From Sorghum bicolor (lineage: Eukaryota; Streptophyta; Magnoliopsida; Poales; Poaceae): DNA of 64,000 nt. Both the position numbers and the translations under genes were made by a program. The first letter of the stretch is position 1, and each line of letters opens with the position of its first letter. The notes beneath the pieces were generated by a model. That model made no database searches. It saw only the letters and a program-made list of their open reading frames with translations, and had not been told where the DNA came from. The stretch lies in contig NC_012876.2 in the NCBI RefSeq assembly GCF_000003195.3, forward strand, positions 59,762,407-59,826,406, written 5' to 3'. This document shows positions 1-64,000 of this stretch, in pieces.

Positions 1-767
1 TGTGCGCCTGTACCAGAGAGAGGGGGCGCACCCTTGGGGCATCTGTGACGGCAGCCGGCGGCCGGCCGGGGGCGGTGACAAGGGCCGGTCGTCTGCAGGC
101 GGCGTCAACGATAGGGGCCGGGGGCCTGCTGCAGGGGGCGGTGAAGGGGGCCGGGGGCGCGCAGCGACAAAGGCCAGCCGGGAGCGGGTGCTGGCGGCGG
201 CGGGGGTGGGGGGGACGGGGCCCGGGGGCGGTCGTCTGCTGCAGGGGGCGGTGACGGGGGCCGGGGGCGCGCGGTGACAGGGGCCGGCCGGGAGCTGGTG
301 CTGGCGGCGGGCGGTGACGGGGCCGGGGGCGCGCGGCCGGCCGGGAGCAGGTGCTGGCGGCTGTGTGGCAGGGAGACTGGGAGAGTGCGCGGGGGGTTAG
401 GGGTTTCAGGCTGAGCGCCCAGGAGAGAGGAGAGGAAATGGGCTGGCCGCTTGGCGGGCTGGAATGGCGGGTTCCATTTTTTTTCTGATAAGTGGGTCCA
501 TGTTAAAAGGTTAGGCGGGAAGCATTTTATTTTGGTGCGCGCGAGTGGAGCCGAATATTGTGACGTACGGTGGGTCGTTAAAAGTTGGATATAATGACGC
601 ACCATCCGACGTTAAAGTTAAAAAGAATTAACAACCGACGGTCCGTGATCAAAATGAGATATAGCGACAGACCATCCATTACGAATTTTTTACGTCTAAC
701 CTTCCAACGTTAAATCATCATTTTTAACGACCCCCAAGTGACGTTAATTTTGGGCTGTGGTGTAGTG
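1..767. mobile_element. Right end of a probable CACTA-type transposon (left part outside window)
   Basis: The segment ends at 761-767 in TGTAGTG, the inverse of the CACTACA terminus typical of CACTA elements, followed by TCA, a possible 3-bp target duplication. The last 200 bases carry repeated short subterminal motifs (variants of CCGACGTTAA and GACCATCC at about 604-745), as CACTA subterminal regions do. The interior from 1 to about 460 is extremely GC rich with imperfect repeats. No transposase is visible and the left terminus is outside the window, so the assignment rests on the terminus and subterminal repeats only. Confidence 0.45.
126..357. repeat. GC-rich imperfect tandem repeat, period about 110 bp
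   Basis: A unit starting CTGCTGCAGGGGGCGGTGA occurs at 126 and again at 236 with the same order of downstream words (GCCGGGGGCGCGC, then GCCGGCCGGGAGC, then GGTGCTGGCGGC). A third, truncated unit follows from about 309. The open frames crossing it are low-complexity Gly/Ala/Arg or Pro stretches on both strands and are not taken as genes. It lies inside the presumed CACTA element. Confidence 0.6.
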
Positions 768-1285
768 TCATTAAATATATACTTATTTAATCAATATATC
801 TTAGCCCGACTCCACCTGGGAAAAAAAATTATCTTTCCCTTAAAACTGTCATATGAATAAGGTGGAAAAAAAAACTCTCCAACGGACCCTGTAAAGACAC
901 TGTTTCTGACGTATGTACAATTGCCAACCTGCAGGCACACTCCTCCGCCGTGGATTTATCATCCAACGCCCGATGAGGTTCTGGCGTTTTCCGGCCAAAG
1001 ACAAAGCCTGGCCCAGTAGTCATAGAGAGGGGAGGGGAGAGGTGACTGTTCAATCATTTGGGACTCACGCGACCTCTTTCAATTCGAATAGCATCTTCTG
1101 CTTGCTTCATCTCCAACTTTTGAGATTTCATCCAATGAGAGGGAAGAGTGGATCAAATGATGCAAGGTTTGTTTTAGCTTTGAGATTCCATCCACCGTGG
1201 GGCGCACGTGTTGATTTTACTACAGTAATTTGCACAAAGTATCGACTACTATATTTATTGCGTCATATGCAGCAAATTTTAGTTA
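768..1285. other. Intergenic, no gene recognised
   Basis: Unique-looking sequence between the CACTA-like terminus and the first MITE. A 133-codon plus-strand frame beginning at 913 crosses into the MITE and resembles no known family; I do not treat it as a gene. Confidence 0.5.
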
Positions 1286-1528
1286 GGCCTTGTTTAATTC
1301 ACCCTGAAAACTAAAAAATTTTCAAGATTCTCCGTCACATCAAATCTTGGAGCACATGCATGAAGCATTAGATATAGATGAAAATAAAAACTAATTGTAC
1401 AGTTTGTCTGTAAATCACGAGATGAATCTTTTGAGCCTAATTAGTCCATGATTAGATAATATTTGTCAAATAAAAATGAAAATACTACCGTGCCGAAATC
1501 TGAAATTTTTTCGCAACTAAACAAGGCC
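1286..1528. mobile_element. Tourist-like MITE (family 1, GGCCTTGTTTAG termini)
   Basis: The element has inverted termini GGCCTTGTTTA at 1286-1296 and TAAACAAGGCC at 1518-1528, flanked by the 3-bp duplication TTA (1283-1285 and 1529-1531), the target preference of PIF/Harbinger-derived Tourist MITEs. The interior has the family words found in some twenty other copies in the window: ATTAGTCCATGATTAG, AATTAGTTTTTAT (or complement) and ATCTATATTTAATGC. It has no coding capacity. Confidence 0.85.
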
Positions 1529-1810
1529 TTAACCGTGATATAATTTAAGGTGTAAATACAGGATTTTAAATTCTAGGGTCCAGTTTTTGATGTAGGGAGG
1601 GTTCACGTACATATACATCCCGTCACACCAATCTTCACAAAAAATGGCCGTCCATTTACAGCCAGTCATCTCCAACTAATTTCAGACAATTTTGTGAAAA
1701 AATTAAGGTGTTAATGCAATAAATTTTACCTTTTGATTTTTAAAGCAGGGCCCATATTAGATATGGACAAACCGGTATCTATAAAGTACTAGCTCATTGT
1801 TGTACCAAGT

Positions 1811-1983
1811 ATTCTGTCTATCCCTTTTAAATGCTATTATGGTATTCCTACTAGTCAAAAATTTGTTAAGTTTGACTTATATATAGAAATATTAGTAAAA
1901 TTGATATCATATATATTAATAATTTTGTGTATATATTTAGTCAAAGTTAAGAATAAAGTCAGTTAAAAAGGGACGGAGAGAGT
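1811..1983. mobile_element. Stowaway-like MITE, short
   Basis: Inverted ends ATTCTGTCTATCCCTTTT (from 1811) and AAAAGGGACGGAGAGAGT (to about 1982) match the consensus end of grass Stowaway/mariner MITEs (CTCCCTCCGTCCC). It is AT rich inside and non-coding. The exact edge is uncertain by 1-3 bases. Confidence 0.6.
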
Positions 1984-2084
1984 AATATTTTTTCTAAAAA
2001 AATGATTAGTTTTGCTAAAATTTTTAGATTTGAAAGCGATGTTTCATTCCAGGGTTTTTAGCTTTTACATTGAGCTCACATTTA

Positions 2085-2289
2085 GGCCAGTCTTAATGCA
2101 TGTTTCATAGAGTGTCATGCACATTAAATAGGGTGCCACATAAGGAAAAATGCTGACTTGACAGAATCATTAAATGAAGGAGTTTCATCAGATGAGAGAG
2201 GAGTTTCATCCCCATGAAACTCATATGGTTCGGTTACCTAGTTTATATTCTTGGTAACTGTGTCATGAAAGTATGCATTGAGACTAGCC
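2085..2289. mobile_element. Tourist-like MITE with GGCCAGTCTTAATGCATG termini
   Basis: Inverted termini GGCCAGTCTTAATGCATG (2085) and ATGCATTGAGACTAGCC (ending 2289) are flanked by TTA on both sides (2082-2084 and 2290-2292). The 205-bp AT-rich element has palindromic internal words (AGTTTCATC and ATGAAACTC). It is a distinct family from the GGCCTTGTTTAG elements. Confidence 0.75.
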
Positions 2290-2684
2290 TTATAAATACT
2301 CCCTCCGGGCAGCTTTCTTTAGGCGTACACAAGCAAATCTCACATACCAAGGAGGAGATTAAATGCTCTTGGCTCAATACGGCTGCTATAGAGTCGGATA
2401 CTCTTTCATTTAATTCATGCATGAAGCCATGTAGGGGAATACGAAGTGATAAGCACAGATACAACCTCATCATCGCCTAGGTCCTCGTCGTCGCTTCCGT
2501 CGAAGGAGTCTGGCACATAGTCGACACCACGAACTAACACTCGGCCATCTCTTCCATGGCCTTCGGCTGGACTCAGGGGCGGAGGCAGCTATCTGGCAAG
2601 GTACGGCAGCCGCCATACCTAAATTTTATACAAAAGACTGAAAGACTATTATGTATATACATGAAATACTATACAGTACTGATA
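2290..2684. other. Intergenic, no gene recognised
   Basis: Short unique stretch between a MITE and a hAT element. A Ser/Pro-containing plus-strand frame (2556-2867) runs into the hAT terminus and is not taken as a gene. Confidence 0.5.
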
Positions 2685-2692
2685 GATTTAAT

Positions 2693-3393
2693 TAAAGTTG
2701 AAAACGGACGGAAACGAACGGAAAATCGCTTTATCATTTCCATTTTCATATTTTTAGACGAAAACGGAAGTGGAAGCCGGACAACCGGGAGCGAAAACGG
2801 TAGCGGGATAAACGGTAATACGAAAACGGGTAAATACGATCGGAAAATAGACGGAAACGAGCAGTAAACGAAAAATTGAACCGGAACATGTAAAGCTGCA
2901 TATGATAGCGCAAATACAGAGACCAAAATGCAATACCAAATATCAAATATGCACTGACCAGTGACTAGTGACCACATTAATACAATACCACATATCCATA
3001 GTCCATAGATCACAATTAACACAAATATGAATTATCCATTCATCACATAAGAACATATCCATAGTCCATAGATCATAATTCACATAAATATGAATTATCC
3101 ATACATCCCATAAGACAAGAGACATTTTAGGCTATATTGGGCTTAGGGACTATGTTGGGCTACTTTCCCGTTTTTATGAAAAACGGGATAGAAAACGGGA
3201 TATCCCGGTAAAAAACGGGATTCCGCAAATACGGACGGACAAACGTTCTACCGTTTTCGATCCCGCTCCCGTTTTAATCCGTCCCGTTTTCGGTCCCGTT
3301 TCCGTTTATCCCGTAAAAAACGAAAACGAACGGGAAAATACGGTATACGGTTGCGGACGAAACGGGATCTATCCCGTCCCGTTTTCAACTTTA
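2693..3393. mobile_element. Non-autonomous hAT-type element with 8-bp target duplication
   Basis: Inverted termini TAAAGTTGAAAACGG (2693) and CCGTTTTCAACTTTA (ending 3393) are flanked by identical 8-bp copies of GATTTAAT (2685-2692 and 3394-3401), the target-duplication length of hAT transposons. Both subterminal regions are dense in ACGGGA/AACGGA words on the left and their inverses on the right, as hAT transposase-binding regions are. There is no transposase. A 63-bp tandem duplication lies inside at 2991-3116. Confidence 0.8.
2991..3116. repeat. 63-bp tandem duplication inside the hAT element
   Basis: The word CATATCCATAGTCCATAGAT begins at 2991 and again at 3054. The two 63-bp units differ at a handful of positions. 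They lie in the AT-rich middle of the hAT element. Confidence 0.8.
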
Positions 3394-3776
3394 GATTTAA
3401 TGGCTGAGCCACTGTCTCCCATGTCTATTTTATTTGCTGATCACAAAGTAATATAAATATTTTGATAATGTTCCAATAAATCCTTTCCTAATGTCCTTAT
3501 ATATTTGATAGTTATATTATACATGGTTTCCCATTATAAACCGCCACACCTATAAAGACTTGTCATGGTGACAGAGAATACACGACCCCAAGAAAGAAGC
3601 TAGCAGGAGTTCAAATAGCAGCGTTGGGCACGCACACGTCTCTTCGAGTCTTCTGCATGCAAACTCTTCGATTCTCGGCCAGCATGCACACCCAACGACA
3701 CCCACATTGAATGCAGTAGGATTTCCAAAGCATCGTTGCCTCGTTCATGCTACCGGCGCCCAAGATAGTTGCCTAA

Positions 3777-4065
3777 GACTATCTCCAACAATCATCACCT
3801 AAAATACAAGACCCATTTATCCTTTGGTAGCGCTACAGGTAAAAGGTTCCATACCTATTTTTAGTCTTCTCCAGCAACGAGACCTAAAAGAAAACACTCT
3901 CTGCAAATGGGTCTCGAGGAGAGAGAATACCCAAATTTGGGTTATGCCTCTCCTGATACCTAAAATGGGTTTTCTATATAGGTACTCTGTTGGAGGCTAT
4001 AGGTATTGTGTTGGAGACCCATTTTGGGTTTGGGTTCTCAAATGGGTCTCCTATTGGAGACAACC
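3777..4065. mobile_element. MITE with GACTATCTCCAAC termini
   Basis: Imperfect inverted termini GACTATCTCCAACAATC (3777) and TATTGGAGACAACC (ending 4065) are flanked by TAA (3774-3776 and 4066-4068), giving PIF/Harbinger-like target use. The interior repeats variants of AAATGGGTCTC and GGTTTTGGG. There is no plausible coding sequence. Confidence 0.65.
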
Positions 4066-4068
4066 TAA

Positions 4069-4412
4069 GGCCTGTTTAGTTCCCTACCCAAAATTTTTTC
4101 ATCCATCCCATCGAATCTTTGGACATATGCATGGAACATTAAATGTAGATAAAAAAATAAACTAATTACACAGTTTAGTTAAGAATCGCGAGACGAATCT
4201 TTTAAGCCTAGTTACTCCATGATTAGCCTTAAGTGCTACAGTAACCCACATATGCTAATGATAGATTAATTATGCTTAATAAATTTGTCTTGCAGTTTCC
4301 TGACGAGCTATTTAATTTGTTTTTTTATTAGTTTCTAAAAACCCCTCCCGACATCCTTCCGACACATCCGATATGACACCCAAAAAATTTTCGTTCCCAA
4401 TCTAAACAGGCC
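4069..4412. mobile_element. Tourist-like MITE (family 2, GGCCTGTTTAGTTCCC termini), inserted at a pre-existing target duplication
   Basis: Inverted ends GGCCTGTTTAG (4069) and CTAAACAGGCC (ending 4412). The left flank TAA at 4066-4068 is also the right target duplication of the preceding MITE, and TAA recurs at 4414-4416. The interior (TCATCCATCCCATCGAATC near the left end, CCTGACGAGCTATTTAATTTG at 4300-4320) matches the copy at 27561-27905. Confidence 0.75.
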
Positions 4413-4439
4413 CTAATTGAAAAATGACGAAACGCCTAA

Positions 4440-5006
4440 AAAAGTTGTCCGGAGGGAGTAGCACTATAAACTAGCAAGCTAGTTCAAGTCAAAACAATGA
4501 GTGTAAAAAAAATTGATCATTATTTAGTACTGTTAGTAAGATTATAGAAGGTGAGATGATAATATGAATTTGGGCCGGGACAGGCATGGATTTATCCCCA
4601 CCCACGCCAATAACAGCTGGGCACGGCAGATGTACCTATGGTTATCATTTTTTTTTTCAAGGCGCAGCACGGTTATTGGGGCAGAGTCCGCACAGGTCCC
4701 GGAACAAATCCAGAGTTTTTTTTTTTTTTTGTGCGACGAAAGAGGAACAAATCCAGAGTTGGAGGACCAGCATCGTTGCATATGGTAACACCGTAACAGA
4801 CTCGGTCATGGCCTCATGGGTTTGCCCGTGAGGTTTTCCGTTTTCCAATCCATCATCCGAAACCGATCCGGATTTCAGATAGCAAACTACTCCTATATAT
4901 TTCGATTGCAAGTCTAGGTGGAATCACATCGATCGAGTTGCCGCTGTCTGGTTCACATCGATCTCGCGCGCAACTCCGATCCGGCCGCAGCAGAACCAAC
5001 CTAACC
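4440..5006 (+). promoter_or_regulatory. Upstream region of the DUF1618 gene
   Basis: Between the MITE pair and the gene. A TATA-like stretch CTATATAT lies at 4893-4900, about 110 bases before the chosen start codon at 5007. Poly-T runs are at 4648 and 4718. No other recognisable element was found. Confidence 0.4.
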
Positions 5007-6422
5007 ATGGACGTCTTGTTCCACCGCCGCGTGAACTTCATCGACGAAGTAAAAGAGATCATCGACAAGACACCTGCAGGATGCCACCAGACGCGGCACG
5101 AGATCCTTCGCGAGCTCAAGGCCTCCCGCTCCCGCACCACCACCACCACCGGCAGCGGGTGGCGCAGGGAGCCGGTGACCTTCGCACGCGCAGGCTGGCA
5201 CGACGTCGGCTACTACCGCAGGCTGCTGGACGGCGTCGACCCTGTCCTTCCTCAGCAGCTCGCCGCCGCCCCCGCCGTCAACTCCCTGACGCTTCGTGTC
5301 TCTTGGCCACCGGAGCATTGCGCCACCACCGGCTTCATCGCGAGCGCTCACGACGACCTCCTCGCGCTCTGCCTGGGCGACTGCTACAGTTTTTTTCACT
5401 CCTGGCGCCACCTGCCAGGGTGCTACCTGGTGCTCAACACCCGCGCCAAATCCGTCGCCGTCGTGCCAACACTGCCGGCCAACTGGCTCAGGGACGACGA
5501 CAACTACTCGCCGCACCACCCCATCGCGTCGGCCGGGGTCGCCGTCCTACGCACCGACGACGACGGCGGCTACCTCCTCGCCGAGCTCTACCGTCATAGT
5601 ACTGATCGCGGCTTTCCAACGAACAAGGCCACCCTGTTCACGTGGTGCTCGCCCCGCTCCGGCTCCGGCGACGGCGGCTCGCGTGCCGGTGCCCACCAGT
5701 GGATACGGAAGGAGGTGATGCTCCCTCTCCCGGTTCCTGATGATGAATACGACTTCTTCAATTTCAATGCTGGGACGGTGTTCGCCGTCTCAAGCACCTC
5801 CCTTTGCTGGGTAGACCTGTGGGCAGGGATCTTGGTCTGCAACAACATCAGCAGCAGCACCGCCGGCACGGCCGCCGGCGACGACGACGACGACGACGAC
5901 GAGGAGGACGGCTTGGTGTTCACCTTCATCCCGTTGCCCGTGGTATGCGGCCACAGACCTTTTGACTCGACGGAGTACCGTTCCGTGCGCTGCTTGGACA
6001 CGGAGACCATCAAGCTCGTATGCATGGACGGCGGCGAGGAGGTGACGGTGGCGCTCACGACGTGGACTCTCAAGTTCCCGCTGTCGACAGACGGCGGCTG
6101 GAGGTGGGAGAAGGACGAGGACGCGTCGTGCTCCTCCCTGTGCGTCGCCGACCTCCTGGACGACGCTATTCCGGTGGGCGGCGGCGGCGACAATAAGCGC
6201 AGGCTGCGGCGGCGGATCGTGAGCTGGCCCGTCGTTGGCAGAGCGCGACCTGGCGTCGCGCACGTCTTCGTGCATGACCTTGAGTACAAGAGCAAGGAGA
6301 ATCAGTGGGCAGTCACGGAGTCGTACGAGGTCAGCCTCGACGTGCCTCGTCGCAAGGTCGTGTCTGTCTTCACGCTTCCTGCAGGATCCTGGTCTCGTGC
6401 GCATATGATCATGCCACTCTGA
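5007..6422 (+). CDS. DUF1618 domain protein, single exon
   Basis: Uninterrupted 471-codon gene. The start at 5007 sits in a good plant context (AACCATGG). An in-frame ATG at 4938 would add 23 residues of unlikely composition. The protein resembles the grass-expanded DUF1618 family, which often lacks introns and whose biochemical role is unknown. The central block near residues 265-280 reads CWVDLWAGILVCN, the usual entry to the DUF1618 domain, followed by an FIPLP motif and a TLKFPL segment around residues 350-360. An Asp/Glu run (seven D, two E) lies just after the entry motif, a simple-sequence insertion in a loop. No signal peptide or membrane segment is apparent. It may be one of a larger cluster outside the window. 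Confidence 0.8.
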   Translation: MDVLFHRRVNFIDEVKEIIDKTPAGCHQTRHEILRELKASRSRTTTTTGSGWRREPVTFARAGWHDVGYYRRLLDGVDPVLPQQLAAAPAVNSLTLRVSWPPEHCATTGFIASAHDDLLALCLGDCYSFFHSWRHLPGCYLVLNTRAKSVAVVPTLPANWLRDDDNYSPHHPIASAGVAVLRTDDDGGYLLAELYRHSTDRGFPTNKATLFTWCSPRSGSGDGGSRAGAHQWIRKEVMLPLPVPDDEYDFFNFNAGTVFAVSSTSLCWVDLWAGILVCNNISSSTAGTAAGDDDDDDDEEDGLVFTFIPLPVVCGHRPFDSTEYRSVRCLDTETIKLVCMDGGEEVTVALTTWTLKFPLSTDGGWRWEKDEDASCSSLCVADLLDDAIPVGGGGDNKRRLRRRIVSWPVVGRARPGVAHVFVHDLEYKSKENQWAVTESYEVSLDVPRRKVVSVFTLPAGSWSRAHMIMPL

Positions 6423-6446
6423 ATACACCAACAACGACCTTGGTTT

Positions 6447-7699
6447 TTTTTTGAACACTTTTGTTTGTTTGTGGCAAATATTGTCCAATCATATAGATTA
6501 AATAGGATCAAAAGATTCATCTCGCGATTCACAGATAAAGTGTGTAATTAGTTTCTGATTTCGTCTATATTTAATGCTTCATGCATGTGACGCAAGATTT
6601 GATGTGACGAGAAATCTTGAAAACTTGTGCGCTTGAATACAATACACGGGAAACAAGTGGGGGAATCATCAAATCAAACAGTAATAATTCACATTGTCCA
6701 ATTATAGAGTATCTAGGTTTAAAAGATCCATCTCGCGATTTTGTACAATTAATTTTTATTTTCGTCTATGTTTAGTGTTCCATGCATGTGTCACAAGATT
6801 CGATGTGATAAAAAATCTTAAAAAGTTTTTGGTTTTTTGGTGAACTAAGGCACAAGTCTCCAACGACGTTATGCGCTTGAATTCGACTTCATTAGCTGGA
6901 TTTCCTTTTTCTATAAATAATATTATTTTTCTCTCATAATATATAATTTTTTAGCAATAACTTTTCAAGCGAGAACACGCTCCCATGTCACCTGCACAAA
7001 GAAATTTCCTAATCCCAATCTAATTAACGTGCAGAGTATGGTTTTGATCCGAATTTGTTTAGATGCAAAATCATTTAGGATTTTGATACTACAACACTTT
7101 CGTTTGTATTTGACTAACATTGTTCAATTATAGATTAAATAGTCTTAAAAAACTAGTCTCGTGATTTACAGATAAACTATATAATTAGTTATTTTCTAAT
7201 CTATATTTAATGTTACATATGTATGTACCGTAAGATTTGATATGATAAAGAATTTTGTAAATTTTTGGATTTTTGAGTACATGTAAACTGCCACTAAACA
7301 AAGCTGCCGGGATGCAGTTTTGTGCTGTGCATGCGTCGTCAAATCGTCATCATGCACGTAATGTTTCGTACTACGGTAGGTCAAGCGACAAACAGGATAT
7401 GGACAAGCGTGCAGTGATGCAGATGAGATGATTTTTGGATGCCCACTGCATACCTTGAGAAGTGATTGCACTGTGCATGCATGCATATATGACGGTGATT
7501 GATATTATTGCCTGAGGTTGGCCTTGTTAGCGAAACACTTTTGTTTTTATTTGACAAACATTGTCCAATCACAGAGTAACTAGGCTCAAAAGATTTATCT
7601 TACAAATTACAGATAACTGTGCAATTAATTTTTATTTTTATCTATATTTAATGCTCAATGTATATGATCAAAAATTCGATGTCAAACTTAAACAAGGCG
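6447..7699. mobile_element. Cluster of degenerate family-1 MITE copies
   Basis: Four partial copies of the GGCCTTGTTTAG family lie in series, recognised by the internal words CAAAAGATTCATCTCGCGATT, TTCGTCTATATTTAATGC and ATGCATGTGACGCAAGATT: about 6447-6640, 6690-6850, 7053-7303 and 7520-7699. The last has partial ends GGCCTTGTTAG and AACAAGGC. Intervening sequence is AT rich and carries no gene. The series lies in the 3' flank of the DUF1618 gene. Confidence 0.6.
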
Positions 7700-8029
7700 A
7701 TATATATTGCCGGAGGCGGTCATCGATCACCAAACATTCACGCGCGCTTCGGATAAGCCCTGTCCGTTGGATGTTCCGATCGTGACCTTGCCTAGAATCA
7801 ATCAAAATACTGTTCACATGATATTGCTCCTTAATCAATAAAAGCACAGTAGGGGGTCTTTAACCCCTCCTGTTTACCCTAAAAAAAATGATATTGCTCC
7901 TTATATTAGACGCGGACATGGATAAGATGGGTGCAAAACTTTGTATTTGCAACTCTAAGGGCATTAGCCCCCAAGAACCTTAAAGTAGGGCCCGCATAAG
8001 ATATGACACGCCCTTGTTATGTTTATTAA
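7700..8029. other. Intergenic, no gene recognised
   Basis: Unique sequence between the MITE cluster and a TIR element. ATGATATTGCTCCTTA occurs twice (7818 and 7888), a short local duplication. Nothing else was identified. Confidence 0.5.
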
Positions 8030-8862
8030 GAGCAACTCCAGCCCTAATTGCTAAATATGAGTGCCCAGACCGAAAACATCACACCAGCAGGGCTGCAAAC
8101 CTCATATTTGATTAGACACTCATATTCTTCCCTCGGTCTCCATTCAGTTGGCCCAACAGGACGACCATCCACTCGTTCCTCTCCGTGTCATACTACCTCC
8201 CCTTCCCGTACGACCTTCCCTTCTTGTGGCACAGCTTACTCCCCTCTGGCGAGGCCACCTTCCCTACTCGCAGCGCGCCCCAGCCCTCTCCGGCGAGCCC
8301 CAATCACCTTAGGCATGCCCTCGTTCGGCAAGCGTGAGCACATGGGATACAACTGCATCCTCGGGCCTCCACCACGACACTCCGCGGTGGGTGGATCTAC
8401 GACCGTGGCCGAAGCTCCAGCGAGCGAGCGACACTTCTCCCTCTCTCCTCTAGTGGTGTGTCTCCCTCTCTTGTCCTTTGGGCGGGCGCGCCCCAACTCA
8501 CCGCCACACGAGAGCAGCACGGGCGCTAGAGCAGCCTCTGCCATGTCTGTCGCGCTGCCTGCTAGCCACTGCTCCCTCCACTATGCGGGAGCAGCCAGGT
8601 CACACCTCCCTCAGCAGCGTGAGAGAAGCCTAGCCTCACCTCCAGCCACCTCGTGTGCGCGTGGGCACCTCGCTCTGTTGTGTCGACGAAATCCGCGTGT
8701 GAAGGATGGGGAAGAAAGGTTTGAGCCAATGACCCAAATTTGGTGGCCTTTATTTGGGTGCTGCAGCTGGAGTGGAATAGATTTATGGGCCCAATAAAAA
8801 CAGGGGTAAGCACTCAAATCTAAAGTAGGGTCCAAATTTAGAAACTGGTGCTAGAGTTGCTC
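8030..8862. mobile_element. Non-autonomous TIR element (GAGCAACTCCAGC ends) with GC-rich filler
   Basis: Inverted ends GAGCAACTCCAGC (8030) and GCTAGAGTTGCTC (ending 8862) are flanked by TAA (8027-8029 and 8863-8865). The interior from about 8130 to 8720 is GC rich and contrasts with its AT-rich termini, suggesting captured host sequence. The 249-codon plus-strand frame at 8048-8797 is Ser/Pro/Ala rich and runs from end to end of the element. It matches no family I know, so I do not call it a gene. The element at 21558-22160 has related ends. Confidence 0.65.
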
Positions 8863-8938
8863 TAAAGCTGGCACTAGTAAAAACAAATCATCCACCTATG
8901 AGAGACGAAGAAGGCCATTGCATGTCCGTAGACTTGAT

Positions 8939-9510
8939 CTTTTTTTTTTTGCGATCAAGGAGATTCATTCAACACAGGGGAGCAAAATTACAGTCTAAGG
9001 CCAACAAGTTCGAAATACTGGTTGGGGCATAGAACCACCACCCAATCCTGTTGTCCCCTGTGACCTTTTTGGCTAAGCATGAGCTAGCTTATTACAAGAA
9101 CGGCTAACAAAAGAAAATTTAAATTCTTTGGAAAAGACTGCTCAGCTCCTTAGGCCTTACTTAGTTCCTAAAAAATTTCAAGATTCCCCGTCACATCGAA
9201 TCTTGCGGCACATGCATGGAGTATTAAATTTAGACGAAAACAAAAACTAATTACACAGTTTTCCTGTAAATCGCGAGATAAATCTTTTGATCCTAATTAG
9301 TCTATGATTGGACAATATTTATCACAAACAAACAAAAGTGCTACAGTACCCAAAATCAAAATTTTTGCCAACTAAACAAGGCCCTAATCTCCTTGACAAT
9401 TGAGACCACACTGGATCTTTGATTCATCCCCGCTTGCCAAAGCTTCACCACTTCTTGGTAGTCTGTTTCAAGCCCGACTTTCTGAAAACCTGCATGAAGC
9501 CGTAGACTTG
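8939..9510 (-). pseudogene. LINE 3' remnant: RNase H domain, split by a MITE
   Basis: Read on the minus strand, about 9510-9390 encodes KVGLETDYQEVVKLW. Beyond the inserted MITE, about 9120-9050 encodes RSCNKLAHA. These are the central LETD and C-terminal RxxNxxAH signatures of the RNase H (RVT_3) domain found at the end of plant LINE polyproteins. A T-run at 8940-8950 on the plus strand is the poly(A) tail of a minus-strand retrotransposon. A stop follows LAHA, and the family-1 MITE at 9153-9384 interrupts the frame, so it is long dead. Confidence 0.65.
9153..9384. mobile_element. Family-1 MITE inside the LINE remnant
   Basis: Ends GGCCTTACTTAGTTCC (9153) and CAACTAAACAAGGCCC (to 9384) with the standard family interior (TCGCGAGATAAATCTTTTGA, CTATGATTGGACAATATTT). 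Its insertion into the RNase H remnant shows it is younger than that LINE. Confidence 0.8.
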
Positions 9511-9760
9511 GGCCTTGTTTAGTTTCTAAAAATTTTTGCAAAACTTTTTAGATTTACCATCACATCGAATCTTACGTCACATGTATAGAACATTAAATAT
9601 AGATAAAAATAATAACTAATTATAATTATACAGTTTATCTGTAATTTACGAGACGAATCTTTTAAATATAGTTAATCTATGATTGGACAATATTTGTCAC
9701 ATACAAACGAAAATCTTACGATACTTATTTTTGTCAAAAATTTTGGAACTAAACAAGGCC
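9511..9760. mobile_element. Family-1 MITE
   Basis: Ends GGCCTTGTTTAGTTTC (9511) and GGAACTAAACAAGGCC (ending 9760), with family interior words on the complementary strand to the canonical orientation. Confidence 0.85.
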
Positions 9761-9889
9761 ACATCGTGCAAATGTGAATGTGCGACAACGAAAGACGATT
9801 GGTTCTTTCGATCTACAATGGCACTCCTCCTATCTTCTTTCTCTCTCTTGCTTCAAACGCTCTTTATAGCCCACGCGGTGAGTCACCCT

Positions 9890-10410
9890 GGGCACTAAAT
9901 ACCGAGAACCAAACCCAATTTACCGAGAACCGAACCGAATTTACCGAAACCGAAAAATTCGATTCCCTGTTCGGTACCTAGTTCTCAGGAACCGAATTTA
10001 CCGAGGTATATTCGGTTCTGTACCTCGGTAAACCGAAGTACCGAACTAGTACCGAATATATCTACTAACAATATATAATATTGTTGATGGGTCTATCATA
10101 GACAATTATGTTACATATTTGTGTTAATCTACTCCTATTATATTGTGGCCTTTTATATATATGATTTTTGACACTGTTATTTCTATATGAATCATGCTGA
10201 ATTTTTATTAAAATTGGCTATTAAACTTGATGTTATATGTTGCTATAATATGCTCGGTTCTTTCGGTAAATACCGGAACCGAAACGAAAGAACCGATACC
10301 GAATTAGCTCGGTACCGAATTTTTTTAGGAACCGATCGGTACCAGTTTTCTCAGGAACCGAATTTGTCTGGGTACCGAGGAACCGAACCGATCGGTTTGT
10401 AGTTTAGGTA
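9890..10410. mobile_element. AT-rich element bounded by arrays of ACCGA/GGAACCG motifs (hAT-like)
   Basis: About 9897-10060 and 10250-10400 are dense in ACCGAGAACC, GGAACCGAA, GGTACCGA and their complements, on both sides of a 200-bp AT-rich core. This mirrors the subterminal repeat arrays of grass hAT elements, as in the better-defined copy at 2693-3393. I could not fix termini or a target duplication. Confidence 0.45.
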
Positions 10411-10481
10411 ATAACATTTGTTGGATTTTTTTTTTTGTTTTTCCACATTGTTAGCCCTTTTCTACTCACAAGCTAGGGCCT

Positions 10482-11173
10482 GTTTAGTTTCCCATTTTGG
10501 GCCAAGGTTTTGTCTCACTATTTTGTAGAATAAAACTAAACACCATCCAAAATTCTTGGTAAAATGGTTATTATTTTGCATTCTGGATTCTAACCTTAAG
10601 AGTCAAAAAATCAAAAAGAGTAGCTATGTATTTTGGACATTAAAAATTTTGCCACTTTGGATAGAACTAAACACACCCATAAAAAATTTGGCATTTTGTA
10701 TTTTATTATTCCAATGTATTTAGTATTTAGTATTTTATAGTTTGGCTGTGTTTAGGTCCTGAAATAAAAAATCTTACGACACTGTAGCATTTTCATTTGT
10801 TTATAGTAATTATTGTTCAACCATGGACTAACTAGGCTCAAAAGATTCGTCTCGTAAATTCCGACCAAACTGTGCAATTAGTTTTTATTTTCGTCTATAT
10901 TTAATACTCTATGCATGTGTCTAAAGATTCGATGTGACGGAGAATCTTGAAAAATTTTGGCTTTGGCTACTGTAGCACTTTAGTTTGTATGTGACAATTA
11001 TTGTCGAATTACGGAATAACTAGGCTAAAAAGATTCGTCTTGCAAATTACAGACAAATTGTACAATTAATTTTTGTTTTCGTCTATATTTAATGCTCAAT
11101 ACATACATACAAAGATTCGATATGATGGAGAATTTTGAAAAATTTTGGAACTAAGCAAGGCCTAAACAAGGCC
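10482..11173. mobile_element. Three overlapping MITE copies
   Basis: 10482-10700 begins AGGGCCTGTTTAGTTTCCC and ends in ACTAAACACACCC, a separate related MITE. 10744-11173 is a family-1 compound. A copy starting GGCTGTGTTTAGGTCC runs to about 10959. A second copy (GGCTTTGGCTACTGTAGCAC) follows directly, and the right end is doubled: AACTAAGCAAGGCC followed by TAAACAAGGCC at 11163-11173. The doubled right end suggests one copy inserted near the terminus of another. Confidence 0.6.
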
Positions 11174-11807
11174 TCTATGAAACAACACATCCTAGGTGTC
11201 CAGTCCACGTCCAAATCAAAACCCATGATGTTGCTGTCAATGAAATAGGTACAATCAGTCTTGTTCCTGTTTGATTCCATCCATCCGCTGTTGCGTGGAG
11301 CAGACCAGATTCCAATGCTGATCCATCCATTCCGATCCATGCAGTGCAGTGGGCAGCGGTGTGGCGGTGGGACGAGACGACCAGGCAGGCGGTGTGGCTG
11401 CTGCTGATCGATCGTGGGAGCAGGAGGAACACTGTGCCTGTCGTCCCTCCTAACGTACTGCTGCCAGGGGCCAGTGCCAGTGATGCATTATGCAACCTCA
11501 TCATGAGATTATGCAATGCAAGGGTACTACTGGACGGACAGACGCAAAAGCAAGCACAGTTGCTATGATTGTGGTATCCCATTCTCATTGTCTCATTGAC
11601 AAAGAAGTGAGCCACGCAAATAGCGTGGTTAGACAATGACTTAATATTTTTTAAAAAGAAAAAGAAAAGTCTGCATTCTACAACATGAGCAGGGTGTCAT
11701 AACAAAGAGACTAATAGACCATGCTCGTCATCTCTAGTTCGTTGCAATGCTTGGCCTAATCAAGCTGTTCCATGTTTTTTGATGAACCGGTGAGGGAGTC
11801 CCTCACC
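11174..11807. other. Intergenic, no gene recognised
   Basis: Unique sequence left of the LINE. A 153-codon minus-strand frame (11175-11636) lacks family resemblance. A near-perfect 19-bp palindrome GGTGAGGGAGTCCCTCACC lies at 11788-11807, directly against the LINE tail. Confidence 0.45.
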
Positions 11808-11896
11808 CTTTTTTTTTTAATTATAATAGAATAAAAGAATCGATACAGGAGGTGAATACAAGGCACCCAGGCCCAAAAAGGAAAAAATACAGAATT

Positions 11897-14800
11897 TTAA
11901 AGGAAACTATCTCTCCAAAGACTAATTAGTAAACTCTTGCTTCCTCTGGCTTTGGTGCAAACCAAGCCAAGTTCATCCTTAAACTGTCTCTTCCACTGTG
12001 CTATACATTTTTGTCCATTGTCAAAGATGACTTTGTTCCGGGTTTTCCAGATAATCCAGCAAGCTGTGATCATGATCTCCCTGAAAATGATGTTGTGGAA
12101 GTCCTCTTTGGCTTGGAGGATCATATCTAAAGGGTTGAGATTCAAATTCCAACTGATTGGAATGGTTGCCCAGCAATCCCTACTGAAAGGGCACTCAAAA
12201 AACAGATGGAAACAAGTCTCTTCAGTGCCAAGATTGCATAGTACACAGTTGAAGTCATCTAGATGCATATTTTTTCTTCTCAGGATGTTCCTGGTGTTAA
12301 GTCTGTCTCTTACTAATAGCCAGAAAAAGAATTTATGGGTGCCCAGGTTGCTTGATGCCCAGAGCCATTTGAAGATTGGTGGAGCAGGGCTATCTGCGCT
12401 GATGGATTTATATGCTTTTTTGCTGCTGTAACATTCTGAACCCCACCTGTAGATCCATTTATCTTTAGAATCTGACTCCCAGGATCTGTCTTGCATCGTG
12501 TTGATTAGTTCCACTAACTGAGCCTCTGCTATGGGTGAAACTGTTGTGTAGATGACTCTATTTATCGGCTGGTTTATAAAGAAGCTGATGGAGCAATTCG
12601 GTTTTCTGGTGAAGGAGAAGAGTTGTGGGTATTTGTCTTTCAGAGGTTCATCAATCCATATGTCTGTCCAGAGAGAGACCGTATTGCCTCTGTTGGGCTG
12701 GCAGATACTTATCTCTTTAAATTTCTCAAATAGTTTGATGATCTCTTTCCACCAAAAAGAGCCAACGGGGGATCTTTTGTGTGGTGGGGTTTGCTCATTC
12801 TGGTAGAACTTGTTCCAGGTTAGGTTGACCCATGGGATGTCATGGTTGTTGTAGAATTTATCCAGGTGCTTCATTAGAAGTGCTTCATTTTGACTTTTGA
12901 GATCGATAATGCCGAGTCCACCTTGAACTTTGGGCATGCAGGCAACTTCCCAGGCCACAAGAGATTTCCCTTTTCTGTCTACCTCTCCTTTGCTCCAAAG
13001 GCAATTCTTTCTGAAGGTATCGATTTGTTTGATCACTTCTGGTGGCAATTTTAAACAGCACATATAGAAGGTAGGGAGGGCCGAGAGCACTGAGTTGACA
13101 AGAATGAGTTTCCCATTATAGGACATGAATTTGCTGATGCCAGCCATTCTTCTTTCTATTCTGCAAATGAGGGGACTAAAGTCTTGAACTGTGGGCTTGG
13201 TTGTCCCTAAGGGTACCCCTAGGTAGGTGAAAGGCATACTGCCAACTTGGCATCCAAAGGTGTTGGCTAGATGAAGAGCTTTCTCACTGGTCATATTGAT
13301 AGGTACCAGGAATGACTTTGCAAAATTGACATACAGCCCTGTTGAGTCTGAGAAGCTTCTTAGTAGCCCTTTCAGGTTGAAAAGGGTTCTGGCGTCCCGT
13401 GGCAGGATGAGGAGGGTGTCATCCGCATATTGGATGATTGGAAAATCTTCCCCAAAGTTGTCACAAAGTGGATGTTTCAGTATGCCTCTCTGCCATGCCT
13501 TGTTTACTATACTTTGTAATAGGTCAGCAGCTAGGACAAAGAGAAGTGGAGAGAGTGGGTCTCCTTGTCTCACCCCTCTCTTACACTGAAAAGTCTTTCC
13601 TGGGATGCCATTAAGGAGTACCGAGGAGGTTCCTGTGCTTAAGATGTTTTTGATCCAGCCTAGCCACTTTTCTGGGAATCCCTTGTGTTTGAGAACTTCT
13701 AGGATAGTCTGATGCTCTATCTTGTCGAAAGCCTTCTCAAAGTCTAACTTCAGAATAATTGTCTCTTTTTTGGAGTGGTGACACAAGTGTAAGAACTGGA
13801 ATGACCAGGCAAGACAATCTTGGATAGTTCTACCTTTTATGAAGCCGTATTGGTTTGCATGAACCAGCCGAAGGATGACATCTTGGAGTCTTGTGGAAAG
13901 AATTTTTGTGATGGCTTTCAGAGAATAGTTCAGCAGAGAGATGGGTCTGTAATCGTTAACCCCTTCAGGGTTTTCCTTTTTTGGGATCAAAGCAATCACT
14001 GAGGAATTGATACTGCTCAAATCGATATTATCGTTGTAAAACTCATGAAACAACCTGAAGAAGTCTTCTTTGATTATACCCCAACAACTTTTAATGAAGA
14101 ACCCATTAAAGCCATCAGGGCCTGGAGCATGGCTGTTAGGCAGAGCTCTAATGGTCCTTTCAATTTCATCTATACTGAAGCTTTCATCCAATGAGGGCAG
14201 CTCATGACATGTCAGTAAGTCAGCTAGGTTATAGCTTATTCCTTGGAAGTTGCTAACTCCCATTCTTTCCTTGAAGGCATTCCAGAGGATGTTTGCTTTT
14301 TGTTCATGGTCATAGATTAGATTTTGATCAGAGTCAGACAGAGATACTATATAATTTCTTTTATGGGCAATGGTGGCCATAGTATGGAAGAAATGAGTGT
14401 TTTCATCCCCAAGCTTGACCCATCTGACTGTATTTCTCTGCTGCCAATATTTTCTTTTGGATTCTAATAGATCGTTCAGGTGACTTTTGACCAGTCTCTT
14501 GAAGGCCGATTCTAAACTGGAGAGGATCCTTTGTTCTTCTAGTCCATCTAAGAGTGCTAGAACCCAATTGCAATTGAAGATCAATTTGTTTAGGTTAGAG
14601 AGGTTTTTGCTCCAAGTTCTTAGACCGCTTCTAACCTGTTTGAATTTGCTGGACAGGTGTCTTGCTGCACTGGCGTAGAAAGGGGAGTTATTCCAATGAA
14701 GGGTCACTGTTTCTGCAAAATCAGGATGGTCCACCCAATAATTCTCGAATCTAAACATATTCGATTTAGGTATGGTTGTGCCGATGTGAAGGACATATAG

Positions 14801-15574
14801 AATGTGATCAGAGATTGGTTTGGATAAGGGTTGCACAAAGGTTGCTGGGAAAGAGAGAGGCCAGCTGGCGGAGGTGAAGACCCAGTCCAGTTTGACCAGC
14901 AGAGGGTCGGCTTGCATGTTGCTCCATGTGAAGTTTCTACCACTGAACGGGATTTCAGAGAGATCCAAGTCTGAAATGAGATTGTTGAACATGTTCATTT
15001 CAGTGGTGTCCCCTCCTGGTTTATTTCTATTTTTAGGGCTTCTGATCAAATTGAAATCACCACCTAGAACCCAGTCATCGAATCCATTGGTGTCCAGGTT
15101 TGTGAGCCAGGTGATAAACCCATGTTTCTGCATGGGATTGGAAGGCCCATAAGTATTCGTGAGATGAAAGGAGGTATTATCAATTCTGCATGAAAGCTTG
15201 ACAGTGAGGGCATAAGAGTTGCTCTGAACCAAGGCTCCCTCAAAGATGCTGCTGTTCCAGATGGTCAAGAGGCCTCCCGAGTTTCCAACAGAAGGGGAGA
15301 AGACAAATTTGTCTAGAGATCTAGGACAGAATTTTCTGATGTAGAAATTGTCAAAAAGTTCTCTTTTTGTTTCTTGAAGGCATAGGACTTGGCAGGCACT
15401 TTCATTGATTTTCGATCTTATGGCATCCCATTTTTCTTGGGAATTAATTCCTCTTATGTTCCAAAAGAGAATTTTACTCGATCTGTTAATGCTGGTTTGA
15501 TTCATGGGTGCAAACGAGGTAGAAGAAGGGCATGTTCGCACATCCAAGTGGCGAACAAGATATGCAGATACCAA
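11897..15574 (-). CDS. LINE ORF2: endonuclease, reverse transcriptase and zinc-binding domain
   Basis: One uninterrupted frame of 1225 codons. Residues about 35-280 form an apurinic-type endonuclease/exonuclease/phosphatase domain with WNIRG, LQETK, GGDFNL and a SDH near the end, the catalytic signature of L1 endonucleases. The reverse transcriptase follows (about 470-760) with [26 protein letters not shown] and the active-site YADD near residue 715. The C-terminal part (about 1080-1170) is the zf-RVT domain of plant LINEs ([16 protein letters not shown], then CVLC and [11 protein letters not shown]). There is no RNase H domain. The first 30 residues are uncertain because several ATGs are possible. 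It is intact in sequence, but the element's 5' end is damaged, so autonomous activity is doubtful. Confidence 0.93.
14243..14691. repeat. Left arm of a 449-bp inverted repeat (inside LINE ORF2)
   Basis: This ORF2 segment recurs in inverse orientation at 16551-16999 with no length difference. One substitution is evident (an A/G at about 14513 versus 16746). The arms are separated by 1859 bases. Confidence 0.9.
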
Positions 15575-15950
15575 GAGAGCTATTCACAGCTGGTTTTAGA
15601 AAATCATAGGTGGATTTGATCAGCATACAAGAGTAAAGCGAAAAGCACGCATGGATATAATATGCCAAAATATTACCAAGGTTCCAAAGGTTGCGGAAGC
15701 AACTATTACAGTACTTATTAAGCCAGTACAGACACTGGATATTAAAACAAGACAAAAGATGTAAGTTCTCAGTCACCCTAAACGGGCCAGGTGCTGAGTC
15801 AGGGCCAGAAGCTTTCTTAATAATCAAGATCACTGTTGTCAAAGAGTGCAGCAGAAACCGTCGCAGACGGGATCTGCAGGAATCCATGGCCAATTCCTTC
15901 AATAACATCCCTGGGGAGGTAGGGTGCCACTTCTGGAGCAGTGGGCGGAA

Positions 15951-16580
15951 TCATGGCCAGAGGAGTTGCTCCATGGGCTCGGAAGAAGCTTCTTCTGGGT
16001 TCACTTGGTTCTTGACTTCTTTGTTCTTCTTAACTTGCTTAGTTCTCTTGGATATCTTCTTTGTTGGTGTTTTCTTTTCTGTGGGGGAACTGGCATTTTC
16101 CTTGGACTTGTAGCCAGCAAGCTTCTTTGAAACTCTCTTGCTGCGCCTGAGGAAGGAATCATCTAGCTGCTCTTTGATTTTCACCACCTTCTTCTTTTTT
16201 GCCGTTAGGAACACCTTGGGAGTGGCATCTAGCAGCTCTAGTTCATCTTCCGATTCCTTTGTTTCACTTTTCCCTATCTCATGCTGTTTGGTCATCTTCT
16301 TTTCAGTCTCCATTCTCTCTATTTCATCCTCTTCTATGACAATTTCTGGGTCTTCTTCTTCATCCTCATCAAGATAGTCTCTGGCAATTTTCTCTAGGGC
16401 CTGTCCGCCCAGCTGTTTGATCAGGGATGGAACCACAGCGACTAGGGGATCATCCGGCACTGAAGGACCCACCACCATTGATTTGATCCGGGTGGTTGGG
16501 GGAGCTCTCTTCATGGCCGGGCTGTTGACTGCCATAGCTGGGGGAGTATCATAACTCCCCTTTCTACGCCAGTGCAGCAA
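15951..16580 (-). pseudogene. LINE ORF1, C-terminal part, fused to the inverted ORF2 copy
   Basis: 209 codons, of which roughly the first ten come from the inverted ORF2 arm and the rest from ORF1. The ORF1 part is highly charged: an acidic block (DEDEEEDPEIVIEEDE) and a basic tail rich in Lys (KKKKVVKIK, TPTKKISKRTKQVKKNKE), as expected for the nucleic-acid-binding C-terminus of plant LINE ORF1. The N-terminal DUF4283/zinc-knuckle portion is missing. The ATG is supplied by the rearrangement, so this is a chimeric remnant rather than a native start. It lies 377 bases upstream of ORF2. Confidence 0.7.
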
Positions 16581-16999
16581 GACACCTGTCCAGCAAATTC
16601 AAACAGGTTAGAAGCGGTCTAAGAACTTGGAGCAAAAACCTCTCTAACCTAAACAAATTGATCTTCAATTGCAATTGGGTTCTAGCACTCTTAGATGGAC
16701 TGGAAGAACAAAGGATCCTCTCCAGTTTAGAATCGGCCTTCAGGAGACTGGTCAAAAGTCACCTGAACGATCTATTAGAATCCAAAAGAAAATATTGGCA
16801 GCAGAGAAATACAGTCAGATGGGTCAAGCTTGGGGATGAAAACACTCATTTCTTCCATACTATGGCCACCATTGCCCATAAAAGAAATTATATAGTATCT
16901 CTGTCTGACTCTGATCAAAATCTAATCTATGACCATGAACAAAAAGCAAACATCCTCTGGAATGCCTTCAAGGAAAGAATGGGAGTTAGCAACTTCCAA
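16551..16999. repeat. Right arm of the 449-bp inverted repeat
   Basis: In plus orientation it encodes the same ORF2 peptide as 14243-14691 read on the minus strand, including residues [20 protein letters not shown] and ending at GVSNFQ, where homology stops abruptly at 16999. The junction with ORF1 at 16550/16551 lies in ATAACTCCCC. Confidence 0.9.
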
Positions 17000-18750
17000 C
17001 TACATCTATAGCTAATCCATGTCTATGTTATTTCGTTTCTTCTCCTATGTCATTTTTCATATTCCTGGCCGTAAGTGGTGCGGCAGAGCTGGAAGTAAAT
17101 CAAGACGGTCCCAGCATTACTAATCCATAGAGAGTATGTTGGCTTGAACCGTTAAATCTGTCAGTCATTCAGTAATATTTTTCTCTTATAGTAAACAAAT
17201 GAACACTAGTCTTTTTTACCAAACAAACAAGCTCTAAATTCAACTATTGGCAGGGGACATGACACACCCTTTGGCCGGCCTGCACATAGCTCTCCAGTGC
17301 TGGCCGGAGGTTGTTCTAAAAATTGATCGAGCTACTACTCCATCCAGAGTATAAGATGTTTGCATTGTATCCTTCTATACTTATTTGCCCATGTCGTTAC
17401 TGCTGATTCACGATATTGTCAATGCAATTGTCACGTCTCCAACGGGATCACGGCCCCATGCGATACGTCAAGTGCATAACACAACAAAGCTAGATTTTCA
17501 ATTAACACTCACTGTTGCTTATATGAATGAACGCGTAGCTACACATCAAAAGAAGAGGCAAAGACTTGGGGTTTGGCTGGCGCAAAGTTTTTGATTGCTA
17601 GTTTTCTCTCTATGTATAATATTCTCTTTGTTCTAAATTATAAGGTGTTTTGGTCTTTTTAAATATATTTTTTACTATGTATATAATTATAGTGTAGTAC
17701 ATAGCAAATAAAATAAATCTAAAAAAAAATCAAAGCGCTTTATAATTTGGAACAAAAGGAGTTATTGTTTTTTGTCTCGTTTTTGTCCCTGTAGGTGGTC
17801 TTCCAGGGCGGCTGCCTACTTGTAGTTTCCTTCTGTACCCGTTCGTTCCTAAAGAAATTGTAGTAACCTAAGTATCTAGTCTCATGCTTCTTCAATATGT
17901 CCCTCATCATGCGTTGATGTTCTGCATTGTTTAGCTCACCTCATGACACCGTTCAATTAATCGTACTCCCTTCGTTCCAATTATAAATTATTTTAAATTT
18001 GTTGTAATCGAACTTCTCTATATATCATAGACCAAGCTCATAGAAAAAATCACAAATATCTACAATATCAAACTAAAATTCATCACATGCACCATAGAAT
18101 ATATTTTCATAATGTATTTATTTCATATTAGAGATGTTAACATATATGTTGTTTTCATATATAACTGTTATAATAATAAGATAATACTCTTTCTGTCCAA
18201 AAAGAATGGAAATCTCACTTTGTGAGAAGTCAAATAATCCTAAATTTGATTAGATTTATAGAAAATAATATTCACATTTATACCTTCAGATCATTTTATT
18301 ACCAAAATATATTCAAGGTTTAATCTAATGATACTTCTAAATTAAGAGTTTTTTATATTTAACTAAATTTAAACTTGTTTGACTCAAAGCTAGATTTTCA
18401 TTCTTTTCCAGACGGGGAAGCAGATGAATAGATTGAGATCGAGCTCGAGCTCAAATTGGAGCAACACGTACGGACTATACAGCTTGGTTGGCTCGAGCTC
18501 GAGGAGACCGGTGAGTAATATGATTGCAGAAAAATTAAATTTAATTAGATTTATACAAAGCTTATCAACATTTGTATCTCCTATATGTTTTATTATTATT
18601 CTAATTTTTTTTGCCACGCATCATGAATATAGTTTTTTTAAAAAAAATATTTAACTAAATTTTTGGAAAGTATATCGACAGTGCTCTGCTCTTTGTTGTT
18701 GCGTGTTTGCATCCGCTGTTACGATTGTCAGTCTCCGCTACAGCAACCAA
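17000..18750. other. Intergenic with Stowaway-like MITEs
   Basis: There is no gene. A Stowaway-like element spans about 17623-17761 (ATTCTCTTTGTTCTAAATTA and the inverse TAATTTGGAACAAAAGGAG). A one-sided Stowaway-like end CTCCCTTCGTTCCAATTATA is at 17967, and another (TACTCTTTCTGTCCAAAAAG) at 18185; both lack a convincing partner and are probably truncated. GAGCTCGAGCTC-type palindromic words occur at 18439-18503. Confidence 0.5.
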
Positions 18751-18980
18751 GTTCCTGGTTTTTAGATTCGAAAATCTTTTAAATTTCACTTTTGTAGCAC
18801 TTTTGTCTGTATTTAATAATTAGTGTCTAATTATAAACTAACTAGGTTCAAAAGATTCGTCTTGTAATTTACAGATAAATTATATAATTAATTATTTTTA
18901 TCTATATTTAATGCTTTATATATATATGCTGTAAAATTAATGTGATGAAAAATTTTAAAAAGTTTTCGAATTTTAGGGTG
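18751..18980. mobile_element. Degenerate family-1 MITE
   Basis: Contains the interior series TGTAGCACTTTTGTCTGTATT, AACTAACTAGGTTCAAAAG, ATTCGTCTTGTAATTTACAG and ATCTATATTTAATGC, but both termini are eroded. Confidence 0.55.
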
Positions 18981-19271
18981 ATTGGCTTGGCTGGCCAGGC
19001 AGGCAACCTGGAACGACTGGTCGACAGCAAGCAAGCAAAGCGGAAGCTGAAGGCGTGGAGGTGGACCGCTAGTAGCAGTATAGGAGTAGCACTCACGTCG
19101 CCACCTGCACAGCACTGCAGCTGCAGCTGAAGTTGAAAGAAGAGAATGCAGTGCCACCTTTCTGCAGACCGGAGTCAGTCCATTCCTCGTCTGCATCTCC
19201 GAAAGAATCAAACTGCTGCTCCTGCAGCAGCAAGCCAGCAACAACGAAAAAGATCTCCAGATCTTCCACTA

Positions 19272-19724
19272 GTGCCTGGTTTGGATCATTTTTTTTAAAG
19301 AAAATTGACATTTGCGTTTTCATTTGTATTTAGTAATTATTATCTACTTCCTTTGTTCCTTTTTAATTATCGCCGTTGGTGTACGTGCCACAAGTCTGAC
19401 TCGATTTGTAGAAAATACGTGCAACATTTGTATCTTCAAATAAATTTGTTAAAAAACTAGATTCAAAGACGTTTCTAATGATACTAATTATGTATTATAA
19501 ATATTAATATTTTTTAATATATAAATGCCGGTAGTTGTTTTTCGGAAAGCGCAAACGACAATTTAAAAGGGACGGAGGGAGTAACTATAGACTATATAAA
19601 TAATATTTAAATTGTACAGCTAGTTATTTTTATCTATATTTAATGTTTTATGTATATGCCGTAAGATTCGATGTAATGGAAAATCTTTAAAAAAAATAGA
19701 TTTTGAGGTGAACGAAACAAAGCC
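19272..19724. mobile_element. Family-1 MITE interrupted by a Stowaway MITE
   Basis: The outer copy begins near TGCCTGGTTTGGATC and ends near AACGAAACAAAGCC. Its interior is split at 19345 by a Stowaway element, after which the family sequence resumes with ACTATAGACTATATAAATAA and ATTTTTATCTATATTTAATG. Confidence 0.65.
19347..19581. mobile_element. Stowaway MITE nested in a Tourist-like MITE
   Basis: Ends CTTCCTTTGTTCCTTTTT (19347) and AAAGGGACGGAGGGAG (ending 19581), each flanked by the TA dinucleotide target duplication (19345-19346 and 19582-19583) of Tc1/mariner-derived Stowaway elements. Confidence 0.8.
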
Positions 19725-20255
19725 TAATATTCACCAGTGTCCTCTGGATTATCTACTGTGAAATGGATTATGGGATTTTAAGACTTTGGCCTGGTTGCTT
19801 GTTTGGATTCTTCCGGACTGTGGAAGCTATCCTGAAAAGGCTAGATTATGAAATCTGAGTTTGGGGTATATAGATTCTAAGATATAGGATTAGTCAACTT
19901 TTTAAAGTAAAATATCCATAATACCCTCGTTCTTTACCACGGGTAAATGCAGAGAAACTTGAGGACACAAAATGTGAACGGTATAATTGTCTTTTCGAAT
20001 TTGGAAGCCGGAAGAAGCTAAAGTTGCATCAGCTTATGATTTAAGTCTCTGAATTCTGCAATCTGTTTAAAAGCTAGGCCTCTTTGATCTCTAGCTTGAC
20101 TTTGGAAACAATCTTCCATAATCTGCTAGAAACCAAACAGAGATTCTGCCTTACAATCTTTCTTGTTCGATGTGGTATATTTTTCTGTAGAATCCTAAAA
20201 ATCTTTAACCTATTCAAATGATGCATAAGACCCTATTTGGAACCATTAACTATTA

Positions 20256-20532
20256 CAAGGGATGAAAACGGAACGGATACAGACGGATATCATCGATGTC
20301 ATATTTGTTTTTATATTTCTGGTCGGATTCGGATTCGAATACGGATAATGTCAATCATGTCGGAAAAGATAGGATTAGATGTGGACATCATAAATATATC
20401 ATTTAAGTATTCGGATACGGATACAGTATCGGATGTTGAATATTCAGACTCGGATACAGACATATTTAAATACCTCTAAACAAATTCAGTCTCGAATACG
20501 ATCAGAAAATATCCTTACCATTTTCATCCCTG
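20256..20532. mobile_element. hAT-like MITE (GGGATGAAAACGG ends)
   Basis: Ends CAAGGGATGAAAACGG and CCATTTTCATCCCTG enclose AT-rich sequence dense in GGATACGGATA and GATACAG words. The flanks share CTATTA, but a clean 8-bp duplication is not visible. Related in terminal sequence to the elements at 2693-3393 and 39321-39562. Confidence 0.6.
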
Positions 20533-21557
20533 TCTATTAGTAATTAGCTGGCTAATAGCTCATAGTTAATGTTATCTAGATATTATCTAAAGGTGTTTAG
20601 ATCCATTAGCAAATAGATAGATGAGTTGATAATTTTTGTCTACACTGTCTCTTACCTTCACCTCTCCCAACTCCCCTTCACCCCCACCAGCCTCCGCCTT
20701 GTGGAGATTCGCTCTCCTTTGGCCTTTGACCACTGACATATGGTGTCGATCGGAAGGTAGACGGTGCTCATGACCCTAGTCTTGGTCATCACCCCCTCCC
20801 CCCTACAACACGGCAGTAGCAACACCATGGCATCTAATGCTAATGTCATCGTCATGGCACATAGTGACCATGCCCCTTGGCCCAGCCTCGCCGCCCCTAG
20901 CACGACAACTTTGTCCCACCGCCATACATTCACCATCATAAGGTCGACGTCTTAGCTTCTAGTTGTGCCATCGCCATTTTGCCCCGACCTCTCTTGCGAC
21001 TGCGGAGTGAGAGTTACCCTTGTCATCGACGTAGGAGTAGTGGCAGCTTGCAAGATTTTTCATTTTACTTTTGCAATTGTGATTATTGATATGAAACTTG
21101 CAATTTTCAACCATGAGGCCAATGATGTTGTTGCTTTTGACAACGACAACGAGTGATAGCCTTGTGAACTATTGCTGATAAGTCATAATATGTTTCTTTG
21201 CAAACTCTTAATGTAATGATTTAATGCGTGGAACACAATGTTTGTTTTCTTAATTTAAGTATGTGAGACATCAGTTCCTCCGGTGTAATTAAATGTCTGT
21301 TTATACTCATTATTCATGATATATATATACACTTAAAATTATGTGAGATTATCAGGTGCCGCTATTAGAACTTATCGTCCGCAATATCGCCCGCTATCCG
21401 CAATCTGCTACCTCGACACCAATTCGCTACCAACGCTATACGCTATTTATTATCTTGGGTGTGCGACCACAATGAGCGTGAGGCTTGTGGCACCCGGACT
21501 TATCACACGAGTTTTATCTTTGATCTCTCGATGTGTGCCGACGCTGAGAGTGGATAA
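20533..21557. other. Intergenic, no gene recognised
   Basis: Contains a moderately GC-rich patch (20650-21010) with short open frames on both strands that resemble nothing. The rest is AT rich. Confidence 0.5.
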
Positions 21558-22160
21558 GGGCAACTCCAACCAATCCCTCAAAATTTGGCCACCTACTCCC
21601 ATAAATGAGGATTGCTCGTCTAGATTCCAGCCCTCATTTGTCTCTCGACTCCAACCGAACTCTCATTTCAGTCTCTTTATTTTCTCACCTATATTTTATA
21701 CATAATTTCTAACTACGAAGTCCAGCATTTTATATCTAAACCATCGATTTTATCAATCATGTACCCTCATGAACAGCCTAGCATGGGTGGTGGGCGAGCG
21801 GTGGCGGCCACGCCACCCAAATCTACAAGGTATATTATATATCCCCATCTCTCATCCATCCACAAGCATGTCTATTTTGACTTTCGAGAAGGTAGCCATG
21901 GATGCCACAACAACAAGAAGAGAGGAACAAGGACCTACCATTGGAGAACTCCTCGACGGCGCGAGGAAGACGGCCGTTGGGCCCCTCGGTGGATGAGGCT
22001 TCAGATGGGACTATGGGAGTCCCTCAGATGTGGAAGACGAGGAGAGAGGAATGAGGCATCCTCATCCGTCCGGGTCGAGATAGGAGATGGGTTGGAGAAC
22101 TTTTTTTTTGACCCTTAAAATAAGATGTGGGCTCAGATAAGGTATTGTTTGGAGTTGCCC
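21558..22160. mobile_element. Non-autonomous TIR element (GGGCAACTCCAACC ends)
   Basis: Ends GGGCAACTCCAACC (21558) and GTTTGGAGTTGCCC (ending 22160) are flanked by TAA (21555-21557 and 22161-22163). The inside is a GC-richer stretch with a 119-codon plus frame that is not recognisable. Target choice and ends suggest PIF/Harbinger derivation, like 8030-8862. Confidence 0.7.
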
Positions 22161-22269
22161 TAAAGCGAGAAAGATGAGAAAAAACATTGCGTAGGAGTAT
22201 TAACTAGGTTAGAGCAGGTATTGAAAAACTATGGCTAGATACTCAGCTAATGGTTAGCCACTCTATTAA

Positions 22270-22503
22270 GGCCTTATTTAGATCCAAAAACTATTTGGAT
22301 TTTGACACTATAACACTTTCGTTTTTATTTGACAAACATTGTCCAATCATAGAGTAACTAGGCTTAAAAGGTTCGTCTCTTGATTTACAGGTAAACTGTG
22401 CAATTAGTTATTTTTTTATCAATATTTAATGCTCAATGCACGTGCCGCAAGATTCGATATGACGGAGAATCTTGTAAAGTTTTGGGTGCATCTAAACAAG
22501 CCC
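22270..22503. mobile_element. Family-1 MITE
   Basis: Ends GGCCTTATTTAGATCC (22270) and ATCTAAACAAGCCC (ending 22503) with TAA on both sides (22267-22269 and 22504-22506) and the full family interior. Confidence 0.8.
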
Positions 22504-23006
22504 TAACTGAATCGAACCTGTTTTTAGCAGCTACTACTTCTTGGCTACCAGCTAGCTAGATCCAAAGTGGCCCCAGGTTAAAGAAAACACTATTTATCCT
22601 ACTGCAAGTTTATTATTAGCCAGCTTGCCTAAAGAACTGTCTGTTCATTGGGGATTTTGGTCTAGCGGCAAAGGAGAGGTGTGCGACGATAATACTTGGA
22701 AAAATAAACAAACACCTCTCGTATCTTTGTTTGGCACTATGCCAGTATGCATCGATTCCTCCCAATCAAATTAAACCTTGTCTTTGTTTAATTTGTTTCC
22801 TTCTTCAAATTATACATAGAGATAGAGCTTGCACTTCCTAGCTACGGAGTAGAACAGTAGTTGGTTGGATTCTAAGTTGATTGATTGCAGAGACAAGAGA
22901 AGAAGTGATGCTCGGTCTCGTGCATTCTGGCCGGATGATCAGAATTCAGAACAAGGCTGATTGATAATCAGGTGATGCAGCCCCCAGTGGAGACGAGATG
23001 TTGTAG
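22504..23006 (-). other. 3' flank of the TMKL1-like gene
   Basis: Follows the stop codon on the minus strand. It presumably holds the 3' UTR. No transposon or gene was identified. Confidence 0.45.
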
Positions 23007-25118
23007 CTAGGCGGTGGTCGGTGTGCCGGCGTCGCTCCTGCTCTCTGTGGGGCTGTACAGCGCCGACCGTGGGTGGAGGTTCTTGGGCCGGCTCTCCTCC
23101 AGCTGCCGCACCACCTCCGCCATGCTCGGCCTCGCCGCCGCCACCGGCGCGCAGCAGCCCATCGCCAGCTTCAGCGCCTGCACCAGCCCCTCCTCCGCGG
23201 GACTCACCCGCAGTCCCTTCACCACCTCCGCGTCCAGCACCTCCTCCAGCGCCGTCTCCTCCAGCACCGCCACCTTCACCACCGACGGCAGGTCCATCGC
23301 CGCCCTTGCGGCTCCACCACCTGCAGAGGACGACGACGACGATGACGGCTTCCTCCCCATGAGCAGCTCCAGTAGCAGGATCCCGAACGCGTACACGTCC
23401 GTGCGCGCGCTGCACTTCTTCATGGAGTGCAGCTCCGGCGCCTTGTACCCGTCCGCCTTGGCCGCCGCCAGCACCGCCTCCGCCGCCGCCGGCACCAGCA
23501 GCCGGTCCACCGCGTACTCCGCCAGGCGCGCCACGAAGAGGTCGTCCACCACCACGTTAGACGAGCGCACGTTCCCGTGCGCCTCGCCCTGCCCGGCGTG
23601 CAGGTACGCCAGCGCGCGCGCCGCGCCCAGCGCGATCTTGTGCCGCCGCGCCCAGGTGAGCGCCGGCCGCCCCGCCGCCGCGGGCTCTCCGCCGCCACCA
23701 GCGCCGCCGTGCAGGAGCTCCTGCAGCGTCCTGCTGCGGGGGAAGTAGTCGTACACCAGCAGCTTCTCGCCGCGCCTCCCCTGGTAGAAGGCCCTGAGCG
23801 GCACCAGGTTGTCGTGCCGCGCGCGGCCGATGCGGCGCACCACGGGCGCGCACGACGCGGCGTCCTTGCAGCTCCCCTCCCGCAGCAGCCGCAGCTCGAT
23901 GCTGCCGCCGCCGCTCGCCAGCTTCGCCTTGTACACCGTGCAGTAGCTGGCCTTGTCCACCACCTGCCCCGTCGCGTTGAGCACCTCCTCCAGCGTGAGG
24001 TGCTCGCCGCCCTCGAACACCACCAGCCTGCCCTCCGACGACGACGCGTCCTGGCCGTCGTCAACGGAGTCGAGCATCTCGTCCCGCTCCGCGTCGTCGC
24101 GCCTCCTGATCCTGCCGTCCCGCCTCCACCTCCCCTGCGCCCAGCCGATGGACACGGACGCAAGCACGACGGCGCCGGCCATGAGGCCGATGACCATCCC
24201 GGCGACGCCGCGGGAGCTGAGGCCGGACGCCGACACGCACTGGCGCAGCGGCGGGCCGCACAGCGACGGATCGTTGCCTTGGAAGGAGTCCGCCGTGAAG
24301 CGGGAGCCCGCGAAGGCCGGGGGCAGCTGGCCGGAGAAGTTGTTGTAGGACACGTTCAGCGCCTGGAGCTGCTGCTGCTGGGTCGTCGCCATCCCGGCGA
24401 GGGCCTCCGGGATGGGCCCCTCCAAGCGGTTGCCGCCCAGGTCGAGGCGCTGGAGTCCTCGGAACGCGGTGAGGAATGTCGGGAAGCCGCCGGAGAAACG
24501 GTTGGCGCCGAGGTCAAGGACGCGGAGGCGGTCGCAGGTGGTGTTGGGCCCGGCGGGCGCCGGGACGGCCCCAGTGAAAGCGTTGCCGTGGAGACGGAGC
24601 TCGGTGACGCGGTCGCAGAGGTTCCATATGGAGGGTGGCAGGGTCCCCGTGAGGCGGTTGCCGGCGAGGTCGAGCGCGGAGAGCGCGGGCGCGTTGCCGA
24701 GCTCGAGCGGGACGGGGCCGGACAGGGCGTTGGCGGCGAGGTAGACGGAGTCGAGCGCGGAGAAGGCGCCGAGGTCCGGTGGGAGGCGGCCGGCGAGCGC
24801 GGCGGCGGGGAGGCGGATGGAGACGAGGAGGAGGGCCGGGTCGGAGGCGAGCGACAGGTTGGCGCGCGTGGAGGAGGAAGAGGAGGAGGAGGCGTCGCAG
24901 CGGAGGGGCCGGCCGTCGGGCGTGGCCCAGCGGAGCCCCCGCCAGAGGCAGAGCGGCGTGGAGGCGTTCCAGGTGGCGAGCTCCGCGTTGGGCCGCTGCC
25001 CCTGCAGCGCCGGCTTGATCTTGGTGAGGAGCAGCGCCACGTCGGGGTTGGTGGAGGGCGAGGCCAGCGGCACCGCGGCGGCCAAGCAGAGGAGGAGGAA
25101 GGGTAGGCAAGGATGCAT
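23007..25118 (-). CDS. TMKL1: Leucine-rich-repeat receptor-like pseudokinase, TMKL1 type
   Basis: A single continuous frame of 703 residues. Signal peptide 1-20; an LRR N-terminal cap (DVALLLTKIKPAL, WNASTPLCLWRGLRW) at 26-64; about six LRRs at 97-275; a membrane helix at 304-326 followed by basic stop-transfer residues; a kinase-like domain about 378-660. Sequence features match Arabidopsis TMKL1: LRLLREG, RAFYQGRRGEKLL, GYKAPELHSMKKC, LKLAMGCCAPV and the C-terminal ALYSPTESRSDA. Catalytic residues are missing. The VAIK lysine is Arg410, the HRD motif is HGN at 514-516, and DFG is replaced by AEY at 533-535. It is expected to be a plasma-membrane receptor without phosphotransfer activity, acting by scaffolding. 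Ala/Ser homopolymers add length relative to the Arabidopsis protein. Confidence 0.92.
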   Translation of the reverse strand: MHPCLPFLLLCLAAAVPLASPSTNPDVALLLTKIKPALQGQRPNAELATWNASTPLCLWRGLRWATPDGRPLRCDASSSSSSSTRANLSLASDPALLLVSIRLPAAALAGRLPPDLGAFSALDSVYLAANALSGPVPLELGNAPALSALDLAGNRLTGTLPPSIWNLCDRVTELRLHGNAFTGAVPAPAGPNTTCDRLRVLDLGANRFSGGFPTFLTAFRGLQRLDLGGNRLEGPIPEALAGMATTQQQQLQALNVSYNNFSGQLPPAFAGSRFTADSFQGNDPSLCGPPLRQCVSASGLSSRGVAGMVIGLMAGAVVLASVSIGWAQGRWRRDGRIRRRDDAERDEMLDSVDDGQDASSSEGRLVVFEGGEHLTLEEVLNATGQVVDKASYCTVYKAKLASGGGSIELRLLREGSCKDAASCAPVVRRIGRARHDNLVPLRAFYQGRRGEKLLVYDYFPRSRTLQELLHGGAGGGGEPAAAGRPALTWARRHKIALGAARALAYLHAGQGEAHGNVRSSNVVVDDLFVARLAEYAVDRLLVPAAAEAVLAAAKADGYKAPELHSMKKCSARTDVYAFGILLLELLMGRKPSSSSSSSAGGGAARAAMDLPSVVKVAVLEETALEEVLDAEVVKGLRVSPAEEGLVQALKLAMGCCAPVAAARPSMAEVVRQLEESRPKNLHPRSALYSPTESRSDAGTPTTA

Positions 25119-25905
25119 CGAGGTCGGCCGGCCTGCCTGGGGGGCCTCGAGGAAGGTCTGGAAGGACTGTAGAGGCTAGCAGCTCGAGCTCGCGGAGTGA
25201 TGAGAGTGAGGAAGGAGTGAGCTCCTCCTAGTGCTCTCAAGCCTCAAGTGGAGTGGAGTGGAGTGGAGTGAAGTACAAGGAGAGTTTGATTTGAGGAAGA
25301 GCTCAGGCTCGCTCGTGCGATGCAATGAAATGCAATGAGAAATGGGTGGTTGGGTCCCTCTCGCTTTCCTTTTGTCTACTGTGGCCATGTCGCACCGCAG
25401 CAACAGCAACACGACACGAAAAGAAGAAGGGACGTACAGGAACAAAAGCAAGGCGGCAAGGAAGGCAGATGTGAAATGGAAACTGTGGGGTGCAGCCGTA
25501 CTTGCATTGCATATTTTGCATACAGTAGCATTTCCATAATTCCATCGCGCATTGCAAATTGTCAGCAATGAACTTTAGGCGCTAGGAGCTGGGGGAGTAC
25601 GTGTGCACGGTAGATTTGAAATCGAACGGAGAGTAGTACGTATCTGCCGTATACGGTACCACACGTACGTACGTATACGTACGTCCTGTAGTTAATTCGG
25701 CGCTCTGGAGGCAGCAGGACGCGCGCGTGAGTGGCAGCAGGCACAGTGACAGGCGAGTGTGCCTGTCTACTAGTGTGTGCGAGCAGCCAGCTCAGCTCAA
25801 GCTGCAGTTTGCAGAGGGACAGGGCCAATGGGCCATTTCTTTCTCATCCGTTTCTTGAGCGGCAAGTTCTAATTACACCCACCGTACTCCTCGACACACC
25901 ATTTG
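25119..25905 (-). promoter_or_regulatory. 5' flank of the TMKL1-like gene
   Basis: Region upstream of the minus-strand start. A short pentamer array (GGAGT repeated about four times, 25252-25270) lies in the presumed leader. Palindromic ACGT words (ACGTACGTACGTATACGTACG, 25664-25684) lie about 550 bases upstream; ACGT is the core of bZIP-binding sites, but function is not shown. TATA position was not fixed. Confidence 0.35.
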
Positions 25906-26105
25906 TAGGAACTAAAAAATTTTCAAGATTTTTCGTTACATCAAATCTTATAGTATATATATATATATAAAGCATTAAATATAGATAAAAATAAAAATTA
26001 ATTACATAGTTTACTTGTAAATCGCGAGATAAATCTTTTGAACCTAAATAGTTCATGATTTAAATTGTACAATTAATTAGTCTATGACCCGGGTCTTCAC
26101 AATAT
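25906..26105. mobile_element. Degenerate family-1 MITE
   Basis: Begins GGAACTAAAAAATTTTCAAG and continues through ATCGCGAGATAAATCTTTTG, then decays. A perfect 14-bp palindrome AAGACCCGGGTCTT follows at about 26142-26155, and the word GACCCGGGTCTT also occurs at 26087. Confidence 0.55.
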
Positions 26106-26919
26106 TTTGAGCCTAGTTAGTCTCACAATGTAAAGACCCGGGTCTTATCTTCGCAGTAAATGCATGGACCCAACATAGGAACGCCCATTGTCGACGCTCT
26201 TATAGATTTTCTACATGTTGAAACCAACCTATTGTTCACATATGAGCAGAGAATTTTTATAAATCTTGGTTGTTTAACATGTTTTCTACATAAAACTTAT
26301 CTAGTATAACTTTCTCATATAATTTGTTTTACACAAAATTTTCAATCTGAAAACTTTGTTCATGGTATCTATATATAGAAAAAAATGTAGGCTAATATAA
26401 AAAACAAAGGAAAAACAAGGAAATAAAAATATAAAAGAAAAAGAAAAGAAAAGAGAGTGTTTATGGAGATCAAGAAGGTGAGGGGGGATGCACCTGGACC
26501 ACGTTAGGAGCAGTAAAACTGTTTGCACCCGAGCAAACAATCACGAGATTGGAATTCGGGATGATATAACGGGCTTCTTCTTCTCTTTCTCCTGTTTTCA
26601 CTTTATATTCCTCTTTTCTTTCTTTGTCTTTTTATAAAGAAGGTTTTTTTTTGAATGAATAAAAAATGTTTTAGGAGGGAGGAGGAAGCTCTTGGGGCTC
26701 CATTTGTATAATAACTTTATTGTCCGACTTCTTATTCATTGCCATGTCCTCTACTATCCTATTGGCCGATGGATACACGTATCCGTGCGATTTGGTCGAT
26801 TTTACAAGTGCTGAAGAAATGGGATTGAGATAGGGAGGTTGTTGGAGAACAATTTTCTAATCTTGTCCTAAAAAAGTCTAAAGTGAGAGTGGATTTTGCA
26901 AACTTTTGAGATGCTCTTA
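26106..26919. other. Intergenic, AT rich, no gene recognised
   Basis: AT-rich DNA with a purine-rich run (26395-26458). No coding or transposon signature that I can support. Confidence 0.5.
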
Positions 26920-27146
26920 GACCTTGTTTAGTTCGCGAAATTTTTTGGCTTTGGCTAATGTAGCACTTTTGTTTATATTTGACAATTATTTTCCAATCAT
27001 AGGCTAACTAGGTTCAAAAGATTCGTCTCGCAAATTACAGTCAAACTGCAGTTTTTATTTTTGTTTATATTTAATGTTTTATGCATGCGTCTAAAGATTC
27101 GATGTGATGGTGAATCTTGAAAAAATTTGAGAACTAAACTAGACCC
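26920..27146. mobile_element. Family-1 MITE
   Basis: Ends GACCTTGTTTAGTTCGCG and GAGAACTAAACTAGACCC. Interior includes AGATTCGTCTCGCAAATTAC and ATGCATGCGTCTAAAGATTC. Confidence 0.75.
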
Positions 27147-27447
27147 TAGATAGTAAAAGAATATGCTATAGCTTTAGGATCAGCTATAGCCTTTTTTAGC
27201 AGTTCCCTATAAACTTTAGGTGGTCCTAACATAAAATCTAGTTTACAGTTGCAGAAGAAAATAATAAATACGCCAAAATAAGCTGGCTACGGATTACGGA
27301 AGCTTGGGAGACAAGGATCATGTTGGCTTTTGAGTTTAGACTGCACGAGCTTATATAAGCTGGATTAGGGCATTCACAATGCAGACTCTATCATAGAGTC
27401 TAAAGTTATTTATTACCTCGAACAATGTGGACTTGGAGTCTAAATAA

Positions 27448-28880
27448 GGGCAGTCCCAATGGTAGAAACTAGACACGGTTTCTATAACGGCCACGTCAAC
27501 AAAAAATTATGTGTAGAAACTATCTTCCACAATGGTAGTGTCTTGAAGTAATAAATATTAGGCCCTGTTTAGTTCCCCACCTAAAATTTTTTCATCCATC
27601 CCATCGAATCTTTAGACACATGTATGGAACATTAAATGTAGATAAAAAATAAACTAAATACACAGTTTAGTTAAGAATCGCGAGACGAATCTTTTAAGCC
27701 TAGTTACTCCATGATTAGCCTTAAGTGCTACAGTAACCCACATATGCTAATGACAGATTAATTATGCTTAATAAATTTGTCTTGCAGTTTCCTGACGAGT
27801 TATGTAATTTGTTTTTTTATTAGTTTCTAAAAACCCCTCCCGACATCCTTCCGACACATCCGATGTGACACCCTAAAAATTTTCGTTTCCAATCTAAACA
27901 GGCCCTTAGTCTATTTTCTCTTTCCACCTTATCTTTTTCTCCATCTCGGATGCTCATCCGTTCGTTCCTACTGGCCAAACCTCAAGCACGACGACGAGCA
28001 GCACATTACCAACCAAAAGGACTAGCACACGAGCTTGCAAGCGGCAGCGCAGACGAGCGAGGCGAGCAGATGCAAAGGCCAAGCATGGAGGCGCGGGCGA
28101 GCGCACATAGCTCCGGGCCTCTGGCTAGCAGATGCGGCGGGGCAAGCGGCTCTGATGGCAGCATGCGGGCGAAGCAGTTCCTATGGCGGCGCGTGAGCAA
28201 GGCACTCCGGTGGGTTCCTGCGGCGGCGCGCGTGGTCGGGGGCCAGCACAGTGGCTTCGGTGAGTTTCCGCAGCAGCGCGGCGTCGCATGCGAGCAAAGC
28301 GGCTCCGACGTGTTCCCGCGGTCGCGTGCGTGGTGCGAGGCGGCGGCGTCGAGTTCTGGTCGTGGCACGCGCATGGCGGTGCTCCATTGAGGCGGCTCCG
28401 ACGATTTTCTGTGGCGGCGCACGTGAGCAAAGTGACTCCGAGGTGTTCCTACGGCGGTGCGCTCGGGCGAGAAGGCTCCGACGAGTTTTGTCTATGGCGT
28501 GTGCGGGCACGGGGCGAGCGCGGTGGCTTCGGCGAGTGGACATGGCATCCGGGCAAGAGCACGAGCGGCGTGAGTACGCGGCCAACGCGCTCGGCGTGTC
28601 CGAGCGAGGACGCGGCTGGGCTCGAGCAGCGGCAGAACCTGGCCGGTGCGGGCTCTCGCGGCGCGGCGACAGTAGAAACCACCGGTTTCTTCCCAAGGGC
28701 GATTTCGTCGTTTCTTGGTGCGTTGGGGCGAGGGTAGACGTGGTTTCTCCTCGGAGAAACGGTTTCTTCTAATTTGATTCTCTTTCCTCATTAATTGACC
28801 TGCCATGTCACCATATTTGGCTACGTGGCATCTCATTTAATAGAGATAGAAACCACTATTATTGCCCATCGGGACTGCCC
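27448..28880. mobile_element. Non-autonomous Harbinger-family element with GC-rich filler
   Basis: Ends GGGCAGTCCCAATGG (27448) and CATCGGGACTGCCC (ending 28880), flanked by TAA (27445-27447 and 28881-28883). The right 200-250 bases (CTTTCCTCATTAATT, TAATAGAGATAGAAACCACT) are clearly homologous to the right end of the autonomous element at 29013-34063, so this is a deletion or capture derivative of the same family. The GC-rich interior (27950-28750) has degenerate repeats of a motif like GGCTCCGACGTGTTCC. The overlapping open frames there on both strands are low-complexity and not accepted as genes. Confidence 0.75.
27561..27905. mobile_element. Tourist-like MITE (family 2), innermost insertion
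   Basis: Ends GGCCCTGTTTAGTTCCCC (27561) and CAATCTAAACAGGCCC (ending about 27905), TTA at 27558-27560 and 27906-27908. Nearly the same sequence as 4069-4412. It sits inside the 1433-bp element. Confidence 0.85.
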
Positions 28881-29672
28881 TAAGACTTGGAGTCTTATTT
28901 TTTCTACCTCTTTCTTCAATAAATATGCTGCCACATCAGCAAAATACCATAAATAATATGTAATTAAGTGTCTTGGACTCTGTGATAGAGTCTTGCATTG
29001 TGAGTGCCCTTAGGGCAGTCCCAATGGGTAGTTTCTTAGGACAGTTTCCAAGAGAGAATTAAAACAATTAATGTACTATAGAAACTATCGTTCCCAATGC
29101 ATGATTTCTACAATAATTGCTATACAAGAGGTGACTTAAATGCAACACAAAAAAACAATAGATCAACTGTGGCAAGCAACAGTATAGCCTGATTGCTTTT
29201 GTACCTCAACAGATCAAATATCTCGTAAGTCACAACAAAATTACAGGAATACAGTACTCTGCTTGTGCTGCACATATAGTTTCCAGAATCATATATTCAT
29301 AATCATACCAATCCAGAAACTTAAAAGATAAATAGGCTGCAACATCTGGTTTCATCACCAGGTTGCGCATGCAACAAAACAGTTCAAAAGTATCATCTCA
29401 GATATAAAACTAAAGTTCATGATATAAGAACAGGTTGCAAAAATCTCAGATAGTCCAACATTGCACAGCATCATCTCAGATAGTTCACAAGTCCACCTGA
29501 AGCCATCAGGTTGCAAAAATCCTCCACAAACCACAGCATTATCTACAAGTGCAAAAAAAAATTAGAACATAGACTCATACTCAAAAAAAAATAAAAAATA
29601 GATGGTACTAGTGTTCAGACTTGCATTAAAAAAAGCAATACAAGTTGAGGGCAGATTAGCCATTCTCATACC

Positions 29673-31086
29673 CTAATTATTTTGCCTATATGAATTCCCA
29701 AACTTTTGCCAAATACGATCAATCAAATCAGATTGAAGTTGTCTATATGCTTGGCGATCATGTAAGGCGGTATTTCTGTTAATTACATCTTCCATCTCTG
29801 GGTTTTCTCCATGAGTTATTATAGCTTCTTGAACAGTATATGTGCTGCCTTCCTCATTCAAATCAAGTGGAACCTGCTCTATATCTTTCTCATCTTCAAT
29901 TATCATGTTGTGGAGAATTATACAAGCAAGCATGATATCCTGAAGATCTCCTTGCTCGTAGAGACGTGCTGGTCGACGTAAAATACAAAAGCGAGACTGT
30001 AAAATGCCAAAGGCGCATTCAACATCCTTCCTTGCCCCTTCTTGCTTCTCAGCAAAAAGTTTATGTTCCTCAGATTGTGGCTGACGTATAGACTTAACAA
30101 AAACAGGCCACTCAGGATATATGCCGTCTGCTAGGTAATAACCAATATTATATTGTCTTCCGTTGATAGAATACTGCACCTGAGGAGCTTCTCCTCTCAG
30201 CTGCTCGACAAACAAATGTGATTGGTTAAGAACGTTGATATCATTGTTCGATCCAGCAACACCAAAGAAGGCGTGCCATATCCAACGATCGTGCGAAGCT
30301 ACTGCCTCTAGAATGACTGTAGGCACACCATGATCACCGCGGGTATACATACCCTTCCACGCATAAGGACATTTTTCCCAATGCCAATGCATACAGTCAA
30401 TGCTGCCTAGCATGCCAGGGAACCCACGACGCTCACCAATCTCCATTAAGCGTTCAAAATCTTGTACTGTTGGCCGCCTCAAATATTGCGCCCCAAATAT
30501 TTCTTTCACTCCCTTCACAAATAACTTCAAACACTCTACTGCGGTACTTTCACCAATCTTAATATACTCATCAAGCTGGTCTGCTGGGCTCCCATTTGCT
30601 AGCTGCCTTATAGCAGCAGTGCATTTTTTGGATTGGCGATAGGCCAGGACGATTAGTAGCATCAAATCTTATGCATTTTTGGATTGGCGATAGGCCAGGA
30701 CGATTAGTAGCATCAAATCTTAAGGTGAAAAATGGATTCCACTCACTGAGGGCATCGACAATGCGTAGAAACAGGGGCCTTCTCATTCTAAACCTTCTAC
30801 GAAAGATTGTAGAATTATAGATAGGGTTCTGCGTGAAATAGTCCTCCATAAGCCGCTGATTGGCTTCTTCTCGAGGCCTTGCAACATACCTCCTTGGACC
30901 ACTGATGTGTCTCCTCCCTTCTTCTAGTGCTTCAATATCATTCTTTAGTTCTGCAACCATTTCATCTTGCAGGTCTTCTAATACATCTTGCTCCGCTTCA
31001 AATTCCTCAAGTGTGTACAAATCTTCTGGGTCTATGCCGCCTTCCTCGTCATGAGGTTCAGTATCAGATGGTGGTTGCTGAGACAT
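29673..31086 (-). pseudogene. Harbinger transposase (DDE_Tnp_4 / plant transposon protein), frameshifted
   Basis: The N-terminal 150 codons read from 31086 (acidic start MSQQPPSDTEPHDEEGG, then YFTQNPIYNSTIFRRRFRMR and LFLRIVDAL). The C-terminal catalytic part reads in another frame to the stop at 29673. Catalytic-domain signatures are present: GMLGSIDCMHWHWEKCP with the first Asp, AVASHDRWIWHAFFGVAGSNNDINVL, GYYLADGIYPEW with the second Asp, RKDVECAFGILQSRF with the Glu, and IILHNMIIEDE. The frame is lost at a 51-bp direct duplication (30620-30671 and 30672-30722). The duplication alone is in frame, but one copy has six T instead of five on the plus strand, shifting the frame by one. Function: cut-and-paste transposition at TTA. 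Confidence 0.9.
30620..30722. repeat. 51/52-bp tandem duplication inside the transposase gene
   Basis: Copies at 30620-30671 (52 bases, six T after GCA) and 30672-30722 (51 bases, five T) are otherwise identical. The five-T form keeps the conserved reading SPIQKCTAAIRQL; the six-T form breaks it. Confidence 0.95.
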
Positions 31087-31534
31087 TAGGAGTAGGCAGA
31101 GAGAGAACTAGAGATGGAGTAGGCAGAGAGAGAACTAGAGATGGAGGGTAGTCCTGGACGTGCAGTCCATATATACACACACTAGAGGCACAACATCGTG
31201 GGCTGTTCACACCACAGATGTAGTTTCAGTTTCACACCAATTAGTGCATTCACACAAATAGTACAGTTTTCACACCAAGAGGCAGTGGTCTGTGTTCACA
31301 CTATTTTTTCAGTTTCTAGAAATGTAGTGGGCTGTGTTCACACTCTTTTCAGTTTCTAGAGATGTAGTGGGCAGTGCTAATTTTACAGATAACAAGTACT
31401 AATAAATATTGCAGTTTCACATCGAAAAGAGAAAATACCTTAATTAGTATTTAAAAATAGTATTTAGAAAATACCTTAATTATCAGTAGCAAATAAGGCC
31501 AACCTCATACTCTCTAGTGCTTTCTCCCTCTCAG
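31087..31534. other. Harbinger spacer between the two genes
   Basis: Internal to the transposon. A 21-bp tandem (GGAGTAGGCAGAGAGAGAACT) near 31089-31135 and repeats of TTCACACCA and CAGTTTCTAGA/ATGTAGTGGGC motifs (31208-31375) suggest the promoter or leader region of the transposase gene. Confidence 0.5.
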
Positions 31535-33583
31535 TCAAAGCATGAGAATCATATCAGTTGTCGTTGCTAGCAACAGCTCTCTGTAAGTGTCCAACATTTT
31601 ACACTTCAGCTGCTTTTCTGCTGCCTCATCATTCAACCTAGCAGCTTCAATCTTACTATTTGCCAAAATTTTCTGCGTCTCTGCCATCTTCGCACGATCC
31701 TTCCTAGCCACCATGCTTACTTCAATGAACTTGTCTAGCTTCTCACTAATAGATGAATAAGCTTCAGGTGTCTTCTTTTTCCCATAGAGTTCATTCTTAG
31801 CCTTCTTATGACCCATAGGACGAATGTCAGGATTGTCTTCTAGATTCACCACTTCAGCTGGCTTATTAGTTGCACCCTTGTTCTTTTCTTTTTCCTGTTC
31901 CTTTTTAACATACGCAGACCACTTTCTTTCATTTTTTACAACCTTCCAAAAGTGCTTCAGCATGAAATCTTTATCACTATGTTCACTAGCATACATCTTT
32001 TCAGTAATTTCCATCAGCTGGTCATCACTCACACCACTTCTGTATACTTTGTTGGTTTTAACCCAACAACCATGAAAATCCATGACTGGTTTCTTAACAC
32101 GATCCCAACGGATCTTCAGTTGGTTTCGGTTTCTCCTGCGGCAAAGCTCTGTTGTTTTATTGTATTCTTTAGTGACATCCCCCAATATTGGTCTGCCTTC
32201 CTATCGTTTCCATCAACTGGGTCCTTTGAGTTACGCAACCAAGCAGTAGCCTACATTCAGAAAAAAAAGATCTCAAAGTTTACAACCAAGCAAATTTTCC
32301 GCTAAAGTTGAAGCTTAAAGTTCACAAACTAAGAAAGGTTTCTTACCAATCTAATGTCTTCATCTTTCGTCCAGTTCAATCGCCTCTCAGTCCTCTCGTC
32401 TTCATTGGTTTCATCTGCATCAACATTGATTGTTTGTTTGTCCTGCTTATTGCTTTCAGCTGGTAGGGTTCTTTTCATACTTGGTGGAGTTGGTGAAATT
32501 GTAGCTTTGCTTCTTGTATTGCCAACTAAATGAAAATTTTCAGGACTGATGTTTGACTGGAGAATGTTGGTAAATCCACCTAGTGGGTGCATCCTGAAAT
32601 TCCATGTAACAGATTAATTACAATTCTAAAGCTTTTATTTCAGACATATGAGAACAAGGAGATGCAACTTTGATAACTTGCAGGAGATTTTGATACTGCG
32701 GCCTTATGTTCAGGGTACAAGCTTGGCTAGATTCAAGGCGAGGTTCCACTTGGAGAATCTGAACACTGACCATGTGCACACCCCAAGTGTTCTGTTGTTC
32801 CGGGCATACGACACAACATGGGCTACTTGTATAGCAGCTGAGATCGCTGGGGTATCCAGGTTGGCTATCTGGGTGGCAGAAATAGTATTGAGCAGACATG
32901 GTGTGTCCGCAAACAGAAGAGCTTTTCTTGATTTAATTCTCAACACAACATTTTAAGAGATTGTGCACGTGAACAGGAAAGGTGCATTGGGAGTAGGTTT
33001 ATGGACACCACCACTGTCTTTGCAACCACAAAAACTAAGTAGAAAAGGATATAGCTTTGACAATATCAGAAGATCTGTGTTCTGGAGAGAAGATACAGTA
33101 AGGGCCTCTAAAGGGAGGGAGAAGACAGGCTTTCCACTTAACCTTGACACTAAACATTCACTTAACCTGTGTATATGTCGACAAAGGACTGGACATGGAA
33201 AATTGACTACTGCTCATTCCATCGGAAAAAGAATAAAAAATCTGGTATATTATCCTAGCACTCCATTTGGAAAAATAGAATTATAGTACATTATCAAATA
33301 AATCTGAACACTACAACGCTTACCCTTCACTGGAGCCCATCGGAGAAGAACTTATCCACCACGCAGGAAAGCCGGCAGCTTGAAAACTTAGAAGTGATGG
33401 AGATGCAGCAGCCAAGGCAGCGTGATTACCGTCAGTAGAGTTGGATCCATGGGCGCCAGGAGCACTTCCGTCAGCAGGGGCGGTAGGAGAACGGGCAACC
33501 CTAGCAGAACTGGCAGCGACAGCAGCGAGAGTACCAGTGCCTCGCCTGGAACTTGAACTCGGATTCCTCTTGAGCTGATTCAT
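31535..33583 (-). pseudogene. Harbinger ORF1, Myb/SANT-like DNA-binding protein, frameshifted
   Basis: Three exons read on the minus strand: 33583-33324, 32593-32347 and 32250-31535. Splice sites are canonical (donors GTAAGC and GTAAGA; acceptors TTTCAG and TGTAG), and the exon phases join exactly (260 + 247 bases). Exon 2 ends with LNWTKDEDIRL and exon 3 begins ATAWLRNSKDP, together the SANT/trihelix start typical of Pong ORF1. The third exon continues as a NAM-associated C-terminal domain (KDFMLKHFWKVVKNERKW, basic GHKKAKNELYGKKK). A G-run (C at 32179-32183 on the plus strand) is one base short: QYWG and DVTKEYN are in different frames. ORF1 proteins assist transposase nuclear entry and binding in this superfamily. 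Confidence 0.8.
32640..33230 (+). pseudogene. Captured fragment of a plant glutamate-receptor-like (GLR) gene
   Basis: Plus-strand translation shows the C-terminal half of a GLR extracellular ligand-binding (ANF-receptor) region: LILRPYVQGTSLARFKARF, LFRAYDTTWATCIAAEIAG and AFLDLILNTTF, then in a shifted frame after a stop at 32954 EIVHVNRKGALGVGLWTPP, then RRSVFWREDTVRASKGRE. These follow the order of GLR motifs (RPYVP..L..F, AYD..WA.A.A.E, LL..I....F, FEIVNV.GKG...VGFWTP, I.WPGDT..VPKGW). It ends before the channel region. A stop, a frame change and a missing segment after NTTF show it is not functional. It lies in the first intron of Harbinger ORF1, antisense to it. Confidence 0.75.
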
Positions 33584-34213
33584 GTTCGCTCAAATTTGGG
33601 ATGGATTGGGGACGGACGATGCTAGGCCTTGAGATTGAGCGACACACCTCACTGGAGATGGAGATTTAGCGGCCTATGAAAGGGGAGTTGGCTGCGGCGC
33701 GCGGGAAGAAGAACGTGAGCGCGCGCGCGTGGTGACGAATCGCGGGAAAGCTGAGGCGGGAGCGAGGAAGATGGCGGGAGCACGCTGGAATCGCGGGAAT
33801 TGGAGGCGGGAGCGCGCTGCGCGTGCAGCGGCGGTGGCGATGCAGCGGATCCAGATAGACTCGAGTAGTTTCTCCCCAACGGCGATTTGGTCGCGTCTAT
33901 GAGCCTCGTTGCGAGCGTCGACATGGTTCCGTGGAGTAGAAACCGTTTCCTTGTTTTGTACTATCTTTCCTCATTAATTCTCTTGCCACATCGTCAAAAA
34001 GCTGAGCTGTCAACTTAATTAATAGGGATAGAAACTACCATAAATTTCCCATTGGGACTGCCCTTATAAAGCTAAAGCTCGTCAGATAATTAAGCAAACA
34101 TGCCGTGTCTACTTACCAATCGAGTGTTTCTAGCACTCCTGTCCACTTGATTCTCGGGGCAGCCAAAATTAACTAAATATTCATTCTGAACATATTTAGG
34201 CTTTGTTTAGTTC

Positions 34214-35272
34214 TGTCGGTGTCTGGACTCGGGGTCTAGGATCCAACGAGTAATAAGTCTGCGTACCCTTTTAACCCGAATGGTGATGCAAGAGAACACA
34301 GAGAATTTATACTGGTTCGAATTAACGATGCTCTACGTCCAATGTGGGGGTCGGAACCTGTATTGCCTTGCACCCGAAAGTGCTTGTAGTAGAGGTGTAC
34401 AAGCTTGCTGCAATAGAAGGAAAAAATCCCGAGTCTCGACTTAGAATGTGTGAGGATGAGCGTGCTCTTCTGAGCTCTGGAGTGTCTAATTTTGTTGTGT
34501 GTGTGTCGATGCTCGAACTCTCCCTTGTGGGGTGCTCTACCTCCCCTTTTATAGCCACAAGGGGAGGTGGACCTTTTACATGTGTAAATCTGGTCATCTA
34601 CTCTTCTTGGTACGCAGGGGAGTCATGGCGTCGGCATTGTGGAGATTGGCCGCCACGTCCTTGCGGTATTGGCAGCGGTGTGGTCATCTCTGTTGGTGGT
34701 GTCGTCGAACCCTGTTTGGATCGTGCCCATCGGATCCGAGGCTCTGTGCTCTGTCCTGCAACAGGAGAACAGTAGCCGCCAGGATATGGTAACAACGGTG
34801 CGAGTTAACGCCTTCCATCCTTCTTACTGTCGTGCCGTACCCACTGTGACAGGGGTGAGGTATCACAGGGACGGGAGTTGTTGGAATAGTGGGCGACATG
34901 CCCCGCCACGACATGGGAGGCATGGCTCGCGTCGCGTCAGGGGTAGGGACGCCGTGTATGAGAAGCCTGGCGCCGAGGCTGGGACTCGGGCGAGGCGTTG
35001 ATTGCGCTCTAGGCCGGGGCTCGGGCGAGGCATTGATTGCGCTCGAGGTCGGGGCTCGGGTGAGACGTGAATTGCGTTTGAGGCCAAGGCTCGGGTGAGA
35101 CGTTGATTGCGCTCGAGGCTGAGGCTCGGGCGAGGCGTTGATCGCGCTCGAGGCCGGAGCTCGAGCGAGGCGTTGATTGCGCTATGGCTCAGGACTTGTC
35201 TCTATAGATCTAAGTTTCTCTTTGCCGCTTTTTTTCTCTTGGTTAGGGTATCCCGATTTATGGTACCCAATA
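34214..35272. mobile_element. Solo LTR of a retrotransposon (probably Ty3/gypsy type)
   Basis: Starts TGTCGGTGTCTGGACTCGGG and ends GGTACCCAATA, flanked by 5-bp duplications AGTTC (34209-34213 and 35273-35277) cut from the host MITE. The 5' sequence (TTTATACTGGTTCGAATT, TCTACGTCCAATGTGGGGGT) resembles grass gypsy LTRs that open TGTCGG...GACGAGTAA. No internal retroviral-type genes or second LTR are present, so unequal recombination has left one LTR. The terminal dinucleotide is TA instead of CA, probably a mutation. A 35-bp tandem array lies in its 3' part. Confidence 0.75.
34977..35186. repeat. Six tandem copies of a 35-bp unit
   Basis: Units of 35 bases with the core GGGCTCGGGCGAGGCGTTGA run without gaps from 34977 to 35186. 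They differ by a few transitions each, mostly CpG-type (CGGGCGAGGC versus CGGGTGAGAC), as expected for methylated repeats. Confidence 0.9.
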
Positions 35273-35520
35273 AGTTCCTTCCCAAAATCCAAAATTTTTC
35301 AAGATTTCCTCTCATATCAAATCTTTGGACACATGCATAAAGCATTGAATATAGATAAAAACAAAAACCAATTACACAGTTTATCTCTAATTTGCGAGAC
35401 GAATCTTTTAAATCTAGTTAATATATAATTGAACAACAGTAACCGTTTTAAATTTTTTTTGAACTAAACAAGGCCTTAGAGGAGCAGCGCAAACCAAGGA
35501 GGCAAGAGTATGTGCATTTA

Positions 35521-35749
35521 GGCCTTGTTTAGTTCGTGAAAAAAATTTGGCTTTGACTACTGTAGCACTTTCGTTTGTATGTGGTAATTATTATCTAATT
35601 ATAGAGTAACTAGGTTTAAAAGATTCGTCTCGCAAATTACAGACAAACTATGCAATTAGTTTTTATTTTTATCTACATTTAATGCTCCATGCATGCGTAC
35701 AAAGATTTGACGTGATGGGAATCTTGAAAATTTTTGAGAACTCAAGGCC
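35521..35749. mobile_element. Family-1 MITE
   Basis: Ends GGCCTTGTTTAGTTCG and AACTCAAGGCC, flanked by TTA at 35518-35520 and 35750-35752. Confidence 0.85.
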
Positions 35750-35825
35750 TTACTCTTTCATACATTGGATTTGCTTTGAGAAGTGTGTAAATACACATCT
35801 TAATGTAAAATTGTTTTAAGATGTA

Positions 35826-36084
35826 CTCCCTCCGTCTCAAATTATAAGTAATTCCAAGAATTTTGGAGAGTCAAAGTTTTTCAAATTTGACCAAATTTAT
35901 ATAGCAAAATAATAATATTTTTGGTACCAACCAAGTATTATTAGATTCTTTGTTAATTATATTTTCATAGTATACCTATTTTATAACATAAATCTTTATA
36001 TTTCTCTCTATATTTTTGGTCAAACTTAAAAATGCTTTTACTCTCAAAGATTTTGGAATAACTTATAATTTGAAATGGAGGAAA
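35826..36084. mobile_element. Stowaway MITE (260-bp family)
   Basis: Ends CTCCCTCCGTCTCAAATTAT and ATAATTTGAAATGGAGGAA, flanked by TA. Same family, length and interior (GGAGAGTCAAA, TTTGACCAAA, AATCTTTATATTT) as 36355-36614 and 59350-59608. Confidence 0.85.
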
Positions 36085-36354
36085 TATTTTTTATACTTTT
36101 TAAAGCGAATCTAATGGATGAGAGAGTGAGGGTAATATGCCTTTAAAGTCAAACAAAAAACGCTTTCGCCAACATAGGCCTGTTGGGGAGGCACGGACGC
36201 ACGCACCCACGGGCCACGCCAGCGCCTAGGTGAGCTCCACGAAATCGACGGCCAGGGAAATCGAGTGAGCCGACCCGGAGAAACGCTCGAGCGCGACATA
36301 GATTTACCGGTTTAATTATGAACTAATTAGATTAAAGATTCATCTTATAAACTA

Positions 36355-36614
36355 CTCGCTCCATCCCAAATTGTAAGTCATTCCAAAAATCTTGGAGAGT
36401 CAAAATATTTTTATGTTTGACTAAAATTATAGAGAAAAATACTAAGATTTGTAATGTAAAGTGAGTATACTATGAAAATATAATTAAGAAATAATCTAAT
36501 GATATTTAGTTGGTATCATAATAATTATTATTTTATCATATAAATTTAGTCAAACTTACAAAAGTTTGACTCTCCAAAATTTTTGGAATGACTTACAATT
36601 TAGGATGGATGGAG
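36355..36614. mobile_element. Stowaway MITE (260-bp family) nested in a family-1 MITE remnant
   Basis: Ends CTCGCTCCATCCCAAATTGT and ACAATTTAGGATGGATGGAG with TA flanks (36353-36354 and 36615-36616). The DNA on either side is family-1 MITE sequence (AACTAATTAGATTAAAGATT on the left; ACTAAACAGGGCC ending at 36741 on the right). Confidence 0.8.
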
Positions 36615-36741
36615 TATATGTAAACTGAGTCTCGTAAAAAAACTGTATAATTAATTTATATATATATATATAATGTTTTATGCATGCATTTAAAAGTTCG
36701 ATGTGATAAGATGAAAAAAAATATAGAAACTAAACAGGGCC

Positions 36742-37052
36742 TAATTGTGGCTTGCTTCTGCTTGGCCTCGGATTACTAAAGACTAGGACAGCTGATGGAC
36801 AAGAGCTTCGTGATAAGCAATGGAGCTGCTCACCGTTCCGGCAAACTGTGAATATATTGCCTTTTGGCAGCTAAAAGCGCACTCTGCCTCAGCCAAGAAA
36901 AAAAGACACATGATAGCTAGCCTCGTGTGGACTACAGTATAGTACGAACCAAGTCTAGTTGCCACGTCCTCTACCTACAACTAGAAGATGATGATCTTCC
37001 AAGTTCCAAGGATGCATCAACGGAGACTTGAGTCGGAGAGCTGAGGGTGAAG
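36742..37052. other. Intergenic, no gene recognised
   Basis: Short unique stretch between MITEs; no coding signal. Confidence 0.5.
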
Positions 37053-37785
37053 GGCCTTGTTTAGGCCGTGGCCTTGTTTAGTTCCGAAAAGTGAAAAGAT
37101 TTCGGTACTGTAGCACTTTCGTTTGTTTGTGACAGATATTATCCAATCATGGACTAACTAGGATCAAAAGATTCGTCTCGTGATTTCCAGCTAAACTGTG
37201 TAACTAGTTTTTGTTTTCGTCTATATTTAATGTTTCATGCATGTGCCATAAGATTCGATGTGACGGGGAATCTTGAAAACTTTTTGGTTTTCAGGCTGAA
37301 CTAAACAAGGCCCGTGTTTAGTTCGTGGGTGAAAAAATTTCGTGACATTGTAGTACTTTCGTTTGTTTGTGGTAATTATTGCCCAACCATAGACTAACTA
37401 GGCTCAAAAGATTCGTCTCGTAAATTTCGATCAAACTATGTAATTAGTTTTTATTTTTATCTATATTTAATACTCCATGCATGCGTCTAAATATTCGATG
37501 TGATGGGGAATTTTGAAAAATTTTGGGTTTTTGGGTGGAAGTAAACAAGGCCTAGTTCACTCAAAAAACTAAAAAAATTTCAAGATTCTCTGTCACATCG
37601 AATCTTATAACATTTGTATGGAGCATTAAAGATTAAAACAAAAATTAATTGTATAATTTACTTGTAAATCACGAGATGAATCTTTTAAGCTAAGTTAGTC
37701 TATGATTAGACAATATTTATCAAATAAAAATAAAAGTGTTACGTTACTCAAAATCAAAAAAATTTAAAAACTGAACGAGGCGAAC
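37053..37785. mobile_element. Head-to-tail cluster of family-1 MITEs
   Basis: An orphan left end GGCCTTGTTTAG (37053) precedes a complete copy (37070-37313, ends GGCCTTGTTTAGTTCCG and GAACTAAACAAGGCCC). A second copy follows directly to 37552 and shares the joining bases. A third, degenerate and in opposite orientation, extends to about 37785. Confidence 0.8.
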
Positions 37786-37962
37786 TGGTTTGGAAAGCAT
37801 GACTGCATGGGCACCATGCATACTGCCAAGGGTAAAAATCCCTGTACGTTGCAGCGCATTTGTTTGCGAGCTCTGTTCGCTGGTCTAAAAAATTATGGTT
37901 GAAAAAACAAAAAAGTACGGTTTTAAGATAATCAAACAGGCTCATATACGGAGTATTGTGCC

Positions 37963-38181
37963 TCATTTAGTTTCCACCAAAATTTTTTTAACTCATCACA
38001 TCGAATATTTAAACACATTCATAAAACATTAAATATAGATTAAATAATAACTAATTATATAGTTTGTATGTATTTTGTGAAACGAATCTTTTAAATTTAA
38101 TTAATCTATAATTATATTTTTTGCAAGCTAATCTATGATTATATGTGTTACAATATTAAAAAAATTCACGAACTAAACAAG
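37963..38181. mobile_element. Degenerate family-1 MITE
   Basis: From GCCTCATTTAGTTTCC to ACGAACTAAACAAG, with the interior CACATCGAATATTTAAACAC. Confidence 0.65.
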
Positions 38182-38442
38182 TAATAAGACCCGACCGGCA
38201 GGCTAAAAGCTTCAAGCCATAGCTAGTTTCGAGATGCGAACGGGCGTGCTGCATCCTGCATGTCGTCGTCGCCTCGTCGGACCATGTGACTTCAGGAGTA
38301 GTATTTGACAAGTCAGAACCGAACAGAGCTGGCGACCTGCCGCCTGGGCAACCGGCAATGCGAACTCAACTCATCATCGTCAACAAAACACACACATGTG
38401 GTCTCGGTTCAGCTCCAGAAGTACTCCGGCAGCTGTCTCTGA

Positions 38443-38672
38443 GGCCTTGTTTAGTTTCCAAAAAATTTCAAGATTCTTCGTAACATTAAATCTATGTACA
38501 TATATATGAAACATTAAATATAGACGAAAATAAAAATTAATTGCACAATTTATTTGTAATTTGAGAGACAAATTTTTTGAGTCTAGTTACTCTATAATTA
38601 AATAATAATTGTCACATACAACGAAAGTACTACAGTAGCAAAAACTAAAAATTTTCGCGAACCGAACATACC
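38443..38672. mobile_element. Family-1 MITE
   Basis: From GGCCTTGTTTAGTTTCC to GCGAACCGAACATACC. The right end is diverged. Confidence 0.75.
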
Positions 38673-38755
38673 TTAACGAAGAACAAGACTAAGTGGGTTG
38701 TAACATTATTATGACATTATTATGATGACGACTTGCCCATGCATCGATCCTAGTA

Positions 38756-39100
38756 CTCCCTCCGTCCTTAAATACTGCTATTTCTAAAAGAAAATTTTGT
38801 CCACAAATACTGCTATTTCTACTAACATACTCAGTCCACCAGCCCATTTAATTCTCCTCGAAACTTGCATGGTCCACCAACTCATTTAATTTCTTCTAGG
38901 GAGTAGTATTTTGACGCATGATAATTGTTTGAGTCTATTCAGTTGACATTAAATGCAGCTCGTTGGAACAGAGAACCATGATTTAACGTGCATGATTAAA
39001 TGGTGGAACCCAAATTAATTAAGGGTAGAATGGTTTTTTATTTGCCACACTAATCTGTCTGAAATCTGTTAGAAATAACAGTATTTGGAAACGGAGGGAG
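38756..39100. mobile_element. Stowaway-like MITE, 345 bp
   Basis: Ends CTCCCTCCGTCCTTAAATAC and GTATTTGGAAACGGAGGGAG, flanked by TA (38754-38755 and 39101-39102). TACTGCTATTTCTA is repeated near the left end. Confidence 0.8.
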
Positions 39101-39320
39101 TAGCTCTTAATAAACTCCTACCGATGCAAGGGCCAAGGGGTCAAGCTCACGCTTACCAAGCCAGTGCAGCTTTCAAGTTGGAAGTTGGAACTGGAGTATA
39201 CCAAACCAAGAGAAGAGACCACGATGATGCGTCCCGTAGTGTTTGTCCATGAATTAGTCGTCACTGTTTATTTGTGCGACTCTGTCTCTCTCGATAGCCG
39301 TCCCACGCCAACGTACCTGA

Positions 39321-39562
39321 GGATGAAAACGGAACAGTATCGACCGCTTTCGTTTTCTATATTATGATATCGTTTTTTATATTATAATACTGTTTTTGAA
39401 TTTTGTCAGACATAAAAATTTGTCAGTTTCTGTTGGTTTCACAACCATTTTTAATCATTTTTTGTACTCTTTAATTGCTAAAATATAGAAATATTTCGTA
39501 CCGACCGTGTTCGTTTTCTATATTGCAATTCTATTTTTAACCGTTTCCGACCGTTTTCATCC
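39321..39562. mobile_element. hAT-like MITE (GGATGAAAACGG ends)
   Basis: Ends GGATGAAAACGGAACAG and CCGACCGTTTTCATCC, with internal repeats of TTTTCTATATTATGATA/TTTTATATTATAATA and CCGACCGTGTTCG. No clear target duplication. Confidence 0.6.
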
Positions 39563-39767
39563 TTCCATAGCTATCGGCCAGGCACTGCTGAGATATTATA
39601 CGTATACAATACAATGATGGCTGAAGCATGGCGAGGTATACCCCCCCAAAAAAATGGCCGGCTGCCGGCGGCGGCAGTCTCTGTCATAGTCGTCGTCTTT
39701 CATAGGGATGCTCGATCGCGCGTGGACGAGATCAACCAGGCCAACGAACGCAAAGCTGTCATCAACA

Positions 39768-39826
<59 letters not shown>
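39768..39826. repeat. Compound (GT)n(AT)n microsatellite
   Basis: An uninterrupted GT run to 39780 followed by 23 AT units to 39826. It ends 138 bases before the EXO84-like start codon, so it lies in its leader or core promoter. Confidence 0.95.
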
Positions 39827-39829
<3 letters not shown>

Positions 39830-39963
39830 CCATCGATCTCATCGACGTACTAGCAGCTCATATATAGGACTTGGAGAGGTGGATGGAGTATATATGCTGA
39901 ACGCACTGCGCGGGCGGCCTCGCTGTGCAGCGGTGTCCACCAAAGCTACGGCATCTGTCTATC

Positions 39964-42900
39964 ATGGCGTCTCTGAGGCACCGCCGCGGTATCGGAGCCG
40001 CCAAGGGCTACGACGATTACATCCATGACGACGACGACGGCAGCGGGACTACAGCACCTGACACCGATGACACCGCCACGGATCCGGAGGAGGAGGAGGA
40101 CGCCGACGATGACGAGGAAGAGGAAGAAGAAGAAAGGGAGGAGGTGGAGGACGGCCGCCGCCGCCTGCACCTGGGACTCCACTCCATGACTGCAAAGGTT
40201 AGTCCTGTGCTATTGGTTGCTGACTGCTTGCATGCTACCACTCCGATCCTTGAATCGATTCAGAGCTAGCTCAGCTCGTTGACAGTTCAGACTTCAGAAT
40301 TCACCAAGGGTTTCTGATTGTATTGTATGTTTCCGTTACTGCTCCAGGGCATACAGCACCTGTGCTCTGAGCTCCTCGAAATCAAGAAGGCCTCGGAGGA
40401 AGACTTCAGCGCCAATGTTTATCTCAGCTACCTCTCCTTCATTAGGTAACATAAATACGTACGTAGGCTTCCATTCCATTAACCCTCCTTCGTTCCAAGA
40501 ACACCACGCCGGCATGATCTAGTACTAATTAATTCGTTGTCATATATATGTATCTTGATCGACGGCGGCCCAGGATGTTCCAAGAAGCTGGTGATCTGGA
40601 GAAGGACGTGCACCACCTGAAGCGTCAGGTCATGGCACACAGGCGGCTCGTCCAGCATCTCAGCATCAACTGCCTGTACTCACCGTCGTCAGCATCGATG
40701 GTACTACCTAGCTCCGGCGGTTCCAAGGAGGAGGAGGAGGAGGCCGCCGACATGGACGGAATCTTCCTCCCAGACCATCAAGGCGAACGCGACGAGGACC
40801 TGGAACTGGACGAGCTTCTGTCCGAGCACCGGATGGACGAGGCCATCCAGCTCCTGGAGCTCCGAGGCCAAGCGCTGCAGACGATGCAGCAGCAGGCCGA
40901 CGACGACGACGGAGCGATCGCGTTCGCGTCGAGCGTGCGCGCTCTGTCCGCCACGAAGGCGAGGGTCGCCGCCCGCTTGGCCTCCCTGGCGGAGAACCCG
41001 CGGACGCCGCGGCCCGAACTCCTCAAGGCGCTCTCGGGCCTCTGCAGGCTCGGCGACCCGGAGCAGGCGAACCACCTGCTCTTCCAGGTGCACCGCGCGA
41101 GCGTCGTCCGCGGCGTGGAGGAGCTGCGCGCGTCGCGAGGCCACCAACAGAGCATCGCCGGCGGCGGCGGTGGCGGCAACTACATCAAGGACCTGGCGCG
41201 CGTGGTCTTCGCCTCCATCGTGCGGACGTCGAGGAGCTTCGTGGCGCTGCACGGGCACCCGTCTCCCTACACACCTCGGCTGGTCCGGTGGGCGAGGGAG
41301 GAGATGGAGGACCTGAGCGCCGCCTTCTCCGAGTACGTGACGTCCATGTCGTCGCCGGCTACTGCCGCCCACAGCTTGGCTCTGGCGCTGGAGGCTGCCG
41401 AGTGCGCGGTCTCCTACTCCCCTCTGCTGCGGGCCGTCGACGTCGTCGCCTCCGAGCAAGACGTGGTTGCCCTCGTCGTGCCCTGCGTCCGAGACGCCGT
41501 CGCCATGTATGGCAGGCACCTCAAGGACGTGGTCCGGCTGCTGGTGGCTTCTGACGCCTGGGTGCTCGGCAGGTTCCTCATGCCATCAGGAGTCGTGCAG
41601 GGTGCTGCTGCTGGAGCACCGCAGCCTGAGTACTGCCTGCTCACAACCAACGGAAGGAAATTTGTCACCCTTATACAGGTATTTACATATTTATATATAT
41701 GTATATATATGTATGTATTGTTGTTCACAAACAATATGTATGTATAATTGATGATTTGGCATGGACAGGAGGTTGTGGAAGACGTAGCGTGGCCGTTGCA
41801 CAGACTTGGGATTGGGACGAACGATTCAGTCGGCCTGCAGCTTGTGGCAGAGCTGTTCAGGGAGTACATGCACTCCATCGTGGTGCTCGTCCCCAGAAAG
41901 GAAGCAGCAGCTGCTCTCCAACTTAAAGATTTCCTACAACTCCAAGACGAAGCGAATGGCGGCGGCGGCGGCGACGAGCGGTACACGTGGCAGCTCGCCG
42001 TGCTAATCAACTGCACGACGTTGGTGTCCCTGTTTCGGACCATGGCGTCCGGCGTCTTCAGGACAGCACCACCACCGCCATCGACGCCGTCGGGTTTTCC
42101 GGCGTCAGCACAGAGGGAAGTAGTGGACAGCCTCATCTCGCTGATCAAGGAAGCGGCCGGGCAGGTGTGGAGCTGCTTCTGCCAGCAGTTCATACGAGAC
42201 ACCATGTCGTCGTTAGCGCAGGTCCACCGCTTCGGAAGCGGAACGCCGCCGCCGCCGCAGGAGCAGGAGCAGGGCACGACGACGATGCCTTCCATGGCTT
42301 TCCAGGTGGTGTTCCTTCGGGTGAGGCGTCTGAACGAGGTGTACGGCGCCATCTTGAGCGGCGAGGACGGGACCATGAAGAAGCTCCTGCGGGAGCTGAT
42401 GGAGGCCATCATCTCCTGGCTCTCCAGCAACCTGGTCTCGTGGGCCGTCCATGGCGCCGCCCAGGTCCAGCTCGATGTTCATTTCCTGCTGGAATTCGCG
42501 GAGCTAGGTGGTTTCTCCTCCGAGAGCATCAGGAGCAGCGCGATGGACTTGCTTGCCAAAGCACAAGAGAAGGTGGCGGGTGGCGAACTGGATGATGTCA
42601 CCTGCGACGAGGGCGCCGGCGGCGGCCGGTGGGCTGCCGATGCTGCAAAACACGCCGTGCAGGTGCTGCTAGCAATGGGAGGTGGAGACGTAGCAGCGGC
42701 GGACGACGCTGGGGAGGAATCCGATGAGATGCCAAGGAGGAGCGGCAGTGACGAAGAAGCAGCACCCGAGGATGAGGATGAGACAGGGACTACCAACAAG
42801 TCCAGCGACGAGTTCATAAGCATGGAGGACGAGGACGACGAAGACGACGGCGCAGGAACGCCTCATCCTCCTGCTTTGTCGACAGGGAATCAGAAGCCCG

Positions 42901-43238
42901 GGTACTCAGGAATTGGCGATGATGGCGAAGAGAGGACGAAGATTGTTTCAGACCATCACTCCGAGCTTGACGAGCAGGGCGGAGGCGACGGCAATGTGCG
43001 AGCTGCTGGTGACGAGGCACAGGATGAAGAAGGGATGTGCCAGGTTGAAGAGCAAAGCAGCAGTAGCTGGGAGGACATTATTGATGGCGAAGGAGGAGGC
43101 GGCCGTGGGAGCAGCAGGACGCGGCGTCAGTCAACTCCTCTTGTGATGGCGGCAAGGAAAGGGACGGATGCTCCTAGCCGGAGCAGAAAAAAGAGGGAGG
43201 CGTTGAGCAGAAACAGCAAGCCCAGATGGCATGTGTAA
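39964..43238 (+). CDS. EXO84: Exocyst complex component, EXO84 family (four exons)
   Basis: Exons 39964-40197, 40348-40445, 40574-41678 and 41769-43238, all with GT/AG borders and joining phases, giving 968 residues. Residues 1-70 are an acidic leader (runs of D and E). Residues about 80-150 hold the coiled coil typical of exocyst/Vps51 proteins (LSYLSFIRMFQEAGDLEKDVHHLKRQV). The conserved EXO84 segment LDELLSEHRMDEAIQLLELRGQAL is at about 187-212, followed by the cullin-repeat-like helical domain through exon 4 up to about residue 755. EXO84 is a subunit of the octameric exocyst that tethers secretory vesicles to the plasma membrane. The C-terminal 200 residues are an unusual low-complexity acidic tail ending in basic RSRKKRE; the usual family length is nearer 750-800. 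The start is the ATG at 39964, not the in-frame one at 39925. Confidence 0.88.
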
Positions 43239-44699
43239 TTGATCATTAATCGAACTAATATCCTCCTAAGATTTGTAGGATGGATAGCTGCATAGACATC
43301 TGTATGTAATTTTATACGCATTATTATTCAAAGGATGCTTGGTTCATAATGGTGTTGTTTAGGGTGTCCGTATTTTCGCAATGACAATTTGCAATGAGGC
43401 AAATAAATAGTAAAAAAAACATATAGTGGAGAGTTATGTTATGTGAGATGTGAAAGAGATGTTTCTAGGAGATCGTATAAGACTAGCTATTTGAAAGTCA
43501 TTAATTAGCTATTTAAACTTCTTTTTGATATTCAATGGAATTCTTTCTAAACTAGCTATTTGTAATCATTGGGGATGTCTCTAGTGAATCTTCTTATTAA
43601 GATGCATGGATGCATCACCCTCATCCGGGGATTTTTTTTTTTGGCCCTCACAATGCACCATGGGCACCGTGTCCATGCATAGTCATCCAAGATGGACTAC
43701 TGTATAAATTATAAAGAATTAGTCGGAAAAGATGCATCCTAAGGATCCTAACTTTGTGGAACATTCCCTATAGAGGAGTTGAGCTCAGCTGAAACATAAG
43801 ACACATTGACCATCTAGTTGATAACAAAAAAACACCTCAAAATTAACGTTAGCTATAACTTTACATTAAAAAAAAGCTTTATTGTGAATCTTTCTCCCTC
43901 TCACGTGCTCCCTCTGCTCTAAATTACATTAACTTTAGCATGCATTGTATTAAGTCTAACTTCTTTAGCTATGACCAAATTATATACAAATGCGCAAAAA
44001 CATCTAGAGCATCATCCTAGTTTCATTAAATTGTTCATGAAATAATACTATGAAGCTTTGTCTAAACTTTTAGGTGTTCATATTTTTTTTTCTTAAATTT
44101 TAATCAAACTTAGAAAAATTTGATTTAGAATAATAAAAAAGAAAATTATAATAATCTAGGATGAGGGAGTATGCGTTTTAAGGAAAAAAACTCCTTTATA
44201 ATTTTCTCAAAATGGGGCAGACAAAGCAATCAACTTTATCTTACTTCGTCCACTAAAAAAAATTTAATTCTTACTTTTCGATAACTCAAGCAGTTTGAAT
44301 TTTGACTGAATTTATACAAAAAAGGTGCTAACTTTTGTATAAAATAAGTATCATTAGATTAGTTATAGAATATGTTTTTCATAATAAATTTACTGGGGAC
44401 GTAAATGCTAATAATATTTACTATAAATTTGGTCAAATTTGTGTAAATTTTACTAGCACAGATCCCTTAGTCGCATTCTTTTATGGATAAATAGAGTATT
44501 TTATTATACAGCAGGCTCAAACGAGATGTATTTTTCTTTAACAAGTACAAGGGGTATGTACATGCACTGACCTTTTAGGAAATAGTTTATAACCCTGTAA
44601 TGTATGTAGAGCATGTAGTACATCATCGTGCCCCCTCGCATTTATTTGTTTTTTTAAGAAAAAAAAACATCATGTTTCCCTTCTGGGCCTCTAGGCCGA
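43239..44699. other. Intergenic with one Stowaway-like MITE
   Basis: AT-rich DNA downstream of EXO84. CTCCCTCTGCTCTAAATTAC (about 43909) and the distant inverse ATAATCTAGGATGAGGGAG (to about 44170) mark a Stowaway-like MITE. No gene was seen. Confidence 0.5.
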
Positions 44700-44912
44700 G
44701 CCAAGCGGCCCAGCCGACGTTGCTGTGAGCATTACATGTCACTGGGCTGGTCTGGGCCAAGCTATTGCTAATGGGCCCATCTTCCTGAGCAAAGCAGACA
44801 GTGGGTTTCTTACTTTCTTTTGTTCTCTGCCCTGCACACACACTACTGTAGACTGTCTAGAGGAACTTCCACCTTCTAGTAGGTTCCACCCCAATTCCCA
44901 CAAGGGATCGAG
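44700..44912 (+). promoter_or_regulatory. Site II-rich promoter of the small acidic protein gene
   Basis: Four TGGGCY/RGCCCA words in about 80 bases: CGGCCCAG (44706), TGGGCTGG (44743), TGGGCCAA (44753) and the palindrome ATGGGCCCAT (44771). Such site II elements are bound by TCP factors and mark housekeeping and growth-linked plant genes. Confidence 0.55.
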
Positions 44913-45134
44913 ATGAACAACTCCACCTCGCCGGCGGTGGACTGGGGTGACGACTCCGCGGGGGAGATGGACTCTGAGGACGCAGCGCCTTCCTCCTCCG
45001 TGGGCATGGGCGTCGGCATCGCCATCAGCAGCATGATGGAGGTCGACGCCGACGACCGCCGCCCCCCGTCCGCCCCCGACGCCGACTTCTTCAACGCCTT
45101 CCCCGACGACTTCGACGACCAAGACCTCGACTGA
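44913..45134 (+). CDS. SMAP1: Small acidic protein, SMAP1 / CSN9-like
   Basis: A 73-residue, strongly acidic protein with a Phe/Asp-rich C-terminus DADFFNAFPDDFDDQDLD. That tail matches the defining motif of plant SMALL ACIDIC PROTEIN 1 and of the small COP9 signalosome subunit CSN9 (DFFNDFEDLFDDDDI in animals). Arabidopsis SMAP1 affects responses to the synthetic auxin 2,4-D and associates with the signalosome that regulates cullin-RING ubiquitin ligases. The N-terminus is low complexity (Ser, Asp, Met) and less conserved. The whole gene body is one exon; a GT-rich site at 45187 could start an intron in the 3' UTR. Small size limits certainty, but the C-terminal match is distinctive. Confidence 0.78.
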   Translation: MNNSTSPAVDWGDDSAGEMDSEDAAPSSSVGMGVGIAISSMMEVDADDRRPPSAPDADFFNAFPDDFDDQDLD

Positions 45135-45577
45135 CTGCCGCTGCCGGCGCCGCCGTTGCTTTGCTCGCCCGGCCCCCTTCCACCAGGTACCACCTAGGAA
45201 TTGGATCTAGGATAAGGATTCACGATCCGGTGCACAGTACTATATAGCACGCGGAAGCGGAACCTCGTCTTCTATTCGCAATCTAGCTTCACCTAGCCGC
45301 ACAATTTGGTACTGTACTGAGTACTTGCTCAGTCCATTGCCAGCACCTGAAGCTTTGCAGTTTGCACTAGTGGAATTGTATGTATGGTCAAATTGGGAAC
45401 CTGCCCAATTGTTAGTTATAGTAATTACTGCTCCGTACCAAATTGTATGTACTCGCAATTGCTAGCGGAGTAATCTACTCGTAGTAATTAGCTACTAGAG
45501 GAAGCAACTAGTAGTATTTCTATATTACTACGTTGTGCAGATATTTATGCAGGCCACTCTAGCAAAGTAGCAACTTA
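45135..45577. other. 3' flank of the small acidic protein gene
   Basis: No gene. It probably holds the 3' UTR and terminator region. Nothing else was identified. Confidence 0.4.
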
Positions 45578-45795
45578 GGTGCTGTTTGGTTCAGCTACTA
45601 GCTGCTCCTGGTATCAGTTATGATGCCACGATTAGCAGCTTTTATTTGGCGTGGCATTGGATCACGGCCGGAGGGGAGCGTTAATGATTTTGCACTAGCA
45701 TGTGACAGATGCTGCTGCGATCGATTGCAGCCTAATACAACCAAGATACCAATGTAAACTGATTACAGCCCTAAATGGTTGAACCAAACAGCACC
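45578..45795. mobile_element. Tourist-like MITE (GGTGCTGTTTGGTTCA ends)
   Basis: Ends GGTGCTGTTTGGTTCAGC and TTGAACCAAACAGCACC, flanked by TTA (45575-45577 and 45796-45798). 218 bp; separate family from the GGCCTTGTTTAG elements. Confidence 0.85.
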
Positions 45796-45879
45796 TTACC
45801 TGACCGTGTGACTGCAGTATCGTCCTGATCCACCTTCATAGCTGGATTTATGATTTGCTCGATATGAACTGTTCGTTTT

Positions 45880-45957
45880 TTTTAATAAGCCCAGGAACAA
45901 GCTATCTGTGTATCGTTTTTTTTTAGTAAGCCCAGGAGCAAGCTATCTGTGTATCCA
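45880..45957. repeat. Short direct duplication
   Basis: The phrase TAAGCCCAGGAACAAGCTAT and its near copy (one change) occur about 40 bases apart, each followed by CTGTGTATC. Confidence 0.75.
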
Positions 45958-46282
45958 TCCCCCAAGCCATAGTTTGTTATAGGTATGGTGCTTTAATTTG
46001 CCTCCAGAATACTTGTTTATGATGGATAAACACCTGCAATACTGTACGCTACAAACGCAGTGACTTGTGACCAGGTCTCATCAGTCATCATGCGTGGACT
46101 AGTTTGTGCTTGCTTGATCCACTTGTGCTATTGGTTTTTCCTTGAACACCTGTTGTATCAGCATTTGTTTTCATTTACGTAATTAGGACTGTTTTTGTGT
46201 CTTCTGAACACTGAATTATAACAATCGACGTAGATGGTCGCTGACACATGTTCATTTTATCTAGGGGGTTGTATATGAACCT

Positions 46283-46285
46283 ACT

Positions 46286-46321
<36 letters not shown>
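46283..46321. repeat. (TAC)n microsatellite
   Basis: About twelve consecutive TAC/ACT trinucleotides, in non-coding DNA. Confidence 0.95.
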
Positions 46322-46904
46322 CAAGGAAGCACCAGTCATCCATCACATTGTCCTTGTGTTGCAGCTCTAGTGGTGTTGTATTGTCAGCTGTGATCATGTA
46401 AGAACCTGACCTGGTACGTTATGTATATAAGAAGAATAAGAACCTGTTAACTTCTGTGGTATATAAGTTCATAGCAGAATGTTCTTGTTGGTTGGATTGG
46501 ATGGATCCTTTGCACGGTTGAGCAGTGTTGTAATGTGATGGTCGGATGGACTCACGACTGCGTTGGTCGCATTTGTAATGGTGAAGACAGATGTGAATGT
46601 ACTTACTGATCATGAGCGTTTTTTACATGCTCAGGTGTTCTTGCTTTCTCAGTTTCTCTAGTGTTCCTTACACATGATGGAATGACATTTTGTTTGTCAG
46701 AAAGACCTAGCAGCCTTCAATCTGGCTTTACCTCCCTCCTATCCTACCCTAGAGCTCGTTTTATATGTTGAAAATATATAAGGGGAAACCAGAAGGACAC
46801 GAAATCTTTCTTTGCCTGTGATGTACCTGAGATTTTACTGCAAAAAAAATTGAGCAAATGATGAATTGCAACAATAACAGGCTGCTAGTACATCATCCAA
46901 AATG
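46322..46904. other. Intergenic, no gene recognised
   Basis: Unique sequence between the microsatellite and the ZNF593 promoter. Confidence 0.45.
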
Positions 46905-47119
46905 AACGATTGGGCTTCTTTTGCTGCTAGGCTCGAGCAGTCACATATGGCCCAATGGGCTTCTTTTGCTGCTGGGCTTTCCTTGCTTGGCCCGCGCGTC
47001 GTCCTCCCTCTTCTCCTTGACTCCTTGCATTGCAACCTCTGTCCATCTCTTCCCCACTACGCAGTTCGGCTACCAAACGAAAACCCTAGCCGCCGCCGCC
47101 GTCGCTGCTCTTCGTCGAG
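46905..47119 (+). promoter_or_regulatory. Promoter and leader of the ZNF593 gene: site II words plus telo box
   Basis: A duplicated block (GGGCTTCTTTTGCTGCTAGG and again with GGG at the end, 46912 and 46957) brings several TGGGCY words, including GGCCCAATGGGC at 46949. A telo box AAACCCTA is at 47081-47088, about 30 bases before the ATG. Telo box plus site II is the classic signature of plant ribosomal and ribosome-biogenesis promoters and fits the gene product. Confidence 0.65.
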
Positions 47120-50100
47120 ATGGGAGGCAAGTGCCCGCACCGCAAGGTGAAGAAGCGCCGCCTCTCGCACAAGACGGCGCGCCGCGGTAAGTTCCTCCTC
47201 AAGGCCGACGATGCCGTCTACGACGAGCTCGTCAAGCTGGCCGACCAGGGCAAGGACGCTGAAGGCAAGGAGCTCCCCGTCGACGAGGACCTCCCAGGCA
47301 TGGGACAGTTCTACTGCCTCCATTGCGAGTATGATCCCCCTCTCCTCTCCTTCCCGTCCCTCCCTTCCACCAGTCCGTTATTTCTTATCCTCTACTGGGT
47401 CTGTGCCCGTACGTTACTACGGGCAAAAAAATCCATGCTATGTATATGTATTTCTTAATTAACAAATTCAAGCGATGCTTGTGTTTATTGTGGTTCCTAA
47501 TTGAGCATTGGTGGAGCATGTGCTATAATTCGTTGTACAAAAACAACTGATCTAGACTAGATGGACTCTAACGAATGACTAACCATGTTTATGATTGCAA
47601 ACTAATATGAATTTCCATGTAATGTATGCATGATGTAAAACTTATTACACTATCATGTAAAATGAACTTAAAATATAGTACACACATGATCTTAAAGAAA
47701 GCACGCAGTTCCAATATTCTAGTCTCTTGCTATTTCATCGTCCTCGTGTGCCAACAATTATTTTTTCCCTTCCTTGACACAAAAGAAAATATGCAATGGG
47801 ATTCAGCACTGGAATTAGGCAGCAACAACGGGTGCAATTGTATAGGGAATTTTCATGCACCCACTCTAGGATAATCAATTTGGTTTACTTCATTAAAGAA
47901 TGGACGGGTAACTTATATTTGTGATTTTCCTGTGATACGAAACTGTGATGTAAACATCTACACGGATATGTAGAAACTGAGAACTATTCCTGCTGCACCG
48001 ACTATAAAGCAGGCATAGCTGAATCTGTAGAGCTTCTTGTTGATGGGATGTCTGCAAGAGCTGACCATTTGGTATTTGTATTGATGATGGACTGTGATTT
48101 CTTTCTTTGATATGCTTCACAATATCTAATTCTCTATTGGGGGTAAACCTCCTCAATCCTCATAAATCTGCTAAACCCTCCTTGAAGTCTCTCTTTCACT
48201 CCTCTTTTCTCTCCCCATATTTCTGAACTTTACATACTGTTTCGCCTTCCTTTAGTTATGTAAATCTAATAAAGACCACAATAGTGGAAGCAACTACTGT
48301 ATTTGTTCCCACAAAAAATAGAGCAACGAGAAATCAAGATTCTTATCAATTTGTCCATCATTTATTCCCATTTGTTTCAAGGATGATAAACCCCTCATTG
48401 ACCACCAACTTGCTTCAGTTTGAAGCATGATAACACCAACTTGCTTTATTTTTGGACTTGCAATATGATATTTATCTCATGCCCATCCACTTATAGGTAA
48501 ACCCCTCCTCGACCACCACTCAGCCAAAGCAGGTCATGTCCCCACACTCGGAACACATCAGGCCTGCCGCAGCGTACCTTGGACATCCTGCTCCTTCGCC
48601 GCTGATGTCGTGGCTCACCTTGTCCAGGACGGCCGGCTCTCATGGAGGTGCGGCCGTGCCTGTGTGTAGTCGCCATCGCTTGGTCATTGCCTCCTGGGAG
48701 ATCTGGCTCTGGGTGGGTAACCAGTGAGGGCTGGCCACCTAATTGCTTGGGCACTGGACGGTGTTGTCCTTGTAGCTCCGGCGTGGGTGGCGCTTGGACC
48801 CTAATAGTAGTCACCTAGAATTAGGTGGGGGTGGAGGTGCAGATGGCGGTGCGTTTGGCAGTCAGATGGGGGAGGGGTGTGGATGGGTGATGGTTTTTTT
48901 AATGGGATGCTGATCGCAGTCACAGGGGCTTCACTGCGCCTGTGGTAGATGGGTTGTGTTTCATTCTTTTTAGTGGTATAGAAGATAGAAGGTCATACTA
49001 GCTGTCCTGAACACTATTGTATTGTCTTATCAGCAAACAGTAGGGCGATTTCAGTGAGCTAGGGTTGGTTCAGTTGATGAATTAGTTGTATGTACGTGCA
49101 GAATTTATAAGCCACTGCCAATTTTTGTGTTGATATTAATAAACTGTGTGTTTCAGTTGAGTTGTCTGGTTCAGAGTAAGATGGTGAACTTTGGGTGATG
49201 TTTAGGCTTTGTTTGGATGTTGTCGGATTCACCTCAATCCACATGTGTTGGAGTGGATTGGGGTGGAATTTAGTTCAAGTTCCACTCCAATCCACCCCAA
49301 CTCATGTGGATTGATGCGAATCCGACTACATCCAAACAAGGCCTTAGGTGGTTTGATGCTTCCTGGAATTTAACTGATAGTAGGTACCTTGAATTGATTT
49401 AGAGGAATTGGTAAAAATGTGGTTACAGTTTAAGGTGTGATTGCTGGCGTTACTATTCTTGCGATGAACTGTACTTATCTTGTAAATGTGCTAGCTATAA
49501 TCTGTTCTTCTACTGATAATCATATATATCTGGTATTGGCTTTGGCTGCAGTCGCTACTTTGCTAGTGAAAGTGTGAAGGATGACCACTACCGCTCAAAG
49601 CGCCACAAGAAAAGGTGATTTTCATTCTGTTCGCTCTGTCTAAGTAACATCGCGGTACTCATCATTCAGAGATAATGTTGAAGAAAAACTTCCCTGAACA
49701 CATTTATTTATGCTACCAGTTTGATTGGCAAACATGTGATGACCTGCACTTACTATGCTTGTTGCATGGTCATTCTCAATTGAAGAAAAAAGAACCGCTT
49801 GGTTTATATTGCTAGGACCAATGAATTCAGATGGTTAGAATACTGTAGTACAGCTCTCTGCAGTTGACCTGTTATCTAGAGTATAACCAGTTGATAAAAC
49901 TCGGAGGGACCTTATTCTGTAGTTTGATATGACACCATAGCTAAAGCAGTTGGTCCTGTGATAGTAACTGAAGGTTGAAAGCAGATATACTAGATTACCA
50001 GTATGATCTTTCCCGTCGGCAGAACATGTGAAAAAATCTGATGTAGGACAGGTTCTGGTACACGTGAGTGGCATAATTTGGTCTGCTTGGCGTGTGCTTT

Positions 50101-50232
50101 GTCTAATCACAAGCTTTGGATGATTGTAGGGTCAAGGTAATGTCTGGGCCAGCCCCACACACGCAACTTGATGCTGAACTTGCTGCTGGAATGGGAAAGC
50201 CTGACAATGGCCTGAAGCTTATGTCCATGTGA
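47120..50232 (+). CDS. ZNF593: ZNF593/Bud20-type C2H2 zinc-finger ribosome-biogenesis factor
   Basis: Exons 47120-47328, 49552-49614 and 50130-50232 (209, 63 and 103 bases) give 124 residues with correct phases and GT/AG borders. The N-terminus MGGKCPHRKVKKRRLSHKT is basic. GMGQFYCLHCERYF spans the start of a single C2H2 finger completed by DDHYRSKRHKKR, with ligands CxxC and HxxxxxH. This is the family of human ZNF593 and yeast Bud20, a shuttling factor of pre-60S ribosomal particles that aids their export and maturation. The second residue of exon 1's final codon is supplied across the intron (GA plus T gives Asp, so the real sequence is CDRYF). Intron 1 is 2.2 kb and contains a hairpin MITE and a GC-rich patch. 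Confidence 0.9.
47329..49551 (+). other. Intron 1 of the ZNF593 gene
   Basis: Holds a MITE (49205-49343) and a GC-rich patch at about 48495-48830 with open frames on both strands that match nothing. AAACCCCTC and GACCACCA words repeat at 48388 and 48500. GTGCCCGTACGTTACTACGG near 47401 is a near-palindrome that resembles a motif seen at the start of some grass repeats. Confidence 0.5.
49205..49343. mobile_element. Short palindromic MITE (GGCTTTGTTTGGATG ends)
   Basis: 139 bp, flanked by TTA (49202-49204 and 49344-49346). Nearly the full length is self-complementary: GGATGTTGTCGGATTC pairs with GAATCCGACTACATCC, and the CCACATG, GGAGTGGATTGG and GTGGAA words pair inside. The transcript would fold into one long hairpin. 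Confidence 0.85.
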
Positions 50233-51035
50233 AGGAACCTCTTGTTATTAGTACTTGTTCCGTGTTTTCGTTGCTGTCGTACATCTGAAGCTGCTTTGCT
50301 CAGTATTAGCAGAGTTAGTAGATGGTTTTTATTGTGCACAAGACTTTTGAAAGGTGGGGCTTGATCAGGAGGGGGAGTTGGTTTTAGAGAGGTGTCAGGG
50401 GTCAATGTTTGTATCATGAAATCATTTACCGACCCATACTAGTAATGATGATGTCTCGTATCATTTGGCCTCAGATTGTGCGTTATCTGCTAGGACTATG
50501 AAACAGTAGAGTTGGTTTTACAGCCTGTCTGGTTCGATGAACACAAGCTACCAAATGTTGAGGTACCGGTACCGACGTACCGTCCCAACACTGGTAGGGT
50601 TCGTGGCATGCTACTTGTGATGTAATGGTACCACGAAACAAGACGGATGGACGCTAAGGGCGACCAGGACAGCAGCACTTGTCAGCTTCCATTCTTTGTG
50701 AAGATTTTCTAGATCTGTATGTATAGTAGTACATGATTCTGCTTGTGATCTCCGTGACTCCGGTTTTGGCTGCTGATGCTGATGGCAGGGCCTATAATTG
50801 ACTGTTTTCCATAGAGATGAGAGATTCCTTGGGCTGTTTTGTGCTCATTTCATCTTGGATCTATCATTTTGTACTGGGCAAACGCCATCCTTCCATTGTC
50901 TGTCTGTCTGTCAAGCTCTTCGAAGGATGTCCTCCAGCAGGACGGGACCATGCACAGCACGGCACGTCGGCACGAGTGAGCACATCGTAGTAATGGGTGG
51001 AAATGACTGAACACATGACTTGTACTACAGCTAGG
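50233..51035. other. 3' flank of ZNF593 and intergenic DNA
   Basis: No gene recognised. Presumed 3' UTR from 50233. (TCTG)n occurs briefly at 50900. Confidence 0.45.
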
Positions 51036-51277
51036 GCCTTGTTTAGTTCCGAAAAGATTTCGGATTTCGATACTGTAGCACTTTCGTTTGTTTGTGACAA
51101 ATATTATCCAATTATGGACCAACTAAGATCAAAAGATTCATCTCGCGATTTCCAGCTGAACTGTGTAACTAGTTTTTGCTTTCGTCTATATTTAATGGTT
51201 CATGCATGTGCCGCAAGATTCGATGTGACGGGGAATCTTGAAAACTTTTTGATTTTTAGGGTGAACTAAACAAGGCC
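51036..51277. mobile_element. Family-1 MITE, near-consensus
   Basis: Ends GGCCTTGTTTAGTTCCG and GAACTAAACAAGGCC. TAG flanks at 51033-51035 and 51278-51280, so the 3-bp target here is TAG rather than TTA. Interior is close to the copy at 37070-37313. Confidence 0.88.
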
Positions 51278-52313
51278 TAGGTGTACCCAATTTCGCCCGT
51301 GCTCTGCTCTGGAAAGAAGCAGCAGTACCAAATCATTATGCAGTTTCTTTGATGTCAAGCAACATATGTGTTCTCAGAGCGCTAATGATAAGATAGATCC
51401 ATCTGCCAATGGTTGCGTCTGCTCTTTGAGAATTCAGACACGCACACACGACACGTGCGCCGGTGACTTGGCAAGGTCCTCCTTTGTCCATCTGATCCAA
51501 TCTAATCTCTGGAGCACCAGTGCAACTTGCTATATATATTCTCTGCTTCCCTGAAAGCTACTCCTGCTGCTAAGTGCTAATTGATGTGGCAATGAATTCA
51601 AAAGGTTGCTTGCCTTTGGTTTTACTGTTTGTTGAGTGAGCCATGGGTGGTGCTGTTGCATGGGGGCATGCATGGCCCAGAATTTGCTGGTGCTGATGGA
51701 ACGCCAGATCCAGATCGCTCTCGGTTCTCTCACTACCAAGGTTGTCTGTCTGTCACGGGGTGGGTGCCGTTGCTAAGAAAGCCCAGCGAGATTCTAAGAT
51801 CTGGAACAAAGAAATGCATTTTTGGCACAACTCCTATGGAATGCACATTTATATACCTTAACCTTGTAGGATACTTAGGCCTGTTTGGAAGAGCTCCTAC
51901 TCCAAATTCTGTATGAAAGTTGATTCTCTCAGATAAGTGATTTTCTGATTGAAAATGTGTTCCTATGATAAGATAAACTCTATGAATACAATGACTCTTT
52001 GCGTGAAGTAAACCAGAAGAAACGACTTTTTTCAACTTGTAGCTCCTAGTCCATTTCAGGTTATCAGTTTACATAATCAGCATAGAATCATTTCTCAATT
52101 AAAAAATTATTACGTATAGCTCATCTTGGATTCAGCTTAGAAGTTGTTGACGCTCGGCCAAACAAACAAGCCCTTAAAACATGAGCTCAAGCCTTCGTGT
52201 TTTGAGAAGACCAAATGGGCCGTTCGGTTCTAGGCCACATCCAACTGCGACGAGCTGTGGCGGCGCCGCAAGTGTGGGGCAAAATCCAGCGCCACACTCT
52301 ATAGCTGAAAAAG
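51278..52313. other. Intergenic, no gene recognised
   Basis: Unique DNA. AGGCCTGTTTGGAAGAGCTC at 51880 and AACAAACAAGCCC at 52158 may bound a degenerate 290-bp MITE, but the ends are weak. Confidence 0.4.
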
Positions 52314-52560
52314 GGCCGTGTTTAGTTCCTGAGCGTGAAAATTTTTACGACATTATAACACTTTCGTTTGTTTGTGGTAATTATTGTCCAACCATAGACT
52401 AACTAAGCTCAAAAGATCCGTCTCGTAAATTCCGACCAAACTGTGCAATTAGTTTTTATTTTCGTCTATATTTAATACTCCATGCATGCGTCTAAAGATT
52501 CGATGGGACGAGAAATCTTGAAAAAAATTTTGGGTTTTAGGATGGAAGTAAACAAGGCCC
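52314..52560. mobile_element. Family-1 MITE
   Basis: Ends GGCCGTGTTTAGTTCC and GAAGTAAACAAGGCCC with the family interior. Confidence 0.8.
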
Positions 52561-53534
52561 AAATGAATAAGTGTTGTGGCTTCCAAAGATTGTGTACGAA
52601 ACAAAGCCTGTGGTAAGGCAGAGTGGCGTGAATCCAAACACTCGCTCCTTCGGTTGTACAGTACTACTCTCTCATGGTTCCTTTCCTTCCAAAATCTCAA
52701 TCTTTTTACTCCGTATAAAGATTGGATTGAGGATTGGACATCAGGAGCATTCAAATTCGTGTGTTGTGTTGCCAGGTAACAGTGACAAGACAACAGTGTC
52801 TGGTGAATGGCAAGGTCGATAGGCTGGCTCGAGATTGGACACATCGGCGCTTGGGATTTGGACCGGGGAGGGACAGGACAGAGCAGACCTCTTTTTCGTG
52901 GGATGTGTGAGCCCAGGCCCAGCCAGCCATGGTCCTGGTCCTACTCCGTCCCGTCCGGCCTTGGCCTTGGGCGTTCGTTCATCTTCATGAGCGAGGGACC
53001 ATGCGCCGGTCGATCCCCCTCAATTCACCATCCATTCCCTGAGGCTACTATGCCTGTTGGTGGCCAGTGCTGCTGTTGGGGCACACCATCATGTGCAGCG
53101 AAGAAGAAGCACACCAAGAATTAGTGGATTGGTAGCAGTGAAAGCAACCTCTGAAAGAAATCAAATGTCCCTCCGGACCGGTGTCACGGTGTGTGTTGGA
53201 AGATGAAAGATAGACTCTGCATTGCATGTGACTCCTCCATACCATAACCTCATAAATCAGGTCAAACCCTTGGTCCCCATTTTCCAGCAATCCTGCCATT
53301 TTGGTCTTTGCACTAGATATTACTAGTGCGACCCTGAATCCTTCCCGTGTCGTCTGCAAATCTGCAGCGCAATCGACATCAGGAACACATGGCTCAATTC
53401 ATTAGGGAGATAGAGATAGCTATGCTACTGACGATTCGGTAGATATTCCCGGGATTCTGTCAGTCTATAGTGCAGAGAATGCTCTTCTCGATCGGTTCTT
53501 GGGTGTGCAGTTTGGTCGGTCCGGACTTGAGACT
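52561..53534. other. Intergenic, no gene recognised
   Basis: No gene or repeat that can be supported. Short frames (52807-53124 and others) have no family signature. Confidence 0.45.
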
Positions 53535-53543
53535 TGAGAGGCG

Positions 53544-53815
53544 AATTTTTTTTTATTTTTAGCCCATTTTTAAAACAAATTTCAATTTTGACACGTTTTT
53601 GAAAAAAATTTCAAATCTAGGCCGTTTGGCCCCGCCACCACGCATGGCGGGGCAAAATCACTGCACCCCGCCATGCATGGTGGCGGGGTACACCCTGCCA
53701 CGTGGCATTTGCATGGCACTCGTGGCGAAAGTGGGCTGACGTGGACCCCGCCGTGGATCATGGCGGGGTAGGGGTACCCCGCCGTGGATCATGGCGGGGT
53801 ATGCCCGCGCCCTAC
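53544..53815 (+). repeat. Left MULE terminal inverted repeat with four palindromic boxes
   Basis: After an AT-rich tip come four 23-bp boxes of the form CCCCGCC...GGCGGGG at 53630-53652, 53666-53688, 53746-53768 and 53777-53799. The middle is ATGCATGGT or GTGGATCAT. The right terminus has matching boxes. CCACGTGGC occurs between boxes in the right end, and CCACGTGGC also at 53698. Confidence 0.9.
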
Positions 53816-54172
53816 TTAGCCGGCCGAACGGCCATCTTTTTCTCATTTCTCTCCCTCACTCAGCCCGAGGGTCTTTCTTTCTCTCCCTCTCTCACACCCG
53901 AGCTCCGCTCTTCTCCGGTGCCCCTTCGCGTCGTCCTTCACCCCCATTGCCCCGCCTCGGCGTCCCTCTCCGCTGCGTATTCCCCACCTTGTCGTTCTCC
54001 ACGGTTGTTTTTCCGGCCACCCCTCGTTTGGAGAAGGTAAATTTCTTACCACCTTTACGTTTTCATAGTTTAAATAACATCAATTGTTTATTTTTAATAT
54101 GTTTAGTAAGTCTCTTGTTACGTTACTTTGTTTAGTTATGTGATTTGTGTTGAATTATTTTCGCGAATTTAG

Positions 54173-54948
54173 ATGGAGGACTCGTATCGTGAGTCGATTT
54201 GGCGAAAAAAGGGTCGTCCTAGAGAGTTGTACCCCGATGTGTCTTGCAAGGATGCCCCCGTGCCTCCAGAGGAACCTATTCCTAACTGTGATTGTGGACA
54301 TCCGGCACACGTGAGCCAGTCGAGACATCCGGATACTGCGGCACGTTGCTTCTATACTTGTTATAGTTATAGCGTAAGTCACTGTGCCCTTTATTATTCT
54401 TATTGGTTTTTTATGTTTTTATTCCCCATGAGACAATCGAAACTCTTTTGCAGCCCTACTTCCGGTGCTTTTTCTTCCAATGGATCGACGGGCCGGACAA
54501 GTTTGACCCAAGAATTCTGCTTTTCTACCCCGGCGTTGATCATTGCAAACGTGAGTTGTTTACTCGCTGGGTTCCGCCCCCCCCTAACCCTCCTCCTATG
54601 ACGGAGGAAGAGAAGGCCGTCGCCTCTGCACTTCGGCTCGAGGATCCTCCGAAGTGTCATTGCGGAGAACAAGCCGTGATAAATCCACAGAATGAACTAG
54701 AGTTTGTTTGTCCTCTGCGGCGTGAAGTAAGTTTTGATTCAATCTTAAAATTTCAGTTCGTATATGTGTGTTCTAATGTGTTCTTTTTGTAGGATCGTGG
54801 TTTCTCCAAACTCAAACACAATATCAACTTCACATCCTGCAATGTGATAGTCATTTCTCCACAAGGTGTGTGGAAGGTGTGCGTCTCTGGTCTCCACCTG
54901 CATCGTTATAATGTTGTGTATATCAATTATTTGAGGTCACATATTTGA
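54173..54948 (+). CDS. GRF-type zinc-finger protein of the MULE (three exons)
   Basis: Exons 54173-54373, 54454-54726 and 54793-54948 have canonical GTAAGT/GTAAGT donors and CAG/TAG acceptors, giving 209 residues. There are two cysteine motifs: PNCDCGHPAHVSQSRHPDT with RCFYTC and CFFFQWIDGPDKFDP (a GRF-like zinc ribbon), then PPKCHCGEQAVINPQNELEF with VCPLR. This class of small zinc-finger protein accompanies many plant MULEs and pseudo-genic repeats; its role in transposition is not established. Exon 3 is antisense to the captured mobile-domain exon, and its last 30 codons may therefore be a read-through of foreign sequence rather than native coding. Confidence 0.65.
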
Positions 54949-55234
54949 CATACAAATTAAAGTAATGTAAAATGCTATTTTACCTGTCAACAAAAGCAGT
55001 AAGAACTGCAGGGTCTAGAGTGGGAAGTCCACTGTTGTAGACCCGGACGATCTCAAGAAAGCCTGCACGACGAATGTACGGCGCGTATCGCTCGTTCCAG
55101 CTGTGTACGTGGTGCGTGCGACCACGAAGCACACACAACGGCCTCTGCTGCTCCGACAAGGCCTTGGCCCGGTGGTCCTTGTCGTAGTCCGCCTCAATGA
55201 GGCTAAAGCGGGGATGAGGTGCTCGCGCCGCCAT
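54831..55234 (-). pseudogene. Captured N-terminal fragment of a plant mobile domain (PMD) protein
   Basis: Two exons on the minus strand, 55234-54984 and 54897-54831, with donor GTAAAA and acceptor GATGCAG joining in phase. Exon 1 ends YAPYIRRAGFLEIVRVYN and PTLDPAVLTAFVDR; exon 2 continues WRPETHTFHTPCGEMTITLQ then DV. This is the conserved start of the plant mobile domain (MAIN/MAIL type, retrotransposon- and MULE-associated). Homology stops after LQDV, where the family normally continues with a leucine-rich helix, so most of the domain is missing. It overlaps exon 3 of the GRF zinc-finger gene on the opposite strand. Confidence 0.75.
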
Positions 55235-55369
55235 CGTAGCCCGCCTGTTTCAAAAATGAAATAAACAACATTAGTACAATTATTAACATTAGTAATAAGA
55301 CAAAGCAAGTACATTTGAAGACAATTAACATAAATGCATGATTACTAAGAATTTTGATAAGCACAAAGA

Positions 55370-58090
55370 TTAATAAACAACCTCTTGTCTACCCCTCCTA
55401 TGAAATCTAGCGTTATGACCAGGTTTCTTGCAAATGCTGCATAGGTTCTGCGCACGTTCTTCGTTGAAGTCACCGCCACCATACATGTCATCGCCATAAC
55501 CTTTCATATTGTCCATATCGCCTTTCAGTCGCTTCTTCTTCCTCCTTCCCTTCCCTACCTTTCTTAGATCCGGATAAGGCACGTAGTCCTCACCATAATA
55601 TGGAGGCCACTGCGACTCGTCAAGGTACGGCTCGAAACTCTTCTCCCAAACATTTAGGGTGTTGGCACGGAGATACAAGGGTGACATGTATGGATCAGCT
55701 GTATGGTCAAAACCTCTAAGCCGACAAGACGTAATCATGTGTGAGCAAGGGGCATGCATGATCTGAGGTACGTTGCAACTGCATTCTACTTTTTCGAGAT
55801 CCACACGGTACGTTCGCCCACCAAATCGTTCACCGCCAAGGTTTGTGCCCCCTCTAGCTCGTACGCTAAAAACAAGTCTTTCTCGTCCATAGGGCTCACC
55901 AACCTGTTGCTTGGACAACTCCTCAGCCTCCTGCAAATATTCGTGTGCAGCCTTTCCCCATCTTCCAAGCTCCTCTTCATTCCTCAGGGCTAGGCCATAC
56001 CGCGTAACAAAATATTCATTGCACTTCTTAAAAGAGAACTCAACAATACCGGACACTGGTAGAGATCGAACGCCTTTGAACACACGATTGAAAGACTCAG
56101 AGGAGTTTGTTGTCATTATGCCATACCGAAACCCACCCTCATCATATGCTAATGCCCACTTCGCTTTATTTTCCATCTGCTGATCTAACCATTCCTTGCC
56201 CGCTCGGTTCATCATCTTCTGTAGTTCCGCCATTGTCTCCTTAAACTGGTGTTCCGTACGTTTATTACAAAGTTCCTTTAACTTGTCTGCCACCTCCTTC
56301 TTCCGTTGACGGCGCCAGAAATTAGCGGCAAAATGCCTCATGCACCAACGATGCACTAGGGGTGGGTGCCCATCAATGTGTTCACCGGCAGCATTAAGAA
56401 TTCCAATGTGACGGTCCGATATCAAACAAATGGTGCGAGAAGGACCAAGGACGTGAAGACGGAGCAGACGCATGAACCATGACCACGAATCATTGTTCTC
56501 CCCCTCTGCCAAAGCAAAAGCCAGTGGCACAATTTGATTCTCAGGGTCTACAGCAGCAGCCATCATCAATGTACCTCTGTATTTGCCGGTGAGGAATGTG
56601 CCGTCAACTAGAACAACTGGCCGGCAATACTGAAATGCACGCTTACACTGATCAAAATACCAGAACACACGGTACAGAATATGCCTCAACGGGTTCTGAA
56701 GATAAAACCCTCCTGTGTATATGAACCATCTCATGCCAGGGTTGAAGTGTTGCATTGCACACAAAATGCGTGGAACCCTGTTATAGGCTTCCTCCCAACT
56801 ACCCCACCGAATTGCCAGGGCAATTTGCTTTGCCCGCCATGCCTTTCCATATGTTACCTCATACCCAACAAAAGTGGCTATGGTCTCCTGCAAGAAAGAC
56901 ACCGATACGTCGTTGTCCGCATCTACAAGACCCAATATACGGCGAGCAAGGTACCGAGCCGTCAACTGGGGATGGTACCGTTTGCCCTTGTTCGTCTGGC
57001 ATCTGTGCGGCTGCTCCACTGAAGTTACCTTCCACTTCCCATCACTCGACCGTTTCCGTGCATTCAACTTCCACGTGCACGGGAAACCTGCCTTGCATAC
57101 TATTTGAAATTTTACCTCCTTGTCGGAATGCCGAACCGTGTACGGCCTATGATGATACACAGCATAGTCCTGAAGGAACAACTTCATCTCAGACATCGTA
57201 TTGAAAAGCATTCCCTTCCTGAGTATTAAATTTTCATGGTTGTACAATGATTCCTTACAAATCTGCAAACCCGTGTCACAAACCGCCATATGCGACATGC
57301 TGACATCCATATAATTAGGAACACCGGTAAAGGGCAAGCCAGCCTCCCTCAGCTGTCTAAGCTCAGCCGATGTATAAGAGGGTGGTGCAACGTAAGGTTC
57401 CGCCACTCGAACCCGACCCCATCCTTCGTATTCCTCTCCATCAACTGGATACCCTGTGGCTAAATTGCCGTGAGTGTGCGTTGCATGAAGTACCTCAAGC
57501 GGAACTCCTGAGGGCATGCCACGAACCGGTGCACACATGCCAGGTGAACCTACTTCCTCATTTTCTGATTCCTCAGAATCAGAGCAAACATCATCACCAA
57601 TCATTTCATCCTCTGCCGCCTCATTCTCCTCTTGTTCAAACTCGTCTACATCAAAATCATTTCTTATTTGACCAACTGGAGGAGATTGAACCCGCTCCTG
57701 CGTCCAATTACCATCCAAGTCCATACTCTCCATAGTTTGTTGGACCTGCACACCACAATCACCACCGTCGTCGAAGGACGGCTCCTCATTCTCAACAGTC
57801 TCCAACACCAACTCAGCCATGCCTACATTCGAACCTTGGATGACCCTATTGTATCGGGACCACTCAGCTTGGTTGCACAACTCCATCATCACATAGTGTG
57901 CCCTATTCTTTCCAACATCAAACCTACCCTTTAGTGTGAAAGAATCGCCAAACTTCAAACTCAAACGCTCACATAGATCACTAAAACTAGGGGGACCATC
58001 AAACCATTCCAAATCCTCAGACATATCCTCAAACTGACAATCCTCTCTCCTAACACTTCCTCCGTAAAAAACTCTTACACCGTAATCCAT
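55370..58090 (-). CDS. MuDR-type MULE transposase, intact
   Basis: Single-exon 906-residue transposase. Domains in order: a variable N-terminus with acidic clusters (150-185); a MuDR DNA-binding domain (LFNTMSEMKLFLQDYAVYHH, CTWKLNARK, about 295-375); the MULE DDE core near 485-600 (VVLVDGTFLTGKYRGTLMMA, LISDRHIGILNA, HRWCMRHFAANF); a SWIM zinc finger near 745-775 (CSCNVPQIMHAPCSHMI, of CxCx(n)CxH form); and a C-terminal CCHC knuckle CSICKKPGHNARFH. No internal stop or frameshift. It catalyses cut-and-paste movement with 9-bp target duplication, consistent with the flanking TGAGAGGCG. Transcription would begin in the GC-rich stretch at 58500-58870. Confidence 0.95.
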   Translation of the reverse strand: MDYGVRVFYGGSVRREDCQFEDMSEDLEWFDGPPSFSDLCERLSLKFGDSFTLKGRFDVGKNRAHYVMMELCNQAEWSRYNRVIQGSNVGMAELVLETVENEEPSFDDGGDCGVQVQQTMESMDLDGNWTQERVQSPPVGQIRNDFDVDEFEQEENEAAEDEMIGDDVCSDSEESENEEVGSPGMCAPVRGMPSGVPLEVLHATHTHGNLATGYPVDGEEYEGWGRVRVAEPYVAPPSYTSAELRQLREAGLPFTGVPNYMDVSMSHMAVCDTGLQICKESLYNHENLILRKGMLFNTMSEMKLFLQDYAVYHHRPYTVRHSDKEVKFQIVCKAGFPCTWKLNARKRSSDGKWKVTSVEQPHRCQTNKGKRYHPQLTARYLARRILGLVDADNDVSVSFLQETIATFVGYEVTYGKAWRAKQIALAIRWGSWEEAYNRVPRILCAMQHFNPGMRWFIYTGGFYLQNPLRHILYRVFWYFDQCKRAFQYCRPVVLVDGTFLTGKYRGTLMMAAAVDPENQIVPLAFALAEGENNDSWSWFMRLLRLHVLGPSRTICLISDRHIGILNAAGEHIDGHPPLVHRWCMRHFAANFWRRQRKKEVADKLKELCNKRTEHQFKETMAELQKMMNRAGKEWLDQQMENKAKWALAYDEGGFRYGIMTTNSSESFNRVFKGVRSLPVSGIVEFSFKKCNEYFVTRYGLALRNEEELGRWGKAAHEYLQEAEELSKQQVGEPYGRERLVFSVRARGGTNLGGERFGGRTYRVDLEKVECSCNVPQIMHAPCSHMITSCRLRGFDHTADPYMSPLYLRANTLNVWEKSFEPYLDESQWPPYYGEDYVPYPDLRKVGKGRRKKKRLKGDMDNMKGYGDDMYGGGDFNEERAQNLCSICKKPGHNARFHRRGRQEVVY

Positions 58091-58879
58091 CTACAAAACG
58101 ATTTAAGTACATTCCTCATCAACTAACCAATATGGTACTAATAAATACAAAATAACTAAGTACAGTACTACCGAATTTATTAACTATTTTACTAACTAAA
58201 TTACTATATAATAATAGTAACTAATAACTAATTATTAATTACTAATCACTAAATCTTAATATCTAATTACTAATTACTAGGTAACTTATATGTAAACACA
58301 CTAAACATTATTAAATAATAATAACTAATCACTAATCACTAAATAACGCTACTAATATTAAATAATAATATTAACTAAAAACTAATTACTATAAAACTAA
58401 TATCTAAACAAAGTTTAACTTTAACTAATAAAAATAACTAATACAAAATGTAAAATAATAATACTAAATATGTAATAATATGAGTTTAAATAAAAAAAAT
58501 ACCTTCACAACAAGGCGGCCGGATGGGGCAGGGCGCGGAGGCCGGGCAGCAGCGGCGTGCCGCGGCGCGGCAGCGGGGCGCGGAGGCCGTGCGCGGCAGC
58601 GGCGGCGCGCCGCGGGGGCGGGACGCGGCCGTGCGCCCAGAGCGACGCGGCCGCGGCGCGCGGCCGGGGGCTGGGGGCGTCCGCGTGAGGGCGTGCTCGG
58701 CGCGGGAGGACGTGCGCGGCAGGCGCGGGGGCGGGGTTGGGCGCGAGCGCGGCGGCGGCGCGGGCGCGGAGAGGGCGGGGCGGCGGCGCGGGCACGGCAG
58801 CGGGGCGGCGGGTGCGCGGGGTCAGCGTTACGGTGTGGGCAATGTGCGGGTCGGGCCCCGGTTTTCTTCTGACAGGGGG
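58091..58879 (-). promoter_or_regulatory. MULE transposase 5' region
   Basis: AT-rich stretch with runs of ACTAATTACTA/ATAATAATA (58120-58500), then a block at 58510-58860 of more than 80% GC. The GC block's open frames on both strands are Arg/Gly/Ala low complexity and not genes. Confidence 0.4.
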
Positions 58880-59156
58880 TAACCCGCCACGATGCGGGGC
58901 GGGGTGCGAACCCGCCATGATCCGCGGCGGGGAACCCCTACCCCGCCACCACCTACGGCGGGGTCCACGTCAGCCGGCCCCGCCCATCTGGGCGCCACGT
59001 GGCGCTTCAACCCCGCCGCCATGCATGGCGGGGTGTAGTGGTTTTGCCCCGCCATGCATGGTGGCGGGGCCAAACGGCCTAGTTTTGAAATTTTTTTCAA
59101 AAGCGGCCTAAAATTGAAATTTGATTTAAAAATGGGCTAAAAATAAAAAAAAATTC
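58880..59156 (-). repeat. Right MULE terminal inverted repeat
   Basis: Inverse of 53544-53815, including CCCCGCCATGCATGGTGGCG at 59047 and the box at about 59010-59032. The terminal ACGGCCTAGTTTTGAAATTT mirrors AAATTTCAAATCTAGGCCGT on the left. Confidence 0.9.
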
Positions 59157-59349
59157 TGAGAGGCGTGCTCACTGCTCACCACTAGATCCGCTTCCTGTCT
59201 GCCTGAAAAGGATGGAGAGTGTCCTCGCAAAAATAGAGAGAAGAAACAGAAACGGAAAAGGATAGATACTGTTCAGCTCCTCTGCCGCTGAAAATCGAGA
59301 TGCTTTTGTGTTTCAGAGACAAGTGGAGCTTGCCATTTCTTTCATGCTA

Positions 59350-59608
59350 CTCCCTCCGTTCTAAATTATAAGTCATTCAAGAATCTTGGAGAGTCAAAGT
59401 ATTTTCAAGTTTGACCAAAAATATATAGAAAAATATAAAGATTTATGTCATAAAATAGGCATACTATGAAAATATAACTAACAAAGAATCTAATGATACT
59501 TAGTTGATACCAAAAATATTATTGTTTTACTATATAAATTTGGTCAAACTTAAAAATCTTTGACTCTCCAAGATTCTTAAAATGACTTGTAATTTGATAC
59601 GGAGGGAG
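59350..59608. mobile_element. Stowaway MITE (260-bp family)
   Basis: Ends CTCCCTCCGTTCTAAATTAT and GTAATTTGATACGGAGGGAG, flanked by TA (59348-59349 and 59609-59610). Third copy of the family at 35826 and 36355. Confidence 0.88.
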
Positions 59609-60146
59609 TACTCACCGATAGTAGCAATCATTCATGCACTACCTTCATTTTTCTGGTCCCTATCTGTTGCTGCTATTGCAAATAAGCAGTAAATCTGCTA
59701 TATATGGTGTATATAAGAGGCTAACTAATACAGTATAAGTACAGTAGTACATATGATCTGGGTTCCTTTTCCTTGGGAAGTTGGGAGCTAGCCATCGTCT
59801 ACTTACAAGGAAGGATCAATTCCCATCTCTGGCACTGTATTTAGATAGATGCTGTTGCTTCTATCTGTTCCACATCTCAGTCCCAGCTAGCAGATGAGAA
59901 ACAAGAAGAATGAGAAGCAAAAAGAGTCAAAAAAAAAAAGATGTGAAAGTTTACATCATCCTAAAACCTCAACTCAAAGAGATCATCATCAAATTGTACA
60001 ATCATATGAACCACCGTGTTTTCTGCTTCTTTTTTTCTTTTCCCCTTGTTGCGATCATGGAGTACCATCATTCCCTCCGGAGCTTCAGCTTCCTCATCCA
60101 TCAATCTCTCAAGGAACCAAACTCATCCATGATCCATCCATCCATC
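59609..60146 (-). other. 3' flank of dw3
   Basis: Presumed 3' UTR and downstream region of the minus-strand ABCB1 gene. No other gene was recognised. Confidence 0.45.
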
Positions 60147-63100
60147 CTACGCGGCGGCCCCGTTGGACGACGACGGCGGCGGCCCGGGCGCGGCACCGCC
60201 TGTCAGCCGCTGCAGCTGCAGCATCCGCGCGTAGCACCCGTCGGGATGGTGCTTGAGCAGGTGCGAGTGCGACCCTTGCTCCACCACCTTGCCGTCGTCG
60301 ATCACGGCGATGGTGTGCGCGTTCCGCACCGTGGCCAGCCGGTGCGCCACCACGATGGTGGTGCGGCCGTTCCCGGCGCGCTCCAGCGCCTCCTGCACGC
60401 ACCGCTCCGACTCGGCGTCCAGCGCGCTGGTCGCCTCGTCCAGCAGCATGATGGCCGCCTGCTTCACCAGCGCGCGCGCGATCGCGATCCGCTGCCGCTG
60501 CCCGCCCGACAGCTGCACCCCGCGCTCGCCCACCTGCGTCCCGTAGCCCTCCGGCAGCGCCGAGATGAACCGGTGCGCGTTCGCCTGCGTCGCCGCCTCC
60601 ACCACCTCCGCCTCCGTCGCGCCCTCGCGCCCGTACGCGATGTTGTCGTGGATGCTCGCCGCGAACAGGAACGGCTCCTGCGGCACCACCGCCACCACGC
60701 GCCGCAGCGCCCGCAGGTTGTACTTGCGCACGTCCTTGCCGTCCAGGAGCACGCGCCCGGACGTGGGCTCGTAGAACCGCTGCACCAGCGCCAGCACCGA
60801 GCTCTTGCCGCACCCGCTCGGACCCACCAGCGCCAGCGTCTTCCCGGCGCGCGCCCGGAGGCTCAGGTCGCGGAACACCTGGATGTCCGGCCGCGACGGG
60901 TACGAGAAGTCCACGTGCTTCAGCTCCACCTCGCCCTTGGGCCGCTCCGGCACCGGCGCCGCGTCCACGTCGTCGGGCTCCACCTCCGTTTTCCGGTCGA
61001 TGGTCTCGAACACGGACCGCATCGCGCGCCCGCCCTTGACAAAGTCCGGCGCCAGCGTCAGCGTCTCGGCGGCGCCGTTGGCGGACACCATGAGCACCAT
61101 GAACACGCGGATGGTGCGCGAGAAGTCGGAGACGCCGTGCTTCACTAGCCACGCGGCGTACCAGAGCCCCAGCGCGTAGGACGCGTACAGCAGGAACTGC
61201 GCCACGCCGTAGCCGCTCCCGGCGATCTGCCCCTTCCAGAAGCAGCGCCGGAGCGGGCCGCGAAGGTTGGCCTCGAAGAGCCACCGCTCCGACTCGGCGT
61301 CCAGCGCGCTGGTCGCCTCGTCCAGCAGCATGATGGCCGCCTGCTTCACCAGCGCGCGCGCGATCGCGATCCGCTGCCGCTGCCCGCCCGACAGCTGCAC
61401 CCCGCGCTCGCCCACCTGCGTCCCGTAGCCCTCCGGCAGCGCCGAGATGAACCGGTGCGCGTTCGCCTGCGTCGCCGCCTCCACCACCTCCGCCTCCGTC
61501 GCGCCCTCGCGCCCGTACGCGATGTTGTCGTGGATGCTCGCCGCGAACAGGAACGGCTCCTGCGGCACCACCGCCACCACGCGCCGCAGCGCCCGCAGGT
61601 TGTACTTGCGCACGTCCTTGCCGTCCAGGAGCACGCGCCCGGACGTGGGCTCGTAGAACCGCTGCACCAGCGCCAGCACCGAGCTCTTGCCGCACCCGCT
61701 CGGACCCACCAGCGCCAGCGTCTTCCCGGCGCGCGCCCGGAGGCTCAGGTCGCGGAACACCTGGATGTCCGGCCGCGACGGGTACGAGAAGTCCACGTGC
61801 TTCAGCTCCACCTCGCCCTTGGGCCGCTCCGGCACCGGCGCCGCGTCCACGTCGTCGGGCTCCACCTCCGTTTTCCGGTCGATGGTCTCGAACACGGACC
61901 GCATCGCGCGCCCGCCCTTGACAAAGTCCGGCGCCAGCGTCAGCGTCTCGGCGGCGCCGTTGGCGGACACCATGAGCACCATGAACACGCGGATGGTGCG
62001 CGAGAAGTCGGAGACGCCGTGCTTCACTAGCCACGCGGCGTACCAGAGCCCCAGCGCGTAGGACGCGTACAGCAGGAACTGCGCCACGCCGTAGCCGCTC
62101 CCGGCGATCTGCCCCTTCCAGAAGCAGCGCCGGAGCGGGCCGCGAAGGTTGGCCTCGAAGAGCCCCGTGATCTTGCGCTCCGCGTTGAACGCCGCCACGG
62201 TGCGCAGGTTGGCGACGGCCTCGCCCGCGATCTGCGTGGCCCTGGCGTGCGCGGCCTCCAGGTCCCCCGAGAAGCCCTTCATGAACATCTTCTGCAGGAC
62301 GGTGGCGCCGACGACGAGCGGGAAGACGGCGAGGAGCACGAGCGCGAGGCGCCACTGGAGGACGAAGCCCGCGGTGCAGGCGACGAGCATGAGCGCCGAG
62401 TTCTGGACGATGACGGAGATACGGTCCCCGATGGCGGAGCGCACGTTCTGGGCGTCGAGCGCGAGCCTGGCGGCGACGCGCGCGCTGGCGTTCTCGTCGG
62501 CGTCGAACCAGGCGATCTCGTTGCGGAGCACGGCGGCGAACATCTTCTCGCGCACACGCTTCGTGAGGTTCTCGCCGACCGTGTCCCAGAACACGTGCTG
62601 CACCGTGTTGAACAGCAGCGCCGCGGAGGACATGCCGATGAGCAGGTAGCAGTACTTGGCGATCTCGCGCTTCATGTAGCGAGGGTCCGGCGCGTAGTAG
62701 ACGCTGAGCACGGCGCTGAGGATGTAGGCGAAGATGGCGCTGAAGGAGCCGCAGACCATGGAGCCCAGGGAGCCGACGAGCGCGTAGGCCCACTCGGGCG
62801 AGTTCATCCTGGCGAGGCGGAGGAAGGAGCTGGCGCCGGCGCGGAACGCGAGCTGCTTGTCGGCCATCGTCCGGTGGTGGTGGTGCGGGTCGTGGATGGA
62901 GAGGGTGAAGTCGGAGGTGGAGAAGTCGGAGAGGCGGCGGGAGTAGGGGGAGCGGCCGTAGGAGGAGTTGCGCGTCATGATGGGCGAGCTGACGGAGTTG
63001 CGGGCGCTGGAGGGCCTGGCGCTGCTGCGGCGGGCGTTGACGAGCGCCGCCTCGTGCGCCTGCTCCTGCATGCGGATCAGCTTGGCGTAGGTGCCGTTCT

Positions 63101-63389
63101 CGCCCTTGGCCATGAGCTCGTCGTGGGTGCCCATCTCGGAGACGGCGCCGCCCTGCAGCACGGCCACGACGTCGGCCTTGCGGATGGTGGACAGCCTGTG
63201 CGCGATCACCAGGGTGGTGCGCCCGATCATGAAGCGGTCCAGCGCCTCCTGCACGAGCTTCTCCGACTCGGAGTCGAGCGCGCTGGTAGCCTCGTCCAGC
63301 AGCAGGATGGCAGGGTTCTTGAGCATGGCGCGGGCGATGGCGATGCGCTGCTTCTGCCCGCCGGAGAGCTGCAGGCCGCGCTCCCCAAC
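60147..63389 (-). CDS. dw3: ABCB1/P-glycoprotein auxin efflux transporter, last exon, carrying the dw3 duplication
   Basis: The exon starts at 63389 after the acceptor GTGCAG and ends at the stop 60149-60147. It encodes the end of nucleotide-binding domain 1 (VGERGLQLSGGQKQRIAIAR signature, Walker B LLLDEATSALD), the linker, transmembrane domain 2 and NBD2 (Walker A GPSGCGKSS, signature SGGQRQRIAIAR, Walker B IMLLDEATSALD). The wild-type protein moves auxin basipetally across the stalk plasma membrane; its loss shortens internodes. Here an 882-bp direct duplication in frame inserts 294 residues: after the first ALDAESER the chain returns to LFEANLRGPLRRC, repeating the end of TMD2 and NBD2 up to the same point before completing. 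The preceding exons lie beyond the right edge. Family identity and allele are both well supported. Confidence 0.97.
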   Translation of the reverse strand, partial: VGERGLQLSGGQKQRIAIARAMLKNPAILLLDEATSALDSESEKLVQEALDRFMIGRTTLVIAHRLSTIRKADVVAVLQGGAVSEMGTHDELMAKGENGTYAKLIRMQEQAHEAALVNARRSSARPSSARNSVSSPIMTRNSSYGRSPYSRRLSDFSTSDFTLSIHDPHHHHRTMADKQLAFRAGASSFLRLARMNSPEWAYALVGSLGSMVCGSFSAIFAYILSAVLSVYYAPDPRYMKREIAKYCYLLIGMSSAALLFNTVQHVFWDTVGENLTKRVREKMFAAVLRNEIAWFDADENASARVAARLALDAQNVRSAIGDRISVIVQNSALMLVACTAGFVLQWRLALVLLAVFPLVVGATVLQKMFMKGFSGDLEAAHARATQIAGEAVANLRTVAAFNAERKITGLFEANLRGPLRRCFWKGQIAGSGYGVAQFLLYASYALGLWYAAWLVKHGVSDFSRTIRVFMVLMVSANGAAETLTLAPDFVKGGRAMRSVFETIDRKTEVEPDDVDAAPVPERPKGEVELKHVDFSYPSRPDIQVFRDLSLRARAGKTLALVGPSGCGKSSVLALVQRFYEPTSGRVLLDGKDVRKYNLRALRRVVAVVPQEPFLFAASIHDNIAYGREGATEAEVVEAATQANAHRFISALPEGYGTQVGERGVQLSGGQRQRIAIARALVKQAAIMLLDEATSALDAESERWLFEANLRGPLRRCFWKGQIAGSGYGVAQFLLYASYALGLWYAAWLVKHGVSDFSRTIRVFMVLMVSANGAAETLTLAPDFVKGGRAMRSVFETIDRKTEVEPDDVDAAPVPERPKGEVELKHVDFSYPSRPDIQVFRDLSLRARAGKTLALVGPSGCGKSSVLALVQRFYEPTSGRVLLDGKDVRKYNLRALRRVVAVVPQEPFLFAASIHDNIAYGREGATEAEVVEAATQANAHRFISALPEGYGTQVGERGVQLSGGQRQRIAIARALVKQAAIMLLDEATSALDAESERCVQEALERAGNGRTTIVVAHRLATVRNAHTIAVIDDGKVVEQGSHSHLLKHHPDGCYARMLQLQRLTGGAAPGPPPSSSNGAAA
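60400..62163 (-). repeat. 882-bp perfect tandem duplication (dw3 lesion)
   Basis: Copies at 60400-61281 and 61282-62163, offset exactly 882 (294 codons). Both copies read identically throughout, and the same open frames recur 882 bases apart on both strands. Junction on the plus strand at 61281/61282 within AAGAGCCACCGC, allowing one base of ambiguity. Established knowledge: this duplication in exon 5 defines sorghum dw3 and reverts to tall by unequal crossing-over between the copies. Confidence 0.97.
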
Positions 63390-64000
63390 CTGCACCGGCC
63401 ATGCACGCAGTGTCAAACAAACGGGTTGACTTTGACTGCCAAGTTTTTCATCAAATATAATAAAATAGTACCACTCCTCCAGCATAATTAATAACAACAA
63501 AAATGAAATCATTTGTTAATACTAGTCTTATGATGGTGCAGAGTGTTTGACCAGGGATGATGCATGGGCATGCGAGCATTGCTTAGCAAGGAATCAGTCA
63601 TGGGAGTGTGGGAAGGCGAGCTGGGCCTTGTTTAGTTCCAAAATATTTTGCAAAATCGACACTGTAGCTTTTTCGTTTGTATTTGACAAATATTATCCAA
63701 TCAAAGACTAACTAGGTTCAAAAGATTCGTCTCGTCAATTTCGACCAAACTGTGCAATTAGTTTTTATTTTTATCTATATTTAATACTTCATGCATGTGT
63801 CTAAAGATTCGATGTGATGGAGAATCTAAAAAATTTTGTAAAATTTTTTGGGAACTAAACAAGGCCCTGCTCTATGTGGCCCATATCCCATGTGACCTCT
63901 TAGATTTCATTAGATTTGATCTGGTTTGATTAAACCCTTCCCAGATGTTATTAACAAACCAGACTGCCTGCCACTGACAGTGATTAAAATAAGCAGCAGC
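63390..64000 (-). other. Partial intron of dw3 (upstream of exon 5) with a MITE
   Basis: Intron sequence up to the window edge. It holds the family-1 MITE at 63623-63867; exons 1-4 are outside the window. Confidence 0.8.
63623..63867. mobile_element. Family-1 MITE in a dw3 intron
   Basis: Ends GGGCCTTGTTTAGTTCC and GGAACTAAACAAGGCCC with full family interior. No clean target duplication is visible at the outer edge. Confidence 0.85.

Follow-up and report, generated by a model that had tools for sequence, protein, structure and literature searches.

The question raised by this locus is whether a repeat in the last exon of an ABCB1 gene is the dw3-ref allele of sorghum and, if so, how a duplication that keeps the reading frame could disable the protein. 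The window (the whole 64,000-nucleotide stretch of Sorghum bicolor DNA analyzed here) almost certainly carries dw3-ref, as an earlier note on this DNA had proposed; in this allele, an 882-bp unit of the last ABCB1/Dw3 exon stands twice in direct tandem and the frame is kept. Coordinates of the features are collected in Table 1; the sequence strings of the ABC motifs are given their customary names (Walker A, Q-loop, signature, D-loop, H-loop).

The repeat and its exon

Self-comparison of the window gave matches at 882/882 positions between the two copies at an offset of 882, in agreement with the base-by-base identity claimed earlier. The earlier note had named a different offset as contrary evidence; on the same stretch, offsets of 881 and 883 gave only 198/882 matches each. 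The 882-base unit is a direct tandem duplication, present in two copies with zero differences and a GC content of 72%. The longest self-match at this offset pairs 60400-61282 with 61282-62164 and is 883 bases long, so that the boundary of the 882-base unit is ambiguous by 1 base. A repeat search of positions 55000-64000, in which copies are displayed as 300 nt, returned starts at 60400 and 61282 with a spacing of 882. Tandem Repeats Finder output for the window lacked the pair because its maximum period was 500. The remaining direct repeats with an exact 60-mer in the entire window were three runs of 95, 62 and 60 bases. A search for the 31-base junction found it once in the window and in 0 of 100 shuffles, and a chance origin of the 882-base match is excluded.

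The minus-strand frame is uninterrupted from 63515 down to the stop codon, both copies included, which upholds the earlier statement that the duplication keeps the frame. The exon start was placed at 63389 (boundary 63389/63390) in the acceptor context TGCAG/GTTGGG; the window does not reach the upstream exons or the 5′ half of ABCB1. The exon had been called exon 5: it is the last exon, while the number 5 is uncountable here since the upstream exons are outside the window. Its translation contains three Pfam ABC_tran stretches and ABC_membrane, and three ABC_tran stretches, against the expected NBD1 tail plus one NBD2, fit a duplication. Plant ABCB1 transporters have two NBDs, and this exon encodes the end of NBD1 followed by two copies of NBD2, of which one is incomplete; the extra NBD2 is the mutation itself and casts no doubt on the gene family. 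The best solved relative was Arabidopsis ABCB1 (8zpx, 1841 bits), ahead of ABCB19 (8woi, 1340 bits), and the closest proteins among the matches listed in a large protein search were grass ABCB1/PGP1, with maize PGP1 third; both results back the naming of the gene as ABCB1.

Table 1. Features of the last ABCB1/Dw3 exon, with positions in the window
Feature	Position	Strand or size	Basis or remark
Last exon of ABCB1/Dw3 (exon 5 in the published five-exon model)	60147..63389	-	open frame, Pfam domains, acceptor context
In-silico amplicon, Dw3-F/Dw3-R	60271..62415	2145 bp	primers from PMC10815169
In-silico amplicon, dw3 reversion-assay primers	60342..62301	1960 bp	primers from PMC8828589
NBD1 signature to Walker B/D-loop, near exon start	63273..63368	-	motif search
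First copy in reading order (last two TM segments of TMD2 and NBD2 to D-loop)	61282..62163	-	
Walker A (GPSGCGKS), first NBD2 copy	61683..61706	-	motif search
ABC signature (LSGGQ), first NBD2 copy	61380..61394	-	motif search
Walker B/D-loop (LLDEATSALD), first NBD2 copy; no H-loop before junction	61299..61328	-	
Junction codon TG+G = Trp, residue 705, DAESER joined to LFEANL	61281..61283	-	1-base boundary ambiguity
Second copy in reading order, identical; continues into H-loop and C-terminus	60400..61281	-	
Walker A, second NBD2 copy	60801..60824	-	motif search
ABC signature, second NBD2 copy	60498..60512	-	motif search
Walker B/D-loop, second NBD2 copy	60417..60446	-	motif search
H-loop (AHRL), sole one of NBD2, outside duplicated unit	60336..60347	-	motif search
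Stop codon of ABCB1/Dw3	60147-60149	-	open frame

The surroundings of the gene hold several elements and frames. A MITE-like element with inverted ends CCTTGTTTAGTTCC occupies 63627-63867, in the intron preceding the last ABCB1/Dw3 exon, and another with inverted ends CTCCCTCCGT, probably Stowaway-like, lies downstream of the gene at 59350-59612. About 2 kb past the stop codon, an uninterrupted minus-strand frame of 906 aa (55370-58090), with MULE, Transposase_mut and DBD_Tnp_Mut above the Pfam cut-offs, is a Mutator-like transposase. Two further minus-strand frames were a long one with reverse transcriptase, zf-RVT and endonuclease domains (11897-15583), presumably a LINE-type element, and one with Plant_tran and DDE_Tnp_4 (29673-30668), presumably a Harbinger-type transposase. 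Probable neighboring genes are the open frames at 23007-25175 (minus strand; LRR plus kinase domains), 40533-41747 (plus strand; Exo84_C) and 4797-6422 (plus strand; DUF1618).

Published dw3 alleles and relatives

Sorghum dw3-ref (Dw3/SbABCB1, Sobic.007G163800) likewise has 882 bp of the last ABCB1 exon directly duplicated in tandem, and the window shows no departure from it within the portion of the gene that it contains. Dw3 is placed on the minus strand of chromosome 7 (PMC10547693), and the gene in the window is also on the minus strand. PMC6686935 prints 881 bp for the duplication; the sequence here has 882, and a length of 881 bp would break the reading frame.

Primer Dw3-F has an exact match at 62396-62415 (minus) and Dw3-R one at 60271-60290 (plus), and their predicted product of 2145 bp would be 1263 bp with one unit removed. 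PMC10815169 prints these same two sizes, differing by 882 bp, although its passage gives the longer product to Dw3, contrary to other papers. The primers of a dw3 reversion assay also match exactly and predict 1960 bp, or 1078 bp with one unit; the legend in PMC8828589 describes a major band of >1,500 bp for dw3/dw3 Tx430 and a smaller product for the revertant. Control primers from PMC10815169, one for Dw1 and one for Dw2, had no match anywhere in the window.

The stable dwarf alleles dw3-sd1 and dw3-sd2 affect the same gene and exon as the repeat and are printed as 2-bp and 6-bp deletions, respectively (PMC10547693). The same paper gives dw3-sd1 as p.(Leu1435GlyfsTer120) in a protein of 1541 aa. 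When 2-base deletions were simulated, those that changed Leu to Gly with a stop 119-121 codons on all fell at Leu 976 of the exon frame, where the stop comes at 120 and the residue lies 106 before the end (1541-1435), so that both dw3-sd1 numbers fit. Together with the two exact primer pairs and their fitting product sizes, this frameshift fit backs the earlier identification of the allele. The window has neither deletion, because the frame is open and LSGGQRQR is present in both copies. Counted from the end given by dw3-sd1, the dw3-sd2 position Gln1174-Arg1175 (PMC10547693) lands on a Leu and does not fit, and the 1541-aa model in that paper is about 140 aa shorter than the exon plus the upstream part of Miscanthus protein P0002; this shortfall suggests that the published gene model may be incomplete, and both misfits concern its numbering.

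An 11-base GC-alternating run is present in both copies of the unit (60470-60480 and 61352-61362). All 11 equivalent 2-base deletions compatible with dw3-sd1 fall inside the run at 60470-60480, which makes slippage there a plausible origin of dw3-sd1.

Relatives were represented by the best 120 of 7993 scored homologues. Two LSGGQ and two Walker A motifs were found in 118 of these 120; of the other two, one has two LSGGQ and one Walker A, and one has the reverse. None of the best 120 has three LSGGQ or three Walker A, and the duplication is in none of them, each row being the representative of a 90%-identity cluster that might hide a duplicated member. As judged from these sequences, the duplication is apparently a gain in the gene of the window and not a loss in relatives.

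Alignment with Miscanthus P0002 required one 294-residue gap, with the rest identical at 774/788 positions. Panicum P0001 and rice P0034 likewise took a single 294-residue gap, at the position seen with P0002, plus small gaps, and in maize P0003 the 294-residue gap was broken into 68 + 226; in three of the four pairwise alignments the gap falls on the first copy, and the fourth, with maize, splits it. The flanks of the unit, ESERCVQEALER and AERKITGLFEANL, occur once each and unbroken in P0001, P0002 and P0003. The comparison with maize brachytic2 (ZmABCB1/PGP1, P0003) that the earlier note had suggested showed a single-copy protein: 735/788 residues are identical to one copy of the exon, and, unlike the gene in the window, it has two LSGGQ and two Walker A motifs without duplication. 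Mu-insertion alleles of brachytic2 and a milder allele are mentioned in PMC6686935.

The predicted product and its failure

The duplication adds 294 residues in frame, from LFEANL to DAESER. In the translated frame, hydropathy gave two peaks per unit, at residues 436-457 and 470-488 and again at 730-751 and 764-782, which we take, by general knowledge of P-glycoprotein, to be TM11 and TM12. Each copy contains Walker A, VPQEP (Q-loop), LSGGQ and LLDEATSALD; hydropathy and motifs agree with the earlier description of a second copy of the end of TMD2 and most of NBD2. The junction codon is split, its TG coming from one copy and its G from the other, and the normal flanking codons are Cys and Gly. 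In reading order, the first NBD2 stops after the D-loop and has no counterpart of the last 84 residues, and the second NBD2 is complete.

For dw3, PMC4133927, PMC3583462 and PMC10547693 describe lost P-glycoprotein function, lowered auxin transport and shortened internodes, and they also ascribe auxin transport to the Dw3 gene. An in-frame protein may fail because its upstream NBD2 lacks the H-loop and the last 84 residues. This copy, made first, would sit behind TMD2/TM12 without these parts, a further pair of membrane segments and a complete NBD2 would be left over, and the product would be misassembled or unable to hydrolyze ATP. We infer with about evenly balanced confidence that the incomplete first NBD2 copy is the cause of protein failure. 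The same allele could instead act because its longer RNA or protein fails to accumulate, rather than through H-loop absence, a tentative reading to which we give somewhat less than even weight; against it, the frame is open in the exon, so that there is no premature stop there to trigger decay. In the available parts of the open-access literature on the frame or domains of the dw3 product, no discussion of the reading frame of dw3-ref was found.

Wherever in the 882 identical bases an exchange occurs, a single complete copy would remain. Recombination between the repeats, or uneven or unequal crossing over, is given as the source of tall revertants (PMC12060247, PMC10547693, PMC6686935, PMC12449061), so that the instability put forward in the earlier note is stated in the published dw3 papers. 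Printed reversion frequencies disagree: PMC12060247 has 0.1-0.3% in its abstract but 1-3% in a figure legend, PMC10547693 and PMC8828589 have 0.1-0.5%, and PMC12449061 has about 1 in 600; printed counts are 10/5708 and, for Tx430 field plants, 10 of 6,650 (PMC8828589). No report of a dw3 triplication in sorghum was found in the open-access literature searched.

Possible splicing, age and meaning of the duplication

New introns can arise when AGGT-bearing exon sequence is duplicated in tandem (PMC4974935), and the Rogers model and the vertebrate ATP2A1 intron gain involve an exonic tandem duplication with AGGT, as in the dw3 unit. With AGGT in each copy, splicing from a GT in one copy to the corresponding AG in the other would remove exactly 882 bases and give a single-copy mRNA. 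The coding strand has 5 AGGT per unit, against 2.16 expected under a first-order model, and at least 5 occurred in 6.6% of 2000 simulations. Unlike the case in the intron-gain model, the dw3 unit has weak donor contexts and poor pyrimidine tracts: on a rough donor matrix the best donor scored 3.23, where the consensus reaches 8.16, and 4-9 pyrimidines were counted among the 17 bases before each AG, with the authentic acceptor at the exon start as the sole background. Judging from these contexts, efficient splicing of one unit is unlikely, and trace splicing could take place. Exact splicing of one unit was set aside, as both donors and acceptors are poor, and it is very improbable that it occurs and makes dw3-ref slightly leaky; if it did, dw3-ref would offer a crop gene in which intron gain through tandem duplication is put to a natural test. 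In the available parts of the open-access literature, no treatment of the dw3 duplication as an intron was found, the nearest paper concerning ABCB1 intron loss.

With assumed substitution rates of 1.3e-8 to 6.5e-9, zero differences between the copies give 95% age bounds of about 131,000 to 261,000 years. Identity says little about the age of the repeat, because copies as old as about 10^5 years could still show zero differences, and dating by copy identity was dropped as uninformative. The earlier suggestion that identity fits a recent origin is compatible with this range; recency is not demonstrated by identity, as ages of about 130,000-261,000 years are allowed. An old duplication held identical by gene conversion would be accommodated by the same range, and exchange between the copies would homogenize them; this is very improbable, given that the duplication is absent from all of the best 120 of 7993 relatives and that an unselected repeat should vanish fast at the published reversion rates. 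An assembly artefact, with an overlap left unmerged in what is really a single-copy gene, can hardly be credited: perfectly identical, GC-rich copies are as expected of such an overlap, but PCR in plants detects an allele of matching position and length (2145 versus 1263 bp), a band of >1,500 bp versus a smaller revertant product is also printed (PMC8828589), and the flanks follow the unit as they do in single-copy relatives.

Microhomology was rejected as a sign of origin: the breakpoints share 1 base, and 49% of random pairs of exon positions share at least 1. The 60-base surroundings of the breakpoints agree at 17/60 positions (random mean 17.2), and their longest common substring is 7 bases, a figure without a computed background.

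The 882-bp dw3 duplication was already known, and knowledge of the locus is unchanged. What the analysis adds is a base-level check of the junction, an inventory of the ABC motifs in each copy and an identification resting on published primers and the dw3-sd1 frameshift. The dw3 allele is central to grain sorghum breeding, in which revertants raise seed costs through roguing (PMC12060247).
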